Shown in pieces: positions 1 through 64,000 of a stretch of 64,000 bases of DNA (positions are counted from its first letter, which is position 1; the number at the start of each line of letters is the position of its first letter). The translations under genes and the position numbers were made by a program. The stretch comes from Pseudomonadales bacterium (GTDB lineage: Bacteria; Pseudomonadota; Gammaproteobacteria; Pseudomonadales; Azotimanducaceae). A model generated the notes under the pieces. That model ran no database searches. It saw only the letters and a list, made by a program, of their open reading frames with translations, and was not told where the DNA came from. The stretch lies in the NCBI GenBank assembly GCA_022827905.1, contig JAJEIQ010000004.1:1-64000 (forward strand), in the 5' to 3' direction.

Positions 1-50
1 CGAACCTCCTCCAACGTCCTGATCCGCTCGGTCTGAAGTGTCACGATCAT
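1..50 (-). CDS. possible 5' end of a leftward gene, perhaps a transposase (truncated by window edge)
   Basis: Reading leftward from an ATG at 50 the frame stays open to the window edge (MIVTLQTERIRTLEEV). A GGAGG lies directly before the ATG and 6 bases before an in-frame GTG at 44, so the GTG may be the true start. The short sequence resembles, from memory only, the N-terminus of some DDE-type integrase/transposases. Direct repeats just to the right (77-133) would fit the end of such an element. Only about 16 codons are visible, so this is a weak call and could be any leftward gene. Confidence 0.3.
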   Translation of the reverse strand, partial: MIVTLQTERIRTLEEV

Positions 51-76
51 CCTCCGATGATCCCAAAAACCGACCC

Positions 77-133
77 TTCAGGCTCACTTCCCGTTGGAAA
101 CCCGGCTCCCGTTCAGGCTCACTTCTCGTTGGA
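77..133. repeat. imperfect 22-bp direct repeat, possible mobile-element end
   Basis: Two copies of TTCAGGCTCACTTC(C/T)CGTTGG(A), at 77-98 and 112-133, differ at one base and start 35 bases apart. They sit between the start of a leftward open frame and the alcohol dehydrogenase. Closely spaced copies of a roughly 20-bp sequence are typical of the ends of some insertion sequences (for example IS21-type ends). They could also be binding sites for a regulator. Confidence 0.5.
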
Positions 134-212
134 TAAGACTAGTGGTGGCAATTGGCAACCCCCTTTGGCAGACTTCCCGCATTGCCAATCCGACTTGCAA
201 AGGGGAGAGCCT

Positions 213-1295
213 ATGAAGGCAGCGGTTCTGCGGGAAGTCAACAAACCGCTTGAGATCGAGGATGTTCAACACGGCGACCCCGGCCCTCGGGAGGTGCTGG
301 TGCGCACCGTGGCGGCGGGGGTTTGCCATTCGGACCTGCACTTTCAAAACGGCTCCTACCCTCATCCGATGCCGGCGGTGCTCGGCCACGAATCGGCCGG
401 CGTGGTCGAGGCGGTGGGCAGCATGGTCACCTACGTCAAGCCCGGGGATCACGTCATCACCTGCCTGTCGGCGTTTTGCGGCCACTGCGAGCACTGCCTG
501 ACCGGGCACATGTCGCTGTGCATGGAGCCGGAGCTGCAGCGGGGCCCCGGCGAAGCGCCGCGCTTGGCCAAGGACGGCGAGGCCGTGGCCCAGTTTCTGA
601 ACCTATCGTCGTTCGCGGAGTACATGCTGGTGCATGAGCACGCCATCGCCAAGATTCGCGAGGACATGCCCTTGGACCGGGCGGCGCTGATCGGCTGCGG
701 CGTCACCACGGGGGTCGGCGCGGTGATTCACACCGCCGGGGTGGAGCCGGGCGCCACCGTGGCCGTCATCGGCTGCGGCGGGGTGGGCCTGGCCGCCGTC
801 AACGGCGCCGCCATCGCCGGCGCCGGGCGCATCATCGCCGTGGACCAAGTGGCGTCCAAGCTGGACTTGGCGATGAAGTTCGGCGCCACCGACCAAGTCA
901 ACGCCAGCGAGGTGGACCCGGTTAAGGCGGTGCGGGAGCTGACCGGCGGCGGCGTGCATTACGCCTTCGAGGCCATCGGTTTGGCCAAGACCACCCAACA
1001 GGCCTTCAAGATGATTGGCCGCGGCGGCACCGCCACCGTCATCGGCATGATTCCGGTGGGCACCATGGTGGAGATTCACGGGCCCGAGTTTCTGGCCGAG
1101 AAGAAGCTGCAGGGGTCGAACATGGGCTCCAACCGCTTCCGGGTGGACATGCCCCGGTTCGTGGACTTCTACCTGCAGGGCAAGCTGCACCTCGACGACC
1201 TGATCTCAAGCCGCATCCGCCTCGAGGACGTCAACGACGCCTTCGCCCAACTGGAAACCGGCGAAGTGGCCCGCAACGTGATTATGTTCGAGTAG
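213..1295 (+). CDS. zinc-dependent alcohol dehydrogenase (MDR family)
   Basis: NAD(P)-dependent oxidation of an alcohol or hydroxymethyl compound in the cytoplasm. The protein has 360 residues when started at the ATG at 213, which follows AGGGGAGAG; an in-frame upstream ATG at 57 has no ribosome site and would add 52 unrelated residues. Catalytic-zinc ligands fit C38, H59/E60 and C162. The structural-zinc lobe has C89, C92, C95 and C103, spaced as in class III-type enzymes. The nucleotide-binding GCGGVG lies at about 187-192. It resembles the class III/Rxyl_3153-type branch, but the substrate cannot be read from sequence. It converges on the HtrA gene, with six bases between the stops. Confidence 0.88.
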   Translation: MKAAVLREVNKPLEIEDVQHGDPGPREVLVRTVAAGVCHSDLHFQNGSYPHPMPAVLGHESAGVVEAVGSMVTYVKPGDHVITCLSAFCGHCEHCLTGHMSLCMEPELQRGPGEAPRLAKDGEAVAQFLNLSSFAEYMLVHEHAIAKIREDMPLDRAALIGCGVTTGVGAVIHTAGVEPGATVAVIGCGGVGLAAVNGAAIAGAGRIIAVDQVASKLDLAMKFGATDQVNASEVDPVKAVRELTGGGVHYAFEAIGLAKTTQQAFKMIGRGGTATVIGMIPVGTMVEIHGPEFLAEKKLQGSNMGSNRFRVDMPRFVDFYLQGKLHLDDLISSRIRLEDVNDAFAQLETGEVARNVIMFE

Positions 1296-1301
1296 CTGCC
1301 G

Positions 1302-2663
1302 CTAACGGATCGCGACGTACCCGAAACGTCCGGAGCGGTACACCCGCAGCAGGATCTGTTGAGCCCCGCTGCCGACGTTCTCCCGCAGCTCCTTGAGTTC
1401 GCGCACCGTCTTGCGGTTGACCGCCACCAACACATCGCCTTGGCGCAGGCCCGCTTCCCAAGCCCGGCAGCCGTCGTCGATGCCGGTGACCAGCACGCCG
1501 GCGCTGGCCTCTTCCTCGTCGCGGAAGTTCTGCAGTTCGGTGCCCGCCAAGCGCGGGTCGATGAGTTCGCCGGCCACCTTCTCAAGCAGATCCTCCTCGA
1601 CGGTTATGCGGACGTCGCGGCGGGTGCCGGTGCGCAAAATCTCCACCTCCAATTGGTCGCCGACAAACACCGAGGCGGTTTGACTGTCGAAGTCTCCCAC
1701 TTCACGGATTTCCCGGTTGCCGATGCGGGTGATGACATCGCCGGTTTCAATGGCTCCAGCAGCGGCGCCGCTCGGCGCGACGGCGACCACCACCACGCCC
1801 TCTTTGCCGCCAACGCCAAAGGCCTCGGCGAGGTCGGGGTTCAGATCCTGCACTTCCAAGCCTAGGTAGCCGCGCCGCACTTCGCCGTACTCGATGATCT
1901 GGTCCATCACCGCGCGCACTAGGTTAGCGGGTATGGCGAAACCAATGCCCACGTTGACGCCCGCCGGGGAGTAGAGGGCGGCGTTGATGCCGATCAGCGC
2001 ACCGCTGAGATCGACCAAGGCGCCGCCGGAGTTGCCGGGGTTGATCGAGGCGTCGGTTTGAATGAAGTCCTCGAAGCCCTCCAGCCCCAAGCCGCTGCGG
2101 CCGAGGGCGCTGACGATGCCGCTGGTCACGGTCTGGTTGAGGCCAAAGGGATTGCCGATCGCCACCACGAAATCGCCCACCTGCAGGGCGTCGGAGTCAC
2201 CGAATTCGATTTGTGTGAGTTGCCTGGCGTCCACCTTGAGAACCGCCAGATCCACTTCCGGATCGGTGCCGATCAGTTCGGCGTCGAGCACCCGCCCATC
2301 CGATAAGGTGATGTCCACCTCGTCGGCCCGGGCCACCACATGGTTGTTGGTGACGATGTGCCCTTCGCGGCCATCGACAATGACGCCGCTGCCGGCGCTG
2401 CGGGTGCGCCGGTAGCGCCGCCGCTCCGGGACGTTGAAGAAACGGCGGAAGAAGGGGTCTTCCAGCAGTGGATTGCGCACTGCGGTGGTGGTGTGGGTGG
2501 CGATGTTCACCACCGCCGGATTCACCTTCGCCAACATCGGCGCCAAGCTGGGCAACGGTTGGCCGTTCGGCAGTTGGGCGGGGAGGGCGGATTGGGCCAT
2601 TGGCCCTACCCAAAGGGCCAAGGCGGCAGCGACCAACCATCTTGAGTGGATTGCTTTCTTCAT
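1302..2663 (-). CDS. periplasmic HtrA/DegQ-type serine protease
   Basis: Envelope quality-control protease of 453 residues. An N-terminal signal peptide (residues 1-25) is followed by a trypsin-like domain with catalytic H108 (TNNHVV), D138 (DPEVDLAVL) and S212 (NPGNSGGAL). Two PDZ domains fill the C-terminal half, so it is DegQ/DegP-like rather than single-PDZ DegS. The frame stays open upstream through the tRNA gene to 2957, but the signal peptide starts at the ATG at 2663, which is therefore taken as the start. Expected substrates are misfolded periplasmic or outer-membrane proteins. Confidence 0.92.
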   Translation of the reverse strand: MKKAIHSRWLVAAALALWVGPMAQSALPAQLPNGQPLPSLAPMLAKVNPAVVNIATHTTTAVRNPLLEDPFFRRFFNVPERRRYRRTRSAGSGVIVDGREGHIVTNNHVVARADEVDITLSDGRVLDAELIGTDPEVDLAVLKVDARQLTQIEFGDSDALQVGDFVVAIGNPFGLNQTVTSGIVSALGRSGLGLEGFEDFIQTDASINPGNSGGALVDLSGALIGINAALYSPAGVNVGIGFAIPANLVRAVMDQIIEYGEVRRGYLGLEVQDLNPDLAEAFGVGGKEGVVVVAVAPSGAAAGAIETGDVITRIGNREIREVGDFDSQTASVFVGDQLEVEILRTGTRRDVRITVEEDLLEKVAGELIDPRLAGTELQNFRDEEEASAGVLVTGIDDGCRAWEAGLRQGDVLVAVNRKTVRELKELRENVGSGAQQILLRVYRSGRFGYVAIR

Positions 2664-2728
2664 GGGGGTGCGGAGATTACCAATTGGACTTCGGATCTTT
2701 AGGGAAACTCCCAAGGCAAGGGGGGTGA

Positions 2729-2804
2729 TGGAGCGGGAAACGGGACTCGAACCCGCGACAACTTGCTTGGGAAGCAAGGGCTCTACCAACTGAGCTATTC
2801 CCGC
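2729..2804 (-). tRNA. tRNA-Gly, anticodon CCC
   Basis: The reverse strand folds as a 76-nt cloverleaf. The acceptor arms are GCGGGAA and TTCCCGC, the discriminator is T, and the CCA tail is encoded (2729-2731). The anticodon stem CTTGC/GCAAG encloses the loop TTCCCAA, giving anticodon CCC, which reads GGG glycine codons. The T-arm carries GGTTCGAGTCC. It lies 65 bases upstream of htrA on the same strand. Confidence 0.95.
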
Positions 2805-2888
2805 GCGAACCATGCAGCGGCGGTTCGTCCCCGCCGTTGGACCGGACGCAATGAATTGTAGCGCATCAAATGGCCGACGGGCGTCCAG

Positions 2889-2931
2889 TTCGAGGGCGGG
2901 ACGCCCTCGCTCCGGGAAAGTGACGCCCTCG
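2889..2931. repeat. REP-like palindrome, locus 1
   Basis: A perfect hairpin CGAGGGC-GGGAC-GCCCTCG occupies 2891-2909, preceded by TT and followed by CTCC. A second half-site (ACGCCCTCG) follows at 2923-2931. The same unit recurs at 53438-53549 and 56367-56426. It lies between the tRNA and the cyclophilin gene, a typical position for REP/BIME elements, which can stabilise transcripts or serve a REP-associated transposase. Confidence 0.7.
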
Positions 2932-2958
2932 CAAGGCGCGCAGCGCCATTCCTCCACA

Positions 2959-3519
2959 TCAGTCCTCCGCCGTCAGGCGCCGCGCCCGATGTATGACGAC
3001 CGGCGTCACGGGCACCCCGACCATGCCGTCTTGCACCTCGGTGTCCACGAGTTCAATGTCCACCACCGTCTCCATGCCCGCCACCACCTCGCCGAACACG
3101 GTGTAGCCGAAGCTGCCGCCCTGGGGGTCGAGATGGGCGTTGTCGTTGACGTTGATGTAGAACTGCGCATCCGCCGAATGCGGATCGGCCAGCCGGGCCA
3201 TGGCCACCGTGCCGCGCCGGTTGGCCAGACCGTTGCGGGATTCGTTGGGCACTTGGCGGGGCGGCTCGCGGTAGTTGAGTTGGGCGTCGTAACCGCCTGC
3301 CTGGATGACGAAGTTGGCCACCACGCGGTGAAAGATCAGGCCGTCGTAGAAGTTGCTGTCCACCAGATCAAGGAAGTTCGCCACCGACTCGGGCGCCTCG
3401 GCCGAGCGCAGCGCAATGTCGATGTTCCCGGCGCTGGTCTCCAAGCGCACCATCGGCGCCTCGGCCGCCGCCACGCTCAAGCAGGCGCACAACAGAGAGG
3501 CCAACAAGCCGTTTCGCAT
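2959..3519 (-). CDS. periplasmic cyclophilin-type peptidyl-prolyl isomerase
   Basis: Catalyses cis-trans isomerisation of prolyl bonds. The protein has 186 residues: a signal peptide (MRNGLLASLLCACLSVAAA) and then one cyclophilin domain with typical blocks such as FHRVVANFVIQAGG, GTVAMAR and SADAQFYIN. The expected tryptophan-type drug-binding position near the C-terminal FGEVV block reads TVFGEVV, as in bacterial PpiA-like proteins. A clear AAGGAG lies seven bases before the ATG. It follows pdxJ by 29 bases on the same strand and is probably the last gene of the yciB operon. Confidence 0.9.
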   Translation of the reverse strand: MRNGLLASLLCACLSVAAAEAPMVRLETSAGNIDIALRSAEAPESVANFLDLVDSNFYDGLIFHRVVANFVIQAGGYDAQLNYREPPRQVPNESRNGLANRRGTVAMARLADPHSADAQFYINVNDNAHLDPQGGSFGYTVFGEVVAGMETVVDIELVDTEVQDGMVGVPVTPVVIHRARRLTAED

Positions 3520-3548
3520 GACTTTACTCCTTGTCTTGATGCTATGGG

Positions 3549-4322
3549 TCAGGATTCGCCGTCCAGTGCCCGCCGGAACGCCCGCACCGTGGCGGTGAGG
3601 CCATCGTCGAGGGCACGGGCGATCAGCGCATGGCCGATCGACACTTCGCTCACCTCGGCGATGCGGCGGAACAGGGGCAGATTGTCCACATCGAGATCGT
3701 GTCCCGCGTTGACCTCAAGGCCGAGTTCAACGGCGTGCCGGGCCGCCGCTTGGTAGCCGGCCAAGGACGCGTGGCTGCGGCGGTGGTCGATGCCGAACTC
3801 GGCGACAGCGTCCGCGAAGGGGCCGGTGAACAGCTCAATCCGGTCGGCGCCGATTTCCCGGGCGAGGGCGATTTGCTCAAGGTCCGGGTCCATGAACAGG
3901 CTGACGCGGGCGCCCTGGCCTTGGTAGCGCCGGATCTTGGCGATCAGCGCTTCGTTGTCGCCGCGCAGATCGAAGCCGTGGTCCGAGGTGAGCTGATTGT
4001 CGCCGTCGGGAACCAAGGTGGCTTGCTGGGGCCGGGCCTGCTCGATGAGGGCGTCGAATCCGGGATAGCCGTTGTCCCGAGGTCCGGCGAAAGGATTGCC
4101 CTCAATGTTGAACTCGATGTTTGGCCGGTCCTTCAGCAGGTGGGCGAGTGCAAGGACATCGTCGGGGCGAATGTGCCGCTGGTCGGGACGGGGGTGCACC
4201 GTGATGCCGTCCGCCCCCGCCCTGAGCACGGTTTGGGCTGCGGTGGCCACACTGGGCGCATCGCCTCCCCGGGCATTGCGCAGCAACGCCACCTTGTTGA
4301 GGTTGACGCTTAAGGCCGTCAC
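3549..4322 (-). CDS. pdxJ: pyridoxine 5'-phosphate synthase PdxJ
   Basis: Condenses 3-amino-2-oxopropyl phosphate with deoxyxylulose 5-phosphate to give pyridoxine 5'-phosphate (vitamin B6). Family signatures are visible: SVNLNKVALLRNARGG at the start, ADGITVHPRPDQRHI, EFNIEGNPF, EVNAGHDLDVDNLP and SIGHALIARAL. The start is uncertain. A GTG at 4322 gives 257 residues, close to the usual length, and avoids overlap with the upstream gene. An ATG at 4382 would add 20 residues that do not look like PdxJ. It lies within the yciB - SH3 - pdxJ - cyclophilin run. Confidence 0.92.
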   Translation of the reverse strand: MTALSVNLNKVALLRNARGGDAPSVATAAQTVLRAGADGITVHPRPDQRHIRPDDVLALAHLLKDRPNIEFNIEGNPFAGPRDNGYPGFDALIEQARPQQATLVPDGDNQLTSDHGFDLRGDNEALIAKIRRYQGQGARVSLFMDPDLEQIALAREIGADRIELFTGPFADAVAEFGIDHRRSHASLAGYQAAARHAVELGLEVNAGHDLDVDNLPLFRRIAEVSEVSIGHALIARALDDGLTATVRAFRRALDGES

Positions 4323-4341
4323 TTCAGGGCTAGTGCTTCGC

Positions 4342-4935
4342 TCAAGACCAAGCGCTGCGCTTGGGGCGGGATCGGATGACAAAGCCGACGACCAAGCCGA
4401 TGATGAAGAAGCCGAAACCGATCACCGGCCAATAGTCCCGCAGGGTGCGTATCACCCCCGTCGGCGAATCGGCGCGCCGGGCTGCATCGCGCGCCACGAT
4501 ACCCTTGAGCTCCTCAATTTGCTGCCCCAACCCCTCAATTTGCGCTTTCAGCGCCTCATCGGCAGGCGCAACGACAGGCTCGCCACTGGCCCAGGCCTCA
4601 AGTTCCCCGCGCTGTTCCGCGATGGTCCCCTCCAGCGCCGCAATGCGCTCTTCGGCTGCTTGCAGGCGGTCGCGGGCAATGGGCGTGGCGACCACGTACT
4701 GACCGTGAACCCAGCCTTGGCGCCCGTCTTCGGTGACCACCTCCAGAAATTCGCTGTCGCGGTCCCGGCGCAGCACTTCCAGGGCATCGCCGCTGTTCAA
4801 GCTCGGCCGCAGAACGCCGGCGGTGCTTGAGGGCGCATCGCGCAGATTCAAGGTCAGCCGGTCGCTGACGTACAGCGTCTCCGAGTAGGCGAAGGCACTG
4901 GCCAACAGCCCGCAAAGGAGAACGACGCGACTCAC
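4342..4935 (-). CDS. TIGR04211-type SH3 domain membrane protein
   Basis: A protein of 197 residues with a signal peptide, a bacterial SH3 domain (about residues 20-85, with LTLNLRDAPSS and GWVHGQYV), a coiled coil (about 95-155, LQAAEERIAALEGTIAEQ) and one C-terminal membrane helix (WPVIGFGFFIIGLVVGFVI) followed by basic residues. This matches the gammaproteobacterial TIGR04211 family (YgiM-like), thought to act at the cell envelope with unknown exact function. The start is a GTG at 4935 whose first four bases (GTGA) overlap the stop of yciB, implying translational coupling. Confidence 0.85.
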   Translation of the reverse strand: MSRVVLLCGLLASAFAYSETLYVSDRLTLNLRDAPSSTAGVLRPSLNSGDALEVLRRDRDSEFLEVVTEDGRQGWVHGQYVVATPIARDRLQAAEERIAALEGTIAEQRGELEAWASGEPVVAPADEALKAQIEGLGQQIEELKGIVARDAARRADSPTGVIRTLRDYWPVIGFGFFIIGLVVGFVIRSRPKRSAWS

Positions 4936-5498
4936 CCATCCCCCTCCGCGGCATCCCGCTCCGCGACCGGAGGCACCAACAGGCCCTGCCGATGCAGGTA
5001 ATAGATGGTCAGCGCGATGTAGGCGAACGTTAAGCCAAAGCCGCCAACCAGCTTGTACGTCACCCAGAACTCCATGGAGAAGCCGTAAGCGACCACGAGG
5101 TTCAGGACACCTGCAAGGAAGAAGCCGGCCGCCCAGCCGAACGACAGGCGCGTCCACACGGCCTCGGGCAGACGGAGTTGGCCGCCGAGCAGTTTTTCGA
5201 TCAGGTTGCGGCCCATGAGATGGGCGCCGATCAGGGAGGCGGCCAGCAGCCAGTTGACGACCGTTGGCTTCCATTGAATGAAGGTCTCGTCGCGCAGAAA
5301 GAGCGTCAAGCCGCCAAAGAGGATGCTGGCCCAGAAGGTGAGCGTGAGCTCCCGCCCAATGGGCCGGCCCATGGCTTTCATCAGGGCAATCTGCAGCGTC
5401 ACAGCGGCCATTAGCGCGGCGGTGGCCAAGTAAATGTCGGCGGCGAAAAAAACACCGACGAAAACGGCGATCGGCAGGAAGTTCAGCAATTGCTGCAT
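4932..5498 (-). CDS. yciB: inner membrane septation protein A (YciB/IspZ family)
   Basis: Polytopic inner-membrane protein of 188 residues with about five hydrophobic segments. It carries the family patterns LLNFLPIAVFVGVFF near the start, GRELTLTFWASILFGGLTL, FIQWKPTVVNWLLA, and FWVTYKLVGGFGLTFAYI near the end. In other bacteria the family affects septation and envelope synthesis, and the mechanism is not settled. It is the first gene of a minus-strand run overlapping the SH3 gene by four bases. It is divergent from yciO, with only 67 bases between start codons, so both promoters must lie there. Confidence 0.93.
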   Translation of the reverse strand: MQQLLNFLPIAVFVGVFFAADIYLATAALMAAVTLQIALMKAMGRPIGRELTLTFWASILFGGLTLFLRDETFIQWKPTVVNWLLAASLIGAHLMGRNLIEKLLGGQLRLPEAVWTRLSFGWAAGFFLAGVLNLVVAYGFSMEFWVTYKLVGGFGLTFAYIALTIYYLHRQGLLVPPVAERDAAEGDG

Positions 5499-5565
5499 GT
5501 TGGGTTCCTTATAGCAGCGTTTGGCGGCCGTGCCAAATGCGCTGCCAATTGGGTATAAAGCGCCG

Positions 5566-6177
5566 ATGAGTCAGTATTTTGTCCTGCATCCCTCCCATCC
5601 CCAGCGGCGGCTCCTGCAGGGCGCGGCGAAGATCATGCGTTCGGGCGGGCTGGTGGTCTATCCCACCGACACCACCTATGCCTTGGGCTGTCACATCGGC
5701 GACAAGGCGGCGCTTGACCGCATGCGGCGGCTGCGGCAACTCGGCAACCGGCACTTCTTCACCCTGTGCTGCCGCGATCTGTCGGAGATTTCCAAATGCG
5801 CCCGGGTGGACAACCGCAACTATCGATTTCTCAAGCGGCACACGCCGGGGCCCTTCACCTTCCTGCTGCCGGCCACCCGCGAGGCGCCGCGGCGCTTGGT
5901 GCATCCCAAGCGCAAGACCATCGGCCTGCGGGTGCCCGGCAATCCGATTGCCCTAGGCCTGATCGAAGCTCTGGGCGAACCCATGATGACCACCACCATG
6001 CGCTTGCCCGGGCAGGAGGAGCCGTTTACGGACGCCGACGCCATTCGGGAAGCGCTCGAGCACGGCGTGGACCTGATCCTCGACGGCGGCCATGCGGGCA
6101 CCGAGCCCACAACGGTAATTGACCTCAACAGCGATCCGCCGACGGTGGTTCGCGAAGGCGCCGGGCAATTGCAATGA
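5566..6177 (+). CDS. yciO: Sua5/YciO/YrdC family protein YciO
   Basis: A protein of 203 residues in the YrdC fold, which binds nucleotides and RNA. Characteristic blocks are GGLVVYPTDTTYALGCHIGD, CRDLSEISKCA, GPFTFLLPAT and MTTTMRLPGQ. It is the short YciO branch without the C-terminal Sua5 domain, so a role in threonylcarbamoyladenosine synthesis is not assured. The chosen ATG at 5566 starts the family's MSQYF-type N-terminus; the 15 preceding codons do not fit. It is followed by trpS, as in many gammaproteobacteria. Confidence 0.9.
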   Translation: MSQYFVLHPSHPQRRLLQGAAKIMRSGGLVVYPTDTTYALGCHIGDKAALDRMRRLRQLGNRHFFTLCCRDLSEISKCARVDNRNYRFLKRHTPGPFTFLLPATREAPRRLVHPKRKTIGLRVPGNPIALGLIEALGEPMMTTTMRLPGQEEPFTDADAIREALEHGVDLILDGGHAGTEPTTVIDLNSDPPTVVREGAGQLQ

Positions 6178-6321
6178 GTCAATTCTGTGGCCATACTTTC
6201 TTGAACGCTGTGGCTGCCGAACTGTGTTCCTAGCCGGACATCTTGGCTAACACCATGATTAACCTAATGAATTTCCAGTTTCCGGACCAAGGTGGGATGC
6301 CTTTGGCCCAAGGCTCGCCCC

Positions 6322-7536
6322 ATGGGCGCTGAAGGCGCGGGCAGCCGGGTCCTGTCCGGCATGCGCCCCACCGGACGGCTGCATCTCGGCCACTACCACG
6401 GCGTGGTCAAGAACTGGGTCGCGCTGCAGCACGAGCATCAATGCTACTTTTTCGTTGCCGATTGGCATGCGCTCACCACCGGCTACGACGACACCGGCGA
6501 GCTTGAGCAGCACACCTTCGACATGGTGGTGGATTGGCTGGCCGCCGGCGTCGACCCGTCGGCGGCGGTGATCTTCATCCAGTCCAAGGTGCCAGAGCAC
6601 GCCGAACTGCACCTGTTGCTGTCGATGATCACCCCAGTCAGTTGGCTGGAGCGGGCGCCGAGCTACAAGGACATGCAGGAGCGGCTGAACGGCCGGGAAT
6701 TGGCCACCTACGGCTTTTTGGGCTACCCGGTGCTGCAGTCGGCGGACATTCTCATGTACCGGGCCAGCAGCGTGCCGGTGGGCGCTGATCAGGTCGCCCA
6801 TGTGGAACTGTGCCGGGAAATCGCCCGCCGCTTCAACCACCTCTATGGCCGGGAACCCGATTTCGAGGCGCGCTGCGAAGCCGCGGTGCGCAAGATGGGG
6901 CGCAAGGCTTCGCGCCTGTACGGCGACCTGCGCAAGGCCTTCGTGGAGCAGGGCGACGGCGAAGCCTTGGAACGTGGACGCGCCTTACTGGGCGAGCAGC
7001 GGAATCTATCGAACGGCGATCGCGAGCGGCTGTTCGGCTACCTCGAAGGCGGCGGACGCACCATCCTGCCGGAGCCTGAGGCGCTGCTCACCAAACAGGC
7101 CAAGGTGCCCGGGCTCGACGGCGAGAAGATGTCGAAATCCTACCGGAACACCATCTCCCTGCGCGAGGCGCCCGATGCGGTGGCGCACAAGGTGCGGGGC
7201 ATGAAGACCGATCCGGCCCGGGTGCGCCGCAGCGACCCCGGCGAACCGGACAATTGCCCGGTGTACAGCCTGCACGAGATCTATTCCGATCCCGCCACGC
7301 TGGAATGGGCGGCTGGTGGCTGCCGCAGCGCCGGCATCGGCTGCGTGGACTGCAAGCAGCCCCTCATCGACGCCATCAATGCGGAGCAGGCAGTGATGAT
7401 CGAGCGAGGCAGGCCGTTCGAGGAGCAGCCGGACCTGGTGCATCGCGTCCTGCAGGAGGGCTCGGAGAATGCCCGTAGCGTGGCGAGGGAGACCCTCAAT
7501 GAGGTGCGCGCCAGCATGCGGATTGCGCACCAATGA
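6322..7536 (+). CDS. trpS: tryptophanyl-tRNA synthetase
   Basis: Charges tRNA-Trp with tryptophan at the expense of ATP. The protein is a class I synthetase of 404 residues. The HIGH-type motif is HLGH (residues 21-24) after SGMRPTGRL, and the KMSKS motif is intact at about 269-273 (GEKMSKSYRN). An insertion between the halves makes it longer than the E. coli enzyme (about 330), as in the longer subgroup found beside scpAB in many gammaproteobacteria. The start at 6322 is chosen over the ATG at 6292 on similarity; 6361 is also possible. Its stop overlaps the scpA start by four bases. Confidence 0.93.
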   Translation: MGAEGAGSRVLSGMRPTGRLHLGHYHGVVKNWVALQHEHQCYFFVADWHALTTGYDDTGELEQHTFDMVVDWLAAGVDPSAAVIFIQSKVPEHAELHLLLSMITPVSWLERAPSYKDMQERLNGRELATYGFLGYPVLQSADILMYRASSVPVGADQVAHVELCREIARRFNHLYGREPDFEARCEAAVRKMGRKASRLYGDLRKAFVEQGDGEALERGRALLGEQRNLSNGDRERLFGYLEGGGRTILPEPEALLTKQAKVPGLDGEKMSKSYRNTISLREAPDAVAHKVRGMKTDPARVRRSDPGEPDNCPVYSLHEIYSDPATLEWAAGGCRSAGIGCVDCKQPLIDAINAEQAVMIERGRPFEEQPDLVHRVLQEGSENARSVARETLNEVRASMRIAHQ

Positions 7537-8339
7537 CCACCGATTCGAAACCCACGGAGGCGCTCGCCGTCGTCGATGGCCAGACCGTCGACAAGCTGCC
7601 CGCGGACCTCTACATCCCGCCGGACGCGCTGGTGGTGTTTCTGGAAACCTTCGAGGGGCCGCTCGACCTGCTGCTCTACCTGATCCGGCGCCGCAACCTG
7701 GATCTGCTCGAACTCAGCGTCGCCGACATCACCGACCAGTACATGAGCTACATCGATCTGATGATGGAGCTCAAGCTGGATCTCGCCGGGGAGTACCTGG
7801 TGATGGCCGCCACCTTGGCGGAGATCAAGTCGCGCATGCTGCTGCCGCGCCAGGAGGACGCGGACGAGGAGGACGACCCGCGCATGGCGCTCATCGAGCG
7901 CTTGCAGGAATACGAACGCATCAAGTCGGCGGCGCGCCAAATCGGCGATCTGCCGCGCATGGAGCGGGACACTTTCCCTTTGAGTCCGGAACGGCCGGAG
8001 CGGGTCCGCGAGCAGGCCCACCCCGAAGTGGACCTTCGAGAAGTTCTGGTGGCCTTGGCGGACGTCATGCGCCGCTCGGAGGCGTTTCAGCACCACGCCG
8101 TGCGCCGGGAGCCGCTGTCGGTGCGCGACCGCATGGCCAACGTGCTGGCGACGCTCGACCAGGCCAAGGCGTTCGTGCCGTTCACGCAGTTGTTCACGCT
8201 TGAGGAGGGACGTGCCGGGGTGGTGGTCACCTTTCTGGCCATCACCGAACTGCTGCGCGAAGGCATGGCCGACTTAACCCAAAGCGGACCCTTCGCGCCC
8301 ATCTACCTCCGTGCGGCCAGCGAGCCGGTCTCGCCATGA
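7533..8339 (+). CDS. scpA: segregation and condensation protein A
   Basis: Kleisin subunit of the SMC-ScpAB condensin used in chromosome organisation. It has 268 residues. The N-terminal kleisin block (FEGPLDLLLYLIRRRNLDLL, about 32-51) and the following SVADITDQYM are typical, and LAEIKSRMLLPR follows at about 92-103. The C-terminal winged-helix part is present (VVVTFLAITELLREG). ATGA overlaps couple it to trpS upstream and scpB downstream. Confidence 0.95.
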   Translation: MTTDSKPTEALAVVDGQTVDKLPADLYIPPDALVVFLETFEGPLDLLLYLIRRRNLDLLELSVADITDQYMSYIDLMMELKLDLAGEYLVMAATLAEIKSRMLLPRQEDADEEDDPRMALIERLQEYERIKSAARQIGDLPRMERDTFPLSPERPERVREQAHPEVDLREVLVALADVMRRSEAFQHHAVRREPLSVRDRMANVLATLDQAKAFVPFTQLFTLEEGRAGVVVTFLAITELLREGMADLTQSGPFAPIYLRAASEPVSP

Positions 8340-9067
8340 ACGAGCCACTCGACGCGGCCGAGTTGAAGCGCATTGTCGAGGCGGTTTTGATGGCTGCTGC
8401 CGAACCGCTGTCGGTGAATCGCTTGGCGGGGCTGTTCAAGCCCGGCGAGCTCGATCCCCAGGAGGGCCGCAAGCAAATCAGGGATAGCCTCGCCCGCTTG
8501 GCGGAAGAGGCCGAGGGCCGGGGCTATGAGCTCAAGCAAGTGGCCTCGGGATACCGGTTCCAGGTTCGCCAAGGCTTAAGCCCCTGGGTCAGCCGCCTGT
8601 GGGAGGAGAAGCCGCCCCGCTATAGCCGCGCCCTGCTTGAGACCCTGGCCTTGATCGTGTACCGCCAGCCGGTCACCCGGGCCGACATCGAGTCCGTCCG
8701 GGGGGTGGCGGTCAGCCAGAACATTCTGCGCACGCTGCTGGAGCGTGGCTGGATTCGCGTGGTCGGTCAGCGGGAGACGCCAGGGCGCCCGAACCTGTAC
8801 GGCGCCACCCGGGGCTTCCTCGACTATTTCAATCTGCGCAGCTTCGACGACTTGCCCCCGCTTGAGAAGATCCAGCAGAAGATCGAAGAGGAGCTTGAGC
8901 GATTGGCCAAGCCCATCATGAACGAGGAGCTGGCCGACGCAAGCGATGGCGGCTCGCAAGCGCACTCCGGGGGTGGCGAATCCCAGCCGGACGGCGCTGC
9001 CGCGAGCCCCGAGGTCCCGGCTGAGGCGCTCGCCGAAGTGGTGCGATTGCCGACCGCGCGGGACTAG
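8336..9067 (+). CDS. scpB: segregation and condensation protein B
   Basis: Winged-helix partner of ScpA in the SMC condensin. It has 243 residues. Two winged-helix domains are recognisable from LKRIVEAVLMAAAEPLSV, LETLALIVYRQPVTRADIES, RGVAVSQNILRTLLERGWI and GRPNLYGATRGFLDYF. The last 45 residues are a low-complexity acidic, Ala/Ser-rich tail. It overlaps scpA by four bases and is followed after seven bases by rluB, a common scpAB-rluB arrangement. Confidence 0.95.
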   Translation: MNEPLDAAELKRIVEAVLMAAAEPLSVNRLAGLFKPGELDPQEGRKQIRDSLARLAEEAEGRGYELKQVASGYRFQVRQGLSPWVSRLWEEKPPRYSRALLETLALIVYRQPVTRADIESVRGVAVSQNILRTLLERGWIRVVGQRETPGRPNLYGATRGFLDYFNLRSFDDLPPLEKIQQKIEEELERLAKPIMNEELADASDGGSQAHSGGGESQPDGAAASPEVPAEALAEVVRLPTARD

Positions 9068-9074
9068 AGCCGCC

Positions 9075-9908
9075 ATGGCCGAAGCGCCACTTCAGCAAGC
9101 GCCCAGGCTGCAGAAGGCCCTGGCCGAGATGGGCCACGGCTCCCGGCGCCAAATCGAGCAGTGGATCGCCGATGGCCGGGTGTCCGTGAACGGCGAACCG
9201 GCCCGGTTGGGCCAGCGCGTCGAGCCCGGCGACGCCGTCGCCTTGGACGGCAAGCCGCTCTCGGGTCATCGTCCCGCCACCTCCAGAGTGCTGGTCCTCA
9301 ACAAGCCGGAGGGCTTGGTTTGCACCCGGCGGGACCCCGAAGGCCGGCGTACCGTGTTTGACAACCTGCCCCGTCTGCGCCAAGGACGCTGGATCGCCGT
9401 GGGCCGCCTCGACATCGCCACCTCCGGGCTGCTGGTCCTGACCAACGACGGCGCACTGGCCCACCGCATGATGCACCCCTCCACCGGACTCGACCGCGAG
9501 TACGCCGTGCGCGCCTACGGGCGCTTGGATGACGCCTGGATGCAGCGGCTCATCGACGGGGTGGTGATCGACGGCGAGCGCTACGCCTTCACGGACCTGC
9601 GCTACTACGACGGCAGCGGCCGCAACCACTGGTACCACGTGGCCTTGATGGACGGCAAGAACCGGGCCGTGCGCAAGCTGTTTGAACGTGCAGGGCTCAC
9701 CGTGAGCCGCCTCAAGCGCGTGCGCTTCGGTCCCATCGTCCTGCCGGCGACGCTGTCTCGGGGGCGATTTACCGAATTGGGCCGCGCGGACCTCAAAGCG
9801 CTTTACGGCCTGCTGAAGCTGCAGGCGACGCTGCCGAGCGGGCAGCACCGGCGGGACACCAAGGCATCCCTACTGGTTCCCTACCCGGAACTTGAGCGTC
9901 TGTCCTGA
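9075..9908 (+). CDS. rluB: 23S rRNA pseudouridine synthase RluB-type
   Basis: Converts a specific 23S rRNA uridine (U2605 in E. coli) to pseudouridine. It has 277 residues. An N-terminal S4 RNA-binding domain (RLQKALAEMGHGSRRQIEQW, about 11-30) is followed by the RsuA-type catalytic domain with the active-site block VGRLDIATSGLLVLTNDG, in which the Asp is catalytic. KNRAVRKLFE and VSRLKRVRFGPI lie near the C-terminus. The start at 9075 directly precedes the S4 domain; the frame extends upstream inside scpB. RluB versus RluE/RsuA is judged by length and neighbours. Confidence 0.92.
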   Translation: MAEAPLQQAPRLQKALAEMGHGSRRQIEQWIADGRVSVNGEPARLGQRVEPGDAVALDGKPLSGHRPATSRVLVLNKPEGLVCTRRDPEGRRTVFDNLPRLRQGRWIAVGRLDIATSGLLVLTNDGALAHRMMHPSTGLDREYAVRAYGRLDDAWMQRLIDGVVIDGERYAFTDLRYYDGSGRNHWYHVALMDGKNRAVRKLFERAGLTVSRLKRVRFGPIVLPATLSRGRFTELGRADLKALYGLLKLQATLPSGQHRRDTKASLLVPYPELERLS

Positions 9909-9912
9909 AGAC

Positions 9913-10920
9913 CTAGCCACGTACAGCCACGGGTTCCAATGGTCGGCCGTGGAGGCCCGATTGACGGCGCTCCTCACGCGGCGAACGTCCGAACAGCTCC
10001 TGGTAGCACTTGGAGAAGTGCGGGGCGGATGAGAACCCGCAACTGGTGGCGATGTCGATCACCGGCATGTCGGTCTGCAGCAGCAACAGGCGGGCCCGCT
10101 GCAGACGCAGTTCGAGGTAGTGGCGGGACGGCGTGCAGTCAAGGTGCTTGTGGAACAGGCGTTCGAGCTGGCGCCTAGAGACGCCCACGTAGGACGCGAG
10201 ATCCTCCATGCTTAGAGGCTCTTCGACGTTGGACTCCATCAAGGCCACGGCCTCGACGACGCGGGGCTGGCTGGCGCCGAGGTAGTGGTGCAGGGGAATG
10301 CGCTGGCTGTCCTGCTGATCGCGAATCCGCTCGCAAATGAACTGTTCGGAGATGTCCCTGGCCAGCCGCCTTCCGTGGTGGGCCTCCACGAGGTTGAGCA
10401 TCAGGTCCAGGGAGCTGATCCCCCCGGAGCAGGTGTAGCGGTTGCGGTCGATGACGAACAGGCTCGGCTGGACCAGAACTTGCGGGAAGGTCTCCCGGAG
10501 GCTGGCGATGTTCTCCCAATGAATGGCGCAGCGGCGGCCGTTGAGCAGGCCGGCGGCGGCCAGCGCGTAGCTTCCCGTGCACAGCGCCCCCAACGGAATG
10601 CCGCGCTTGGCGACGGCGCGCAGCACGTGCAGCACCTCGGAGTCGCAGGCTTTCTCCACCTCGATGCCGCCGCACGCGAACAGCATTTTGGCGGGAACGG
10701 TCTCGTCGAGCTTGCCGTCGATCGCCAGGCGCAGGCCATCGCTGGAATCCACCGGCTCGCCATCGACCGAATGCAGGGACCAAGTGTAGAGTGGCTGCCC
10801 GCTGAGCCGATTGGCCATGCGCAGCACCGAAACAGCGCAGGACAGGGACATGAGGGTATATCGAGGCAGGAGCAGAAAGCCCACGTGCAGGGGTTGGTTG
10901 GGAGCGTCCAACGGTGCCAT
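9913..10920 (-). CDS. GlxA/GbdR-like AraC-family regulator with DJ-1/PfpI-like domain
   Basis: Transcription factor of 335 residues. The N-terminal class I glutamine amidotransferase-like (DJ-1/PfpI) domain spans about 10-180, with GALCTGSYALAAAGLLNGR around the nucleophile-elbow position. A C-terminal AraC/XylS double helix-turn-helix spans about 225-325 (MEDLASYVGVSRRQLERLF and IDIATSCGFSSAPHFSKCY). This is the architecture of GbdR, CdhR and ArgR-type regulators that sense betaine or amino-acid derivatives. It is divergent from the demethylating dehydrogenase at 11105, with 184 bases between, which suggests it controls that gene. The ligand is an inference. Confidence 0.88.
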   Translation of the reverse strand: MAPLDAPNQPLHVGFLLLPRYTLMSLSCAVSVLRMANRLSGQPLYTWSLHSVDGEPVDSSDGLRLAIDGKLDETVPAKMLFACGGIEVEKACDSEVLHVLRAVAKRGIPLGALCTGSYALAAAGLLNGRRCAIHWENIASLRETFPQVLVQPSLFVIDRNRYTCSGGISSLDLMLNLVEAHHGRRLARDISEQFICERIRDQQDSQRIPLHHYLGASQPRVVEAVALMESNVEEPLSMEDLASYVGVSRRQLERLFHKHLDCTPSRHYLELRLQRARLLLLQTDMPVIDIATSCGFSSAPHFSKCYQELFGRSPREERRQSGLHGRPLEPVAVRG

Positions 10921-11104
10921 CTCCCCGACAGCAATGTCGCGATTATGGCATTGCAGGGCGGTTGGTCAACACTTGCTGGTGATGCTCGCTGGTGACGCGA
11001 AACGGCAAACTTGAGTCGCGTCGGATTGGTTGCCCGCTGATTTGGCATCGCTAGACTGGCGCGGCAAACGGTTTGGCTTTCCGGGGTATCGGAGTGGCGT
11101 GCGG

Positions 11105-13540
11105 ATGAGATCCCAAGCACGGGTAGTGGTGATCGGCGGCGGGGTGGTCGGCGTCAGCACCCTGTACCACTTGGCCCGCAAGGGTTGGGGCGCCGATGCG
11201 GTGCTGATTGAGAAGGGCGAACTCACCTGCGGTTCCACTTGGCACGCAGCGGGGCTGCTGCCGCTGTTCAACATGAGCTACAGCGTCGGCCAGATTCACA
11301 AGTACTCGGTCAACCTGTACCAGCAGCTTGAGGCTGAGACCGGTCAGGACGTGGGCTTCAGGCAGGTCGGCAACATCCGCTTGGCCATGAGTCCGGAACG
11401 CATGGACGAGTACCGTCAGTACGCGGCCACCGCCCGCACCATCGGCGTACGGGTGGAGTTTCTTGAACCGGACGAGGTGCGCGAGCTCTGGCCGCTATGC
11501 AACATTGACGGCCTAGTGGGCGCCATTCGCCATCCCGACGACGGCTACATTCAGCCGGCGGACCTCACCCAGGCCCTGGCCCGGGGCGCCCGCGCCAAGG
11601 GGGCGGAAATCGTGCGCAAGACCCGGGTGACGGCCATTGAGCGCCAAGGCGGCGATTGGCTGGTCAGGACCGCCGCTGGCGACATCCGCTGCGAACATGT
11701 GGTCTCGGCAACCGGCAGCTACGCCCGCGCCACCGGCGCGATGGTGGGCCTGGACGTGCCGGTGTTGCCGGTGGAGCATCAGTTCATTGTCACTGAGCCG
11801 CATCCGGAAGTGGTCGCCCGGCACGAGGCGGGGCGGCCGGAAATGGGCGTGCTGCGGGAGTCCGACGGCTCCTGGTATCTGCGCGAGGAGCGCGGCGGCT
11901 TCATTCTCGGCCCCTACGAGCAGGGCGCGCCTTGCTGCTACCTGGACGGTCCGGCCGACGACGTGGAGTACGAGCTCTTCGCGGAGGACCTCGAGCGCCT
12001 GACGCCGCACGTCGAGGCCGCCATGAATCGGGTGCCGGCCTTCGCCGAAGTGGGTGTCAAGGAAATCTACAACGGGGCCATCCCCTACACGCCGGACGGC
12101 AGCCCCATCATCGGCCCTGCCTGGGGGCTGCCCAACTTCTGGCTCAACGAGGGCCACAGCTTCGGCATCACCGCCGCCGGCGGCGCCGGATGGCAGTTGG
12201 CCGAGTGGATTGTGGAGGGCGAGCCGACCATCGACATGCTGGGCGTGGAGCCGCGCCGCTTTGGCGACTACGCCACCAAGGGCTACCTCAAGGCGAAGAA
12301 CGAGGAGGCCTACGCCAACGTCTTCACCATTCACTTCCCGGACGAGGAGCGGCCCGCTGCCCGGCCGCTGCGCACCGCGCCCTGCTACGAGCGCCTCAAG
12401 GCTCGGGGTGCCGTGTTCGGCCAGAAGTTCGGCTGGGAGCGGACCAATTGGTTCGCCCCGGCCGGCATGGCCGCCGAGGATCATTGGTCATTCCGCCGCT
12501 CCCGGTGGTTCGAGCCCGTGGGCGAGGAGTGCCGTCATGTTCGGGAGCACGTCGGCCTGCTCGACATGACGGCCTTCGCCAAGTGCCGGGTGTCCGGCCC
12601 CGGCGCCGCGGCCTTCCTCGACCGCTTGGTCGCCAACCGCCTGCCGGCACGCGACGGCCGCATCGCGCTGTGCCACGCCCTTAACAGCCGCGGCGGCGTC
12701 CACACCGAATTCACCATTCTGCGGGAGGCGGCAGGTTCTTTTTATCTGGTCTCTGCCGGCGCCCTGCAGCGGCTCGATCACGATTTCCTCGCTAAGGCCA
12801 TGCCCGGCGACGGCTCGGTGCGCTTCGAGCCGCTCACCAACGCCGTCGGGGTTCTGGTGGTGGCCGGACCCAAGTCGCGCACCCTGCTGCAGCGCGTCTC
12901 GGACGCCGACTTCGAAAGTGCCGCCTTTCCTTGGCTGTCGGCCCGCCCGATCAACATCGGCTTGGCGCAGGCCGTGGCCATGCGGGTCAACTTCGTCGGC
13001 GAGCTTGGCTGGGAGCTGCACCACCCGATGGAGTGCCAAAACCTCATTTTCGATGCGCTGTTCGAAGCGGGCGCGGACCTCAACCTCAAGCCGTTCGGCA
13101 TCCGCGCCATGGATTCCCTGCGCTTGGAGAAGTCCTACCGCATGATCGGCACCGAGCTGTCCATCGAGTACGCCGCCCTGGAATCCGGCCTCGACCGCTT
13201 CGTCCGCCTGGACAAGGGCGACTTCACTGGCCGCGATGCGCTGCTCGCGTGGCGCGAGAAGGGCTTCGCCAACGCCTTGGTCACTCTGGAGGTACTGGAC
13301 GTGGAGGACGCCGATGCCCTCGGCAACAACCCCTTGTTCCACAATGGCGAATTGGTGGGCCGCGCCACCAGCGGCGGCTACGGCTACCGGCTCGAAAAAT
13401 CCTTGGCGTTAGGCATGGTCAGCCCGGCCCTCGCCGCCCCCGGCACCGCGCTGGACATCGAGATCCTCGGCGAGCGCCGCCCTGCCTTGGTCGTGCCGGA
13501 GAGCCCGTACGATCCTGGCAATGAGCGATTGCGGGCTTGA
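11105..13540 (+). CDS. FAD-dependent demethylating dehydrogenase with GcvT domain (dimethylglycine/sarcosine dehydrogenase-like)
   Basis: A flavoenzyme of 811 residues expected to oxidise an N-methyl group, with the one-carbon unit captured by tetrahydrofolate. The N-terminal DAO-type FAD domain begins RVVVIGGGVVGVSTLYHLA and has GSTWHAAGLLP, the site around which FAD is covalently bound in relatives. The C-terminal half (from about 440) is a GcvT/aminomethyltransferase-like THF-binding region (ECRHVREHVGLLDMTAF, GELGWELHHP, RAMDSLRLEKSYR). The start is the ATG at 11105 immediately before the Rossmann motif. Dimethylglycine or sarcosine is the likeliest substrate; the exact one is unproven. 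Confidence 0.87.
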   Translation: MRSQARVVVIGGGVVGVSTLYHLARKGWGADAVLIEKGELTCGSTWHAAGLLPLFNMSYSVGQIHKYSVNLYQQLEAETGQDVGFRQVGNIRLAMSPERMDEYRQYAATARTIGVRVEFLEPDEVRELWPLCNIDGLVGAIRHPDDGYIQPADLTQALARGARAKGAEIVRKTRVTAIERQGGDWLVRTAAGDIRCEHVVSATGSYARATGAMVGLDVPVLPVEHQFIVTEPHPEVVARHEAGRPEMGVLRESDGSWYLREERGGFILGPYEQGAPCCYLDGPADDVEYELFAEDLERLTPHVEAAMNRVPAFAEVGVKEIYNGAIPYTPDGSPIIGPAWGLPNFWLNEGHSFGITAAGGAGWQLAEWIVEGEPTIDMLGVEPRRFGDYATKGYLKAKNEEAYANVFTIHFPDEERPAARPLRTAPCYERLKARGAVFGQKFGWERTNWFAPAGMAAEDHWSFRRSRWFEPVGEECRHVREHVGLLDMTAFAKCRVSGPGAAAFLDRLVANRLPARDGRIALCHALNSRGGVHTEFTILREAAGSFYLVSAGALQRLDHDFLAKAMPGDGSVRFEPLTNAVGVLVVAGPKSRTLLQRVSDADFESAAFPWLSARPINIGLAQAVAMRVNFVGELGWELHHPMECQNLIFDALFEAGADLNLKPFGIRAMDSLRLEKSYRMIGTELSIEYAALESGLDRFVRLDKGDFTGRDALLAWREKGFANALVTLEVLDVEDADALGNNPLFHNGELVGRATSGGYGYRLEKSLALGMVSPALAAPGTALDIEILGERRPALVVPESPYDPGNERLRA

Positions 13541-13562
13541 GCGGAATGGAACGCCTGACGGG

Positions 13563-14846
13563 CTAGGGCCTCGCGGTTTCGCTGTTGCCAGACTCCCATA
13601 GCATCTTGATCGGCATGGCGAACAATTTGGAAGCCGACTGCATGATCCGGTCGCCGTCGTGTAGAAGGATTCCGCAGGCGAACTGATCGCCCGCTGCCGC
13701 TTCAAGACGCGCCAGTCCCTTGAAGTCATCGGGGCGCACAGTCGCGCTGGCCTTGACCTCGATGCCCACAACCTCGCCTGGCGAGCGCTCCAGAACCAGA
13801 TCGACCTCCACGCGATCCTTGTCCCGATAGTGGCTAATCGAAATCGAATCGCCGTGCAGCGCAACGGCCTTGGCGACCTCGGAGTAAACGAAGCACTCAA
13901 GCAGAGGGCCAAGGCTCTGGCGGTTCCGTTCGATGGCTGTTTGGTTGATTCGCTTTAGTGCGGCGAGCAGGCCCGAGTCCAGGAATTGCAGCTTTGGCGT
14001 CTTGACCAAGCGCTTTAGGTCATTGCGATGCCAAGCCTTGAGGCGACGGACGAGATAGAGCCGCTCAAGCAATGTGAGCCACCGATCGGCGGTTTTGCCA
14101 TCCACGCGCAATCTCGAACCGAGATCGGACAGGTTGAGCATTTGGCTAGCGCAGACGGCCGCATGGTCGATCAAGTCCGCAAAGCGGTCGAGCTTGTTGA
14201 CGGCGGAGACGTCCGAAATGTCCCGTTCCGCGAGTGAGCCGGCGTAGGCCCGCAGCCAACTCAGGCGTCGTGCGGAATTCGGGCGGGCGAGTGCCTCCGG
14301 GAATCCCCCTGAGACCACCCGTTCAAGCAGATTGTCGGTAGAGCCAGTGGTGGCGAGGGTGGGAAAGTCTGCGGCAAACGCCCGCTCCAAGAAGTCGGGC
14401 ACGTTGGCGACGGCCGCTTCAGCTTGGGAAAATGGCAGGAGCTCAATGGTCTCGACCCGCCCGGCCAACGAATCGGGGGAAATCGCGCTTCTGAACAACT
14501 CCACCGAGCCGGTGATCAGGAAGCGTCCTGGCCTCGGGTTCTCGTCAACCTGTTTCTTGAGTTCGAGAATGAGCCCCGGTGCACGTTGAATTTCGTCGAT
14601 GACCGCACCGCGTCGGCCACGCATGAACCCGATGGGATCGTCCTGCGCAAACCGCCTGAACTGTTCATCGTCAAGCGTGATGAACGGGCGGCTTTCGTCG
14701 TCAGCAAATCGGCGGGCGAGGGTGGTCTTGCCGGACTGCCGCGGTCCGACCAGCGCAACGATGCGGGTGTCCCTTAAGGCTGTGCCGACCCGGGCTTCGG
14801 CATGCCTTGGCAGATATTCGTTGGGTGATGTCGTCCAATTCGGCAT
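13563..14846 (-). CDS. AAA-family ATPase with DUF4143 (first copy)
   Basis: A protein of 427 residues. The AAA_14 domain has Walker A GPRQSGKT (about 34-41) and a Walker B-like AVIDEIQRAP (about 90). The DUF4143 C-terminal part has a PD-(D/E)XK-like EVDLVLE ... GIEVKAS. Function is unknown; such genes are common in accessory regions. The first nine codons (MPNWTTSPN) are encoded by the first unit of a repeat array (14829-14914), so the start codon may have been supplied by the repeat; YLPRHAEARV is where the family normally begins. A second, divergent ATPase of the same class lies at 15806. Confidence 0.85.
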   Translation of the reverse strand: MPNWTTSPNEYLPRHAEARVGTALRDTRIVALVGPRQSGKTTLARRFADDESRPFITLDDEQFRRFAQDDPIGFMRGRRGAVIDEIQRAPGLILELKKQVDENPRPGRFLITGSVELFRSAISPDSLAGRVETIELLPFSQAEAAVANVPDFLERAFAADFPTLATTGSTDNLLERVVSGGFPEALARPNSARRLSWLRAYAGSLAERDISDVSAVNKLDRFADLIDHAAVCASQMLNLSDLGSRLRVDGKTADRWLTLLERLYLVRRLKAWHRNDLKRLVKTPKLQFLDSGLLAALKRINQTAIERNRQSLGPLLECFVYSEVAKAVALHGDSISISHYRDKDRVEVDLVLERSPGEVVGIEVKASATVRPDDFKGLARLEAAAGDQFACGILLHDGDRIMQSASKLFAMPIKMLWESGNSETARP

Positions 14847-14914
14847 AGAGTGTCGTCCATTACGGAATTAATGTCCGTCTGATTCGGAATTTATCATCGT
14901 CCAATTCGGAATAA
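14829..14914. repeat. four iteron-like ~20-bp direct repeats
   Basis: Four imperfect copies of TGTCGTCCAATTCGGAATTA begin at 14829, 14851, 14872 and 14895, spaced 22, 21 and 23 bases, about two helical turns. The first overlaps the start of the minus-strand ATPase gene. The others fill the gap toward the VapBC operon. They could be regulator sites, iterons, or the multi-repeat end of an IS21-type element whose body is lost. Confidence 0.75.
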
Positions 14915-15013
14915 AAGCACTGAATCCCGGCTTTGGAGAAGACCCTTGGATACTTGTTTTGGACCATAATCTAGTCCACTATTAGCTGATCTCTCATTCT
15001 ACTGGTGAAGGAA

Positions 15014-15271
15014 ATGCACGTTTCTGTCAGCCAAGCCAAGGCTCAGTTGACCGACCTCGTCCGCCGTGCGGAGCGGGGAGAGGAAATCGTCCTTACGCGG
15101 CACGGCCGCGCGTGCGCCACATTGACACCGCTGAGGCACACACCAAGCGCGGAGGGTCGGCGGAAAGTGATTGATTCCGTCATGGAAGCCGTTCGAAACA
15201 AGAAATTGCCAGGGCCGAACGCCGCTCGAAGCCAAGACTTTTTGTATGACGACCAAGGATTGCCAGAGTGA
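15014..15271 (+). CDS. Phd/YefM-type antitoxin (VapB role)
   Basis: An antitoxin of 85 residues that neutralises the downstream PIN toxin and probably represses the operon. The N-terminal Phd/YefM fold reads MHVSVSQAKAQLTDLVRRAE, followed by GEEIVLTRHGRACATLTPL. The C-terminal part is charged and ends KLPGPNAARSQDFLYDDQ, a tail of the kind that wraps the toxin. The ATG at 15014 follows GTGAAGGA; a GTG at 15005 is the only alternative. Its stop overlaps the toxin start (GTGA). Confidence 0.88.
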   Translation: MHVSVSQAKAQLTDLVRRAERGEEIVLTRHGRACATLTPLRHTPSAEGRRKVIDSVMEAVRNKKLPGPNAARSQDFLYDDQGLPE

Positions 15272-15663
15272 TCGTTGTCGACACTTCTGCGTTGATGGCC
15301 ATCCTGTTGCACGAGCCCGAGGCGCTCGAGTGCCGCAAAGTGCTTGCCAGCAATGAGCCACTGCTCATTTCAGCCGCAACGCTTGCCGAAGCACTCATCG
15401 TTTCCGAGAGACGCGGCGTCGGGATGGAGATGAGCGAGTTGATCGAGGGACTCCAACTCGAAATCGATAGCGTCTCGCAGGCCGCGGCACGCAGAGTAGC
15501 CAACGCATACGCCGCATGGGGCAAGGGCAATCACGCCGCCAGACTGAATTTTGGCGACTGCTTTTCATACGAACTCGCGAAAAGACATGAGTTCCCGCTG
15601 CTATGCGTTGGGAGGGACTTTTCGCGTACGGACCTCTCAACGCTAACTCACGAACCCGCCTAG
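15268..15663 (+). CDS. vapC: VapC-type PIN-domain toxin ribonuclease
   Basis: PIN-domain RNase of 131 residues. The acidic metal-binding residues are visible: D in VVDTSALMAIL, E in LAEALIVSE, D in FGDCFSYELAK and D in CVGRDFSRTD. It starts at a GTG that overlaps the antitoxin stop by four bases. RNA targets of such toxins are often tRNA or rRNA; this one's target is unknown. The pair sits between two AAA/DUF4143 ATPases in an accessory island. Confidence 0.9.
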   Translation: MIVVDTSALMAILLHEPEALECRKVLASNEPLLISAATLAEALIVSERRGVGMEMSELIEGLQLEIDSVSQAAARRVANAYAAWGKGNHAARLNFGDCFSYELAKRHEFPLLCVGRDFSRTDLSTLTHEPA

Positions 15664-15773
15664 CGCTTCGTCACGCACTTCCAAAACCTAAACAGGACCC
15701 TATTTTGAAAATTTTTTAGTAAAACACCCCTTTGTTTTGTTAAATCTTGATCAAAATAATCCCCTTTTTTCGA

Positions 15774-15779
15774 TATACT
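15774..15779 (+). promoter_or_regulatory. candidate -10 element (TATACT) upstream of second ATPase
   Basis: The 15690-15780 stretch is strikingly AT-rich compared with its neighbours and ends in GATATACTCGG, 27 bases before the ATPase ATG. A TTGATC at 15747-15752 is too far (21 bases) for an ideal -35. This is a pattern-based candidate only. Confidence 0.35.
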
Positions 15780-15805
15780 CGGTCGCTCTGGCATCGGAGA
15801 CCGCC

Positions 15806-17197
15806 ATGCATCGCGACCAATTCAACTTCCTCGACAATTGGCTGGCAGGGCCGAATCGGAAGCCCTTGATCGTTCGCGGCGCCCGGCAAGTCGGCAAATC
15901 CACCTTGGTGCGCCTGTTCGCTGAACGCTGTGGCCGGCCCTTGGTGGAGGTCAACTTGGAGCGTCATCCCGACTTGGGCCCGGCCTTCGCCCGCAACGAT
16001 CCGGCCTATCTGCTGAACGTGCTAGAAGCGCTGCCGGGAGTCGGCCCGATCAGTCCGGATGGCTTGTTGTTCCTTGATGAAATCCAAGCTGTGCCCGAGT
16101 CCATCCCAGCGTTGCGCTACTTTCGGGAGGACATGCCTGAGCTTCCCGTGCTGGCGGCCGGCTCGCTTCTGGACTTCGCCCTCGCCGACCACGCATCGCC
16201 CATGCCGGTGGGCCGCATTGGTTACCTGCACATGGGTCCGATGACCTTCACCGAACATCTCGAAGCCGTTGGCGCAGACGGCCTCGCCCGCGCCATACGA
16301 ACGTTTGAGATCGAGCGTGGACTGGATTCGGCGATCCACAACCGTCTCATGGCGGCCTTGAGGACCTACTTCTTCACCGGCGGCATGCCGGAAGCCGTTG
16401 AGTCGTTCGCGCGCTCGGGGCGCCTGCGCGACATCGCCGAGGTGCATAACGCCATCATCGACACCTACCGGGAGGATTTCCCCAAGTACGTTGGCTCACA
16501 GGGGTTGGCCGGCATGGTCAACGTGTTCAACTTCGCGGCTCGCAATGTCGGACGGAAGGTGAAGTACGTCCACGTCTCCACGGAGGATACGGCGGCGGCG
16601 ACCAAGGCGCGCATTGAGCTCCTATGCATGGCGCGGGTCCTCGCCAAGGTGGTGCGCAGCCACTGCAACGGCCTGCCCCTGCAGGCGGAAGCCGACCCGC
16701 GGGCGTACAAGCTGCTGTTCATGGATATTGGTTTGATGAACGCTGTATGCGGCTTGGGCTGGACGGGGATCGAGCGGATGGACCAAACCCGGCTCGTCAA
16801 CGAAGGCGCCATGGCCGAGCAGTTTATCGGCCAGCACCTCCAAGCCCTGCTGGCCGCTTCAGCCAACCGCGAGCTCAGCTACTGGTTGCGCGAAGGCCGG
16901 TCCGCGAACGCGGAAGTGGACTATGTCGCCGCCTTTGACGGCCGCATCGTGCCCATTGAGGTCAAGGCGGGGGCAAGCGGCAGTCTGAAGTCGCTGCACC
17001 AATTCGTCGCGGAAAAAGCCGTGCCCCTCGCCGTCCGCTTCGACGCGACGCCGCCGTCGGCGCAAGAGGTTCGGACCCGAGTGCAGCGCGGCGGAACGCA
17101 AGCCGAAGTGGCCTATCGCCTGATCTCACTGCCGCTCTACTTGGTGGAACGGTTGCCGGCGGTAGTTGCTGACACCCGCTCGCCGCAGCGGCTGTGA
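15806..17197 (+). CDS. AAA-family ATPase with DUF4143 (second copy)
   Basis: A protein of 463 residues, a different subfamily from the copy at 13563. The Walker A is GARQVGKST in the first 35 residues, the Walker B-like motif LLFLDEIQAVP, and the DUF4143 nuclease-like end has AEVDYVAAFDG ... VPIEVKAG. The start is the ATG at 15806, since MHRDQFNFLDNWLAGPNRKP aligns with a degenerate fragment at 23732-23800. The upstream in-frame ATG at 15737 lies in AT-rich promoter-like DNA. The role is unknown; it stands beside VapBC and at the left flank of the lower-GC cassette. Confidence 0.85.
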   Translation: MHRDQFNFLDNWLAGPNRKPLIVRGARQVGKSTLVRLFAERCGRPLVEVNLERHPDLGPAFARNDPAYLLNVLEALPGVGPISPDGLLFLDEIQAVPESIPALRYFREDMPELPVLAAGSLLDFALADHASPMPVGRIGYLHMGPMTFTEHLEAVGADGLARAIRTFEIERGLDSAIHNRLMAALRTYFFTGGMPEAVESFARSGRLRDIAEVHNAIIDTYREDFPKYVGSQGLAGMVNVFNFAARNVGRKVKYVHVSTEDTAAATKARIELLCMARVLAKVVRSHCNGLPLQAEADPRAYKLLFMDIGLMNAVCGLGWTGIERMDQTRLVNEGAMAEQFIGQHLQALLAASANRELSYWLREGRSANAEVDYVAAFDGRIVPIEVKAGASGSLKSLHQFVAEKAVPLAVRFDATPPSAQEVRTRVQRGGTQAEVAYRLISLPLYLVERLPAVVADTRSPQRL

Positions 17198-17542
17198 GGG
17201 GTCGGCATTGCGCGCCATGGCGCCGACGTGCGGCGTCGGGATACAACGGCGCATAACTGATCTCCGCAAAACTCCTTGGCTTCGATTTCATGATTGTGGG
17301 ATAACCGCCCTGCCCTGGACCAGCAGTTTAACATCCACAGCGTACGCCGATCACACCAGGACACCAACCGCATCAAGATCCCGCAGATCCATACCCGGTT
17401 GATACTTTCATCTCAACCGCAGAACCGCTTTATTCGTCCTATCCCTCCATGTCAACCAGTTTGTATTCGGGCAACACCACAAGTCTCTCCTCAATAGTTC
17501 CAGCACCTTGATCAAAGCGTAGCGAGAACAAGGAAGGTGAGA
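17198..17542. other. intergenic stretch without a recognised gene
   Basis: About 345 bases between the second ATPase and the first palindrome of the cassette. Base composition drops from about 17270 onward. Short open frames exist on both strands, but none has a ribosome site or recognisable product. This is probably the left junction of the transferred cassette. Confidence 0.5.
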
Positions 17543-17562
17543 CACCCTCAAAGTTGAGGGTG
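17543..17562. promoter_or_regulatory. palindromic operator candidate, cassette site L1
   Basis: Perfect 9-bp inverted repeat CACCCTCAA-AG-TTGAGGGTG, containing the core CCCTC-N6-GAGGG (17545-17560). It lies about 120 bases upstream of the TonB receptor start. The same core recurs at 17603, 23335 and 23421. Confidence 0.65.
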
Positions 17563-17602
17563 ATACAAGGTTTAGTGAGCTACTCAGATCACACTTTGTA
17601 CC

Positions 17603-17618
17603 CTCTCGAAATGGAGGG
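17603..17618. promoter_or_regulatory. palindromic operator candidate, cassette site L2
   Basis: CTCTC-GAAATG-GAGGG, one base off the CCCTC-N6-GAGGG core. CTCGAAAT-N-GAGGGGAC is shared with site R2 at 23421. It is 58 bases centre-to-centre from L1 and about 63 bases upstream of the TonB receptor start. A candidate -10 (TGATAT, 17625-17630) follows, which would put the palindrome over the -35 region. Confidence 0.6.
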
Positions 17619-17680
17619 GACGCCTGATATGCGTTTCTCAGTAACCTACCGACAAAATGGCGATCGAGAGGGCGTACAGC

Positions 17681-20029
17681 ATGTCAGACAAAATAGTGAA
17701 CTTCTGCCTTGGGGCTTTGGCATTTGTGATTACGGCAACGCCAACAATCGTATTCGCAGAGTCAACGAGTGAACCCATCGATTCTTCGGCCAGGGAATCC
17801 GCTATAGAAGAAGTGGTCGTCACTGCCCGGCGCAGAGCGGAAAGTCTGCAGGACGTGCCCGTAACGGCCAGCGTGCTATCGGCCGATCTCATGGAGCGAC
17901 AAGCAATCGACACTATGGATGAGATGGCGAATCGAATTCCCAACTTTGTCATCATTAAAGGTGCATCTGGAGGAGGTGGCTCCTTACGACTACGAGGGAT
18001 TGGAACCAGCAACATCAGTGCGGCGTTCGACTCTGCAATTGCACTTAACATCGATGGTGTCGTTACCAACTCTATGAGGTTGGTGAACAACACGTTCATG
18101 GACTTAGAGCAAGTTGAATTATTGAAAGGGCCGCAGTCCTTATACTATGGCAAAAGCGCGTCCGCTGGTGTGTTAACAATGCGTTCAAACGATCCTGGCT
18201 CGGAGTTTGAAGCGGATATGAGCGTCAGCTATGAGTCGGAACTGGATACAACGACGGTGTTTGGTGTGATATCCGGTCCGCTTTCAGATACCCTTGGTAT
18301 GCGGCTCGCACTACAAAGTAAGGAAGCCGACGAACTTTTCAAGAATACTGCCCCGGGAGTTCGTAATTCAAAACGAGGTGAGGAGAGTTTTGACGCTCGC
18401 TTAACAACCGTCTGGGAACCATCAGACGCGTTGGATGTAAGACTGAAACTTGCGTATTCCGACTTTGAAAACGATGGCACTTTGTCCAATCACGATATGT
18501 TGTGCCCAGGCACACAACAAGATGTGATTGTTGGCGGGGTTGTCTACGGCCCAAGTGGTCTCGACTGCGACCCGTTTGACCGTGAAATCCAGTTTGGAGA
18601 TGCTAACCCAATTCTCCGAGGTAACTACCTGGGATGGGACGGCGTACCGTTCTCTGACCAAGAGGCAACTTTTGCGAGTCTTCAGGTAGCGTACGACCTG
18701 TCCGATACGCTTACGCTGAATTCAACAACGGGCTATTTTGATATTGACGATGAGAGCGTAGATGCATACGCCGGTAATCAGTTCGGGTTGGGAATAGGGC
18801 TTGCTCAAACCAAGCGAGAAGGGATATCGCAAGAAGTAAGGCTCGAAAGCTCATACGATGGACCAGTCAACTTCATGGCGGGCGTCTACTATCAGGACCG
18901 GGAAATCAACTTTGAATCAGGTGATGTTGCGCCGTTGTTCCTGCAATTTTTCGGACCGAACCCGGGAACCGGAGAAACGTTTGAGTGGCACAAGGTGCAC
19001 GACACGGACGCAGAAACCTGGTCTGCGTTCTTCAGCCTGGATTGGAACGTTACAGATCGACTGGATTTGACGGCGGGTGTGCGCTACACCGACGAAGAAG
19101 TGTCCAACACGTTAGAGTTGCCTTACGTCTACTTCCTCCTACCCGTGGCTATCCCGGTTGCTGGTTCATCAGGGTTCCAGTCGTCGCCGATCGAATTCGA
19201 AGACGATAACGTATCGCCCGAACTGAGCCTGCGATTCGCCGCGACTGATTCCACGATGATCTACGCGGCCTATAAAACAGGATTCAAGTCCGGCGGTGTA
19301 GACAATAGCGCGCTGCCCACCAATGTTTCGACACCCGCTTTGCAGGGGCTTATTTATGACTCAGAGACCTCTGATGGTTTTGAGGTTGGCACCAGATCTG
19401 ATCTGTTGGACGGTACGTTGCGCATCAACAGCACGTTCTATCGATACGTGTACGAAGACCTTCAAGTTCAGATCTTTAATGGCGCGACATTTCAGTATGT
19501 AACGCAAAACTTTGGTGAGGTGACAAGCCAGGGCGCTGAATTAGACCTGATCTGGGTCGTTGCAGACGGTCTGGCTTTGAACGCAAGTCTTTACTATTCC
19601 GATTCTGAACTCACCGACGACATTTTTGATCAAACCAACGTTAATCAGAAAGGGGAGCAGATCACAGGTAACGCGGGGTGGACTGCGCAGTTGGGATTGG
19701 ACTATTCCTGGCCTGTTGGCGACAACCTCAGAGCAGAGTTGTCGCTGCACACTCGCTACTCAGACGACTACAACCTGGCTAACGAAAGCCAAGTCTGGCA
19801 CCGACAGGATTCTTATTGGGTCGTTGATGCCTATGCTGCCCTCGAGAGTGCGGATGAACGTTGGAGATTGTCGATTACGGGCATCAACGTGTTCGATGAA
19901 GACTATGCTCTCGATGCGGGTGCATCGACCGGTCGGATCCCGAACGTAGAAGACAATGGCAGGTTCGATCAGAGACTTACCATCGCACCGGGTCGTTTGT
20001 TTACCTTTGAAGCGAAGTATCGTTTCTAA
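17681..20029 (+). CDS. TonB-dependent outer-membrane receptor
   Basis: Outer-membrane transporter of 782 residues. A signal peptide (about 1-26, ending IVFAES) is followed by a TonB-box-like IEEVVVTARRR, the plug domain (LQDVPVTASVL, LRGIGTSNIS, VELLKGPQSLYYGKSASAGV) and a 22-strand-type barrel ending in a C-terminal aromatic (KYRF). It resembles the FecA/CirA-like receptors for organic compounds common in marine proteobacteria; the substrate is unknown. The ATG at 17681 is preferred to 17657, which lacks a ribosome site. It heads an operon with the PhyH gene 19 bases downstream. Its GC is lower than the surroundings. Confidence 0.93.
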   Translation: MSDKIVNFCLGALAFVITATPTIVFAESTSEPIDSSARESAIEEVVVTARRRAESLQDVPVTASVLSADLMERQAIDTMDEMANRIPNFVIIKGASGGGGSLRLRGIGTSNISAAFDSAIALNIDGVVTNSMRLVNNTFMDLEQVELLKGPQSLYYGKSASAGVLTMRSNDPGSEFEADMSVSYESELDTTTVFGVISGPLSDTLGMRLALQSKEADELFKNTAPGVRNSKRGEESFDARLTTVWEPSDALDVRLKLAYSDFENDGTLSNHDMLCPGTQQDVIVGGVVYGPSGLDCDPFDREIQFGDANPILRGNYLGWDGVPFSDQEATFASLQVAYDLSDTLTLNSTTGYFDIDDESVDAYAGNQFGLGIGLAQTKREGISQEVRLESSYDGPVNFMAGVYYQDREINFESGDVAPLFLQFFGPNPGTGETFEWHKVHDTDAETWSAFFSLDWNVTDRLDLTAGVRYTDEEVSNTLELPYVYFLLPVAIPVAGSSGFQSSPIEFEDDNVSPELSLRFAATDSTMIYAAYKTGFKSGGVDNSALPTNVSTPALQGLIYDSETSDGFEVGTRSDLLDGTLRINSTFYRYVYEDLQVQIFNGATFQYVTQNFGEVTSQGAELDLIWVVADGLALNASLYYSDSELTDDIFDQTNVNQKGEQITGNAGWTAQLGLDYSWPVGDNLRAELSLHTRYSDDYNLANESQVWHRQDSYWVVDAYAALESADERWRLSITGINVFDEDYALDAGASTGRIPNVEDNGRFDQRLTIAPGRLFTFEAKYRF

Positions 20030-20048
20030 ATCTTCTGTGGGAGTAATC

Positions 20049-21341
20049 ATGGAACCAAATTTGCAAGACAAGCCTGTTATACCAATGAGTGAGTACGTAG
20101 AACTGCTCTCAGAGGGTTGGCGCGAGACGTTAGATAGTCGTCTCCAGATCTTCTTCAACCACATGAAAGAGACTTTGAGAGGCGAAACACAAACTATCTT
20201 ATTGGTACTGAGGAATGCGCCACCGCATCTTTCGCTGGCGGACAATGTTGGCAAGCTCTCTATTGTCATTTCCGAATCGAAGGTCAAAGTCACTCCCGAT
20301 GGCAACGCTCAACCAGACTTACTGATTGAAGCTGACTACACACACGCCTTGCCAATCGCTCAGGCTGTTGGAGAAGAAGCGATATCCAGAGCGGTGCACG
20401 AAGCAAAACATAACTATGGACAAGACTGTATTCGCGTCGAAGGCACGCTGCCTAAGGGTCACCTGCGAACGATTCTGAGTGCAGCCTGGGACCATATGGC
20501 CAGGCGCACACTCGAGAACCCAGACCTAGCCATGCGTGTTGTTCAGCAAGGACTGACACGCCAGGTCAACGCGGTGAAAGAGCTCGGCTATACGGTGATC
20601 GAGAACGCTATTTCTCCGGAACTTACTGAGTCATTAAGAAAGGTGATTCGGGAAGAGACTCTGTGTCACAACAACCTGCTGCAGGGCCGGGTTGATTCCA
20701 ATGGTCTCCTCGGAAGAGGTCGACCTTTTGAGGACATTGTTCAAATACCGAAGCTCAGAACGGTAGCTGAGACAGCTTTGGGATGCAATATGATGCTCTA
20801 CACAGTTGGTTCTGCTGTTTCGCTTTGCGGACCGGGCAATGTACCTCTGCACGCCGATATGCCAAATATTCCAGACCCTTACCCAAGGTGGGGCATGGTC
20901 GGTGTCGCTGTATGGGCGTTCGATGATTGGGTTGAAGAGGCGGGCACCACGTGGGTGATTCCTGGCAGTCACAAGCTACGAAGATTTCCTGGGGCAGAGG
21001 ATACAACGGACGGTGGTGTCCCAATCTTGATGCCGAAAGGATCAGTCACCTTTTTCACTCACGGTATTCACCACTGGCAGGGTGATCGGAGCTTGCAAGA
21101 ACCCAGAGTGACGCTTCACAACGCTTACTGCAGAGCTTTTTTGCGGCAGGCCGATGATTTCTCGCATATGGATGCCGCATTGCATCGGAATTCGCCTGTA
21201 CTCTCGAATCTCGTTGGGCGCAATGATCACTGGGGATTGTCTGGGCACATGGGGCACGACCCAAGCATTCAACAAACAGCGCTAAACCTAATGAACGACG
21301 CAGTGCAACAAGAATCGCTTAAAGCGGTTTGTGGAGGCTAA
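20049..21341 (+). CDS. phytanoyl-CoA dioxygenase-family enzyme with N-terminal SCP2-like domain
   Basis: Probable Fe(II)/2-oxoglutarate-dependent oxygenase of 430 residues. The C-terminal PhyH domain (about 180-400) carries HADMP (HxD facial-triad part), and the distal His probably lies in THGIHHWQGDRS, followed by RVTLHNAYCRAF. The first 150 residues look like an SCP2-type lipid-binding domain (QPDLLIEADYTHALPIAQ, RVEGTLPKGHLRTIL). That fusion suggests a hydrophobic substrate. A GGAG-type site lies before the ATG at 20049. It is cotranscribed with the TonB receptor. The domain assignment of the N-terminus is by eye. Confidence 0.82.
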   Translation: MEPNLQDKPVIPMSEYVELLSEGWRETLDSRLQIFFNHMKETLRGETQTILLVLRNAPPHLSLADNVGKLSIVISESKVKVTPDGNAQPDLLIEADYTHALPIAQAVGEEAISRAVHEAKHNYGQDCIRVEGTLPKGHLRTILSAAWDHMARRTLENPDLAMRVVQQGLTRQVNAVKELGYTVIENAISPELTESLRKVIREETLCHNNLLQGRVDSNGLLGRGRPFEDIVQIPKLRTVAETALGCNMMLYTVGSAVSLCGPGNVPLHADMPNIPDPYPRWGMVGVAVWAFDDWVEEAGTTWVIPGSHKLRRFPGAEDTTDGGVPILMPKGSVTFFTHGIHHWQGDRSLQEPRVTLHNAYCRAFLRQADDFSHMDAALHRNSPVLSNLVGRNDHWGLSGHMGHDPSIQQTALNLMNDAVQQESLKAVCGG

Positions 21342-21356
21342 CAGATGGCTTGCGGT

Positions 21357-21379
21357 GGTCAATGGTTCTTTCATTGGCC
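21357..21379. terminator. candidate stem-loop between convergent operons
   Basis: GGTCAATG-GTTCTTT-CATTGGCC forms an 8-bp stem (one G-U pair) with a 7-nt loop just after the PhyH stop. No strong U-tract follows, so it is a weak terminator candidate. It lies in the 140-base gap between two converging operons. Confidence 0.35.
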
Positions 21380-21481
21380 ATATTCCTCTGGTCTTGTGTC
21401 CACTTTATGATCGTTGCTAAGTATCAGAACGATGACACCATTTCGTAAATTCGATTTTTGCGTCCGAGAAAGGATGCCAAA

Positions 21482-22297
21482 TTATTCGCTTAAGGCTTCT
21501 TTTCGCCGGTCAACGGTTCCAAGAAGACCGAACGGAACGGCCAATGCAACGCAGTGTGTGGCGCTGGCAGCGTTGAATTTGGTGCGACAATTGTCAATAT
21601 GGTATCTGACCGTGGTAGTTGATATGCCAACCTCTTCGGATACTTCTGCGAAGGACAGTCCATTTGCAACAAGCTTTAGGCATTTCAGTTCCTGTAGTGT
21701 CAGGTGTGGTATAGATGCGTCGATGGGATCTTTAGCCTCGACGGCTTGCATGTGGGTCATAAACCTGTAGCCGAAATCCAAGAGCTCGGGAGATAGCTTA
21801 TCCGCGATATTAGAAAGGACCTTTAGATCAACGGAGCCACCCCATCCAATGTACCCGACTGTTCCCATCGGTTGATGTAAGGGTATGACGAGTAGGTTTT
21901 CCACGCCTAGATCCATCAACTGCTGATTGACGAACTTCTCATCCTGATCGAGCGGATCACGCCTGGAGTCTACGGACAGGCATGTGGCATATGGCAACCG
22001 TGTTGTCCAAACTCTCGAATCAGACTTGAGACTGAAGCGCCTTTTACGAACTCTTTCGAAAAACTCTGCCGGTAATCCTACGGCATCGGCACCTGCAATA
22101 GACTCTGCGTTGTCCAGATTGAACACATCCCTGAACGCCACAGCTAGGCCAAGGCCGAACAGCCTTCCAGCTTCGCTGAGCTTGCTGTAGGCGATTTCTT
22201 TTTGATCAAAGGAGCTAACCTCGCGTGAAATGGCGCGAAGTTCTTGCGCCAGTGCGGTGAAGTCGGATTCGCCTGTAGTGCTCTCGTTTTGGTTCAC
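21482..22297 (-). CDS. LuxR-family transcriptional regulator
   Basis: DNA-binding regulator of 271 residues. The C-terminal LuxR helix-turn-helix spans about 197-255 (LTLQELKCLKLVANGLSFAE, VGISTTTVRYHI). The N-terminal 180 residues resemble the autoinducer-binding/GAF-like fold (GVENLLVIPLHQPMGTVGYI), but the canonical acyl-homoserine-lactone pocket residues are not clearly conserved. It may sense a different small molecule, as LuxR solos do; no LuxI is present. It lies 127 bases downstream of the amidohydrolase on the same strand and is the obvious candidate to bind the CCCTC-N6-GAGGG sites flanking the cassette. Confidence 0.87.
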   Translation of the reverse strand: MNQNESTTGESDFTALAQELRAISREVSSFDQKEIAYSKLSEAGRLFGLGLAVAFRDVFNLDNAESIAGADAVGLPAEFFERVRKRRFSLKSDSRVWTTRLPYATCLSVDSRRDPLDQDEKFVNQQLMDLGVENLLVIPLHQPMGTVGYIGWGGSVDLKVLSNIADKLSPELLDFGYRFMTHMQAVEAKDPIDASIPHLTLQELKCLKLVANGLSFAEVSEEVGISTTTVRYHIDNCRTKFNAASATHCVALAVPFGLLGTVDRRKEALSE

Positions 22298-22321
22298 GCC
22301 ACGCCCTGAGTCTACGGTGCG

Positions 22322-22365
22322 AGAGCAACCACTTCATCAGCTTATGACTATGTTCTGGTTGCTCT
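22322..22365. promoter_or_regulatory. 10-bp inverted repeat upstream of luxR-family gene
   Basis: AGAGCAACCA and TGGTTGCTCT form a perfect 10-bp inverted repeat separated by 24 bases, 25 bases upstream of the regulator's ATG and after the amidohydrolase stop. It could be an operator for autoregulation or a weak intra-operon hairpin. The sequence is unlike the CCCTC palindromes. Confidence 0.45.
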
Positions 22366-22424
22366 AGGGCGTTGATTTTACCTGAGATAGTAGTAAACAG
22401 CTACATGTGTGAAACCCCGCAATC

Positions 22425-23240
22425 TCAGCCAAAAAAAATGCGTTCTGCTGTTCTCCAGGCGTAGTTTTCAGCAGCATCGCCAGTGAAGTGGTTGTTCGCT
22501 CCTTCAGGTCGCTTTTCATCAAATGAAAGTGCTGGAAAATCGGTTGCCCACATCAAGCGATCAGCTCCGTCATCGTTTCCAAAATCGATAATCTCGCGGG
22601 GCAGTCGCTGTTCTGCAATGACCGATGACATCCAATACAACCTCGGCCACTTACGCATTAGGGCTACGCATGAAGCAGCCCACGGTAGACCACCGTGACA
22701 CATAGCCACGTTAAGACTTGGAAAGTGCTCCATCACTACATCCAGGGCCATTGGATCCTGGAGCTGATCAGAGATGGGAATATGAGGCATGCCCACAGTA
22801 CAGCTAAGCACCAAACTTTCCTCTTCACAGGCTGCGTAGATAGGGAAGTACTTCGGGTGATCGTAGGGCAGCCCGGAGAAGACGCCTAGGACCTTTATCG
22901 CACGATAGCCCCGTTCCCGATAGCTTCGAATTTTGCGCATGTCTTGAAGCGCCGAAGAAGGTTGAACTGCCACGCAACCGACAAACCGATCTGGGTGTGT
23001 TTCTATCGCGGTATCAACGGCGCTTTGCAGGAGTTCCGAACCGTAGGGATCTGTTATCACTGCCTTTGCCACACCACCCGACTCCATGAGGTCTACGACG
23101 GCGTCCAGACCGGTGTATTCGGCTGAGTTTTTAAGAAGGTTAGGGGATCGCTTTGTACCAATCTCCAAGAGCTCTGGATCGAAAGGTGGCGCAAATTCGG
23201 GGTGATGTGCGTTCAACCAGCAATCTATGAGTTTCATCAT
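22425..23240 (-). CDS. amidohydrolase-2 (ACMSD-like) family protein
   Basis: TIM-barrel protein of 271 residues in the amidohydrolase-2 family (hydrolases and decarboxylases acting on aromatic or lactone acids). The C-terminal signature GADRLMWATDFPALSFD holds the usual late Asp, and CHGGLPWA and the GYRAIKVLG block fit the fold. The first strand reads LIDCWLNAHHPEF, without the usual HxH metal pair right after the strand, so metal binding may be altered or absent. Start ATG at 23240 (23237 also possible). It heads the minus-strand operon with luxR and has two palindromes upstream. Substrate unknown. Confidence 0.82.
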   Translation of the reverse strand: MMKLIDCWLNAHHPEFAPPFDPELLEIGTKRSPNLLKNSAEYTGLDAVVDLMESGGVAKAVITDPYGSELLQSAVDTAIETHPDRFVGCVAVQPSSALQDMRKIRSYRERGYRAIKVLGVFSGLPYDHPKYFPIYAACEEESLVLSCTVGMPHIPISDQLQDPMALDVVMEHFPSLNVAMCHGGLPWAASCVALMRKWPRLYWMSSVIAEQRLPREIIDFGNDDGADRLMWATDFPALSFDEKRPEGANNHFTGDAAENYAWRTAERIFFG

Positions 23241-23334
23241 CCTTCCAATCTCCCCTTTGGCTTTGTCGATTGCCCGATTGGTTTGTTCGATCCTAGAAAC
23301 TGTTTGATACTACAGTGAGCAGGTGAACTGAATA

Positions 23335-23350
23335 CCCTCGATTCTGAGGG
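23335..23350. promoter_or_regulatory. palindromic operator candidate, cassette site R1
   Basis: CCCTC-GATTCT-GAGGG, 95 bases upstream of the amidohydrolase start. It exactly matches the CCCTC-N6-GAGGG core seen at 17545, at the other end of the cassette. Confidence 0.6.
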
Positions 23351-23420
23351 GCTTGTTGTAGGCCGCGCGTGTTTTGAGATCGATGCCATGTGTATGCGTT
23401 TGCTGCGCAATCACCCTACT

Positions 23421-23436
23421 CCCTCGAAATAGAGGG
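23421..23436. promoter_or_regulatory. palindromic operator candidate, cassette site R2
   Basis: CCCTC-GAAATA-GAGGG, 86 bases centre-to-centre from R1. It shares CTCGAAAT-N-GAGGGGAC with site L2. It marks the right edge of the lower-GC cassette; the IS21-like scar begins 34 bases further on. Confidence 0.6.
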
Positions 23437-23469
23437 GACTCTGTTCTTTATTAATCCGTAGCTGTCAAT

Positions 23470-23516
23470 GGCAACTGAAAACTGCACACTTTTGGCAATT
23501 GAAAACTGCACACTTT
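23470..23516. repeat. tandem 24-bp repeats, IS21-type element end
   Basis: Two tandem units of GGCAA(C/T)TGAAAACTGCACAC followed by TTT, at 23470-23492 and 23494-23516. Paired repeats like these just beyond an istB 3' end match the terminal repeats of IS21-family elements. The adjacent istB fragment (23569-23706) supports this. Confidence 0.65.
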
Positions 23517-23568
23517 CGGGGAGGACGTCCGAGCGGCAGTGACGGCCTCCCGGGAACCGGCGCGGAGG

Positions 23569-23706
23569 TCACGCAGGGACTCCCCGGGCGCCTTCCTCGG
23601 GCCCGGCCCGCAGCAGGTCCTGGTGCTCCCGCATGCGGTAGCTGTTGCCGCGAATGTTGACGATGTGGTAGTGGTGCAGCAGGCGGCAGACGGGGATGCA
23701 GTCCAG
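23569..23706 (-). pseudogene. istB: IS21-family istB (ATPase helper) C-terminal remnant
   Basis: The minus-strand frame reads LDCIPVCRLLHHYHIVNIRG followed by NSYRMREHQDLL, a good match to the C-terminal end of IstB ATP-binding helper proteins. Nothing upstream resembles the Walker A part, so only about 45 residues survive. Together with the terminal repeats at 23470-23516 it is the scar of an IS21-type insertion whose left part was lost. Confidence 0.7.
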
Positions 23707-23731
23707 CTTTGGATGCCGATTGACACCCAAG

Positions 23732-23800
23732 GACTGCGACCAGTTCAGGTTCCTCGGCAATTGGCTGGCAGCACCGAATCGGAAGCCCCTGGTCGTCCGC
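23732..23800 (+). pseudogene. 5' fragment of a DUF4143 ATPase gene (copy of the 15806 gene)
   Basis: The plus-strand frame reads DCDQFRFLGNWLAAPNRKPL then VVR, matching RDQFNFLDNWLAGPNRKPLI at the start of the ATPase at 15806. By eye about 56 of 65 bases agree (15813-15877 against 23736-23800). Similarity ends before the Walker A motif. The fragment sits between the istB remnant and the PNPOx-like gene, in the same orientation as the intact gene. Confidence 0.75.
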
Positions 23801-23810
23801 TCGTCCGATC

Positions 23811-24494
23811 TCATTCCCAGAACGGTCGCTGCCAGCGCCAGTGTCGTTCAAAGCACAGTCCATGCCGCAGCTTCTCAACTCCTTCAGGCAGGCGCGGATC
23901 AGCCAGGGGCGAATCCAGCACGAGGCGCACGGGGACCGTCCCCGCCCAAACGGGATGTGAAACATCCGCCTCCGAATCGTTTGGCCCGCCGGAGCGCGTC
24001 TTTGCGGACGCCTCGTTGATGGGCAGGGACAGCACGGTCGTGGCATTCAACTCCCCTTGCGTCAACGGGCGCAATGACCGCCAGCGTTCGGGAAACAGGC
24101 TATTGATGAACGCTTCCAGTCTCCGCAGTTTCTCGTCCCGGTTCTGGACTTCCGCAGGCTTGCCGAAAACCATTACGGATCGATAGTTGGCCGAGTGATG
24201 GAGTCCGGAGCGGCCGAGCACGAACCCGTCGAGAACGGCCGCAGTGACGCAGACTGGCCCTTCGGTTGCTGCAATCAACGCCGCGCTGGCCCGTGACCCG
24301 TGCCAGTAGATGTGATCGCCTCGCCGCCAGTGAATGGTCGGCGTCACCCGTGGCTCTCCATTGACTAGGTAGCCCACGTAGGACATCGGCGTCGCGTCGA
24401 GTATGGCGTGGATTGTCGCGAGCTGATGGGAGCCGCGTTGGCGCTTTCGACGTAAACGCGTTCGTTCAGTTTCCTCCAGGTGGTCACGGGTCAT
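23811..24494 (-). CDS. pyridoxamine 5'-phosphate oxidase-like flavin/split-barrel protein
   Basis: A protein of 227 residues in the FMN-binding split-barrel class of PF12900 type: MSYVGYLVNGEPRVTPTIHW, HIYWHGSRASAALIA, GFVLGRSGLHHSANYRSVMV. Such proteins bind flavin or heme; activity is not established for most. It is divergent from the MocR regulator (94 bases between start codons), a frequent pairing in which the regulator controls the split-barrel gene. The first 25 bases around its start codon are repeated in inverted orientation at the start of the serine hydrolase at 26091. Confidence 0.85.
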   Translation of the reverse strand: MTRDHLEETERTRLRRKRQRGSHQLATIHAILDATPMSYVGYLVNGEPRVTPTIHWRRGDHIYWHGSRASAALIAATEGPVCVTAAVLDGFVLGRSGLHHSANYRSVMVFGKPAEVQNRDEKLRRLEAFINSLFPERWRSLRPLTQGELNATTVLSLPINEASAKTRSGGPNDSEADVSHPVWAGTVPVRLVLDSPLADPRLPEGVEKLRHGLCFERHWRWQRPFWE

Positions 24495-24502
24495 TGCTCA
24501 GG
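24478..24502 (-). repeat. 25-bp inverted repeat, left arm
   Basis: Reading on the minus strand, CCTGAGCAATGACCCGTGAC followed by CACCT contains the start codon and first codons (MTRDHL) of the PNPOx-like gene. A perfect plus-strand copy is at 26083-26107. The arms enclose the mocR gene. Confidence 0.85.
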
Positions 24503-24525
24503 TCCCTCAATAAACCGGCACCACT

Positions 24526-24537
24526 ATCCAATTGGAT
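24526..24537. promoter_or_regulatory. candidate MocR operator
   Basis: ATCCAATTGGAT is a perfect 12-bp palindrome in the divergent promoter between the PNPOx-like gene and mocR. Related steps follow (CTCCAATATCTGG at 24553, CTATGGTACCAAT at 24571), giving a spaced series of CCAAT-containing sites. MocR/PdxR regulators usually bind repeated sites in such divergent regions. Prediction only. Confidence 0.4.
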
Positions 24538-24588
24538 TGGCTGGAAAAAAAGCTCCAATATCTGGAATTTCTATGGTACCAATACCAC

Positions 24589-26061
24589 ATGAAGATTCCG
24601 GTGAAGAATGAGCGCGGCGGTCCCCTGAACCGTCAAATCTACGAAGGGTTGCGTAACGACATAGTCAAGGGGATCTTGCCGGCCGGAACCCGGCTTCTCC
24701 CTTCCCGCGCCCTGGCCGAGGAACTCGGGGTCTCGCGCAACACCGTCCTGTTCGCCTATGAGCAATTGGCGGCGGAAGGACTCGTTGAGACGCGGACAGG
24801 TGCTGGCACCTTTGTGGTTCAGACCCTTGCGGCCGTGCGCTCTGAACGCGGCTCGCCGCGTGAGGGGGCTGATGGCATGGCGGAACATCTCTCAGCCGCC
24901 GCTCAGCGCATTGTCCAGACTTCAGCATCGGTCACCACCGAATGGGATTGGCGAAGCGCACCTGTGCGATACGACTTTCGCCACGGCGAAGGCGGGGACG
25001 AACGTCTCTCGCTGCGAGTTTGGACCAGACTGCTCGCACGCCGGGCCAGAAGCCTCTCCACGGACACGCTGGCCCATCCTTCACCCGCCGGTGCGCCCGC
25101 GTTGCGGGAGGAGTTGGCCAACTACCTTGCCCGCTCTCGAGGGGTTGTCTGTCACCCGGAACAAATCGTCGTGACGCACGGTTCCCAGCAGGTCATTGAC
25201 ATCTGCATGCGCCTGCTCGTTGATCCGGGGGACCCCGTGGTGGTCGAGGAACCCCACTATCGGGGCTACTCCATGTGCCTAGCCGCCTCCGGTGCGAAGG
25301 TCTTGCGTGCTCCCGTCGACGAACAAGGCATCATGGTCAATGTGCTAAAGGATGTTTCACGCGCCAAGATCGCATGCGTTACTCCATCGCACCAGTTTCC
25401 GACGGGAGCCGTTCTTTCCCTAGCCCGCCGCATGGAACTGCTGAACTGGGCAAGCCAGCGGGGAGCCGTCATTCTTGAAGACGACTACGACGGTGAGTTC
25501 CGGTACGCGGGGCGCCCGATCCAGTGCCTGCAGTCTCTTGACCACAGCGGATTGGTGATCTACGCGGGCTCCGCCTCAAAGATGATGTTTCCCTCGCTGA
25601 GAATCGGCTGGGCAGTCGTGCCTGAAAGCCTTGTGGAGACGTTTCGCCAACTGAGATTCTTAACTGATCGCATCAGCGCAACCTTGGAGCAATTGGCCTT
25701 CGCCGACTTCATCCGGGAAGGGGCTCTCGACCGCCACATACGCCGTATTCGCAAGCGCCAGAGGCGGCGGCGTGATGCGCTCGTTGAGGCGGTGCACCGC
25801 GAATTGGGCAGCCGCGTGGAGTTGCTGGGGACCAGCGCGGGATTTCATGCGCTGCTTCGATTGCCAGACTTGGCAAGCGACCGATTCCCTCTACTGCGCG
25901 AAGCGTGCAAGCAGCGCAACGTGGGAATCCATTCCGCCCTGCGCCACTACGACAAGGCGCCAGCCCACATGGAGTTGGTGCTCGGCTACGCTTCGCTCTC
26001 GGAGGAAAACATCAACGCGGGAATTGGACGGTTCCGGGAGGCATTGGATACGATTGGGTAG
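24589..26061 (+). CDS. MocR/PdxR-type GntR regulator with aminotransferase domain
   Basis: Transcription factor of 490 residues. The N-terminal GntR winged helix (about 1-75; LNRQIYEGLRNDIVKGILPA, LGVSRNTVLFAYEQLAAEGL) is fused to a fold-type I aminotransferase domain with the PLP-binding lysine at about 331 (GSASKMMFPSLRIGW) and DDYDGEFRY upstream. Relatives respond to PLP or to amino-compound adducts. The ATG at 24589 starts the GntR domain; the earlier ATG at 24532 lies in the operator-like region. It is divergent from the PNPOx-like gene, its probable target. Confidence 0.9.
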   Translation: MKIPVKNERGGPLNRQIYEGLRNDIVKGILPAGTRLLPSRALAEELGVSRNTVLFAYEQLAAEGLVETRTGAGTFVVQTLAAVRSERGSPREGADGMAEHLSAAAQRIVQTSASVTTEWDWRSAPVRYDFRHGEGGDERLSLRVWTRLLARRARSLSTDTLAHPSPAGAPALREELANYLARSRGVVCHPEQIVVTHGSQQVIDICMRLLVDPGDPVVVEEPHYRGYSMCLAASGAKVLRAPVDEQGIMVNVLKDVSRAKIACVTPSHQFPTGAVLSLARRMELLNWASQRGAVILEDDYDGEFRYAGRPIQCLQSLDHSGLVIYAGSASKMMFPSLRIGWAVVPESLVETFRQLRFLTDRISATLEQLAFADFIREGALDRHIRRIRKRQRRRRDALVEAVHRELGSRVELLGTSAGFHALLRLPDLASDRFPLLREACKQRNVGIHSALRHYDKAPAHMELVLGYASLSEENINAGIGRFREALDTIG

Positions 26062-26082
26062 TGATGCCGGTTGAATGGAGGG

Positions 26083-26107
26083 CCTGAGCAATGACCCGTG
26101 ACCACCT
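26083..26107 (+). repeat. 25-bp inverted repeat, right arm
   Basis: Perfect inverted copy of 24478-24502. It supplies the start codon and first codons (MTRDHL) of the serine hydrolase. The two arms lie in the 5' leaders of two unrelated genes on opposite sides of mocR. Confidence 0.85.
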
Positions 26108-27386
26108 ACAGGGAACTGCACGAAATATGCTGCGCCTGCTCTTGGTGTTCTGCTTGTTGCAGGCCACCGCAGGGCTGGCGCGGGAACCCGATGCGACGCC
26201 GGAGGAGGTTGGCCTTTCGACCGAGCGCCTAGCCCGATTTGCGAACTACACCAAGGCAATGGTTGAAGCCGGGAAGATTCCCGGGGCGACCATCGCGGTC
26301 TCCCGCTTCGGCAAGCTTGCGTACTTTGAAACCATCGGCTGGGCGGACATTGACGAGCGCAAGCCGACCCGGGCGGACACGCTGTACCGCCTTCACTCCA
26401 TGACAAAGCCGCTGTTCGCCGTAGCGACCATGACGCTGGTCGAGGAAGGGCGGCTCGGTCTTCGGGAGCCACTCTCCAAGTACATTCCCGAATTCGCGGA
26501 CGTGAAAGTACTCGCCGGAGGCACTGCGGATGCCCCCGAGCTCGAGGACCCCAAATCGACGCCCAATGTTGGCCAGTTGCTTTCGCAGACGGCGGGAATC
26601 GCAACCGGGGGTGACCTGTTCGCCGAAGGGGCCATTGGGGAAATCTATTCCAAGGCCGCGATTTTTGAAGGCAATCCAAGCGCTGAAGACATCGCCCAGC
26701 GAATCGCTCAATTGCCCTTGGCGGGCCATCCCGGCGAGATCTTCGTTTACGGCCTCTCTTTCGATGTGCTGGCACGGGTGCTGGAAGTCGCTTCCGGCCA
26801 GCCGCTCGACGAGTTCATTGCGCAGCGGCTGTTGGACCCGCTCGGCATGGAGGACACCTTTTTCGTCGTTCCTGAAGATAAGCTGCATCGTTTTTCGAAT
26901 TCCTATGACATAACCGGCCCGGGATCGTTGCAGGCGGTGACGGGGGCCGACCACATCGCGCGTTGGCAGCCCGGCAGGCCGTTTCTTTCCCCGAACAGCG
27001 GCATGGTGTCCACCGTTTCCGACTACCTGCGCTTTGCCCAGATGATGCTCAATGGCGGCGAGTTGGACGGGGCGCGCATCGTCTCGCGCAAGACGGTGGA
27101 ACTCATGACCGCCATCGTGGTTGAGAACGCGGAACTGGGGCTCATTCGGGCCGCGTTGCCGGGGTACGGCTATTCGCTGGGGTTTGGTGTGCTGGAAAAT
27201 CTTGCGGCATCGGCGAAGCCGGGTACGCTGGGCCAATACGAATGGGCGGGGTGGGGCGACACTTACTTTTTCGTGGACCCCAACGAGCAGTTGATTGGAT
27301 TGTTCTTCACCCAAGTTTATCCCGGAGGAACCTACGGCCTGCGAGAGTTGCTCACGAGCTTCACTTACCAAGCGTTGATCGACTGA
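26091..27386 (+). CDS. secreted beta-lactamase-family (class C) serine hydrolase
   Basis: Penicillin-binding-protein/esterase-type hydrolase of 431 residues. The nucleophile motif is SMTK (HSMTKPLFAVATM), and the second motif fits Y-x-S in FVYGLSFDVLAR. The signal peptide is MLRLLLVFCLLQATAGLA. The start is uncertain: 26091 lies in a 25-bp leader shared with the PNPOx-like gene, while an ATG at 26127 starts the signal peptide directly. Substrates of this family range from esters to peptides, and resistance activity is not implied. A paralogue is at 43948-45255. Confidence 0.87.
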   Translation: MTRDHLQGTARNMLRLLLVFCLLQATAGLAREPDATPEEVGLSTERLARFANYTKAMVEAGKIPGATIAVSRFGKLAYFETIGWADIDERKPTRADTLYRLHSMTKPLFAVATMTLVEEGRLGLREPLSKYIPEFADVKVLAGGTADAPELEDPKSTPNVGQLLSQTAGIATGGDLFAEGAIGEIYSKAAIFEGNPSAEDIAQRIAQLPLAGHPGEIFVYGLSFDVLARVLEVASGQPLDEFIAQRLLDPLGMEDTFFVVPEDKLHRFSNSYDITGPGSLQAVTGADHIARWQPGRPFLSPNSGMVSTVSDYLRFAQMMLNGGELDGARIVSRKTVELMTAIVVENAELGLIRAALPGYGYSLGFGVLENLAASAKPGTLGQYEWAGWGDTYFFVDPNEQLIGLFFTQVYPGGTYGLRELLTSFTYQALID

Positions 27387-27450
27387 AAGGGAAGAGCTGA
27401 GTCCTTCAGCGTCAACAGAGCTCCCGAATCGCCGAAGAACGGCCAACGAG

Positions 27451-27864
27451 ATGATCATACGACCCGCCACCGGCGCCGACCGTTCCAGCGTCGTCGCTCT
27501 TTGGGAAACAGTCTTTCCAGACGATCCCCCGCACAACGCCCCTTCAAAGGTGTTCGACGCCAAACTCGCCGTGCAGGACGACTTGCTATTGGTCGCGGTG
27601 GATGAGAACGCGGTGATCGGCACCACGATGGCGGGATATGACGGCTTCCGAGGTTGGCTTAACAGGGTCGCCGTCCTGCCGCAGCATCAGCGCCGGGGCG
27701 TGGCCACAGCACTTGTCCATCATGCCATGCGCCAGTTGCGCACCGCCGGCTGCACCAAGGTCAACATTCAAATTCGGTCCACGAACGCCGAAGTTCGCGG
27801 ATTCTATGAATCGCTCGGATTCGATGTCGAAGAACGCCTGAGCATGGCAAGGCATATCGGCTGA
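27451..27864 (+). CDS. GNAT-family N-acetyltransferase
   Basis: Acetyl-CoA-dependent N-acyltransferase of 137 residues. It starts MIIRPATGADRSSVVALW; the acetyl-CoA loop is VLPQHQRRGVATALV (about 74-88), and the C-terminal VRGFYESLGFDVEERLSM fits motif B. It resembles YpeA-type acetyltransferases; the substrate is unknown. It is a stand-alone gene 64 bases after the serine hydrolase. Confidence 0.85.
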   Translation: MIIRPATGADRSSVVALWETVFPDDPPHNAPSKVFDAKLAVQDDLLLVAVDENAVIGTTMAGYDGFRGWLNRVAVLPQHQRRGVATALVHHAMRQLRTAGCTKVNIQIRSTNAEVRGFYESLGFDVEERLSMARHIG

Positions 27865-28027
27865 GCCGTCCCTCCTCGACCGAGCATCTGGCTGGTATCA
27901 GCGATCCGCCGCGCTGGGACGAGCTGAGGGCGCGCAGAAAACAGGAAATCGGTAGCCGTAGCTATCGCGTTGTAGGACAATGCACCCGATCGCCCCCTCA
28001 GCATCAACTAAAGGAAGGTGTGGGAAG

Positions 28028-29560
28028 ATGTCTAACATTGCGGACGGAGATGTTCTGACGTTGACGGAGGCGGCTCGATTGATCCGGGTCAGCGACAAGA
28101 CCTTGGGGGACATGGCGCGAACGCGCCGCATCCCTTCCCAGAAGGTTGGCCGGGAGTGGCGGTTTCTGCGCAGTGCCTTGGAAACTTGGCTCTCAGGAGA
28201 AGACCGGCCGGCACCCACGTCGGCCCTTGTTAGGGAGGCGGCGACCCAGTACGAACTGCCTCTAACCGGATTCCGTGACACAGCGTTTACGGAAAACCGC
28301 AATCAAGCCTTGCACCGATGGGTGCCATGGATTGCTGGATTCTCCGGTTCCTTCGTCGAAGGGGTGCTCAACGAGTTCGGAGGAAAGCACAGGCGGCTGC
28401 GGGTGCTAGACCCGTTTGCTGGGGTCGGCACGACGCTTATTGAGTCGCTTCGACGCGGACATGAGGCGGTCGGCTTTGAAATCAACCCTTACGCGGCGAT
28501 GGCCTGTCGGGCGAAGGTTCGCGTTGGCAACTATGACTTGGACCAATTCCAAACGGCCATAGGCCGCTTTGACGACTTTGCCGACGAGAAGCTGTGGCTG
28601 GACGAAGCGCCGTCCTTTGCTCCGCCCCCCGGGTTCAAAAGCCGGGTGCCTTTCTTCAGCCCCTCCATCGAAAGGCAGGTGCTCGCCTGCTTGGACTTCA
28701 TCCACCACGACACCGCCGATTGGGTGAAGGAGCTTTTCCAGATCGCTTTCGGCGCCGTGATGGTCAGCTTTTCCAACTACTCCTACGAACCCAGCCTCGG
28801 TACGCGTGCAGGCGCAGGCAAGCCGAATGTGGAGCATGCGGATGTGGTCGCCGTCATCAAGCGCAAGCTCAACGAGATGGCGGAAGACATCGCGAGCTTC
28901 CAGGAGGAGTTAAGCGAGCATGGGGATCTACCTGCAGCCGTTGTTCACCCCTTGTCCTATCTGGAGCACAGCGACCGGCTTGAACCCCACAGCATTGACG
29001 TGCTCATCACCTCACCACCCTATTTGAACAACTACCACTACATCCGCAACACTCGGCCTCATTTGTTTTGGTTGGGAATGGTGCAGCAAACTGCGGATCT
29101 GAAGGAGATTGAGTGCAGAAGCTTCGGTCAGTTCTGGCAAACGGTTCGCACTGGACCAGAGGTGCCCTTGCAGCCAGACCTTCCCCATTTGGCGGACTTG
29201 ATCGATGAACTCAGGGGCCGACATGCCGAAAAGGGCGCGTACGGTGGCCCCGGCTGGGCCAACTACGCCGCCACCTACTTCAATGACTGCCAACGATTCT
29301 GTGCACAAACCCGTGAGCGCATGCGCAGCGGCGGCACTGTCGTCGCAGTCATCGGGAACAACATCCTGCAGGGCATCGAGTTCAAGACGGACCGTCTTTT
29401 CGCGGAAATTGCGGAAGGCGAGGGTTTCCGTTGCGTCCGTTTCCACGAGGTGCGCAGCAAGCGCACCGGCAACAGCATCGTCAATTCATCGGTGCGCTCT
29501 GATGCGGTAACGCAGAGGGTCAAGCTCTACGAAACTGCTGTGGAATTGCGGGCGGCTTGA
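28028..29560 (+). CDS. DNA methyltransferase with N-terminal excisionase-type HTH (type II R-M)
   Basis: AdoMet-dependent amino-methyltransferase of 510 residues. Residues 8-57 are an excisionase/MerR-like helix-turn-helix (LTLTEAARLIRVSDKTLGDM, VGREWRFLRSALETWL). Motif I, VLDPFAGVGTTLIES, is at about 126-140, and catalytic motif IV TSPPY at about 327. The order I - long insert (about 190 residues, probable target recognition) - IV is alpha-like. The SPPY form suggests N4-cytosine or N6-adenine methylation. The ATG at 28028 follows AAGGAAGGTGTGGGAAG. It converges on the restriction gene, 32 bases apart. The HTH fusion may allow self-regulation. Confidence 0.88.
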   Translation: MSNIADGDVLTLTEAARLIRVSDKTLGDMARTRRIPSQKVGREWRFLRSALETWLSGEDRPAPTSALVREAATQYELPLTGFRDTAFTENRNQALHRWVPWIAGFSGSFVEGVLNEFGGKHRRLRVLDPFAGVGTTLIESLRRGHEAVGFEINPYAAMACRAKVRVGNYDLDQFQTAIGRFDDFADEKLWLDEAPSFAPPPGFKSRVPFFSPSIERQVLACLDFIHHDTADWVKELFQIAFGAVMVSFSNYSYEPSLGTRAGAGKPNVEHADVVAVIKRKLNEMAEDIASFQEELSEHGDLPAAVVHPLSYLEHSDRLEPHSIDVLITSPPYLNNYHYIRNTRPHLFWLGMVQQTADLKEIECRSFGQFWQTVRTGPEVPLQPDLPHLADLIDELRGRHAEKGAYGGPGWANYAATYFNDCQRFCAQTRERMRSGGTVVAVIGNNILQGIEFKTDRLFAEIAEGEGFRCVRFHEVRSKRTGNSIVNSSVRSDAVTQRVKLYETAVELRAA

Positions 29561-29592
29561 GTCCAAATCCACATGCGCGTGGTTATCCTTGG

Positions 29593-30177
29593 CTACGCCG
29601 AGCGCTGCAAGGCATCGACTATTCGAGCCTGAATTTGGTCTGCGGTCTCTTCCGGCTGGAGTTTGTCGGCCCATTCGCGTCCCGGATGCACCACATCCCA
29701 TCGCGGGCGGCGCATATTGTCTCGTCCCCGTCCGGGGGCGTGATTGCCGAAACCATCTGCAACGGTGTTCCAAACAGGTTGAAAGCGATTCAGTAGGAAC
29801 TGCTCCGCCAAACTGACCCAAACCGGAGCGACTACGAGGTAGCGGCACCCAAATTCAACGAGATTCAAGTTCTTTGCCGCCTCTATGGATTTGGCGTGGT
29901 TCCGTAAGCGGTTGTACAAAGTCGTGCCGGCAGCGTGGGCGACTTGCTCGCCACGCCGCGTACTCCTGGCATCGGCCTTCCCAACGTAGATCGGAATGCT
30001 GAACTCACTTGAGGAAATGGACCGGTAGTAGTCCAAATCACCCGTGTAATAGAGTGCGTAAACGCCCGAACCGTTGAATCGTTCCGGTGGCAGCTCGACG
30101 GGAGCAACTTCAAGCAGCGAATCCACAACGCTTTTCGCTAAGTTATCGTAGTCAAGAGGATCGTAGGCATCAGCCAT
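29593..30177 (-). CDS. Eco29kI-family GIY-YIG restriction endonuclease
   Basis: Type II restriction enzyme of 194 residues. The GIY-YIG elements are GVYALYYTG (from 38) and PIYVGKADA (from 62), with a catalytic Arg in LYNRLRNHAK (about 90) and the Glu in SLAEQFLLNRFQPVWN (E125). The asparagines near 130 and 137 fit the family. Eco29kI itself cuts CCGCGG; whether this relative shares that site is unknown. The start at 30177 (MADAYDPLDYDN) is preferred; an in-frame ATG at 30270 adds 31 unmatched residues. It is convergent with its methyltransferase. Confidence 0.88.
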   Translation of the reverse strand: MADAYDPLDYDNLAKSVVDSLLEVAPVELPPERFNGSGVYALYYTGDLDYYRSISSSEFSIPIYVGKADARSTRRGEQVAHAAGTTLYNRLRNHAKSIEAAKNLNLVEFGCRYLVVAPVWVSLAEQFLLNRFQPVWNTVADGFGNHAPGRGRDNMRRPRWDVVHPGREWADKLQPEETADQIQARIVDALQRSA

Positions 30178-30298
30178 GGTTCGGTGCCGTCTAGTTACTC
30201 GATTTTGGGGAACGCCAATCTTGCAAGTTCTATGCGAACGTTTCAAGATTCGGAGGATCGAAAAATTCAAAGATAAGTCAAACAGTTAGATCGATCTC

Positions 30299-31960
30299 AT
30301 GGAAGCCGACTTCGTCATCGTGGGTGCCGGTTCGGCGGGCTGCGCCCTGGCCTACCGCCTGTCCGAAGACCGGCGCAACAGCGTGGTCCTGATCGAGCAC
30401 GGCGGCCGCGGTCGTGGCCCGTTGATCCAGATGCCGGGGGCGCTCTCCTATCCGATGAACATGAGGCGCTACGACTGGGGGCTCGGCACCGAACCGGAGC
30501 CCGCCCTCGGTGGCCGGCGGCTGGCCGTTCCGCGCGGCAAGGTGCTGGGCGGCTCTTCGTCGATCAACGGCATGGTCTATGTGCGCGGACACGCCCGGGA
30601 TTTCGATCACTGGGCGGCAAGCGGCGCGCGGGGCTGGGCCTACGCCGATGTGCTGCCGTACTTTCAGCGCTTGGAGGACTGGCACGACTGCGGGCACGGC
30701 GGCGATGCGGGTTGGCGCGGCTCCGGCGGGCCGGTGCGGGTCACGCGGGCGGCGCGGTTGCATCCGTTGGCGAACGCCTTCATTCAGGCAGGGGTCGAGG
30801 CGGGCTATCCTGCCACCACGGATTGCAACGGCCACCAGCAGGAGGGTTTTGGCCCCTTCGACCGAACCATCTGGAAAGGGCAGCGCTGGTCGGCGGCACG
30901 GGCCTACCTGCGCACCGCATTGGCACGGCCGAACCTGCAGTTGGTTCGGGGCCTCGCCCGATCAGTGCGGATCGCCACTGGCCGGACCGAGGGCGTCGAA
31001 GTGCGGCAGGGGCGGCGCATCACCTTGGTCCGCGCGCGCCGGGAAGTGATTCTTGCCGCCTCGGCCATCCATTCGCCCAAACTACTGCTGCTCTCCGGCA
31101 TCGGCCCGGCCCAGGCGTTGGAGAGGCTCAAACTGCCGGTGGTCGCGGACCGGCCCGGCGTCGGCCGGAACTTGCAGGACCACTTGGAAGTCACCGTGCA
31201 GGTGGCTTGTCGGCAGCCCATCACCTTGCACCGCCACTGGAATCTGTTCGGCAAGGCATGGACCGGCGCCCAATGGCTTTGCGCGCGAACCGGCCCCGGC
31301 GCCTCCAACCACTTCGATGCCGGCGCCTTCATCCGTTCCGAAGAGGGGGTGGAATACCCGGACATACAGCTTCACTTCCTGCCCATCGCGGTGCGCTACG
31401 ATGGCCAAACGGCAGCCCAAGGGCACGGCTTCCAAGTTCATGTCGGGCCCATGCGCTCGCCCTCCCGGGGCACGGTCGCCTTGGGTTCCGAGGACCCTGA
31501 GTCACCCCCGGTGATTCGATTCAACGCCATGAGCCAAGCGCAGGACTGGGTGGAATTCCGCCGCTGCATCCGGCTGACGCGGGAGATACTCTCCCAAGAG
31601 GCGTTGCGGCCCTACGCGAGCGGCGAAATCCAGCCTGGCGAAGCCGTTCGCAGCGATGAGCAGATTGATGCCTTCATCGCCGCCAACGCCGAGAGTGCCT
31701 ACCACCCCTGTGGCACCTGCCGCATGGGCACTCGCGATGATCCGAAGGCCGTGGTGGACCCCGACTGCCGCGTCATTGGCGTCGATGGCCTGCGCGTCGC
31801 TGACAGTTCGATCTTTCCGCGCATCACCAACGGCAACCTGAACGCGCCATCCATGATGGTGGGAGAGAAGGCGGCGGATCACATCTTGGGACGGAAACGG
31901 CTTGCCACACAGGATGCAGCACCTTGGATCCACCCCAACTGGAAGCAGGCGCAGCGATAG
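30299..31960 (+). CDS. GMC-family oxidoreductase, choline dehydrogenase-like
   Basis: FAD-dependent alcohol oxidase/dehydrogenase of 553 residues. The dinucleotide motif is [14 protein letters not shown] (from about residue 7). GMC signatures include [19 protein letters not shown] and [12 protein letters not shown], and the catalytic His lies in [12 protein letters not shown] (about H469). It is closest in pattern to BetA, which turns choline into betaine aldehyde, but GMC substrates vary widely. It is convergent with the MttB-like gene and close to the corrinoid methyl-transfer genes, which favours choline or a related alcohol. Confidence 0.85.
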
Positions 31961-31979
31961 CCGCCGCTCCGGGCTGGTC

Positions 31980-33530
31980 CTAAACGTCGGAGTCCGGCAT
32001 GGCGGCCTTCCGCTGGGCGATGTAGTCGAGCAGCGCTTCGTTCAGCCCTGGGTCGATGGGCGGCATTTCGTACTCCTCGAGCATTCGCTTCCAAACTTGA
32101 TTGGCGCGCTGGTCGGCGTCGAGGCGTCCTTCCTCGCGCCACTGCTCGAAGCTGTTGTTGTCGTTGATGCTCGACTGGTAGAAGGCGGTGGCGAAGTTGG
32201 CCTGGGTGTGGGCGCAGCCTAGGAAGTGGCTGCCGGGGCCGACTTCGCGGATGGCGTCCAGGGCCTGGCCGTTTTCCGATAGATCCACGCCTTCGCTGAA
32301 GGTTTGCAGCATGCCTAGCTGATCAAGGTCCATGGCGAATTTCTCGTAGCTCATCACCAGCCCGCCCTCCAACCAGCCCGCCGCATGCAGGACGAAGTTG
32401 GCGCCGGCCAACAAGGTGGGCTGCAGGGTGTTGGCGCTCTCGAAAGCGGCTTGGGCGTCGGCGATCTTGGATGCCGAGAGGGCGCCGCCGCTGCGGTAGG
32501 GCAGCCCGAGGCGCCGGGCCAGCTGGCCCGCACCATAAACCACCAAGGCCGCTTCCGGGGAGCCGAAGGTGGGTGCCCCGGACTGCATGGAAATGGAGCT
32601 TGAGAAGGTGCCGAACACGCAGGGCGCACCGGGTGCGATCAATTGCAGCAGGCAAACCCCGGCCAGCACCTCCGCGAGAATCTGCGCCAGCGTGCCCGCC
32701 GCGGTGACCGGCGACATGGCTCCGGAGAGGATGAACGGCGAGACGATGCAGGCTTGGTTGTTGCGCGCATAGACCTTGGCGGCGCCGAGCATGGTGGCGT
32801 CGAAGGTCATTGGGGAATTGGCGTTGATGAGCGCAGTGACGACGGTCCTTTTGCGCAGGAAGTCCTCGCCGAACAGGATCTTCGCCATCGCCACGGTGTC
32901 CTCGGCCCGTTCCGGGTGGGTGACCGAGCCCATGAACGCCTTGTCGCTGTAGCGCATGTGGGCGTAGACCATGTCCAGATGGCGCTTGTTGACGGGAACG
33001 TCCACCGGCTCGCAGACCGTGCCCCCGGAATGGTGCATGTAGGGCGACAGGTAGGAGAGCTTCACGAAGTTTCGGAAATCCTCCAAGGTGGCGTAGCGCC
33101 GCCCGCCCTCAAGGTCGCGCACGAACGGCGGCCCGTAGCCCGGCGCAAAGACTGTGTGTGGGCCGCCAATGCGGACGTTGCGGCTGGGGTTGCGGGCGTG
33201 CTGGACGAATTCCCGAGGCGCATGGGCCTGGATGACGGATCGGCACAGGCCACGCGGAAAGCGCACCCGCTCGTGCTCCACCTCAGCGCCTGCTTCCTTG
33301 AGGACCGCAAGCGCTTCGGGATCGTCGCGAAACTCGATGCCGACCTCCTCAAGCAACTGGTCGGCGTTGCGCTCAATGAGTTCCAAGCCCTCTTCGTCGA
33401 GCACCTCCAAGGGCTTGATGCGGCGGGTGATGTAAGAGGCTGCTTCCACCTGCGTTTCCTGACGGGCCTTTATGCGCGCCGCCCGCCCGCCGCTGCGCCT
33501 GCCACCTGCCCGTTGACCACTCACTGCCAT
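31980..33530 (-). CDS. MttB-family (non-pyrrolysine) corrinoid methyltransferase, MtgB-like
   Basis: Transfers a methyl group from a quaternary amine such as glycine betaine to a corrinoid protein. It has 516 residues in a TIM-barrel of the trimethylamine methyltransferase family (LEVLDEEGLELIERNADQLL, FAPGYGPPFVRDLEGGRR, GSVTHPERAEDTVAMA, GPGSHFLGCAHT). The frame has no internal TAG, so no pyrrolysine is used, as in MtgB. The ATG at 33530 is preferred to one at 33650. An N-terminal basic Gly/Arg-rich stretch precedes the domain. It is divergent from the DUF1638 operon, 230 bases apart. No cognate corrinoid protein is seen. Confidence 0.87.
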   Translation of the reverse strand: MAVSGQRAGGRRSGGRAARIKARQETQVEAASYITRRIKPLEVLDEEGLELIERNADQLLEEVGIEFRDDPEALAVLKEAGAEVEHERVRFPRGLCRSVIQAHAPREFVQHARNPSRNVRIGGPHTVFAPGYGPPFVRDLEGGRRYATLEDFRNFVKLSYLSPYMHHSGGTVCEPVDVPVNKRHLDMVYAHMRYSDKAFMGSVTHPERAEDTVAMAKILFGEDFLRKRTVVTALINANSPMTFDATMLGAAKVYARNNQACIVSPFILSGAMSPVTAAGTLAQILAEVLAGVCLLQLIAPGAPCVFGTFSSSISMQSGAPTFGSPEAALVVYGAGQLARRLGLPYRSGGALSASKIADAQAAFESANTLQPTLLAGANFVLHAAGWLEGGLVMSYEKFAMDLDQLGMLQTFSEGVDLSENGQALDAIREVGPGSHFLGCAHTQANFATAFYQSSINDNNSFEQWREEGRLDADQRANQVWKRMLEEYEMPPIDPGLNEALLDYIAQRKAAMPDSDV

Positions 33531-33760
33531 GTTCTCCGCTTTGGAATCGAAGCGGCAGTATGGTGGGTCAACTAGCGCCCTTGTGTACCTGTTGCGACCC
33601 CGGACTGCTAGGTTGCGCCACGGGAAGGCAACGTTGGGGTTTGCTTCCACTTCGCTAGTCGTTTTTGCATAAGCCCGTGTCGCCTTGAAAGCGGCTTGCG
33701 CTCAAGGCCAGGCATAGGCTTGCGCCCGCTTGGCGATAGGCTTCTCAACGGAGTTTGCGC

Positions 33761-34429
33761 ATGTCCGACGGTGACCGCCTCGATTTGACCGCGCTCGACG
33801 ACGGGGCGCTCTTGCCGCAAAAGCAGGAAGCTCCGCTCGGCATCATCGCTTGCGGAGCCATCGCCCGGGAACTGGTTCAGCTGGGCCGCATCAACCGTTG
33901 GACCCACTTCAAGCTGTATTGTCTGCCTGCCGATTTGCACAACCGCCCAGCACGGATTCCGGCAGCGGTGGCGGCGAAGATCACAGCGGTCAAGCGCCGT
34001 CACGACCGGGTGCTGGTTGGCTACGGCGACTGCGGCACTGGTGGGGCGCTCGATGCGGTGCTAGAGGAGGCCGGGGTCGAACGCCTGCCGGGCGCCCACT
34101 GCTACGAGTTCCTGGCTGGCACGGAGCGCTTCGATGCGCTCATGGACGAGGAGCCCGGCAGCTATTTCCTGACCGACTTCCTGGTCCGCCACTTCGACCG
34201 CCTGATTGTCCGGGGGCTCGGACTCGACCGCTTTCCGCAGTTGCTCGGCGACTACTTCGGCAACTACCAGCGGGTGGTGCATCTCGCCCAAAGCGGGGAG
34301 GCCGGGCTGCGCGAAGCCGCCGCCCGGCACGCCAGCGCCTTGAACCTTGCCTTCGAGTACCGTTACACCGGCTTCGCGCCCCTTCGCCAAGCGTTGGAAG
34401 CGCACGATTTGGTCTGGCGAGCCGCCTGA
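33761..34429 (+). CDS. DUF1638 domain protein
   Basis: A protein of 222 residues. The DUF1638 pattern is clear: LGIIACGAIARELVQL, KLYCLPADLHNRPARIP, VLVGYGDCGTGGALD, HCYEFLAGTERFDALM and GSYFLTDFLVRHF. Conserved Cys and His residues are compatible with metal or corrinoid handling, but no activity is established. DUF1638 genes often travel with corrinoid methyltransferase genes, as here. The ATG at 33761 follows a TTG start candidate six bases upstream. It is the first gene of a five-gene plus-strand operon. Confidence 0.85.
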   Translation: MSDGDRLDLTALDDGALLPQKQEAPLGIIACGAIARELVQLGRINRWTHFKLYCLPADLHNRPARIPAAVAAKITAVKRRHDRVLVGYGDCGTGGALDAVLEEAGVERLPGAHCYEFLAGTERFDALMDEEPGSYFLTDFLVRHFDRLIVRGLGLDRFPQLLGDYFGNYQRVVHLAQSGEAGLREAAARHASALNLAFEYRYTGFAPLRQALEAHDLVWRAA

Positions 34430-34437
34430 GAGCCATC

Positions 34438-34887
34438 ATGCGGGTGGTGCGTTATTGGTCGGTGTCCCACGCCGGGGCCATGCAGCGGGTGTATCGAGCC
34501 TTGGATCGGCTGTTTATCCGGATCGATCCGCTGCTGCGCGTGGTCGGCTACCAGCGCTTGGAAGCGCCCTTCGCCGCCGTCGAGCGGGTGCTGAAGGGCT
34601 GGTTCTTCGACTGCCGCATGTGCGGCCACTGCGTCCTTCAATCCACCGGCATGTCCTGCCCCATGAACTGCCCCAAGCAATTGCGCAACGGCCCCTGCGG
34701 CGGGGTTCGCGCCGATGGCACGTGCGAACTCGACCCGGGCATGCGCTGCGTGTGGGTGGAGGCGGTGCGCGGCGCGGCGCGCCTGCCCGGCGGCGAACGC
34801 ATCGAGGTGATTCAGGTGCCGCTCGATCACCGGCTGGCCGGCCAATCCGCCTGGCTTGCCGAGTTGCGCCAACGCGCGGCCGCCTGA
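34438..34887 (+). CDS. methylenetetrahydrofolate reductase C-terminal-type Cys-rich protein
   Basis: A protein of 149 residues matching the MTHFR_C domain found fused to or beside MetF-type reductases. Eight cysteines are clustered (about C59, C62, C65, C74, C78, C87, C96, C104; CRMCGHCVLQSTGMSCPMNC), suggesting Zn and/or Fe-S binding and an electron-transfer role with the reductase encoded next. It starts eight bases after DUF1638. In acetogens and related bacteria this MetV-like subunit partners MetF. Confidence 0.83.
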   Translation: MRVVRYWSVSHAGAMQRVYRALDRLFIRIDPLLRVVGYQRLEAPFAAVERVLKGWFFDCRMCGHCVLQSTGMSCPMNCPKQLRNGPCGGVRADGTCELDPGMRCVWVEAVRGAARLPGGERIEVIQVPLDHRLAGQSAWLAELRQRAAA

Positions 34888-34900
34888 GGCAACCCGCACC

Positions 34901-35959
34901 ATGCGCTTCGACGACGAACCCATCACGCCGGGCGACCCCTTGCCGATTCTGCCCGGCCACCACTCGGCGGGGCGCTTTGAGCGGCTGCTGCGGGCGGGCG
35001 TGTTCGCCATCACCGCTGAACTGTCGCCGCCGGATTCCGCCAATGCGGAGGATGTGTACGCCCGTGCCCGCATCTTCGACGGCTACGTCGATGGCATCAA
35101 CGCCACCGATGGGTCCGGAGCCAACTGCCACATGTCCAGCGCGGGGGTCTGCGCCCTGCTCACCCGGGTCGGCTATGCGCCGGTGATGCAGATTTCCTGC
35201 CGTGACCGCAATCGCATCGCCATTCAGGGCGATGTGCTCGGCGCCGCCGCCATGGGCGTCAACAATCTGCTGTGTCTCACCGGCGACGGGGTGGCGGTGG
35301 GCGACCACCCCGCCGCCAAGCCGGTGTTCGACTTGGATGCCATCGCCTTGCTGGGCATTGTCCGTACCATGCGTGAGCAAGCGCGCTTTGCAAGCGGACG
35401 CGTTTTGACCACGCCACCCCAGGTGTTCCTTGGCAGCGCCGCCAATCCCTTCGCTCCGCCCTTCGACTTTCAAGTGGCCAGGCTCGCCAAGAAGGCGCGG
35501 GCGGGCGCTGAGTTCGTGCAGACCCAGTACTGCTTCGACGTGCCGCTGCTTGAGCGCTTCATGCGGCAGGCGCGCGACGAGGGCCTTGCTGAGCGGCTGT
35601 TCATTTTGGTGGGCATTGGCCCGCTGGCTTCGGCCCGCGCCGCCGAATGGATGCGCTCCCATGTGCCTGGGGTGCACATTCCGGATGCCGTCGTCGACCG
35701 CCTGCGACGGGCCCGGGGCAAGGGCGCGGCCAAGGCGGAGGGCAAGCGCATCTGCATCGACATCCTGGAGCGCGTGCGAGAAATTCCCGGGGTGTGCGGC
35801 GTTCACTTCATGGCCTACCGGCAGGAGGAGGCCGTCGCTGAGATCATCGATCGCTCCCGCGCCCTCGACGGCCGCATCCCCTGGTATCCGGGACGGGACG
35901 CCCGCTTCGCCCCGGCGTCCGATTCGCCCACTGAATTGCAACAGGAGGCCTGGGCATGA
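34901..35959 (+). CDS. 5,10-methylenetetrahydrofolate reductase, MetF-type
   Basis: Interconverts methyl-THF and methylene-THF. The protein has 352 residues in a FAD-binding TIM barrel: VFAITAELSPPDSANAEDVY, DGINATDGSGANCHMSS, NNLLCLTGDGVAVGDHP, GAEFVQTQYCFDVPLLERF and GVCGVHFMAYRQ. In this operon it probably oxidises methyl-THF produced by the next gene's enzyme, feeding one-carbon oxidation. The ATG at 34901 is preferred to 34856, which lies inside the preceding gene. ATGA overlap with the methyltransferase downstream. It is paired with the Cys-rich MTHFR_C protein upstream. Confidence 0.88.
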   Translation: MRFDDEPITPGDPLPILPGHHSAGRFERLLRAGVFAITAELSPPDSANAEDVYARARIFDGYVDGINATDGSGANCHMSSAGVCALLTRVGYAPVMQISCRDRNRIAIQGDVLGAAAMGVNNLLCLTGDGVAVGDHPAAKPVFDLDAIALLGIVRTMREQARFASGRVLTTPPQVFLGSAANPFAPPFDFQVARLAKKARAGAEFVQTQYCFDVPLLERFMRQARDEGLAERLFILVGIGPLASARAAEWMRSHVPGVHIPDAVVDRLRRARGKGAAKAEGKRICIDILERVREIPGVCGVHFMAYRQEEAVAEIIDRSRALDGRIPWYPGRDARFAPASDSPTELQQEAWA

Positions 35960-36858
35960 CCGATACGCTATTGAGTTCCGCCAGCCGCGAAGTGGCGCTC
36001 GGCTTTGAGCGCCCCTTCGTCGTCATCGGCGAGCGCATCAATCCCACTGGCCGCAAGCTCTTGGCGGCGGAAATGAAGGCCGGCAACTTCGCCCGAGTGG
36101 AAGCCGACGCCGCCGCCCAAGTGGCGGCGGGCGCCCACATGCTGGACGTCAATGCCGGCATTCCCTTGGCCGATGAGCCTGGCCTCCTCGCCGAGGCCAT
36201 CCGTCGGGTGCAGGCCGTCACCGACGTGCCCCTGTCCATTGACTCCTCCGTGGTGGAGGCCTTGGAGGCGGGGCTTGCCGCCTATCAGGGCAAGCCGCTG
36301 CTCAATTCGGTCACCGGCGAGGACGAGGTTCTGGAGCGGGTGCTGCCATTGGTCAAGCGGCACGCCTGCGCCGTGGTGGCCATTTCCAACGACGAGACCG
36401 GCATTTCGGAGGACATCGACGTGCGCTTTGCGGTGGCGAAGAAGATCGTCGAGCGGGCGGCGGACTACGGCATCCCAGCCAGCGATGTGGTGGTGGATCC
36501 CTTGGTGATGCCGGTGGGGGCCATTAACGGGGCCGGATGCCAGGCGATGAAGCTGATTGGACGCCTGCGCCGCGAACTCAAGGTCAACACCACCTGCGGG
36601 GCGTCGAACATCAGTTTTGGCCTGCCCAACCGCAACGGCCTAGGCGCCGCCTTCCTGACGATGGCAGCGGGGGCGGGCATGACGTCCGCCATCACCAACC
36701 CGTTGCACGCGGAGGTGATGGCCGCCGTGCGCGGCGCCGACGTCATGCTCGGCCACGACCCGGATTGCCGCCGTTGGATGGAAGCCTACCGCGAGCAGGC
36801 GCCGGTCGCAGAGGGCCGTGAGCGCCGTCGGGGAAGCCGCCGCCGGGCCCGCGCGTGA
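35956..36858 (+). CDS. methyltetrahydrofolate:corrinoid methyltransferase, MtgA/AcsE-like
   Basis: Moves methyl between a corrinoid and tetrahydrofolate. It has 300 residues in a pterin-binding (DHPS-like) barrel: FVVIGERINPTGRKL, GAHMLDVNAGIP, VPLSIDSSVVEALEAGL, LLNSVTGEDEVLE and VVDPLVMPVGA. The C-terminus is a basic Arg-rich tail (GRERRRGSRRRARA) from GC-rich repeats. It overlaps MTHFR by four bases upstream and the reactivase (GTGA) downstream. Its predicted role is to pass the methyl taken by the MttB-like enzyme to THF. Confidence 0.88.
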   Translation: MTDTLLSSASREVALGFERPFVVIGERINPTGRKLLAAEMKAGNFARVEADAAAQVAAGAHMLDVNAGIPLADEPGLLAEAIRRVQAVTDVPLSIDSSVVEALEAGLAAYQGKPLLNSVTGEDEVLERVLPLVKRHACAVVAISNDETGISEDIDVRFAVAKKIVERAADYGIPASDVVVDPLVMPVGAINGAGCQAMKLIGRLRRELKVNTTCGASNISFGLPNRNGLGAAFLTMAAGAGMTSAITNPLHAEVMAAVRGADVMLGHDPDCRRWMEAYREQAPVAEGRERRRGSRRRARA

Positions 36859-38900
36859 GCGCAGGCCCGCGCATAGGCGCAGGCCCGCGCTCACGCGCGG
36901 GGTGCGATGCGCTCGTGCTGTTCATGCCCTCCGGTCGCCGGGGTCGCTTTCCCTTAGGCACCCCGCTGCTCCAAGCCGCTCGGCAACTTGGCGTGGACAT
37001 CGATTCGGTCTGCGGCGGGCGCGGCATTTGCGGGCGCTGCCAAATCGAACTGGCCGAGGGGCAGTTCGCCAAGCACGGCATCACCTCAGCGGCAGCGCAC
37101 ATTACGCCCTTGAGCGACCCGGAAAGGCGCTTCGCGGAGCGGCGCGGCTTGGCCGGCGGCCGGCGGCTGAGCTGCCACGCCAAGCTCAAGGGCGACGCGG
37201 TGATCGATGTGCCGCCGGACAGCCAGGTCCATCGCCAAGTGGTGCGCAAGGCCGCGGAGGTCTGCGACATCCAGATCGATCCCGTGGTGCGGCTCTGCTA
37301 CGTGGAGGTCACGCCGCCGCAATTGGATCAGCCCGCCGGAGACCAGGAACGGCTGCTTGACGCCTTGGCGGACCAGTGGGGATTGCAAGACCTCTCCTGC
37401 GACCTCCGCCTGCTGCCCGGCCTGCAGGCGCTGCTCCGTGACGGCCAATGGCGGGTGACGGCGGCGGTGCAGGCCGAACAACGGGTGGTGGCGCTATGGC
37501 CCGGCCTTCAGGAGCGCCTGTACGGGGTGGCCCTGGACATCGGTTCGACCACCTTGTCGGCCCATCTCTGCGACCTCGCCACCGGCGACGTGCTGGCCGG
37601 GGCAGGGCGCATGAATCCGCAAATCCGCTTCGGCGAGGACCTGATGAGCCGGGTGTCCTGGGTCATGATGCATCCCGGCGGCGAATCCGAGTTGACCGCC
37701 GCCGTGCGTGAAGCGGTGAACGGCCTGATGGCCGACCTCACTACCGAAGCCGCGGTCAGCGCGGATGCGGTGCTGGCCTTGACCGTTGCCGCCAACCCCA
37801 TCATGCACCACCTCTTCTTCGGCTTAAGCCCGGTGGAGCTCGGCGGTGCCCCTTTCGCGTTGGCGGTGGACGGCGCCCTGCGAGCCCCGGCGGCGGACTT
37901 GGGCTTGGCCATCAACCCAGGTGCCGGGGTGTACGCGCTGCCTTGCATCGCTGGCCATGTGGGGGCCGACGCGGCGGGCGTGCTGCTCGCCGAAGCGCCG
38001 CATAAGCGTTCGGAAGTCAATCTCATCGTCGATGTGGGCACCAATGCGGAGATCCTGCTCGGCAACCGGGAGCGCCTTTTGGCGGCGTCCAGCCCCACCG
38101 GCCCGGCATTCGAGGGCGCGCAGATCAGTTGCGGCCAGCGGGCCGCGCCGGGGGCCATCGAGCGGGTGCGCATCGACCGCCAAACCCTCGAACCCCGCTT
38201 CAAGGTGATCGGCTGCGCGCTCTGGTCCGACGAGCCGGGCTTTGCGGAGGCCGTCGCCGATACCGGCGTCACGGGCATCTGCGGCTCCGGCATCATCGAA
38301 GCCTTGGCGGAACTGTACCTGGCGGGCGTGATCGACGCGGACGGCGTCATTGACGTGGCGCTGATGGAGAGCACGCCCCGCATCCGCCAACAAGGGCGGA
38401 CCTGCGCCTACCGCCTGCGGGAAGCCCCCACGGCCGACACGCCCGACATCGAGATCACCCAGAACGACGTGCGCGCGGTGCAACTCGCCAAAGCGGCCCT
38501 TTACGCCGGCGTCAAGCTGCTGATGGCCCGATTCGGTGCCACGGAGGTGGACCGCATCCGCCTGGCGGGCGCCTTCGGCAGCTTCATCGACGTGAAGTAC
38601 GCCATGGTCCTTGGCCTGATCCCCGACTGCGCCCTCGACCAGGTCTCCGCCGCCGGCAACGCCGCCGGCACCGGTGCCCGCATGGCTCTGCTGAACGCCG
38701 ACTCGCGCACCGAGATCGAAACCCTGGTCCAGGGCATCGAGAAAATCGAAATCGCCACCGCGACGGACTTCCAGGACCAGTTCGTCAACGCCATGGCCAT
38801 TCCCCACAAAACCGACGCCTTCCCCAATCTGGGCGAAGCGGTCACGCTGCCTGCGCCCAAGAAGAGCCAAGCCGCCGCCAAGCGGCGAAGACGACGATAG
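36855..38900 (+). CDS. ASKHA-domain corrinoid reductive activator with N-terminal 2Fe-2S ferredoxin domain
   Basis: ATP-dependent reactivase (RACo/RamA-type function) that reduces oxidised Co(II) corrinoid back to Co(I). It has 681 residues. The ferredoxin domain (about 18-115) has C53, C59, C62 and C107 for a 2Fe-2S cluster. The DUF4445/ASKHA ATPase follows (GVALDIGSTTLSAHL, NLIVDVGTNAEILLG, GICGSGIIEALAEL, IRLAGAFGSFIDVKYA). It starts at a GTG overlapping the previous stop; residues 2-12 come from a tandem GC-rich repeat (AGPRIGAGPR). It is the last gene of the corrinoid operon. Confidence 0.88.
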   Translation: MSAGPRIGAGPRSRAGCDALVLFMPSGRRGRFPLGTPLLQAARQLGVDIDSVCGGRGICGRCQIELAEGQFAKHGITSAAAHITPLSDPERRFAERRGLAGGRRLSCHAKLKGDAVIDVPPDSQVHRQVVRKAAEVCDIQIDPVVRLCYVEVTPPQLDQPAGDQERLLDALADQWGLQDLSCDLRLLPGLQALLRDGQWRVTAAVQAEQRVVALWPGLQERLYGVALDIGSTTLSAHLCDLATGDVLAGAGRMNPQIRFGEDLMSRVSWVMMHPGGESELTAAVREAVNGLMADLTTEAAVSADAVLALTVAANPIMHHLFFGLSPVELGGAPFALAVDGALRAPAADLGLAINPGAGVYALPCIAGHVGADAAGVLLAEAPHKRSEVNLIVDVGTNAEILLGNRERLLAASSPTGPAFEGAQISCGQRAAPGAIERVRIDRQTLEPRFKVIGCALWSDEPGFAEAVADTGVTGICGSGIIEALAELYLAGVIDADGVIDVALMESTPRIRQQGRTCAYRLREAPTADTPDIEITQNDVRAVQLAKAALYAGVKLLMARFGATEVDRIRLAGAFGSFIDVKYAMVLGLIPDCALDQVSAAGNAAGTGARMALLNADSRTEIETLVQGIEKIEIATATDFQDQFVNAMAIPHKTDAFPNLGEAVTLPAPKKSQAAAKRRRRR

Positions 38901-38962
38901 GCCGCCTTTGGGTTACAGTAGGCGCGACCGCACCGACCAAAGGCACCCTTGAGGAACCACGC

Positions 38963-40171
38963 ATGGCAATCCTAATGACCAACGCCCGGCTCTTTACTGC
39001 CGTGGATGAAGACGTCATCGAGCAGGGCGCGCTGCTGATTGACGGCGGCGTCATTCAATACGCGGGGCCAGCGGCGGACGCACCGGCGGTGGAGAATGGC
39101 ATGGAGGTTCGTGATGTTGGCGGCAGGTTCGTCATGCCGGGCATGACGGAAACCCATGCGCACCTATCCTTTGCCGATGCCAGCCCCTTCGCGATCGGCG
39201 CCACCCCGGTTGAGGAGGCCACGATCACCGCGGTCAGAAACGCCAACCTGATGCTGTCGTCCGGGTTCACATCGGCCATCAGCTTTGGCTCAACCTACAA
39301 GATCGACGTGGCTCTGCGTGAAGCCATCAACAGCGGACGAATCAAGGGCCCGCGCTTGCTGGCCGCCGGCCGCGACCTCGGCGCCACGGCCAGCAACGTG
39401 GATTCCCCCGGCGGCTTGAGCCAGATCGCGGATGGCCCTTGGGCGTTGCGCAAAGCCGTGCGGGAACAACGCCGGGACCAAGTCGATGTGGTGAAGATCT
39501 TCATCGATGGCGAAGCCATCAATCCGGTCAACCCGCCAGGCGAATTGGGATTTTGCGACGAGGAAGTCAACGCCGTGGTGGATGAAGCCCACCGCCACGG
39601 ACTGCGGGTGGCCTGCCATGCGCGCAGCGCTGCGGCCGTGAAGCAGGCGGTGCGCGCCGGGGTCGACTATGTCGGCCACGCCAACTACTTGGATGAGGAG
39701 GCTGTTGAACTGCTGTCGGCTCGCAACGACGCCGTGTACGTGGGCCCGGCAATCGCCTGGGAGGTCCAGTACGTCAAACAATGTGAATCGCTGGGCGTCA
39801 GCCGGGAGACTGTGCGCGCCCAAGGCTACGAGGCCGAAATCGAGGCCACCGTAAAGACCGTGGAGATGTTGCGCAAGGCGGACGTCAAGCTCGTGGTCGG
39901 CGGTGACTACGGCATCAGCATTGCGCCCCACGGCACCTACGCCAAGGACTTGGAGTACTTCGTTGACCTGTTCGACATGCGGCCAGCGGAAGCCTTGCTG
40001 TGCGCCACCCGAAACGGCGGCGTGGCGATGGATCCATCCGGGTCACTCGGCACCTTGGAGGCCGGGACGGCAGCGGACCTGGTGATGGTCGAAGGCGACC
40101 CGCTTGAGGACATCCGGGTGCTTCAGGACCACGCCAAGCTGACCGTGATCAAGGGCGGCGAAATCCACTGA
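38963..40171 (+). CDS. metal-dependent amidohydrolase, imidazolonepropionase-like
   Basis: Cytoplasmic amidohydrolase of 402 residues. Metal ligands are ETHAHLSF (H65, H67), a probable carboxylated Lys in VDVVKIFIDG (about 179), His in ACHARSA and GHANYLD, and Asp in VVGGDYGIS. It is related to prolidase-like and imidazolonepropionase-type enzymes in marine bacteria, and the substrate is unknown. It lies 62 bases after the reactivase and may be cotranscribed with the corrinoid genes. Confidence 0.86.
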   Translation: MAILMTNARLFTAVDEDVIEQGALLIDGGVIQYAGPAADAPAVENGMEVRDVGGRFVMPGMTETHAHLSFADASPFAIGATPVEEATITAVRNANLMLSSGFTSAISFGSTYKIDVALREAINSGRIKGPRLLAAGRDLGATASNVDSPGGLSQIADGPWALRKAVREQRRDQVDVVKIFIDGEAINPVNPPGELGFCDEEVNAVVDEAHRHGLRVACHARSAAAVKQAVRAGVDYVGHANYLDEEAVELLSARNDAVYVGPAIAWEVQYVKQCESLGVSRETVRAQGYEAEIEATVKTVEMLRKADVKLVVGGDYGISIAPHGTYAKDLEYFVDLFDMRPAEALLCATRNGGVAMDPSGSLGTLEAGTAADLVMVEGDPLEDIRVLQDHAKLTVIKGGEIH

Positions 40172-40260
40172 ACCCCACCTTCCCGAACTAGGCCGCGTCA
40201 CAAACCGGCGGCAAATGCCCTGTAGAATGCGGGGCTTCCTTACTAACTGTGGTGAGGCGC

Positions 40261-41925
40261 ATGTCGCGAGCCAATTTCTTCGCCCTTGGACTTCCCATTG
40301 CCTGCCTCATGGTGGCCAACGGCTTGGCGGACACCCTTGACGGCAAGGTGTTCGATGACCTGAACCGCAACGGCCAAGCCGACGCCGGCGAGCCCGGCAT
40401 CGCCAATGTGCGCGTCTCCAACGGCCGGGAGGTCGTGCTCACGGACGACCAGGGCGCCTACCAACTCGAGGTGAATGGCGACAGCATCGTGTTCATCACC
40501 AAGCCGTCCGGCTACATGACGCCCCTGGACGCCTACCGCCTGCCGCGCTTCCACTACCTGCACCGCCCTAAAGGGTCGCCCGCCGGGCTTCGCTATCCCG
40601 GCATCGAACCCACCGGCCCGCTGCCCGAGCGCATCGACTTCGCCCTGCATCGACAGGAGGAGCCGGCCAGCTTCGAGGCCATCCTGTTTGCCGACCCGCA
40701 GCCGCAGACCGACGCAGAACTCGACTACATCCGCGATGGCGTGGTGAGCGAACTCATCGGCACCGGTGCCGCCTTCGGCATGACCATGGGCGACATTCTC
40801 TCCGACGACCTGTCCATGTTCCCGCGCTACAACAGCATCATCGGCCAGATCGGCGTTCCTTGGTACAACGTTCCCGGCAACCACGAACTCAACCTGTTTG
40901 CGCCCTCCGACAAGTACTCGCTGGAGACCTTCTCCAAATGGTACGGCCCGCCCTATTACGCCTTCGAATACGCCGACGCGGTGTTCGTGGTTCTCGACGA
41001 TGTGCGCTACCGGGGTGCGGCGCCCACACCGGAGAATCCGCGTGCCGCTGGCGGCTACGACGCGGCATTGGGCGAGGTGCAACTGGCGTGGCTTGAGGCC
41101 GAACTCGCCCATGTGCCCAAGGATCGGCTGCTGGTTCTCGCCGTGCACATCCCCCTCCTGATCCCTTCCGATCAGGCGGAACGCCAGTACGGGGTGGAGG
41201 ACCGCCAAGCGCTTTTCGACCTGCTGACCGACTACCCCAATCTCTACGCGATGGCCGGCCATACGCACACCACCCAGCACGTCCGGATCGGGGAGGAGGA
41301 CGGCTACCGGGGGGAGCAGGCGTTTCATCATCACGTCCTCACCACGGTGTCCGGCAGTTGGTGGAGCGGGCCCTTTGACGGCGAAGCGCTGCCGGTTTCC
41401 ATGCAGCGTGACGGCACGCCCAGGGGATACCACCGCATGCACGTCGATGGCACCGACCTGCGGGTGTCCTTCAAGGCCGCCGGGCGTCCCGAAAGCCACC
41501 AGATGCGCATCATGCTGGATGCCGCCCACCACGGGCCGCAGGGCGGCTATCGCGACGTTCGGCCGGGCGAACTCTACGACGGCCGCATCAACGAAGACCA
41601 GGTCGCCGCGGCTTCCTTGCTCGTCAACCTATTCGACGGCGGGCCGACATCGACCGTCCGCTTCCGGGTGAACGACGGGGAGTGGGTGGACATGCGGCGG
41701 CAACTGACGTTCGACCCGAGTTATCTTGAGTTGGCGGAACGGCACGACGCAGTGATCAAGCCTTGGGTGGAGCCGGAGCCGTCCACCCACCTGTGGATCG
41801 CCGATCTGCCGGACGGCATCGGACCGGGCACGCATTTGCTCTCCGTTGTCGCAACCGACGAATTCGGCAGCACCCACCACGGACACAAGGTGCTCGAGGT
41901 CACGGGCAGCAGCGCGAGCCGATGA
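40261..41925 (+). CDS. exported calcineurin-like phosphoesterase with N- and C-terminal accessory domains
   Basis: Metallophosphoesterase of 554 residues. After the signal peptide, an SdrD/metallophos_N-like beta domain carries a calcium-type loop (FDDLNRNGQADAGEPG). The phosphoesterase core has ILFADPQPQ, TMGDILSDD, VPGNHELN, HIPLL and GHTHTTQH; D-x-Q stands where D-x-H is usual. A C-terminal metallophos_C-type beta domain follows. Predicted to act outside the cytoplasm on a phosphodiester or monoester. The start at 40261 follows GTGAGG; GTG at 40249 is an alternative. Confidence 0.87.
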   Translation: MSRANFFALGLPIACLMVANGLADTLDGKVFDDLNRNGQADAGEPGIANVRVSNGREVVLTDDQGAYQLEVNGDSIVFITKPSGYMTPLDAYRLPRFHYLHRPKGSPAGLRYPGIEPTGPLPERIDFALHRQEEPASFEAILFADPQPQTDAELDYIRDGVVSELIGTGAAFGMTMGDILSDDLSMFPRYNSIIGQIGVPWYNVPGNHELNLFAPSDKYSLETFSKWYGPPYYAFEYADAVFVVLDDVRYRGAAPTPENPRAAGGYDAALGEVQLAWLEAELAHVPKDRLLVLAVHIPLLIPSDQAERQYGVEDRQALFDLLTDYPNLYAMAGHTHTTQHVRIGEEDGYRGEQAFHHHVLTTVSGSWWSGPFDGEALPVSMQRDGTPRGYHRMHVDGTDLRVSFKAAGRPESHQMRIMLDAAHHGPQGGYRDVRPGELYDGRINEDQVAAASLLVNLFDGGPTSTVRFRVNDGEWVDMRRQLTFDPSYLELAERHDAVIKPWVEPEPSTHLWIADLPDGIGPGTHLLSVVATDEFGSTHHGHKVLEVTGSSASR

Positions 41926-41967
41926 GGCGAATGACCTGACTTCAGCCTAGGATCCCTGCCGGCGACG

Positions 41968-42492
41968 CTAATCGCCGCCGCGGACCCGGGCCAAGCCCTG
42001 GCGGACCATGGCGATGAGAAACAGCCCGATCCCCAATATCTGATACACCGCCCCGACGGTCCACTTGGCTGTGGTGGCGGCCGACGCCGACGCCACCTGC
42101 GACGGGCTTAAGTCCGGATACCCGACCAGCATCGCCGTGATCTGCACGTTCTCCAGCAGGTCCAAGATGCCCGCGGCCACCGGCACGAAGGCCAGCCACC
42201 AAGTTCCCTCCGAGAGCCGGAAGCGGTGGATCAGTCCCGCGAACAGCGTGACGTAGACCAGTGGAAAGAGCGTGTCGAGCAGCATGCTCCCCCAGGCGTA
42301 GGCGGTCCTGCCGTCCGGCCCGTACGCCTCCATCGACGCCATGGCCTCGTCGTACGAGTATCCCGGTTTCATGTCGAGCATCTCGCCGTTGATCGGCAGG
42401 CTGGGGAATACTAGAAACAGAAACACCGCTGTGGCGACAAAAGTCACCAGAAGAGTGCGGGTGCGGCCCGCAAACTCGAAGTATGCTTTCAA
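41968..42492 (-). CDS. four-helix integral membrane protein of unknown function
   Basis: A protein of 174 residues with four predicted membrane helices (LLVTFVATAVFLFLVFPSLP, LLDTLFPLVYVTLFAGLI, LAFVPVAAGILDLLENVQIT, TVGAVYQILGIGLFLIAM). No catalytic motif or named family is recognised. The start is taken as TTG at 42492 because GGGAGAA lies just upstream. A longer reading from 42531 adds 13 residues. It is divergent from the MATE transporter. Confidence 0.7.
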   Translation of the reverse strand: MKAYFEFAGRTRTLLVTFVATAVFLFLVFPSLPINGEMLDMKPGYSYDEAMASMEAYGPDGRTAYAWGSMLLDTLFPLVYVTLFAGLIHRFRLSEGTWWLAFVPVAAGILDLLENVQITAMLVGYPDLSPSQVASASAATTAKWTVGAVYQILGIGLFLIAMVRQGLARVRGGD

Positions 42493-42560
42493 TTGGGTTC
42501 TCCCTTCCGCTGTGCGGCAACCATACAACACCTAGGAGCCTGCGCGGTTAGCGTCTCCAC

Positions 42561-43916
42561 ATGACCTCAGCATCAGAGAAAACCAGCCAAGCGCTTCAGG
42601 GCGCGATCGTCCCCACCTTCTTCAAGTACTTGGGGCTGGACGTGCTTGGGCTAGTCGCCATGACCTCCGCCATGCTGGTTGACGGGCTGTTCATCGGCAA
42701 CTACGTTGGCGTCACCGCGCTGGCCGCCGTCAACCTGATCATTCCGATCTCAACCCTGCTGTTTGGCGTCGGCATGATGCTCTCCATCGGCGGCTCGGTG
42801 CGGGCCGGCAAGTACCTGGGCGAAGACGACAAGCCCGCCGCGTCGGCCATCTTCAGCAAGACGCTGGTGTTCATGGCGCTGTACGGGGCGGCTGCGATCG
42901 CCTTGGCGCTTACCTTCGAGGAGGCGCTTTTCACCGGGCTTGGCGCGAGCCCGGAGATCTTCCCGGCCATGAGCGAGTACTACCGGATCATCATGCCCTT
43001 CCTGCTGGCGCAGCTCATCGTCCTGGCGCTGTATTACTTCATCCGCTTGGACGGCTATCCGAATCTGGTCGCCACCGCGCTGACCATTGGCGCCCTGGTC
43101 AACATCCTGCTCGACTACCTGTTCATTGGCCGGTTCGGCTGGGGCCTGACCGGGGCGGCCTTTGCCACCGGGATATCCCAAGCGTTGCCGTTGCCGGTGA
43201 TGATGATCTACTTCTCAAAGCCTGGCCGCAGGCTGCGCTTCGCCCTCCGCCAACGCAACTGGAAGGAAGTGTTCCAAGCTGCCTACAACGGCATCTCCGA
43301 GTTCATCAACGAAGTGGCCGGGGGCATTGTCGTGCTGATCCTCAACTGGATGCTGCTGCAACGAATCGGCGTGTACGGCGTCGCGGCGATGACCGTGGTC
43401 AACTACAGCATGCTGCTGGGCTACATGATGTTCTTCGCCATCTCGGACACCATTGCGGTGATGATCTCGCAGAACTTCGGCGCCCGCGACGCAGCGCGCA
43501 TGGCCGCCTTTCTTAAGACGGCTTTCAGCACCATCGCCATGCTGAGCGCCATCTTCATCACGGTGCTGCTGACTGCCGGCGAGCCGATCATCCGGCTGTT
43601 CGTCGATGCTGGTGAGAGTGCTGCCACAGTGGGCATGGCCAGCGAGTTCGTCACCTACATCTGGCCCATATTCCTGTTCGCTGGCGTCAACATCCTGCTG
43701 TCGGGCTACCTGACGGCCATCCACCGTCCGCTGCAATCCGGGACGGTGGCTCTCTGCCATAGCCTGATTCTGCCGGCGGCATTTCTGGCTCTCGCCTACT
43801 GGCTGCTCGCAGACCAGCGCTTCGTGGTGGCCTTGCCGGCCGCCGAAGCTGTCACCTGCCTATTGGCGCTCGCCCTGTTCCTGCGCCACTTGCCCACCAA
43901 GGCCGTGCGCACTTGA
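42561..43916 (+). CDS. MATE-family multidrug/cation antiporter
   Basis: Inner-membrane efflux protein of 451 residues with 12 hydrophobic helices in two repeats. MATE patterns include GLFIGNYVGVTALAAVNLII, SIGGSVRAGKYLGED, TIGALVNILLDYLFIGRFGW and YMMFFAISDTIAVMISQNFG. Exports organic cations or drugs using Na+ or H+ gradients; the substrate is unknown. No clear ribosome site precedes the ATG at 42561. Confidence 0.92.
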   Translation: MTSASEKTSQALQGAIVPTFFKYLGLDVLGLVAMTSAMLVDGLFIGNYVGVTALAAVNLIIPISTLLFGVGMMLSIGGSVRAGKYLGEDDKPAASAIFSKTLVFMALYGAAAIALALTFEEALFTGLGASPEIFPAMSEYYRIIMPFLLAQLIVLALYYFIRLDGYPNLVATALTIGALVNILLDYLFIGRFGWGLTGAAFATGISQALPLPVMMIYFSKPGRRLRFALRQRNWKEVFQAAYNGISEFINEVAGGIVVLILNWMLLQRIGVYGVAAMTVVNYSMLLGYMMFFAISDTIAVMISQNFGARDAARMAAFLKTAFSTIAMLSAIFITVLLTAGEPIIRLFVDAGESAATVGMASEFVTYIWPIFLFAGVNILLSGYLTAIHRPLQSGTVALCHSLILPAAFLALAYWLLADQRFVVALPAAEAVTCLLALALFLRHLPTKAVRT

Positions 43917-43947
43917 AGCCTGCCAGGGCGTTCCGTTCAAAGGCCGG

Positions 43948-45255
43948 TCAACCCCCCACGACTGCCTGGTAGGTGAGGCGCCGTGACAGGGAGCGCACGT
44001 CGGGCCGGTTTTCGCCGAATTGCTGAATCATGCCAACGAAGATGAGGTCTTCGGCGGGGTCGATCCAGAACCAGGTGCCGGCGGCGCCGCCCCAGTAGTA
44101 CTCGCCCTTGGAGATGCCGTCGGCTTCCACTGGGTCCTTCACCACGGCGAAGTTGAGACCAAAGCCCTGGCCGGGGGAGAACTCGGGAACGCCCTTGGGT
44201 ACTTGGTCGCGATACATCAACTCCACCGTCGAGGGGGCCAGCAGGCGCACGCCATCCAGTTCGCCGCCATTGAGCAGCATTTGGCAGAAGCGGGCGTAGT
44301 CCATGGTGGTGGAAACCAGCCCGCCGCCTCCGGAGAGGAAATTCACCGGAGACAGGTAGTCGCGGTCGCGCAGCGGCTCATCGCCGGGTAGCTTGAGGGC
44401 GCCGTCATCGCCATAAACATAGACTTGGGCGAAGCGGTCCGCCTTTTCCGGCGGCACCCAGAAGCTGGTGTCGTCCATGCCCAGGGGATCGAATATCCGC
44501 TCCTTGAGGAAGGCGTCAAACGGCTGGCCGGAAAGGACTTCCACCAGATAGCCCTGCACGTCCACCGCCACGCTGTAGTGCCAAACGGTACCGGGCTGGT
44601 GGCGCAAGGGAATGGCGGCGAGGTCTTCGATCATCTCGCGCAGGGTGGAGTCCGGGTGCAGGATTTCAGCCTCCCGGTAGAGCTTGTCCACCGCCGACTC
44701 GGAGAAGATGCCGTAGCTTAAGCCCGCGGTGTGGCTCATCAGTTCGCGGATGGTCATGGGGTGGTCGGCGGGCTCGGTGACGATGCCGTTCTCGTCCTCG
44801 CCAACCGCCACGGGCAGATCCTTGAATTCCGGAATGTACTTCTCCACCGGGTCGCTGAGCCGAAACAGGCCCTCCTCGTAGAGCAGCATCAGGGCGACGC
44901 TGGTGATCGGCTTGGTCATGGAGTAGATGCGGAAAATGGTGTCCTCGGTCATCGGCATGTCGGCCTCCCTGTCCTGGGCGCCGAAGGTGCCGAAGTGCGC
45001 CACCTTGCCGTGCCGGGCGATGAGCGTGGTAATGCCGGCCAAGCGGCCCTCATCCACGAGCCCCTGCATGGCCGCTGAAAGGCGTTCCAGGCGCTCGCTC
45101 GACAGGCCGACGGCTTCCGGCGCGGCGGGGGACAGGTCGGCGGCAACTGCCTGGGCCGGGCTTGAGGCGGGCTGGTTAGCTGGCGTGCAGGCCGTCAGCG
45201 CCAAGCTGACCAGAACGGCAGCGAGGATGCGTGATAAGGCAAAGCGTTTGTGCAT
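43948..45255 (-). CDS. lipoprotein beta-lactamase-family serine hydrolase
   Basis: A lipoprotein of 435 residues in the class C beta-lactamase/esterase superfamily. The signal peptide ends in a lipobox (LALTAC, Cys about 22). The nucleophile motif is SMTK in IFRIYSMTKPITSVALML, and the tyrosine motif fits WHYSVAVDVQGYL. The start at 45255 gives the signal peptide directly; upstream frame to 45387 is not needed. It is a paralogue of the hydrolase at 26091 (both share YSMTKP/HSMTKP and KYIPEF). It is the last gene of the BVMO-esterase-PhyH run. Confidence 0.88.
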   Translation of the reverse strand: MHKRFALSRILAAVLVSLALTACTPANQPASSPAQAVAADLSPAAPEAVGLSSERLERLSAAMQGLVDEGRLAGITTLIARHGKVAHFGTFGAQDREADMPMTEDTIFRIYSMTKPITSVALMLLYEEGLFRLSDPVEKYIPEFKDLPVAVGEDENGIVTEPADHPMTIRELMSHTAGLSYGIFSESAVDKLYREAEILHPDSTLREMIEDLAAIPLRHQPGTVWHYSVAVDVQGYLVEVLSGQPFDAFLKERIFDPLGMDDTSFWVPPEKADRFAQVYVYGDDGALKLPGDEPLRDRDYLSPVNFLSGGGGLVSTTMDYARFCQMLLNGGELDGVRLLAPSTVELMYRDQVPKGVPEFSPGQGFGLNFAVVKDPVEADGISKGEYYWGGAAGTWFWIDPAEDLIFVGMIQQFGENRPDVRSLSRRLTYQAVVGG

Positions 45256-45320
45256 GCTGGGGTCTCTCTTGGGTTGCGTTTGGCGTTTGGCCAAGAAGCG
45301 GCGTTGCCGCCTGGCCCGAA

Positions 45321-46484
45321 TCAAATGCCGAGGTCCAACAGGTTGTAGTCCTTGATCTCGGCTTTGGTGGAAGGGGTCCAGCGCCACTGGTCAGCTTCCG
45401 CCACCAAAGGTTGGTAGCTGTAGGGCTGCTCGTCCGGAAAGCGCTGCCGGCGGGCGTCGATGGCGTAGGCGATCAGCCGGGAGCGGCGGCGAATGCGTTC
45501 GTCGTCATACACTGCCATCTCATTGTGGACGCCGCCGCTGGTCACGCCGAGCACCGAGGCACGGCGGTGGAAGCCGAAGTTGATGCTCACGCGGACATCC
45601 GCGCTGGTGTTGGCGAAGGAGCCGTGAATGGCTTGGCGGCTGCACATGGCCACGTCGCCGGGGCCGCAGACCAAGGGCACGGCGTCCGGCAGCCGGTCCG
45701 AGCCCGCGTCAGCCACCATCGCCTTGATGTCCAATTTGCCCATGGCGTGGGAGCCGGGCACCACCCAAAGCCCGTTGGCCGGGGTGCATCCATAGAGCTG
45801 GGCCATGAAGTTGAAGCCGTGGGTGCCTGCGTCCAGCTCCGGGCTGTCCCAGTGGGTCCAGCCGTCCTGGTGCCAGGCCACGGAGCCGCCGAGGCCGGGA
45901 GGCTTGACCCATACCGATTCGTTGAAGGGGGTGAAGTCCGGACCATTGATCGCCGCAGCGACCTGAAGCAGTTGCGGATGCCCGTAGAGGCGCAGGCAGG
46001 CGTCGGAGAACTGCAGGGAGCCGAGCACTACTTGCGGAACATAGGCCGGTGCGTCCGGCGGCGGCGTGGGCTCGGCCATTTTTGCCGGATGCCGCCCGTT
46101 GGCAAAGTCGGTGCCGCCGTAGGCGTCGCTCAGCGGCTTCACCAGGAACACGTTGCGGGCCTTGCAGTCCGCGCCGAGGGCGGGCCGGCCGTGGCGGTCC
46201 AGCTTGGCGCCCCGCTCGGTCGGCGTCCGTTCCAGCAGGTCGGCGACGTCCCGCTCGATGTCGTCGAGCTCTTCGGGCTTCAGCACCTCTTCAAAGACGT
46301 AGAAGCCGCAGCGCCAGTAAGCATCGACAATGTCGGGGTGCAGGTTGCCCTGCTCATCGAAGCGGATGGGGCCGCGGTTACCGAGCGCCATCGCCCGTTC
46401 GTGGCCTTCGGCGCGGTAGCGGACCATCGCTGTCTCGTCCGGGCCGTAATCGACCAGGGTCACCTTGGGCAGTGGCAGTGCCAT
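45321..46484 (-). CDS. phytanoyl-CoA dioxygenase-family oxygenase
   Basis: Fe(II)/2-oxoglutarate-dependent oxygenase of 387 residues. The facial triad fits HxD in SVAWHQDGWTHWD and the distal His in SRQAIHGSFANTS, with a downstream Arg (VRVSINFGF) for 2-oxoglutarate. N-terminal FDEQGNLHPDIVDAYWRCGF is typical. It is encoded five bases after the esterase stop in a minus-strand run with BVMO, esterase and serine hydrolase. Substrate unknown. Confidence 0.86.
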   Translation of the reverse strand: MALPLPKVTLVDYGPDETAMVRYRAEGHERAMALGNRGPIRFDEQGNLHPDIVDAYWRCGFYVFEEVLKPEELDDIERDVADLLERTPTERGAKLDRHGRPALGADCKARNVFLVKPLSDAYGGTDFANGRHPAKMAEPTPPPDAPAYVPQVVLGSLQFSDACLRLYGHPQLLQVAAAINGPDFTPFNESVWVKPPGLGGSVAWHQDGWTHWDSPELDAGTHGFNFMAQLYGCTPANGLWVVPGSHAMGKLDIKAMVADAGSDRLPDAVPLVCGPGDVAMCSRQAIHGSFANTSADVRVSINFGFHRRASVLGVTSGGVHNEMAVYDDERIRRRSRLIAYAIDARRQRFPDEQPYSYQPLVAEADQWRWTPSTKAEIKDYNLLDLGI

Positions 46485-46489
46485 AAACG

Positions 46490-47527
46490 TCAGGCCGTCC
46501 TACAGAAGTCGGCGATGGAGACCGCCGTGTCGCGGCTGATGTCCGGCGCCGCCATGGGAAAGATCTCGGTGCCGTGGATGGTGCCCATCACCTGCCGGCA
46601 CCGAGCGCTGACCCCGGCCCGCAGCAGTTTGCGGTAGAAGTTGACGCCCTCATCGCGCAGCGGGTCGCACTCGTTGACGCTGATGATGGTGGGCGGATAG
46701 CCCTTCAAGTCCGCCTCGCTGGCGAAGCCCGGCCAGGCGAGCGGATTTTTGTTGTTCAACTCCTCAATGCCGTAGGCCATCGCCCCGCGGTTGTTGTGCA
46801 GGTCGAGCAGAATGCCGTTGTTCTCCACGGAGGAGGGGCTGCCCTCGTGGGGCCAGACGCCGGCGATGTAGGGGCATAGGGCATAGAGGCCGCGAATCAG
46901 GCCGATGTCGCCGTCGCGCAGCAGCTTCAGCCCCGTGGCGAGCGTCAGATTGCCGCCGCCGCTCTCGCCGGCGATGATGATGTGGCCGGCGTCGATGCCG
47001 AGTTTATCGGCGCTTGCGGCCACCCACTTCACGCCCGAGACGCAGTCGTTCAGCCCCGCCGGAAAGGGCTCTACTTCGGGCACCGAGGAGGGTGTGAGGC
47101 AGTTGCGGAAATCGACCATGGCCACCGCCACCCCGCAGGCGGCGATGATGCGGCCCCAGGCGCGGTAGTTGCCGTAGGTGCAGGACATCGACTGCATGCC
47201 GCCGCCGTGGATGTAGTACACGCAGGGCTTGGCCGCATCGCCGTCGGGGCGGATGAACTGGATGTTGGCTTGGTTGCCGTCCGGTTCGGAGGTGAAGTGC
47301 AGGTCTTGAACCGTCAGGCCAGCGGAGGGGGCGACCTCCTCGGTGTCGGACAGCGCCAGGAACTGCTTCATCATCGCCGCCCCGGCCTGGGCTTCGGCGC
47401 TGTTGCTTTCCGCAAGCAGGTCCTCGCGGCTCGCCACGTCCCCGCCGCCTAAAGCGGCCAAGTCCATGGCGCCGAACACCGCCTTGATGCGCGGGTCGAT
47501 CCTGGGGTCTTCGGTGATCTTTGACAT
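46490..47527 (-). CDS. alpha/beta hydrolase, HSL-type esterase
   Basis: Carboxylesterase of 345 residues. The oxyanion motif is YYIHGGGMQSM, the nucleophile elbow GESGGGN (IIIAGESGGGNLTLATGLK), and the C-terminal part carries the acid (NECDPLRDEG) and the His (GTIHGTEIF). It belongs to the hormone-sensitive-lipase-like family. It starts eight bases after the monooxygenase stop, so the two are cotranscribed. It would hydrolyse the ester made by a Baeyer-Villiger monooxygenase. Confidence 0.88.
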   Translation of the reverse strand: MSKITEDPRIDPRIKAVFGAMDLAALGGGDVASREDLLAESNSAEAQAGAAMMKQFLALSDTEEVAPSAGLTVQDLHFTSEPDGNQANIQFIRPDGDAAKPCVYYIHGGGMQSMSCTYGNYRAWGRIIAACGVAVAMVDFRNCLTPSSVPEVEPFPAGLNDCVSGVKWVAASADKLGIDAGHIIIAGESGGGNLTLATGLKLLRDGDIGLIRGLYALCPYIAGVWPHEGSPSSVENNGILLDLHNNRGAMAYGIEELNNKNPLAWPGFASEADLKGYPPTIISVNECDPLRDEGVNFYRKLLRAGVSARCRQVMGTIHGTEIFPMAAPDISRDTAVSIADFCRTA

Positions 47528-47535
47528 GGTTGCGA

Positions 47536-49356
47536 TCAGCTGAAATTCAGGCCTTCGAGGCTGCCTTCTTCCCGCCACTCCTTAATCAGTTGAAAAAAGG
47601 CCTCCGGCCCGCCGCCGTACTGGTTGCCCAGCAGGGAATTGCCCTGATCCACATGGCCCTCGTTGTTGTAGTAGCCCGGCGTGCACTCCTTGAGGAAGTC
47701 GACGTTGAACACGGCCATGGCCTTGATGGTCTCAAGCCAGGCGTCTTCCGCCTCCGCCGAAGCCTCCAGACAGTGGTAGTTGTTGTTGCGGGCGTGGCCG
47801 ATCATGTAGGCGATGTGGTTGCTCTGCTCGTTGAGCATGTGCGGGAAGTTGGGGGTGAAGCCGCCTTGCAGGACGCCCATGAAGAAGCAGTTGGGGAAGC
47901 CGTGGGTCTGGAAGCCGTGCAGGGTGCGGATGCCGCTGCTCCATTTGCCGCTGAGCATCTGCCCGTCGCGTCCGGTGATGTCGTAGCCGGCCCGGCGAGC
48001 GTAGGCGGTGCCGACCTCGAAGCCAGTGGCGAAGATCAGGCAATCGAGCTCGTATTCGACCCCATCGACCACCACGCCCTTGGGGGTGATGCGCTCAACG
48101 CCCCGGCCTTGGGTGTCCACCAACTGCACGTTGGGACGGTTGAAGGACGGCAGGTAGTCGTCGTGGAAGCAGGGGCGCTTGCAGAACTGGCGGTACCACG
48201 GCTTCAGCGCCGCGGCGGTTTGCGGGTCATCCACCAGTTCGTCCACTCGGGCGCGGATCTGCTCCATCTTCTTGAAGTCCGCCAGCTCCACCCGGGCGTT
48301 CATCTCCTCGAAGGTCAGGTTGCCGTCGTTGGCCCGGCTGGCGTTGATGGTGGCAAGGTTGCGGATGATGTCCGTCCAGCCGTCGTCGACCAAGTCCTCG
48401 TCCTGGAAGCCGCCGGTGACCAGGATGTTGAAGTTTTGCATGCGCCGCTGCTGCCAGCCGCTATCCAAGCTCTGTGCCCACTGCGGATCGGTGGGCTTGT
48501 TGCCGCGCACGTCGATCGAGGAAGGCGTGCGCTGGAAGACGTAGAGCTGCTTGGCGGTCTCGGCCAGGTGCGGCACGCATTGCACCGCCGTCGCTCCGGT
48601 GCCGATGATGCCCACCCGCTTGTCGCCTAAGCGGTGCAGGTTGCCCTCGGCGTCACCGCCGGTGTAGCCGTAGTCCCAGCGGCTGGTATGGAAGCAATGG
48701 CCTTCGAAGGACTCAACACCCGGAATCCCGGGCAGCTTGGGACGATTGAGCGGCCCGTTGGACATAACCACGTAGCGGGCGGTCATGCGGTCGCCGCGGT
48801 TGGTCTCCACCAGCCAATGCTTGGCGGCTTCGTCCCAGCGCATGGCAGTGACTTCGGTTTGGAAGCAGGCGTTGCGGTAGAGGTCGTAGTGCTCGCCGAT
48901 GGCGCGGCTATGGGCGAGGATTTCCGGGGCGAAGCTGTACTTCTCCTTGGGCGTGTAGCCAATCTCCTCCAGCAGCGGCAAATAGATGTAGGACTCAATG
49001 TCGCACTGGGCGCCCGGATAGCGGTTCCAATACCAGGTGCCGCCGAAGTCGCCGCCCTTCTCGATGATGCGGATGTCCTCCACCCCGGCCTCCCGGAGCC
49101 GCGCCCCGGCCAGCAGCCCGCCGAAGCCGCCGCCGATGACGAGGATCTCCACGCTGTCATTGAGCGGCGCCCGCTCAAAGCCGGGCTCGACGTAGGGATC
49201 ATCCAAAAAGTGCGCAAACTTGCCGGTGACCTCGACGTACTGCTCGTTGCCGTCCGCCCGCACCCGCCGGTCGCGCTCGGCGCGATAACGCTCGCGCAGG
49301 GCGTCCGGATCGAATCCTAGGTCGGTGTTCGCATCGGTGACTGCCGCTTCGGCCAT
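47536..49356 (-). CDS. flavin-containing Baeyer-Villiger-type monooxygenase
   Basis: NADPH- and FAD-dependent monooxygenase of 606 residues. FAD motif [20 protein letters not shown] (about 70-90); the BVMO fingerprint F-x-G-x3-H-x3-W-D is present as [14 protein letters not shown]; the NADPH-binding [11 protein letters not shown] follows. Predicted to insert oxygen beside a ketone carbonyl, forming an ester or lactone. It is the first gene of the minus-strand run with the esterase, PhyH and serine hydrolase. The start at 49356 ([12 protein letters not shown]) is preferred to 49392. Confidence 0.9.
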
Positions 49357-49559
49357 TCTCGCTTTCCCATCCAGCTTTTCGCGAATCGGCAATTAAGGCC
49401 GCATTGGGGGCTGATTTCAAGTCTGATGGCACGAACCGGCATGGGGCTTGTTGGCATCACGCCCCGTAGCTGACATCCTAACGGCGTGGTGGCCCGGACA
49501 ACACCGTCATCGATATCCGATGCCGATCGCTGGGGACCATCTGAAGGAAGGAATCCATC

Positions 49560-50360
49560 ATGGAAGTTGGAAATTTGCCGGCGTTTGCGGCCTACGGCGT
49601 TGACGGGTGCAAGGCTGGCTGGTTCTACATCGCGTTTGGTCCTTCGGAGAAAGTGCGCTGGGGCATCGAGCGGACAATAGAGGAACTGGTAGTGAAGGCG
49701 GCCTCTGACGACCGCATCTTCATCGACATCCCCATTGGCCTGCCCAATGATCGGGTGGGGCGAGTTTGCGATACCGAAGCTCGCAACAAACTCGGCTCTC
49801 AACGCCGACCCAGCGTATTCTCGGCGCCCATTCGCGCCGTGCTCCGCCACACCAACAACTACTCCCGCGCCAATCAAATCAGCAAGGAACTGACGGGCAA
49901 GGGGGAGCTGAAGGGCAAGGGGCTGAACAAACAGACTTTTAACATCCTGCCCAAGATAAAGGAGGTGGACGACTTGCTCGGGAGTTGTGGGAAGGCGCGC
50001 AAGGTCATCCGCGAGATCCACCCGGAAGTTTGTTTCTGGGCGCTCGCTGGGAATAGGCCCATGCAATACAAAAAGAACATCCTCAAGGGCTTTTGTGAGC
50101 GGCTGGCGGTTTTGAGGGAGCTATGGCCATCCATTTCGGAAACGATTGAGGCCATTCTGGAGGACGAGAAAGTCCTTGAGGAGCACAAGAGAGGAAATCT
50201 CGATGGAGACGACATACTCGATGCCGCTGCTGCGGCCATCACGGCTTGGGCAGAACCTCAGGCGCTAAAGACGTTGCCCGAGCACCCACCGAGGGATCAA
50301 CGCGGTCTGCCTATGGAGATGGTCTATGTTCCCTGTGGCGCGGCTCGGCTGAAGCACTGA
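49560..50360 (+). CDS. DUF429 domain protein (predicted RNase H-fold nuclease)
   Basis: A protein of 266 residues. DUF429 blocks are recognisable: AAYGVDGCKAGWF (the first acidic site), IFIDIPIGLPNDRVGR, SVFSAPIRAVL, IREIHPEVCFWAL and GDDILDAAAAAITAW near the C-terminus. The family is predicted to be an RNase H-like nuclease, unproven. It precedes the toxin-antitoxin pair by 76 bases; a shared transcript is possible. Confidence 0.8.
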   Translation: MEVGNLPAFAAYGVDGCKAGWFYIAFGPSEKVRWGIERTIEELVVKAASDDRIFIDIPIGLPNDRVGRVCDTEARNKLGSQRRPSVFSAPIRAVLRHTNNYSRANQISKELTGKGELKGKGLNKQTFNILPKIKEVDDLLGSCGKARKVIREIHPEVCFWALAGNRPMQYKKNILKGFCERLAVLRELWPSISETIEAILEDEKVLEEHKRGNLDGDDILDAAAAAITAWAEPQALKTLPEHPPRDQRGLPMEMVYVPCGAARLKH

Positions 50361-50436
50361 ACTTTGGCATCGCCGCACACTTCCCAACGACGATCAATCC
50401 CTTCACCGCTATCATCTTGAAGTGGCGTGGTCAAAA

Positions 50437-50802
50437 ATGACAACATATGGCCTGAGCAGGAAAACGAGGCCCATCGGTTGGATCAAGGCGGCGCACAAGG
50501 TCTTCGAGACGTTCCCCCAATCCGTGAGGGATCGGGCGAATACCGCCCTGACGATCGCGGCAGAGGGCGGTAAGGCGGACATCGCAAAACCGCTGAAGGG
50601 CGTGGAGTCGGGCGTTTTTCAGATCGCCATTCGGCACCGAACCGACGCTTGGCGGGTGGTTTACGTCACGGAGCTGGCCGGACGGCTTTGGGTAATCCAC
50701 GCATTCCGAAAGAAGTCGAAAGTGGGGATTAGGACGCCGAAGCGCGAAATCGATCTGATCGCGGGCCGGCTGGCGCGATTGAAAACGGAGAAGTTGTCAT
50801 GA
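50437..50802 (+). CDS. HigB/RelE-like toxin (phage-derived Gp49/DUF891 type)
   Basis: A toxin of 121 residues in the RelE superfamily. Matching blocks are IGWIKAAHKVFETFPQSVRD, KPLKGVESGVFQIAIRHR, AWRVVYVTELAGRLWVIHAF and RKKSKVGIRTPKREIDLI. Likely a ribosome-dependent mRNA cleaving toxin that is neutralised by the downstream gene. Toxin-first order and a four-base ATGA overlap with the antitoxin are typical of HigBA. Confidence 0.87.
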   Translation: MTTYGLSRKTRPIGWIKAAHKVFETFPQSVRDRANTALTIAAEGGKADIAKPLKGVESGVFQIAIRHRTDAWRVVYVTELAGRLWVIHAFRKKSKVGIRTPKREIDLIAGRLARLKTEKLS

Positions 50803-51122
50803 GCGAGTCCGAATTTGAATTGATCGAAGGGGGCGGCAATGTGTTTCGCGATCTGGGCGATCCCGAAGCCGACCTGAAGCATGCCAAGGCGGTACTCGCC
50901 GCTCGCATCATCACGACGTTGAACGAGCGTGGACTCTCGGTGCGAAAGGCCGCCGCCTCGACCCCTTTTGCTGCGGCGGACTTTTCGCGTGTGCGAAATG
51001 CCAACCTTGGGCGGTTCACGCTGGATCGGCTGATGAAAATGCTCGCGGCATTAGACGGCGATTTGCATATCACGGTGCAAATCAATACTGGAACCCAAGA
51101 CAAGCCGGCGATGGTGACTTAG
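50799..51122 (+). CDS. XRE-family HTH antitoxin (HigA-like)
   Basis: An antitoxin of 107 residues with an XRE/COG5606-type helix-turn-helix (about 35-85; ARIITTLNERGLSVRKAAAS, ADFSRVRNANLGRFTLDRLM). The C-terminal DGDLHITVQ is a common ending in this group. Likely binds the preceding toxin and represses its own promoter. The ATG overlaps the toxin stop. Confidence 0.87.
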   Translation: MSESEFELIEGGGNVFRDLGDPEADLKHAKAVLAARIITTLNERGLSVRKAAASTPFAAADFSRVRNANLGRFTLDRLMKMLAALDGDLHITVQINTGTQDKPAMVT

Positions 51123-51256
51123 CCTGCGGCGGCAATTTGGTAACCGAACGGGCCCAAAGCTCATAGCAGACATCGGTGCCAGCCAATCTCTAAGCGGAAC
51201 AATGGTCCGCAACCGGGTTAAGATTCAACCCTTCAACGGCAACTAGGCGAAGGCAC

Positions 51257-53002
51257 ATGCACGACACCCTCATCAAGAACGCCACCATCGTCGATGGCAG
51301 CGGCAAGGAGCCCTACAACGGCGACATCGCCATTCAGGACGGGCGCATCACCGCCGTTGGCGCAGTGGATGGGCAAGCCAAAGAGACCATCAACGCGGAC
51401 GGCGCCTACGCCACGCCGGGGTGGATTGACGTGCACACCCACTACGACGGACAGGTGAGCTGGGACGACACCCTGGACCCGTCGTTCAGCCACGGTGTCA
51501 CCAGCATCGTCATGGGCAATTGCGGCGTCGGCTTCGCACCCTGTCCGCCGGGCGGCGAGCAGGGCTTGGTGGAGTTGATGGAAGGGGTGGAGGACATTCC
51601 CGGCACCGCCCTGCACGAAGGCATTGAATGGGGCAACTGGGAGAGCTTTCCGGAGTACATCGACTATCTGGAAAGCCGCGCCTATACCTTGGATGTGGGC
51701 ACCCAGGTGCCGCACAGCGCGGTGCGCAACTACGTGATGGGCGAGCGGGCGCTGCGCCACGAGGACGCCACCGCCGAAGACCTTGCGGCCATGGGCCGCG
51801 TCGTGCAGGAGGGAATCAAGGCGGGCGCCTTGGGCTTCTCCACCTCGCGCACCGTTGGCCATCGGTCGGTGCTTGGCGAGCCCATCCCCGGCACCTTCGC
51901 CGAAAAGGCCGAACTGCTGGCCATCGGCCGGGCCCTGAAGGCCGCTGGCAAAGGCGTCTTTCAGGCGGTGCCCGCCGGCGTGGTGGGCGACATCGCCGGG
52001 CCGGAGCAGTGGACCACCGAACAGGAAGTGGAGCTGTTTACGGCAGTGGCCCGGGCCAGCGGGCGCCCCTGCACCTTCACCCTGGTCCAGAACGGCGACC
52101 GGCCGGACCAGTGGCGCAACTGCCTGCAAATCGTGGAGCGGGCCAACGCCGAGGGCTTGTACATCCGGCCGCAGATCGCCTCGCGGCCCATCGGCTTTGT
52201 CACCAGCCTGCAGTCCTATCACATGTTCATGCGGCGCCGGACCTATCTGCAGTTGGCCGACTTGCCGCTCCAAGCGCGCTTGGCGGAAATGCGAAAGCCG
52301 GAAGTCAAGGCGGCGATCCTCGCTGACGATGACGTGCCGCCGGACCAGCCGGGGGTGATGGCCAACGTTTACGGGTTGATGGCGATGGCGGCACCGATGA
52401 TGTTCCCCATCGAGCTGCCCATCAACTACGAGCCGGACCCCTCCGGCAACATGGCCGCCCGGGCGGCTGCGGCCGGCCAGGAAGTGCCGGAATGCATCTA
52501 CGACTACCTCACTGCCGGCGATGGCGATCAGTTTGCGATCCTGCTCGGCGCCAACTTCGTGGACGGCACCTTCAGCGTCATGGAGGAGATGATTGCCCAC
52601 CCCGACACCACCATCGGCCTCTCCGACGCGGGTGCCCACGTCAACCTGATATTCGATGCGGTGGGGCCAACCTATCAGCTCACCCACTGGGTGCGGGACC
52701 GCAGCCGGGGCAAGCGCCTGCCCATCGAGTTGATGGTGCGCAAGCAAACCCAAACCAACGCGGACCTGTTCGGCCTGCACGACCGGGGCGCCTTGCGCGT
52801 CGGCTTGAAGGCCGACGTCAACCTGATCGACTTGGAGCGACTCAACTTGGGCAAACTGGAGGTGCGCCACGACCTGCCGGCGGGCGGCAGCCGCATCCTG
52901 CAATCCGCCGAGGGCTACATCAACACCTTCGTTGCCGGCGTCAAGACCCGCGAAAACGACGAAGACACCGGGGCGCGGCCGGGGCGGGTGATTCGGGCCT
53001 GA
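51257..53002 (+). CDS. D-aminoacylase-type amidohydrolase family 3 protein
   Basis: A protein of 581 residues in the N-acyl-D-amino-acid deacylase/amidohydrolase-3 class. Metal ligands are DVHTHYDGQ near residue 60, a metal-binding Cys region NCGVGFAPCPPGG, and a late SDAGAHVNL (catalytic Asp). Probable N-deacylation of an acylated amine or amino acid. The annotated D-aminoacylase activity is weakly predicted by sequence alone. Confidence 0.85.
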   Translation: MHDTLIKNATIVDGSGKEPYNGDIAIQDGRITAVGAVDGQAKETINADGAYATPGWIDVHTHYDGQVSWDDTLDPSFSHGVTSIVMGNCGVGFAPCPPGGEQGLVELMEGVEDIPGTALHEGIEWGNWESFPEYIDYLESRAYTLDVGTQVPHSAVRNYVMGERALRHEDATAEDLAAMGRVVQEGIKAGALGFSTSRTVGHRSVLGEPIPGTFAEKAELLAIGRALKAAGKGVFQAVPAGVVGDIAGPEQWTTEQEVELFTAVARASGRPCTFTLVQNGDRPDQWRNCLQIVERANAEGLYIRPQIASRPIGFVTSLQSYHMFMRRRTYLQLADLPLQARLAEMRKPEVKAAILADDDVPPDQPGVMANVYGLMAMAAPMMFPIELPINYEPDPSGNMAARAAAAGQEVPECIYDYLTAGDGDQFAILLGANFVDGTFSVMEEMIAHPDTTIGLSDAGAHVNLIFDAVGPTYQLTHWVRDRSRGKRLPIELMVRKQTQTNADLFGLHDRGALRVGLKADVNLIDLERLNLGKLEVRHDLPAGGSRILQSAEGYINTFVAGVKTRENDEDTGARPGRVIRA

Positions 53003-53040
53003 CCGGCACGGCGAGGGCCACTGTCAACCAGGAGATCAAC

Positions 53041-53382
53041 ATGACTGCCTTTCGAGTGTTTCTGGGAACTCTGTTGGCTGTCATCGCCATCTACACCTTG
53101 GCGGTGGTTGCCGAGCACGGTCTGAACCTGTTTGCCGTGTTCTTTGGCGACATCGGGGCTTTGGGTTGGCCGGGACAGTTCAACTTGGATTTCCTCGGCA
53201 TGCTCATGCTGTCGGCGCTGTGGACTGCATGGCGCAATGAATTCAGCCCCAAGGGCTTGTTGCTGGGCCTGCTGGCGCTGTTGTTCGGTGCGCCATTTCT
53301 CGCCATCTACCTGTTGGTGTTGAGCGTGCAAAGCCAAGGGAACCTAAAGGAAATGCTGCTCGGCGAAGCGCGGGCTGGATAA
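53041..53382 (+). CDS. small three-helix membrane protein of unknown function
   Basis: A protein of 113 residues with three hydrophobic segments (FLGTLLAVIAIYTLAVV, LDFLGMLMLSALWTAW, LLLGLLALLFGAPFLAIYLL) and a short charged C-terminus. No family recognised. AGGAG precedes the ATG at 53041. Upstream extension of the frame lies inside the D-aminoacylase and is not used. Confidence 0.7.
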   Translation: MTAFRVFLGTLLAVIAIYTLAVVAEHGLNLFAVFFGDIGALGWPGQFNLDFLGMLMLSALWTAWRNEFSPKGLLLGLLALLFGAPFLAIYLLVLSVQSQGNLKEMLLGEARAG

Positions 53383-53435
53383 AGCCGCCCCACGACCAGC
53401 GGTTCTCATTTTGGCTTTTTCCTTGATCGGTTCAA

Positions 53436-53562
53436 ATCGAGGGCAGGATGCCCTCGCTCCAAAGCAGAACGCCCGGAGCGGGGGCATCCCGCCCTCGAAC
53501 TGGCCTCGCTCCAAAGGAGAACACCCGGAGCGAGGGCATCCTGCCCTCGAACTGCCCTCGAA
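53436..53562. repeat. REP/BIME-like palindrome array, locus 2
   Basis: Three copies of the CGAGGGC-N5-GCCCTCG palindrome, at 53438-53456, 53479-53497 (one mismatch) and 53531-53549, alternate in orientation (first with CTCC after, then CGGAGCG-type before). A partial half-site (TGCCCTCGAAC) follows at 53553. It fills most of the gap between the membrane protein and azoreductase genes. Confidence 0.75.
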
Positions 53563-53622
53563 CTGGTCTTTGGAATCCGCGATGGACTCAGCGGATTGGG
53601 ACTATTTTCGAAGAACTCCGGG

Positions 53623-54249
53623 TCAGTTTGCGCCGATGCCCGCGGCCAGCTCCACGAGGCGAGCTCGCGTACCGTCCAAGTGACTGTCGGCGCCGACTGG
53701 CGGACGCATAGTGCCTTGCACAGCAACCTCCGCAGTCAATCTGACTCCCACCAGGCCCAGCCACGATTGCAAATAGGGGGATTGATGATCGTAGGGATCC
53801 GGCTGGCCGTCCTTCGGGCCGTAGTTGCCGCCCCGCGAGTAGATGACCACCGCGTCGCCCCCGGCCAGACCCTCCATGCCGTCGGGGCGAGGGATGAAGG
53901 TCAAGCCCGGATGGGTGATGAGGTCGATGTACTGCTTGAGCTTGTAGGGAATGCTGAAATTCCACATGGGCGCCGCAATCAGGTAGTGGTCGGCCGCCTT
54001 GAACCCCTCGACCAAGGCCAACACTTCCGACCAAGCGCTTTCCTCGGCTGGGTTGAGCGCCTCGCCGCGCATCACCTTGTACTTCGCGGCGGCCGCGGCG
54101 GCGTTGAACTCGGGCAGGCCCGCGGCGAACAGGTTCAGATGCTCGACCGTCACGCCGTTCGGCAAGGCGTCCAGGTAAATGGCCGCCGCTTGGCTGGAGT
54201 ACGAGTCCGCCTCCCTGGGCGAAGACTCGATGTAGAGAAGAGTGCTCAT
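53623..54249 (-). CDS. FMN-dependent NADH-azoreductase-like flavodoxin-fold reductase
   Basis: Quinone/azo-compound reductase of 208 residues. FMN-binding blocks: LYIESSPREADSYSSQAA near the N-terminus and APMWNFSIPYKLKQYIDLI in the middle, then VIYSRGGNYG. AzoR-type enzymes reduce quinones by two electrons and help against oxidative stress. Monocistronic and divergent from fumarase. Confidence 0.88.
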   Translation of the reverse strand: MSTLLYIESSPREADSYSSQAAAIYLDALPNGVTVEHLNLFAAGLPEFNAAAAAAKYKVMRGEALNPAEESAWSEVLALVEGFKAADHYLIAAPMWNFSIPYKLKQYIDLITHPGLTFIPRPDGMEGLAGGDAVVIYSRGGNYGPKDGQPDPYDHQSPYLQSWLGLVGVRLTAEVAVQGTMRPPVGADSHLDGTRARLVELAAGIGAN

Positions 54250-54415
54250 TCGTGGCCGCTCCTTGGGTATCGGTAGTTGCTAATGTGCAGTTCGGCCTGT
54301 TCGCCTCGCCGCAGGGCTGTGGAAAATTCAAACTGATACACTAGCCTTTTTTGCATCCGTAAAGCGACCACCGCAAAGCGCATTGTGCGCGCATGAGCCG
54401 GCAAGGACAGCCTTA

Positions 54416-55945
54416 ATGAGCGTCATCAAGCAGGACGATCTGATTCAAAGCGTGGCGGACGCGCTGCAGTACATCTCCTACTACCATCCGCCGGACTTCA
54501 TTCGCGGCATGGCCGAGGCCTACGAGAAGGAGGAGTCCCCGGCGGCCAAGGCGGCGCTCAAGCAGGTGCTGGTCAACTCACGAATGTGCGCCCTGGGCAA
54601 GCGGCCCATCTGCCAGGACACCGGCATCGTCAACGTGTTTCTGGACGTCGGCATGGATGTCCGCTGGGACGCGGACATGAGTGTTGAGGACATGATCAAC
54701 GCCGGCGTTCGGCAGGGTTTCCTGAACCCGGACAACGTGCTGCGCGGCTCAGTCCTTGCCGACCCGGACGGTGCGAGGACCAACACCAAGGACAACACGC
54801 CGGCGGTCATTCACACGCGCCTCACCCCCGGCGATACCTTGGGCGTCGAGGTTGCGGCCAAGGGAGGCGGCAGTGAGGCCAAGGCCAAGTTCAAAATGCT
54901 CAACCCCAGCGACTCGGTGGCCGACTGGGTGCTTTCCGTGGTGCCCACCATGGGCGCCGGCTGGTGCCCGCCGGGTCTGCTCGGCGTCGGCATCGGCGGC
55001 ACCCCGGAGAAGGCGATGCTGTTGGCCAAGGAAGCGCTGATGGAACCCATCGACATCCATGACCTGCAAGCCCGCGGCCCGGCCAGCCGTGGCGAGGCGC
55101 TGCGTCTGGAGCTGTTCGACAAGGTCAACGCGCTCGGCATCGGTGCCCAAGGCTTGGGCGGACTGACTACCGTGCTGGACGTGAAGGTGAAGGAGTACCC
55201 CACCCACGCCGCCAACAAGCCGGTGGCCGTCATCCCCAACTGCAGCGCCACCCGGCATCTCCACTTCACTTTGGACGGCAGCGGCCCGGCCCGCTTCGAG
55301 CCGCCGGACCTGAACGACTGGCCGGACATCGCGTTCGATCTCGGCGATGAGGTGCGGCGGGTGAATCTGCAGACCCTCACCCGCGCCGAAATGCGTGAAT
55401 GGCAAGCTGGAGACACCCTGCTGCTGTCCGGCAAGATGCTGACCGGGCGCGATGCCGCCCACAAGCGGCTCATCGACTTGCTGGACGCCGGTGAACCCCT
55501 GCCCGTGGACCTGGCTGGCCGCTTCATCTATTACGTGGGGCCGGTCGATCCGGTGCGCGAGGAAGTGGTGGGGCCGGCGGGTCCGACCACGGCGACCCGC
55601 ATGGACAAGTTCACCCGCACCCTGCTCGAACGCACCGGGCTGATGGGCATGATCGGCAAGGGCGAGCGCGGCCCCGAGGCCATCGAGGCGATCCGCGACC
55701 ATGAGGCAACCTCCCTGATTGCCGTTGGCGGCGCGGCCTATCTGGTGTCCAAGGCGATCACCGGCTCCCGGGTGCTGGCCTTCCCGGACCTGGGCATGGA
55801 GGCCATCCACGAATTTGAGGTCCGCGACATGCCGGTGACGGTGGCCGTGGACGCCCGGGGCGAATCCGTGCACGAGTCGGGGCCGAAAATCTGGGCTCGA
55901 CCGACGACCGGTGATTCCATTCCCGCCGTATCCATCCCAGCCTGA
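54416..55945 (+). CDS. class I fumarate hydratase
   Basis: TCA-cycle enzyme interconverting fumarate and malate, with a labile 4Fe-4S cluster. It has 509 residues. Cluster Cys candidates are C66 (GKRPICQDTG), C184 (GAGWCPPG) and C276 (IPNCSATRHLHF). Both class I halves, alpha and beta, are fused. The start at 54416 (MSVIKQDD) follows CAAGGACAG and is preferred to 54383. The following EthD-domain gene is 17 bases away. Confidence 0.93.
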   Translation: MSVIKQDDLIQSVADALQYISYYHPPDFIRGMAEAYEKEESPAAKAALKQVLVNSRMCALGKRPICQDTGIVNVFLDVGMDVRWDADMSVEDMINAGVRQGFLNPDNVLRGSVLADPDGARTNTKDNTPAVIHTRLTPGDTLGVEVAAKGGGSEAKAKFKMLNPSDSVADWVLSVVPTMGAGWCPPGLLGVGIGGTPEKAMLLAKEALMEPIDIHDLQARGPASRGEALRLELFDKVNALGIGAQGLGGLTTVLDVKVKEYPTHAANKPVAVIPNCSATRHLHFTLDGSGPARFEPPDLNDWPDIAFDLGDEVRRVNLQTLTRAEMREWQAGDTLLLSGKMLTGRDAAHKRLIDLLDAGEPLPVDLAGRFIYYVGPVDPVREEVVGPAGPTTATRMDKFTRTLLERTGLMGMIGKGERGPEAIEAIRDHEATSLIAVGGAAYLVSKAITGSRVLAFPDLGMEAIHEFEVRDMPVTVAVDARGESVHESGPKIWARPTTGDSIPAVSIPA

Positions 55946-55961
55946 GCCTCGGAGACCCGCC

Positions 55962-56342
55962 GTGATCAAGACCATTGGCATGCTCAAGCGCCGTCCCGGC
56001 ATGACGGTGGCTGAGTTTCGCGCCTACTACGAAACCCACCACCGCGTCATTGGCGAGAAGTACCTGTCCGGGTTCGCCAGCCGCTACATGCGCCGTTTCA
56101 TCACGCCCTCCCCAAACCGGGAGACCGGCGAAGTGCCGGAGCCGGACTTCGACGTGGTGCTGGAGATCTGGTATCCCGACCGGGCCACCTTCGAGGCTTG
56201 CGGCCGGGTGCTCGCTGCCCCGGATGCGGTGGCGGAAATCGTCGCCGACGAGGAGCGCCTCTTCGATCGCCCCAAGATGCGCTTCTTCGTCATCGAGGAG
56301 GAATGCGAATCCGAACTTCCGGACCCCCGCCGAAGCCCATGA
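55962..56342 (+). CDS. EthD-domain protein
   Basis: A protein of 126 residues in the dimeric alpha/beta barrel EthD class: IKTIGMLKRRPGMTVAEFRA, YETHHRVIGEKYLSGF. Known members take part in ether or aromatic degradation, often without known chemistry. It begins at a GTG (55962) after GGAGACCC, 17 bases after fumarase, so it may be cotranscribed. Confidence 0.82.
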   Translation: MIKTIGMLKRRPGMTVAEFRAYYETHHRVIGEKYLSGFASRYMRRFITPSPNRETGEVPEPDFDVVLEIWYPDRATFEACGRVLAAPDAVAEIVADEERLFDRPKMRFFVIEEECESELPDPRRSP

Positions 56343-56364
56343 AACCGCCTCCGGCTTCCGTCGT

Positions 56365-56428
56365 TTCGAGGGCAGGATGCCCTCGCTCCGGTCGTCCTCC
56401 TTTGGAGCGAGGGCGTCCCGCCCTCGGA
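56365..56428. repeat. REP/BIME-like palindrome pair, locus 3
   Basis: Two copies of CGAGGGC-N5-GCCCTCG (56367-56385 and 56408-56426) in opposite flank orientation: the first is followed by CTCC, the second preceded by GGAG. This is the head-to-head arrangement typical of BIMEs. It lies between the EthD and Tat-signal genes. Confidence 0.75.
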
Positions 56429-56514
56429 ATCCTCAACGTGCGTTCAATCGGATTCTGGCGTGGACCTGTGTTGAATCGATCCCCTGTTATTGAATCGTTC
56501 AAGGAGTTGATCCC

Positions 56515-57009
56515 ATGATTTCGAGACGAACCCTGCTCAAGACCTCGGCCGCCGCTGCGGCCCTGCCCCTGCTGCCCGCCATCGGCCGAGCCGGGTCAAG
56601 CTGGCGTGACGCCGCCGAAGCCTCGCCGCTCATCTACCTCACGCCCATTCAGTCAAACGGCGCCGAAAGCCGCTGCCAAGCCGAAATCTGGTTCGCCAGC
56701 GTCGATGGTGCCATGTACGTGGTCACGGCGGCGGAAGCCTGGCGGGCCGAGGCCGTGCGCCAAGGGCTTTCCGGCGCCCGCATCTGGATCGGCGACGTGG
56801 GGCCTTGGCGGGGTGCGGATGGCAAGTACAAAGCGCTGCCGGCGGTCGATGCCCGGGCCAGCTTGGAGGCGGACGCCGCCGTTCACAGCCAGGTGCTGGA
56901 GGCCATGGGCGCCAAGTACAGCGCCGAGTGGGACACTTGGGGGCCACGCTTCCGCAACGGGTTGGCTGACGGAACCCGGGTCATGTTGAAGTACGAGCCG
57001 ACGGCTTAA
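56515..57009 (+). CDS. Tat-exported protein, possible flavin/deazaflavin split-barrel
   Basis: A protein of 164 residues. It begins with a twin-arginine signal (MISRRTLLKTSAAAAALPLL), indicating folded export. The mature part (EIWFASVDGAMYVVTAAEAW, SGARIWIGDVGPWRGADGK) faintly resembles PNPOx/deazaflavin-nitroreductase-like split barrels, which would fit cofactor-loaded Tat export. AAGGAG lies eight bases before the ATG. No firm family assignment. Confidence 0.7.
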   Translation: MISRRTLLKTSAAAAALPLLPAIGRAGSSWRDAAEASPLIYLTPIQSNGAESRCQAEIWFASVDGAMYVVTAAEAWRAEAVRQGLSGARIWIGDVGPWRGADGKYKALPAVDARASLEADAAVHSQVLEAMGAKYSAEWDTWGPRFRNGLADGTRVMLKYEPTA

Positions 57010-57049
57010 GTCCCTACAATTCATCCACCGGTCTGTTGGGGAGATGTTC

Positions 57050-60000
57050 ATGACCCCGTCGCGTTGCACTGTGCGTCGTTTGTTGCTTTTGCTTGCCGCC
57101 GTCGGCCTTGTTGCCGGCGTCGCGGCCGGCGAGTCCGATCTGCCCCTCAAAGCTGAACGAGAGGCTCGCTTCACCGTCGATGAGGCCACATGGCTGTCCT
57201 TGGACGTCGCCCCGTCGGGGGAGCAACTGGCGCTCGAGATTCTCGGCGATCTCTACCTGCTGCCCATCGAGGGCGGCACCGCCAAGGCCATCACCCAAGG
57301 CATGGGCTACGACGCGCAGCCGCGCTTCTCGCCGGACGGCAAGCGCATCGCCTTCGTCTCCGACCGCGACGGTGCCATCGCGCTCTGGACTCTCGCCTTG
57401 GAAGACGGCGAACCGGAGAAGCTGGCAAGCCCTGGGGAGCGCGGTGACTTCGCCTCCCCGGAGTGGTCGCCGGACGGCCAGCACATCATCGTCTCGAAGA
57501 CCAGTTTCGGCCTCGGCACCTACGAACTCTGGGCTTACCACATAGACGGCGGCAAGGGCGTGCAGATCACCCAAGCCGCGCCGGAGGGCAAAAAAACGCC
57601 CAGAAACCAGCGCCACAATGCCTTGGGCGCCGTGTACTCGCCCGATGGCCGTTATCTGTACTACGCGACGAAGGCCGGCGGCTTCTCCTACAACCAGATG
57701 TTCCCCCAATGGCGGATCGCGCGCCGGGACCTGCGCGAAGGCACCGAGGACGCCATCATCGAGGCCCAGGGCAGCGCCATGCGCCCGCGGCTTTCGCCGG
57801 ACGGCAGCCTGCTCGTGTACGGTACCCGCTTCGAGCAGAACACGGGCCTGCGCCTGCGCGACCTTCAGACCGGCGAGGACCGCTGGCTGGCCTACCCGGT
57901 GCAGCGCGACGACCAGGAGTCCCGCTACACGCGCGACCTGCTGCCCGGCTACGCCTTCGCGCCTGACGGCCAGTCCCTGTATTTCACCGCCGACGGCGGC
58001 ATCCGCCGGGTGTCGATTGAGACGGGGGAGATCGAGGACATCCCGTTCACCGCCGATGTGGCCCTTGGCTTGGGGCCGAGCTTGCAGTTCCCTTGGCGGC
58101 TCGGCCTAGGGCCGGTGAAGGCGCGCTTGATTCGAGCGCCCGCCCTGTCGCCGGATGGCGCCCATGCCGCCTTTTCCGCCTTCAACCGGATTCATCTGCA
58201 CCAGATCGAAGGCGGCGTGACCACCGCCCTCTCGCCGGACGGACTGGAGGCCTTCCATCCCGCTTTCTCGCCGGATGGCAAACAGGTCGCCTTCGTCAGT
58301 TGGAGCGACGAGGGCGGGCACATCTGGCGGATGCGGAGCAACGGCCGGGGCCAGCCGAAGCGCCTCACTGAACGGCCAGGATTCTACTCCGATCCGGTCT
58401 TTTCCCCCGATGGCCAGCGCATCGTCGCCCTGCGCGCCACGAGCCACGAACGCATGCAACGAGAGTTCGATTTCGGGACTCCAACCGGGTCAGACCTCGT
58501 CTGGCTGCCGGCCAACGGCGGTCCGGCAACCACCATCATGCCCGCCCGCGGGTACGGCCCGCCCCACTTCGGGCCGGAGGACGATCGCATTTACCTCTAC
58601 GCCGCAGCGAACCCCTTTGGCGCGGCCGAGGGCAGCGGCCTGATGTCCGTTCGCTACGACGGCACCGACCGCCGCCTGCTGCTGAGCGCCACCGGCCCCG
58701 GCATCTATTCCGCCGAAGGCGAGGTGGGCGCCGCCGACATCCGGCTGGCGCCGGACGGCCGCCATGCCCTGATCCACCATGCCAACCAGCTTCATCTCGC
58801 CCGCCTGCTGAACCGCAACCTCGGCAACGTGACGCTGAGCTTGGCTGACCCGTCCCTGCCCTTGGTCCGTCTCACGGACGTGGGTGCCGACTTCTTCGGC
58901 TGGAGCGCCGGTGGGGACGAACTCCATTGGAGCGCGGGCAATCGGCTCTACCAACGCGCGGTGGCGGACGTGGCTTTCGACACCGACGAAAAGGAGGGCC
59001 AGGACGAGGGTGAGAAAGGGGACCAAGGCGAGCAATCGGAGGCAGAGGACGACGGTGCCAGTGAGCCTAGCGACACCGCGAAGGAAGACGAAAAGCCCTT
59101 GCTGGAGGCAGACCCCTCCGTGCGCTCCCTGGCAATCGAAATCTACCGCCCCCGGCATCGCCCGGAAGGGAAGGTGGCGCTGATCGGCGCCCGGATTCAC
59201 AGCATGGCGGCGGACGCGCCTCCCATTGAGGACGGCGTGGTCCTGATCGAGGCCGACCGAATCCTGGCCGTGGGCGAACGCGATGCGGTGGACATTCCTG
59301 CTGACGCGGAGCGCATCGACCTAGCAGGCAAGACCATCCTGCCCGGCTACGTGGACACCCACGCCCACTTCCGGGTGCTGCGCCGGGTGCACGGCGGCAG
59401 CAACCCCACCTTCCTAGCCAACCTCGCCTACGGCGTCACCACCGGCCTCGACGTGCAGCCGAGCACCACCGACATCCTGGCCTACGAGGACCAGATCGAC
59501 GCCGGGCTGCTGATCGGCCCAAGGGCGCTGTCCACCGGCCCCGGCATCTTCAACCACAACGAGTTCCGCTCCGCCCGCCACGCCGAGGCGGTGCTGACCC
59601 GCTACCGGGACCACTACCGGGTCCACAACTTGAAGGCCTACATCTCCGGCAACCGCCGCCAACGCCAGTGGCTGGCCCAGGCCGCGCACAAGCTGAAGCT
59701 GATGCCGACCACCGAGGGCGCCCTGGACATGAAGCTCAACATGACCCACGCCATCGACGGCTTCAGCGGCAACGAGCACAACTTCCCCATCGTGGACCTG
59801 CACGCCGACACCGTGGAGCTGGTTACCCGCTCCAGCATGAGCTATACGCCAACGCTGCTCGTCACCTACGGCGGCCCTTGGGCGGAGAACTTCTTCTACA
59901 CCACCGAATCGCCCCACGACGACCCCAAGCTGCGCCGCTTCACGCCGCTGCCCTTCCTAGCGGCCCGCACCCTGCGCCGCGCCTGGTTCCACGAACGCGA

Positions 60001-60397
60001 ATACAGCTTCCCCCGAGTGGCGGCGAATGCCGCCAAAATCATCCGCGCCGGCGGCCGGGTCGGGGTCGGCGCCCACGGTCAACTGCAGGGCCTCGGCTAC
60101 CACTGGGAACTCTGGGCGCTGGCCAGCGGCGGCCTCACCCCAACTGAAGCGCTGACCGCCGCCACCCGCCACGGCGCCGAAATCATCGGCGTCGCCCAGG
60201 ACATCGGCACCGTCGAGGCCGGCAAGCTGGCCGACCTCGTCGTGCTGAACAGCGATCCCATGCAGAACATCCGCAACACCGCGGACCTATCCCTGGTGGT
60301 CAAGGGCGGTGAAGTGTTCGAAGCGGACACCCTGGACCAGATTTGGCCCGAGCGGAAACCGCTGCCGCCCCAGTGGTGGCAGGAGCAGGGGCCGTAA
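57050..60397 (+). CDS. exported TolB-like beta-propeller fused to amidohydrolase
   Basis: A protein of 1115 residues. After a signal peptide (about 1-26), two PD40/TolB-type propeller regions run to about 590 (FSPDGKRIAFVSDRDGAI, FSPDGKQVAFVSWSDEGGH). A very acidic linker (about 640-685) precedes a C-terminal amidohydrolase (from about 700) with GYVDTHAHFR, VDLHADT and VEAGKLADLVVL. This fusion is widespread in marine bacteria and may link recognition of a polymer or peptide to its hydrolysis. ATG at 57050 has GGGGAG at good spacing; 57044 is too close. Confidence 0.86.
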   Translation: MTPSRCTVRRLLLLLAAVGLVAGVAAGESDLPLKAEREARFTVDEATWLSLDVAPSGEQLALEILGDLYLLPIEGGTAKAITQGMGYDAQPRFSPDGKRIAFVSDRDGAIALWTLALEDGEPEKLASPGERGDFASPEWSPDGQHIIVSKTSFGLGTYELWAYHIDGGKGVQITQAAPEGKKTPRNQRHNALGAVYSPDGRYLYYATKAGGFSYNQMFPQWRIARRDLREGTEDAIIEAQGSAMRPRLSPDGSLLVYGTRFEQNTGLRLRDLQTGEDRWLAYPVQRDDQESRYTRDLLPGYAFAPDGQSLYFTADGGIRRVSIETGEIEDIPFTADVALGLGPSLQFPWRLGLGPVKARLIRAPALSPDGAHAAFSAFNRIHLHQIEGGVTTALSPDGLEAFHPAFSPDGKQVAFVSWSDEGGHIWRMRSNGRGQPKRLTERPGFYSDPVFSPDGQRIVALRATSHERMQREFDFGTPTGSDLVWLPANGGPATTIMPARGYGPPHFGPEDDRIYLYAAANPFGAAEGSGLMSVRYDGTDRRLLLSATGPGIYSAEGEVGAADIRLAPDGRHALIHHANQLHLARLLNRNLGNVTLSLADPSLPLVRLTDVGADFFGWSAGGDELHWSAGNRLYQRAVADVAFDTDEKEGQDEGEKGDQGEQSEAEDDGASEPSDTAKEDEKPLLEADPSVRSLAIEIYRPRHRPEGKVALIGARIHSMAADAPPIEDGVVLIEADRILAVGERDAVDIPADAERIDLAGKTILPGYVDTHAHFRVLRRVHGGSNPTFLANLAYGVTTGLDVQPSTTDILAYEDQIDAGLLIGPRALSTGPGIFNHNEFRSARHAEAVLTRYRDHYRVHNLKAYISGNRRQRQWLAQAAHKLKLMPTTEGALDMKLNMTHAIDGFSGNEHNFPIVDLHADTVELVTRSSMSYTPTLLVTYGGPWAENFFYTTESPHDDPKLRRFTPLPFLAARTLRRAWFHEREYSFPRVAANAAKIIRAGGRVGVGAHGQLQGLGYHWELWALASGGLTPTEALTAATRHGAEIIGVAQDIGTVEAGKLADLVVLNSDPMQNIRNTADLSLVVKGGEVFEADTLDQIWPERKPLPPQWWQEQGP

Positions 60398-60398
60398 T

Positions 60399-62486
60399 CT
60401 ATGTGAGATAGGTGCTCGGCTCGCCGAAGCCGAGCACCAAAAGTTCCTTTTTGGCGCGGGTGGCGGCGACGTACAGCAGTGAACGTTCGGCGGTTTCCGC
60501 TGCGGCCGGGTTGTCGGCCGTGTTGATGGCGGCGGGCAGGGGCAGGGTGTCGGCGTGTGCGCTGGCGATGATGATGTAGTCGAACTCCAAGCCCTTGACG
60601 CGGTGCATGGTCGCCAAACGAACGCCGGACGCTGAATCGTCGGGCGCGTCCGCTTCCAGCACTTCCACGTCCACTCCGGCTTGGTTCAGTTCCCGACCGA
60701 TGGCATCGCGCTCCGGTTTAGTGCGGGCAACGATGCAGACGCCGCGCAGAGGTTGGTCTTCGACCTCCAAGGCGGCGAGATGCTCGATCAGCCAAGCGGC
60801 TTGATCGGCCCGAGTGGCGAAGTGCCGCACCACCGGAACCGGCCCGTGAGTGACCGAACGTATGCCTTCGTTGTCGTCCCGTCCGCCGTCCATGTCGTCA
60901 ACGGATCGGCCTTCAAGCAAGTCCGCGGCCCAGCGGCGAGTTTCCTCGGTGGTGCGGTAGTTCAGGCGCAGCTTGCGAGCGCGGCCCCGAACGTCGATGC
61001 CGCAATGGCTCAAGACCACTCGGCGGCGCGAGTAGATGCGCTGATGGGCGTCGCCGACGATGAACAAGTCATCGGAATCGCTCTGGGCCAAGGCGCGAAT
61101 CAGCCGCCATGCGGGGGCACCCAAGTCTTGTGCCTCATCGACGATGACGGCGGCAAAGTCCGCGCCGCGCCGGTCCTCCTCCAAAAGCGTTGCCGCCGCC
61201 CGGTAGCAGTCCGCCACCTCCATAACGCCGCGCTCCGACAACTGAACGCGGTATTCCTCGAACACCGGCCAGATCCGCGCCCGCGCCGCACGATTTAAGC
61301 GTACGCCCCGGCCGGTGCGGGAGACGTGCAGGTACTCCTCGCGGGAAGTGACGCCGCGGGACTGAATCACCTGCTCCCACTCATGTTCGTAGAAGGCGTC
61401 GGGATACATCAGGCCGTCGGGCTTCTTCGCCAACGCCTCTCGCCAAGCCTCCTCATCTCGCCCAAACACCAAGCGGAACCGGTAGCGCCGTCCGCGCAGA
61501 AAACGCTGCACCCAACGATCCAAGTTCGTCACCTCTATGCGCTCCATCTCCTCTGGCGAACAAATGGCGCGTAAATTGTTGGCGATGTCGGCGGCTAGGT
61601 TGCGAGTGAAGGTGGTGAACAGGATGCGCTGGCCCGGGGGCAGCGTCCGGGCTAGCCAACGCGCCCGATGCATGGCGACCACCGTCTTGCCCGTGCCGGC
61701 GCCGCCGAGCACCCGCACGGGGCCGTTCCAATGGCGCTCCACCAAACGGCGTTGGGATGGGTGCAGGAAGACGCGCCAGCGCTCCAACGGCGCGTTGAAC
61801 ATCTCCTCGAGTTCCAAGTCGTCCTCAACGACCACGAAGCGGCTACGGGAATCGTTGTGCTTGAGGGCAGTGGCGAAATCCGAGGCATCCACAGGCCCAG
61901 CCGGGGCTTCCCGCGCCCGCACAAGTACCTCATAGGACTCGCCTGCCAGATAGAGAAACAGCGCATCGTAGGCCTCAAGGGGCAGGCGCGGCGCCATCGC
62001 CTCCAGATCGGACTCGTCTTGAAGCTCAAGAACTTCGTCGGTCATTTCCTCAGGCACCCCGAGGCGCACGAGCTCCCGGCGCTTTAGGCTGCCAAATGCG
62101 CGGGATTCATCGGCTGCCGCCGCCGAACCATCCGGGCCAGTAGCCTGTCGCGGCTCATAAACCTGCAGCGCACCGGTTTCCACGTTGATGCTGCATGCAT
62201 GGCGTGTGGCCCATTGATAGGCTTCGTCGTGCTTGTCCGCCCACAGCAGCATGTGCATGTTGCCCTGTGCAGGCTTCAGAACAATGGCGCGGTAGCCGCC
62301 GTCAATGCGCAGGGAACGCATGTTCGGATCCCTCGCATTGGCGATCTTCTCGTAGTTCAGGCCGGACGCCGTGGAATCACGCTCAAAGCGGGTGATCATG
62401 GTGCGAACGCCGCGCTGCTGCCGCGATGGCAACTTCGCGAACGCGGTCAGAAAATCCGCCGACATGGCCATTCGCACGTCACTCAT
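60399..62486 (-). CDS. UvrD/Rep-type helicase with RelE-like N-terminal domain
   Basis: Superfamily 1 helicase of 695 residues. The first 110 residues look like a RelE/ParE-type fold (LPSRQQRGVRTMITRFERD, MRSLRIDGGYRAIVLK). Helicase motifs follow: Walker A GGAGTGKT (about 258-265), Walker B VIVDEAQDLGAPAWRLIRAL, LRLNYRTTEETRRWA, ATMHRVKGLEFDYIIIASAH and LLYVAATRAKKELLV. The start overlaps the upstream helicase stop by four bases (ATGA). A defence or repair role with that partner is likely but unproven. Confidence 0.87.
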   Translation of the reverse strand: MSDVRMAMSADFLTAFAKLPSRQQRGVRTMITRFERDSTASGLNYEKIANARDPNMRSLRIDGGYRAIVLKPAQGNMHMLLWADKHDEAYQWATRHACSINVETGALQVYEPRQATGPDGSAAAADESRAFGSLKRRELVRLGVPEEMTDEVLELQDESDLEAMAPRLPLEAYDALFLYLAGESYEVLVRAREAPAGPVDASDFATALKHNDSRSRFVVVEDDLELEEMFNAPLERWRVFLHPSQRRLVERHWNGPVRVLGGAGTGKTVVAMHRARWLARTLPPGQRILFTTFTRNLAADIANNLRAICSPEEMERIEVTNLDRWVQRFLRGRRYRFRLVFGRDEEAWREALAKKPDGLMYPDAFYEHEWEQVIQSRGVTSREEYLHVSRTGRGVRLNRAARARIWPVFEEYRVQLSERGVMEVADCYRAAATLLEEDRRGADFAAVIVDEAQDLGAPAWRLIRALAQSDSDDLFIVGDAHQRIYSRRRVVLSHCGIDVRGRARKLRLNYRTTEETRRWAADLLEGRSVDDMDGGRDDNEGIRSVTHGPVPVVRHFATRADQAAWLIEHLAALEVEDQPLRGVCIVARTKPERDAIGRELNQAGVDVEVLEADAPDDSASGVRLATMHRVKGLEFDYIIIASAHADTLPLPAAINTADNPAAAETAERSLLYVAATRAKKELLVLGFGEPSTYLT

Positions 62487-64000
62487 GAGGACTCCTCCGC
62501 AGACAGTACAGTTCGTAGCTGAGATTCGAGGTTGGCCTCCTCAGCGCTGAGAACCCGCCATCCGGCTTCAGTAAACGCGCTGTCTTCCACCCCATTTACC
62601 AGCACGGCGACTTGCTTATTTTCCCAAGCCAGTTCCACTTCCGCGACCACTTCACCGGCAGCGTCCTGTAGCTCGAAGCCCACTTCGGGTGGTGGCAGCC
62701 CTTCTTCGGCGAGCGCCAACAGGACGGGGCGGAGTGAGGCGACAGCCAGAGACACCGCCTCCGCCCAAGCGGCGTCGGGCGTCTCACCGAGCGCGTCCGC
62801 TTCGGCGACGTCGGGGTACTCGGGATAGATGCTGTGCGTTGTGCCACGCACGGTGGTCCACGAGGCGCCCGGCAGGAATTGCGCTAGGTTGTAGAACCTC
62901 AAGGTATCGTTCCACTGCCGCTGATAGTTCTTGTGTTCAGACTGCCCGTCATTCAAGTGCAGTGCGACCGCCATGGCGTCGGGCTCGGCTTCTTGGACGG
63001 CCGCCAGTGGGAGCGCCACGAATAGCTCAACAAGCTCGGGCGTCCCATTGCGCCAAGGACCGGCTCCTGCGAAAGCGGTTTCTTGTGGCAAATCCGCCAT
63101 ACGGTCTTGAACCGCAGCAGGCAGTTGTTTGGCCGCATCAAGGAAGCGATCCCGCAAGGCCGCGCTTTGCATGTCGGCGCGCTGAAAGAGACCGAGCAGT
63201 TCGGTGAACAGGGCGCGCTTCCAAGCCAATGGGTCGGGATTGCGCAAATACCGAACCAGCAGCTTCAAGAACGGCTCGCCGAGCGCTGACCGAACCCGGC
63301 TTGTTTCCCACCTTTGGTCTAACTTCTCTTGCAAGGCCGCCATGGCGCCATCGTTGCCGCCGAGCCAAGCCAGCGGTTGTGTGCCGCTGCCGGATGCCTC
63401 GTCGATGTCCCACCAAGTGAGGGACCACACCAAATAGCCAGCACGAACGAGAGCCATGCGTTTTGCGGAATCGTCGTCCGCCCGATCACGATGGTATTCG
63501 AAGCCGTCCATGAAAATGGCAACCGGTGGGCTACCGTTCGATGTCCGCGCTGGCCGAATCAGAAAATCCGGGCGGCTGGGAAGCACGACCCCCTGTGATC
63601 GGCCCAACTCCGCTTGGGGCTCCATGAAGTAGGTGCGCTCGTCCACGGAAAGCGTGAATCCCGGCTTGCCGCCGACGATGTCCTCCCGCACACGCACCGG
63701 CTTGCCCTCCACCTCGATGCGGCGCAACGCTTCCACGAACCGCGCTTCCAACTCGCTTTCCATCAGCGGATTGGTCTTCACGGAGCGCAAACCCGGAACC
63801 TCCTGCAAATCCTCCGCTTGCTCAAGCATCGCGTTCAGCAAAGCCAGCGCCACTGTGCGGGAGGTGCCTTCCATGTCGTAGCTGCGCCGATAGGCGTAAA
63901 CGCAGCGATAGCAGCCGTCCTTCATGGGGTCGGCGTTGCACTCGCACTGCGCAATGGCATCGCGGGCCCGGCGCAGGACCTCCAGCAGGTTGTTCGGGTC
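62483..64000 (-). CDS. DUF1998-type DEAD/DEAH helicase C-terminus with nuclease-like extension (truncated at window edge)
   Basis: The frame is open on the minus strand from the window edge to 62483, at least 505 codons. Near the edge is a zinc-type CECNADPMKDGCYRCVYAYR (four Cys), as at the end of DUF1998 regions in large SF2 helicases (DruE, DrmA/DrmB, MrfA relatives). After it comes a PD-(D/E)XK-like block (SRPDFLIRPA, VAIFMDGFEYHRD, VWSLTWWDID) and a long tail ending in beta-type repeats. The helicase motor lies beyond 64000, so the class of the motor is inferred. Confidence 0.75.
   Translation of the reverse strand, partial: DPNNLLEVLRRARDAIAQCECNADPMKDGCYRCVYAYRRSYDMEGTSRTVALALLNAMLEQAEDLQEVPGLRSVKTNPLMESELEARFVEALRRIEVEGKPVRVREDIVGGKPGFTLSVDERTYFMEPQAELGRSQGVVLPSRPDFLIRPARTSNGSPPVAIFMDGFEYHRDRADDDSAKRMALVRAGYLVWSLTWWDIDEASGSGTQPLAWLGGNDGAMAALQEKLDQRWETSRVRSALGEPFLKLLVRYLRNPDPLAWKRALFTELLGLFQRADMQSAALRDRFLDAAKQLPAAVQDRMADLPQETAFAGAGPWRNGTPELVELFVALPLAAVQEAEPDAMAVALHLNDGQSEHKNYQRQWNDTLRFYNLAQFLPGASWTTVRGTTHSIYPEYPDVAEADALGETPDAAWAEAVSLAVASLRPVLLALAEEGLPPPEVGFELQDAAGEVVAEVELAWENKQVAVLVNGVEDSAFTEAGWRVLSAEEANLESQLRTVLSAEESS

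Follow-up and report, generated by a model that had tools for sequence, protein, structure and literature searches.

A stretch of DNA of 64,000 nucleotides from a Pseudomonadales bacterium (hereafter, the window) contains two convergent gene pairs, each preceded by palindromes of the form CCCTC-N6-GAGGG. The locus raises the question of whether these four genes form a portable module that is switched on, through the palindromes, by the LuxR-type protein encoded in one of the pairs. The features used in the analysis are as follows.

15663-26123: larger acquired island of 10.5 kb, absent from a congener (G008)
17580-23447: cassette, i.e., the block common to the window and a second locus, L018 (blastn)
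17545-17560: palindrome A1, CCCTC-N6-GAGGG with no mismatches
17603-17618: palindrome A2, a single mismatch; operator proposed for activation of the left operon
17642-17647, plus strand: candidate -10 element of the left operon, TAACCT (TAGTCT in L018), 23 bp after A2
17681-20029, plus strand: TonB-dependent receptor (PF00593, PF07715)
20049-21341, plus strand: PhyH-type Fe(II)/2-oxoglutarate dioxygenase (PF05721, E 4e-13)
21482-22297, minus strand: LuxR-type regulator (PF00196, GerE/LuxR HTH, E 3e-12); proposed palindrome reader
22425-23240, minus strand: amidohydrolase (Amidohydro_2, PF04909)
23307-23312, minus strand: candidate -10 element of the right operon, TAGTAT, the same in L018, 22 bp after B1
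23335-23350: palindrome B1, no mismatches; operator proposed for activation of the right operon
23421-23436: palindrome B2, exact; proposed auxiliary site, upstream
23469-23703, minus strand: IS21-type remnant, with two 24-bp direct repeats and an istB 3' fragment
24532-26061: GntR-aminotransferase gene, in the island and outside the block common with L018

Genes of the two operons

Pfam assignments agree with the initial annotation in placing a TonB receptor and a PhyH dioxygenase in the left operon, and an amidohydrolase and a LuxR regulator in the right one; the pairs face each other and converge near 21.4 kb, with ends at 21341 and 21482. For the receptor, comparison with L018 favours the start at 17681 over that at 17657. 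The profile of the PhyH protein matches SptF, TlxJ and EctD. In the PhyH family, the iron site has the form HxD...H, and residues H268, D270 and H342 are invariant in the family alignment (A7). The N-terminal 160 or so residues have no domain assignment. The SCP2 domain originally suggested for this protein has no Pfam support: none was listed in the cassette protein at E <=10 (a listing limited by the HMMER filters, which discard most matches above E of about 0.1), and none was found in the six family members at E <=1. The top-scoring solved chain for the amidohydrolase is 3irs, an uncharacterised protein.

Of the four genes in the block that moved, only the LuxR gene encodes a regulator. The autoinducer-binding domain PF03472 was not detected in its product at E <=10; among six aligned family members (A8, which does not include L045), it is present in the four distant relatives and absent from the two cassette proteins. 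A profile of the cassette LuxR and its relatives aligns with RhlR, LasR and QscR, and the six-member profile covers LasR residues 54-238. In LuxR proteins that respond to acyl-homoserine lactones, conserved ligand-pocket residues include the Asp-Pro of LasR ...VDPVV... and the Trp of ...PIFW.... These are not kept: Ser-Pro stands in place of Asp-Pro in the distant relatives, and the cassette protein lacks the Trp of the second motif, in a gapped alignment. No LuxI-type synthase was found among the nine proteins scanned in and around the cassette. AlphaFold models built from three-row alignments had a mean pLDDT of 41 (LuxR) and 35 (PhyH) and were useless.

A second cassette and the history of the block

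A second cassette was found at an unrelated locus in a coral metagenome-assembled genome (L018), apparently from another genus of the same family. Its proteins are 89-94% identical to those of the window, with dS of 0.27-0.41, and purifying selection acts on each of the four genes (dN/dS 0.08-0.20; 0.078 for the TonB receptor). Blastn aligned 17580-21342 (89.7%) and 21472-23447 (88.2%), and no further block; the homology ends 23 bp beyond A2 and 11 bp beyond B2. Within it, A2, B1 and B2 are identical at 48 of 48 positions (16/16 each) and A1 is absent, whereas 29 of the 207 remaining aligned promoter bases differ (11/56 left, 18/151 right), and the right side also has 31 gap columns. Because the three boxes are unchanged across this dS, they are supported as functional. 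The association of genes and palindromes thus withstood the comparison, with three of four boxes kept in the one independent homologous cassette on which the conservation test rests. Another locus, L017, is 97.8% identical across 9.2 kb and has the same flanks, with one substitution in A1. It was rejected as an independent copy and, for the same reasons, adds little to the test; an error in binning may explain its 'Binatia' label.

The lower GC of the block was confirmed, at 50.8% in 17544-23436 versus 64.3% and 64.2% in the rest of the window to the left and right. The cassette has a GC of 51% in both hosts, compared to flanks of 64% and 58%. In the congener, the flanks 14954-15662 and 26124-27390 lie only 429 bp apart (L083), i.e., the site is empty. 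Together with the sporadic presence of the cassette (2/206 family genomes) and its second, unrelated locus, this points to horizontal acquisition, as initially proposed. The view of a self-contained cassette held in part: 17580-23447 is common to two loci, but the island acquired here is larger, and according to Pfam it includes a DUF4143 ATPase gene, the cassette, the IS remnant, a Pyridox_ox_2 gene and the GntR-aminotransferase gene. Similarly, the block was said to lie beside IS scars, and this stands for the right side, where repeats and the istB fragment are found (PF01695, E 8e-5, 22.7 bits versus a cut-off of 24.1); the left neighbour is the ATPase gene. An IS21 composite transposon would have IS copies at both ends; here the remnant was seen on the right only, in a search that used no dedicated IS tool on the left.

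It is quite improbable, in our judgement, that A2 and B2 mark the ends of a mobile unit, or serve in recombination, and are not (only) operators. These two boxes are near-identical direct repeats, sharing TCGAAATNGAGGGGAC in the same orientation, and they frame the common block, whose homology stops shortly past each of them. Conserved promoter ends would yield the same boundaries, however; B1 is of the same type yet internal, the four genes include no recombinase, and the insertion in the window is the wider, 10.5-kb island.

Using larger genome samples, which overlap at the order, class and phylum levels, we found PhyH relatives in 6/390 order genomes at E <=1e-25 and LuxR relatives in 2/369 class and 1/398 phylum genomes, own genome included in each case; the other PhyH proteins are 29-35% identical. 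No closer cassette was found in these samples. Among relatives of the genome carrying L018, only that genome itself was positive (1/97). It should be noted that the contig scan relied on short exact peptide patterns and detects close relatives only. Plasmid searches (22 and 14 records) returned only records below 60% identity; one LuxR match, 26.5% identical, spanned 82% of the query, and the others spanned less.

Six loci with distant LuxR relatives (27-33% identity) were examined, L064 being left out, and at four of them the LuxR gene adjoins that of a TonB receptor. These four are L036, L038 and L040 from the same family and L045 from another family; the LuxR proteins are 30-33% identical in the C-terminal half and the receptors at most 42%. 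The distant LuxR/TonB-receptor loci have no CCCTC dyad in common, and the fetched stretches of these four contain no amidohydrolase or PhyH homologue. Conversely, the four distant PhyH loci retrieved as long stretches (L041-L044) contain no LuxR, amidohydrolase or TonB-receptor homologue. An exact dyad at L041:9948 was rejected as an operator, being inside a long ORF, as was a one-mismatch dyad at L036:5270 within the start of an AMP-binding gene; the other five one-mismatch dyads outside L018 are all in listed ORFs.

Palindromes, promoters and the mode of control

The four dyads described initially, all with the same spacer length, are present ahead of the two convergent gene pairs, three exact and one with a single mismatch. 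The exact form occurs 3 times in the window versus 0.11 expected, with at least 3 in none of 100 shuffles; for the two upstream regions, the expectation is 0.0012, and 3 sites were reached in 0 of 5,000 shuffles. Allowing up to one mismatch, the window contains 5 sites versus 3.97 expected, which is not unusual. The departure from expectation lies in the exact matches and their placement, and not in the window-wide one-mismatch count.

An origin of the palindromes by chance in GC-rich DNA, or a role as terminator-like RNA stems, is very improbable. The one-mismatch count would fit chance, as would a reversed-pattern control that gave 7 sites versus 8 for the motif in genome G800, though it gave 3 versus 17 and 1 versus 22 in two other genomes; B1 and B2 score as weak terminator-like stems on the plus strand (2 found versus 0.3 expected). 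Conversely, the upstream shuffles and the conservation in L018 already contradict chance for A2, B1 and B2, no terminator-like stem was scored at A1 or A2, and on the plus strand neither B1 nor B2 closely follows the end of a gene. An Rfam search of 13-28 kb at gathering thresholds gave no match. For A1, chance is the likely remaining reading: since this site is substituted in L017 and lies outside the block common with L018, it is probably incidental, and not a conserved operator. The proposed pairing of dyads per operon is therefore present here, but on the left it is not conserved.

There are 14 other exact sites in the host genome, and 12 were examined: 10 fall within ORFs that were called mechanically, and the other 2 belong to a tandem repeat. 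These 12 give no sign of a wider host regulon, and the counts did not overturn the proposed link between the motif and these genes. In G800, 4 of 6 other exact sites are within ORFs and 2 are intergenic. These counts bear on the possibility that the dyads serve another regulator, of the host or of the wider island, while LuxR reads, for example, the 10-bp inverted repeat immediately upstream of its own gene. In its favour, the dyads are missing at the distant relatives of LuxR, whose binding to them here is predicted, and the island has a second, GntR-type regulator gene. We nonetheless consider this possibility doubtful: luxR accompanies the boxes at both of two unrelated loci, the GntR-type gene falls beyond the common block, and the examined sites reveal no wider host regulon.

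The spacing between the proximal box and a TANNNT hexamer is 23 bp for A2 and 22 bp for B1 in both copies, which puts the dyad centres 31.5 and 30.5 bp before the hexamer. The hexamers are candidate -10 elements, matched post hoc, and 294 of 50,000 shuffles were equally good. A lux box is centred at about -42.5 from the transcription start (PMC3376562, PMC7585371), which the placement of A2 and B1 relative to the putative -10 elements would match. In neither upstream region was a sigma-70 consensus promoter found, a weak result as shuffles give only 0.1 and 0.3; this absence is expected of activator-dependent promoters. The distance between B2 and B1 is 86 bp in the window versus 64 bp in L018, and the change of 22 bp corresponds to about two helical turns. 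Between the amidohydrolase gene and luxR, a gap of 127 bp is well conserved (103/119 aligned bases versus L018), so luxR possibly has its own promoter, in which case the feedback loop may be absent; no consensus promoter was found in the gap.

Some LuxR-type proteins act as repressors, and the title of a Rhodococcus LuxR-solo study (cited in PMC13273656) names both repression and activation. If the cassette protein bound the dyads as a repressor, a ligand would derepress both operons and the regulator would limit its own synthesis; the dyads are near the candidate -10 elements, and autoregulation fits repression equally. The dyads are, however, upstream of the -10-like hexamer without overlap, and in neither region was a sigma-70 consensus promoter found that would need repression. 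We consider repression unlikely.

Activation is the reading that we prefer. A portable module, in which an orphan LuxR activates both operons through lux-box-like operators, has in our estimate a slightly better than even chance of being correct, judging from sequence. The LuxR-type protein, with no partner synthase in the cassette, would sense a probably imported ligand other than an acyl-homoserine lactone, and its dimer would bind the 16-bp dyads and activate the two convergent units. A2 and B1 would act from a lux-box position, with centres about 31 bp upstream of the -10-like hexamer, B2 would be an auxiliary upstream site, and A1 is probably incidental. The left unit would provide outer-membrane uptake and oxidation, and the right unit, the amidohydrolase together with positive feedback through the regulator. 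We infer dimer binding, activation as opposed to repression, co-transcription of each pair, ligand and substrate; the cassette probably serves uptake and oxidation of a greasy compound. An extended version is speculative and, we think, unlikely: a regulon bordered by its own outer operators, in which receptor, oxygenase, hydrolase, switch and boxes travel as one 5.9-kb mobile unit among reef sponge and coral symbionts, with LuxR sensing a host terpenoid or sterol, and not a bacterial signal, for host-metabolite uptake and oxidation.

If the preferred reading is true, the cassette offers a regulator of the LuxR type whose ligand is uncommon and whose operator is defined, in a four-gene unit that is testable whole in a laboratory strain. 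The identity of the inducer would name a compound taken up by sponge- or coral-associated bacteria and show joint spread of the operator set and its regulator; otherwise, this is an ordinary regulated catabolic cassette.

Comparison with known systems

As in LuxR, LasR and RhlR activators, the cassette protein has a LuxR-type HTH, and the family profile spans most of RhlR and LasR. The proposed dyad operator stands at a lux-box-like distance from a candidate -10-like element, and the regulator gene is downstream of one presumed target, as in quorum-sensing systems. Unlike those systems, the four genes include no synthase, the acyl-homoserine-lactone signature residues are not kept, and the N-terminal domain is unrecognised by Pfam. 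The core of the lux box also differs from the operator found here, CCCTC-N6-GAGGG.

Catabolic LuxR solos are similar in that an orphan LuxR is tied to degradation genes; one in Rhodococcus is reportedly linked, by its title, to dibenzofuran degradation. That compound and host are different, and the comparison is by title, not by sequence. Searches of open-licence PMC papers found none combining phytanoyl-CoA dioxygenase, TonB-dependent receptor, amidohydrolase and LuxR family, and none combining CCCTC with LuxR family, TonB-dependent receptor and operator. In Sphingobium, PheR controls phenanthrene uptake and catabolism, one regulator affecting both oxidation genes and TonB receptors, as proposed here; PheR is an IclR-family repressor with a different motif, unlike the cassette LuxR (PMC13273656). 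The loci L036, L038, L040 and L045 similarly pair LuxR with a TonB receptor, there as adjacent genes, but their fetched stretches are without the dyad, amidohydrolase and PhyH. The system is rare and of a fairly ordinary kind, and its DNA box is new.

Gene content and conservation of the dyads

The cassette consists of two convergent gene pairs, which together span about 17.6 to 23.4 kb of the window, with CCCTC-N6-GAGGG dyads in front of each pair.

Features of the cassette (window coordinates)
17545: dyad A1, before the left pair
17603: dyad A2, before the left pair (one mismatch)
17681 (best start), plus strand: TonB-dependent receptor, left pair
20049-21341, plus strand: PhyH-type dioxygenase, left pair
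21482-22297, minus strand: LuxR-type regulator, right pair
22425-23240, minus strand: amidohydrolase, right pair
23335: dyad B1, before the right pair
23421: dyad B2, before the right pair

The initial annotation had proposed four such genes in two convergent operons, each preceded by paired palindromes. This arrangement is borne out, except that the pair of palindromes is conserved before the right operon only, and that an SCP2 domain in the dioxygenase found no support in Pfam searches of the protein and its family members. The GC content is indeed lower in the cassette (50.8% versus 64% elsewhere in the window). The window contains three exact dyads, versus 0.11 expected; the two upstream regions combined contain three, versus 0.0012 expected, a count reached in none of 5,000 shuffles. 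The total of one-mismatch dyads in the whole window (5 versus 3.97 expected) is not unusual.

Close relatives of the LuxR protein are encoded at two loci, L017 and L018. L017 is a 10.3-kb contig from isolate jk18x40bins.50, a MAG that carries the label Binatia; an Ircinia sponge study (PMC9531527) uses the same prefix, jk18. Because L017 matches the window at 97.8% identity across 9.2 kb, flanks included, it is not an independent copy, and its Binatia label would reflect either misbinning or the whole island having been transferred very recently. L018 sits in the Pseudomonadales MAG PL23a_bin.75 (genome G800); a bin named PL23a_bin.125 is described as coming from the coral Porites lutea (PMC9868349). 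The four L018 proteins are 89-94% identical to those of the window (dS 0.27-0.41, dN/dS 0.08-0.20), the flanks are unrelated, and DNA homology is confined to window positions 17580-21342 and 21472-23447.

All 48 positions of dyads A2, B1 and B2 agree between the window and L018, and the remaining aligned promoter bases differ at 11 of 56 positions on the left and 18 of 151 on the right, where there are also 31 gap columns. B2 lies within a run of identity at the extreme edge of the L018 homology; its distance to B1 is 64 bp in L018 versus 86 bp in the window, i.e., 22 bp shorter, near two helical turns. The one independent homologous cassette thus retains three of the four palindromes. The conserved pair is limited to the right operon, since the homology with L018 does not reach A1, which also carries a substitution in L017.

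The window's genome contains 17 exact dyads, versus 3 for the reversed-pattern control; 3 of the 17 are in the cassette. Twelve of the other 14 were inspected using mechanical ORF calls: 10 fall inside ORFs of 80 aa or more (one ORF of 91 residues accounts for three of them), and two lie between ORFs, within a tandem array of one sequence with 27-bp spacing. G800 has 8 exact dyads (control, 7), of which two are in the cassette, four in ORFs and two between genes; for G801, the bin containing L017, the counts alone are 22 and 1. There is no sign of a broader regulon, and by itself the exact motif is only a weak marker across a genome. Near-identical, GC-rich CCCTCGCTCCGGAGGG-type palindromes are clustered at G000:C46:212029-212098 (L011) and G000:C37:33584-33717 (L008) in the window's genome; both clusters are unrelated to the cassette, and the palindromes on C46 are in tandem, 27 bp apart.

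Horizontal movement and distribution

In the congener G008 (locus L083), matches to window positions 14954-15662 and 26124-27390 are separated by 429 bp, versus 10.46 kb in the window; therefore, G008 is missing the larger island, which holds a DUF4143 ATPase, the cassette, an IS21-type remnant, a Pyridox_ox_2 gene and a GntR-aminotransferase gene. G008 also has no matches to 13535-14953 or 27391-30297; thus, this chromosome stretch has changed more than once. In G002, another congener, the ATPase is present, and about 15 kb of other DNA separates it from the right flank. Within the genus, the site (15663-26123 in the window) resembles a hot spot for insertions: G008 has it empty, G002 has the ATPase with about 15 kb of different genes, and the window has the cassette island. 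One ORF of the G002 insert carries an SGGKDS motif inside its first 50 residues, as in PAPS-reductase-like proteins. A 74-bp stretch at 23727-23800 resembles the start of the left-side DUF4143 ATPase gene (it matches that gene in L017 and in L084, an ATPase-bearing locus); hence, ATPase sequence is found on both sides of the cassette.

Among 206 genomes of the window's family, the LuxR profile gave near-full-length, high-scoring matches in two (the window's own and G1309, of another genus) and weak, partial matches in two more; the amidohydrolase was likewise found in two at E 1e-35 or better. At these thresholds, the remaining 8 genomes of the genus yielded neither protein. The LuxR gene of G1309 is on contig C254 (end 32968, minus strand), and its contig number and coordinates equal those in G800; we take the two to be one and the same genome. 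Searches of 97, 369 and 398 genomes (overlapping samples) gave no close relative of the LuxR protein, the best remaining matches having 26-33% identity over about half the protein. The horizontal acquisition that had been suggested is supported by this rarity, by the island's absence from G008, and by the same cassette at the unrelated L018 locus.

Promoter layout and the LuxR-type regulator

In the left promoter, the GAGGG arm of A2 is followed after 23 bp by TAACCT (TAGTCT in L018); in the right promoter, reading toward the operon, B1 is followed after 22 bp by TAGTAT (the same in L018). The dyad centres are thus 31.5 bp (A2) and 30.5 bp (B1) ahead of a TANNNT hexamer. In a shuffle test chosen post hoc, after the sequence had been seen, 294 of 50,000 shuffles gave both promoters TANNNT at offsets of 20-24 agreeing to one base. 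A sigma-70 consensus scan found no promoter in either upstream region, and shuffles yielded few too (0.1 and 0.3). A lux box is centred at -42.5 (PMC3376562, PMC7585371), and the spacing is as expected of such a box, if the hexamers are -10 elements. This layout would suit activation by a LuxR-type dimer beside RNA polymerase. A point against this is that, on the plus strand, B1 and B2 resemble terminator stems by score as well (2 found versus 0.3), but a terminator reading is not favoured, because no plus-strand gene ends shortly before either dyad and the T-rich tails are weak.

The C-terminus of the regulator is a GerE/LuxR HTH, and its N-terminus is not recognized by Pfam. A profile built from this protein, its L018 counterpart and four more distant homologues can be aligned with most of the length of LasR and RhlR; four of the six members match the autoinducer-binding family, the two cassette proteins not among them. 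In a gapped alignment, the cassette protein does not retain the Asp-Pro and Trp residues of the AHL pocket. The regulator is classed as an orphan LuxR, with a ligand that is probably not an AHL. Four of six distant LuxR loci adjoin TonB receptors, and the sequence around the other two is short (6.2 and 11.1 kb); thus, regulator and receptor are often found together. These loci show no CCCTC dyad, an absence that, with the HTH so diverged, carries little weight in either direction.

The amidohydrolase-luxR gap (22285-22400, minus strand) is conserved, L018 agreeing with the window at 103 of 119 aligned bases, and contains a 10-bp inverted repeat (22322-22331 and 22356-22365). In the predicted RNA folds (z -2.63 and -2.05), CGCCCU pairs with AGGGCG immediately before the GTG start of luxR; outside this pairing, the fold is not the same in the two cassette copies. 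The gap may control luxR translation or provide another binding site.

Candidate substrate and relation to known systems

The dioxygenase domain matches PhyH, and the family profile matches solved oxygenases such as SptF and TlxJ, which act on meroterpenoids, and EctD; roughly 160 residues at the N-terminus of the dioxygenase are unassigned. The best-scoring solved relative of the amidohydrolase is 3irs, an uncharacterised protein. The amidohydrolase begins MMKLIDCWLNAHHPEF, without the N-terminal HxH metal motif usual in this superfamily, and its metal site may be altered. The enzyme matches and the sponge and coral sources make a hydrophobic polycyclic substrate plausible. Horizontally transferred steroid biosynthesis clusters are described for Ircinia microbiomes (PMC9531527), which only makes sterols available candidates.

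The cassette is a real, rare four-gene module, which has moved horizontally with conserved operator-like dyads. Most likely, its own LuxR protein would activate both operons via the putative operators A2 and B1, and B2 would be auxiliary. Systems of this type are already known; no account of this operator together with this gene set came up in literature searches, which mostly covered listings and abstract openings.
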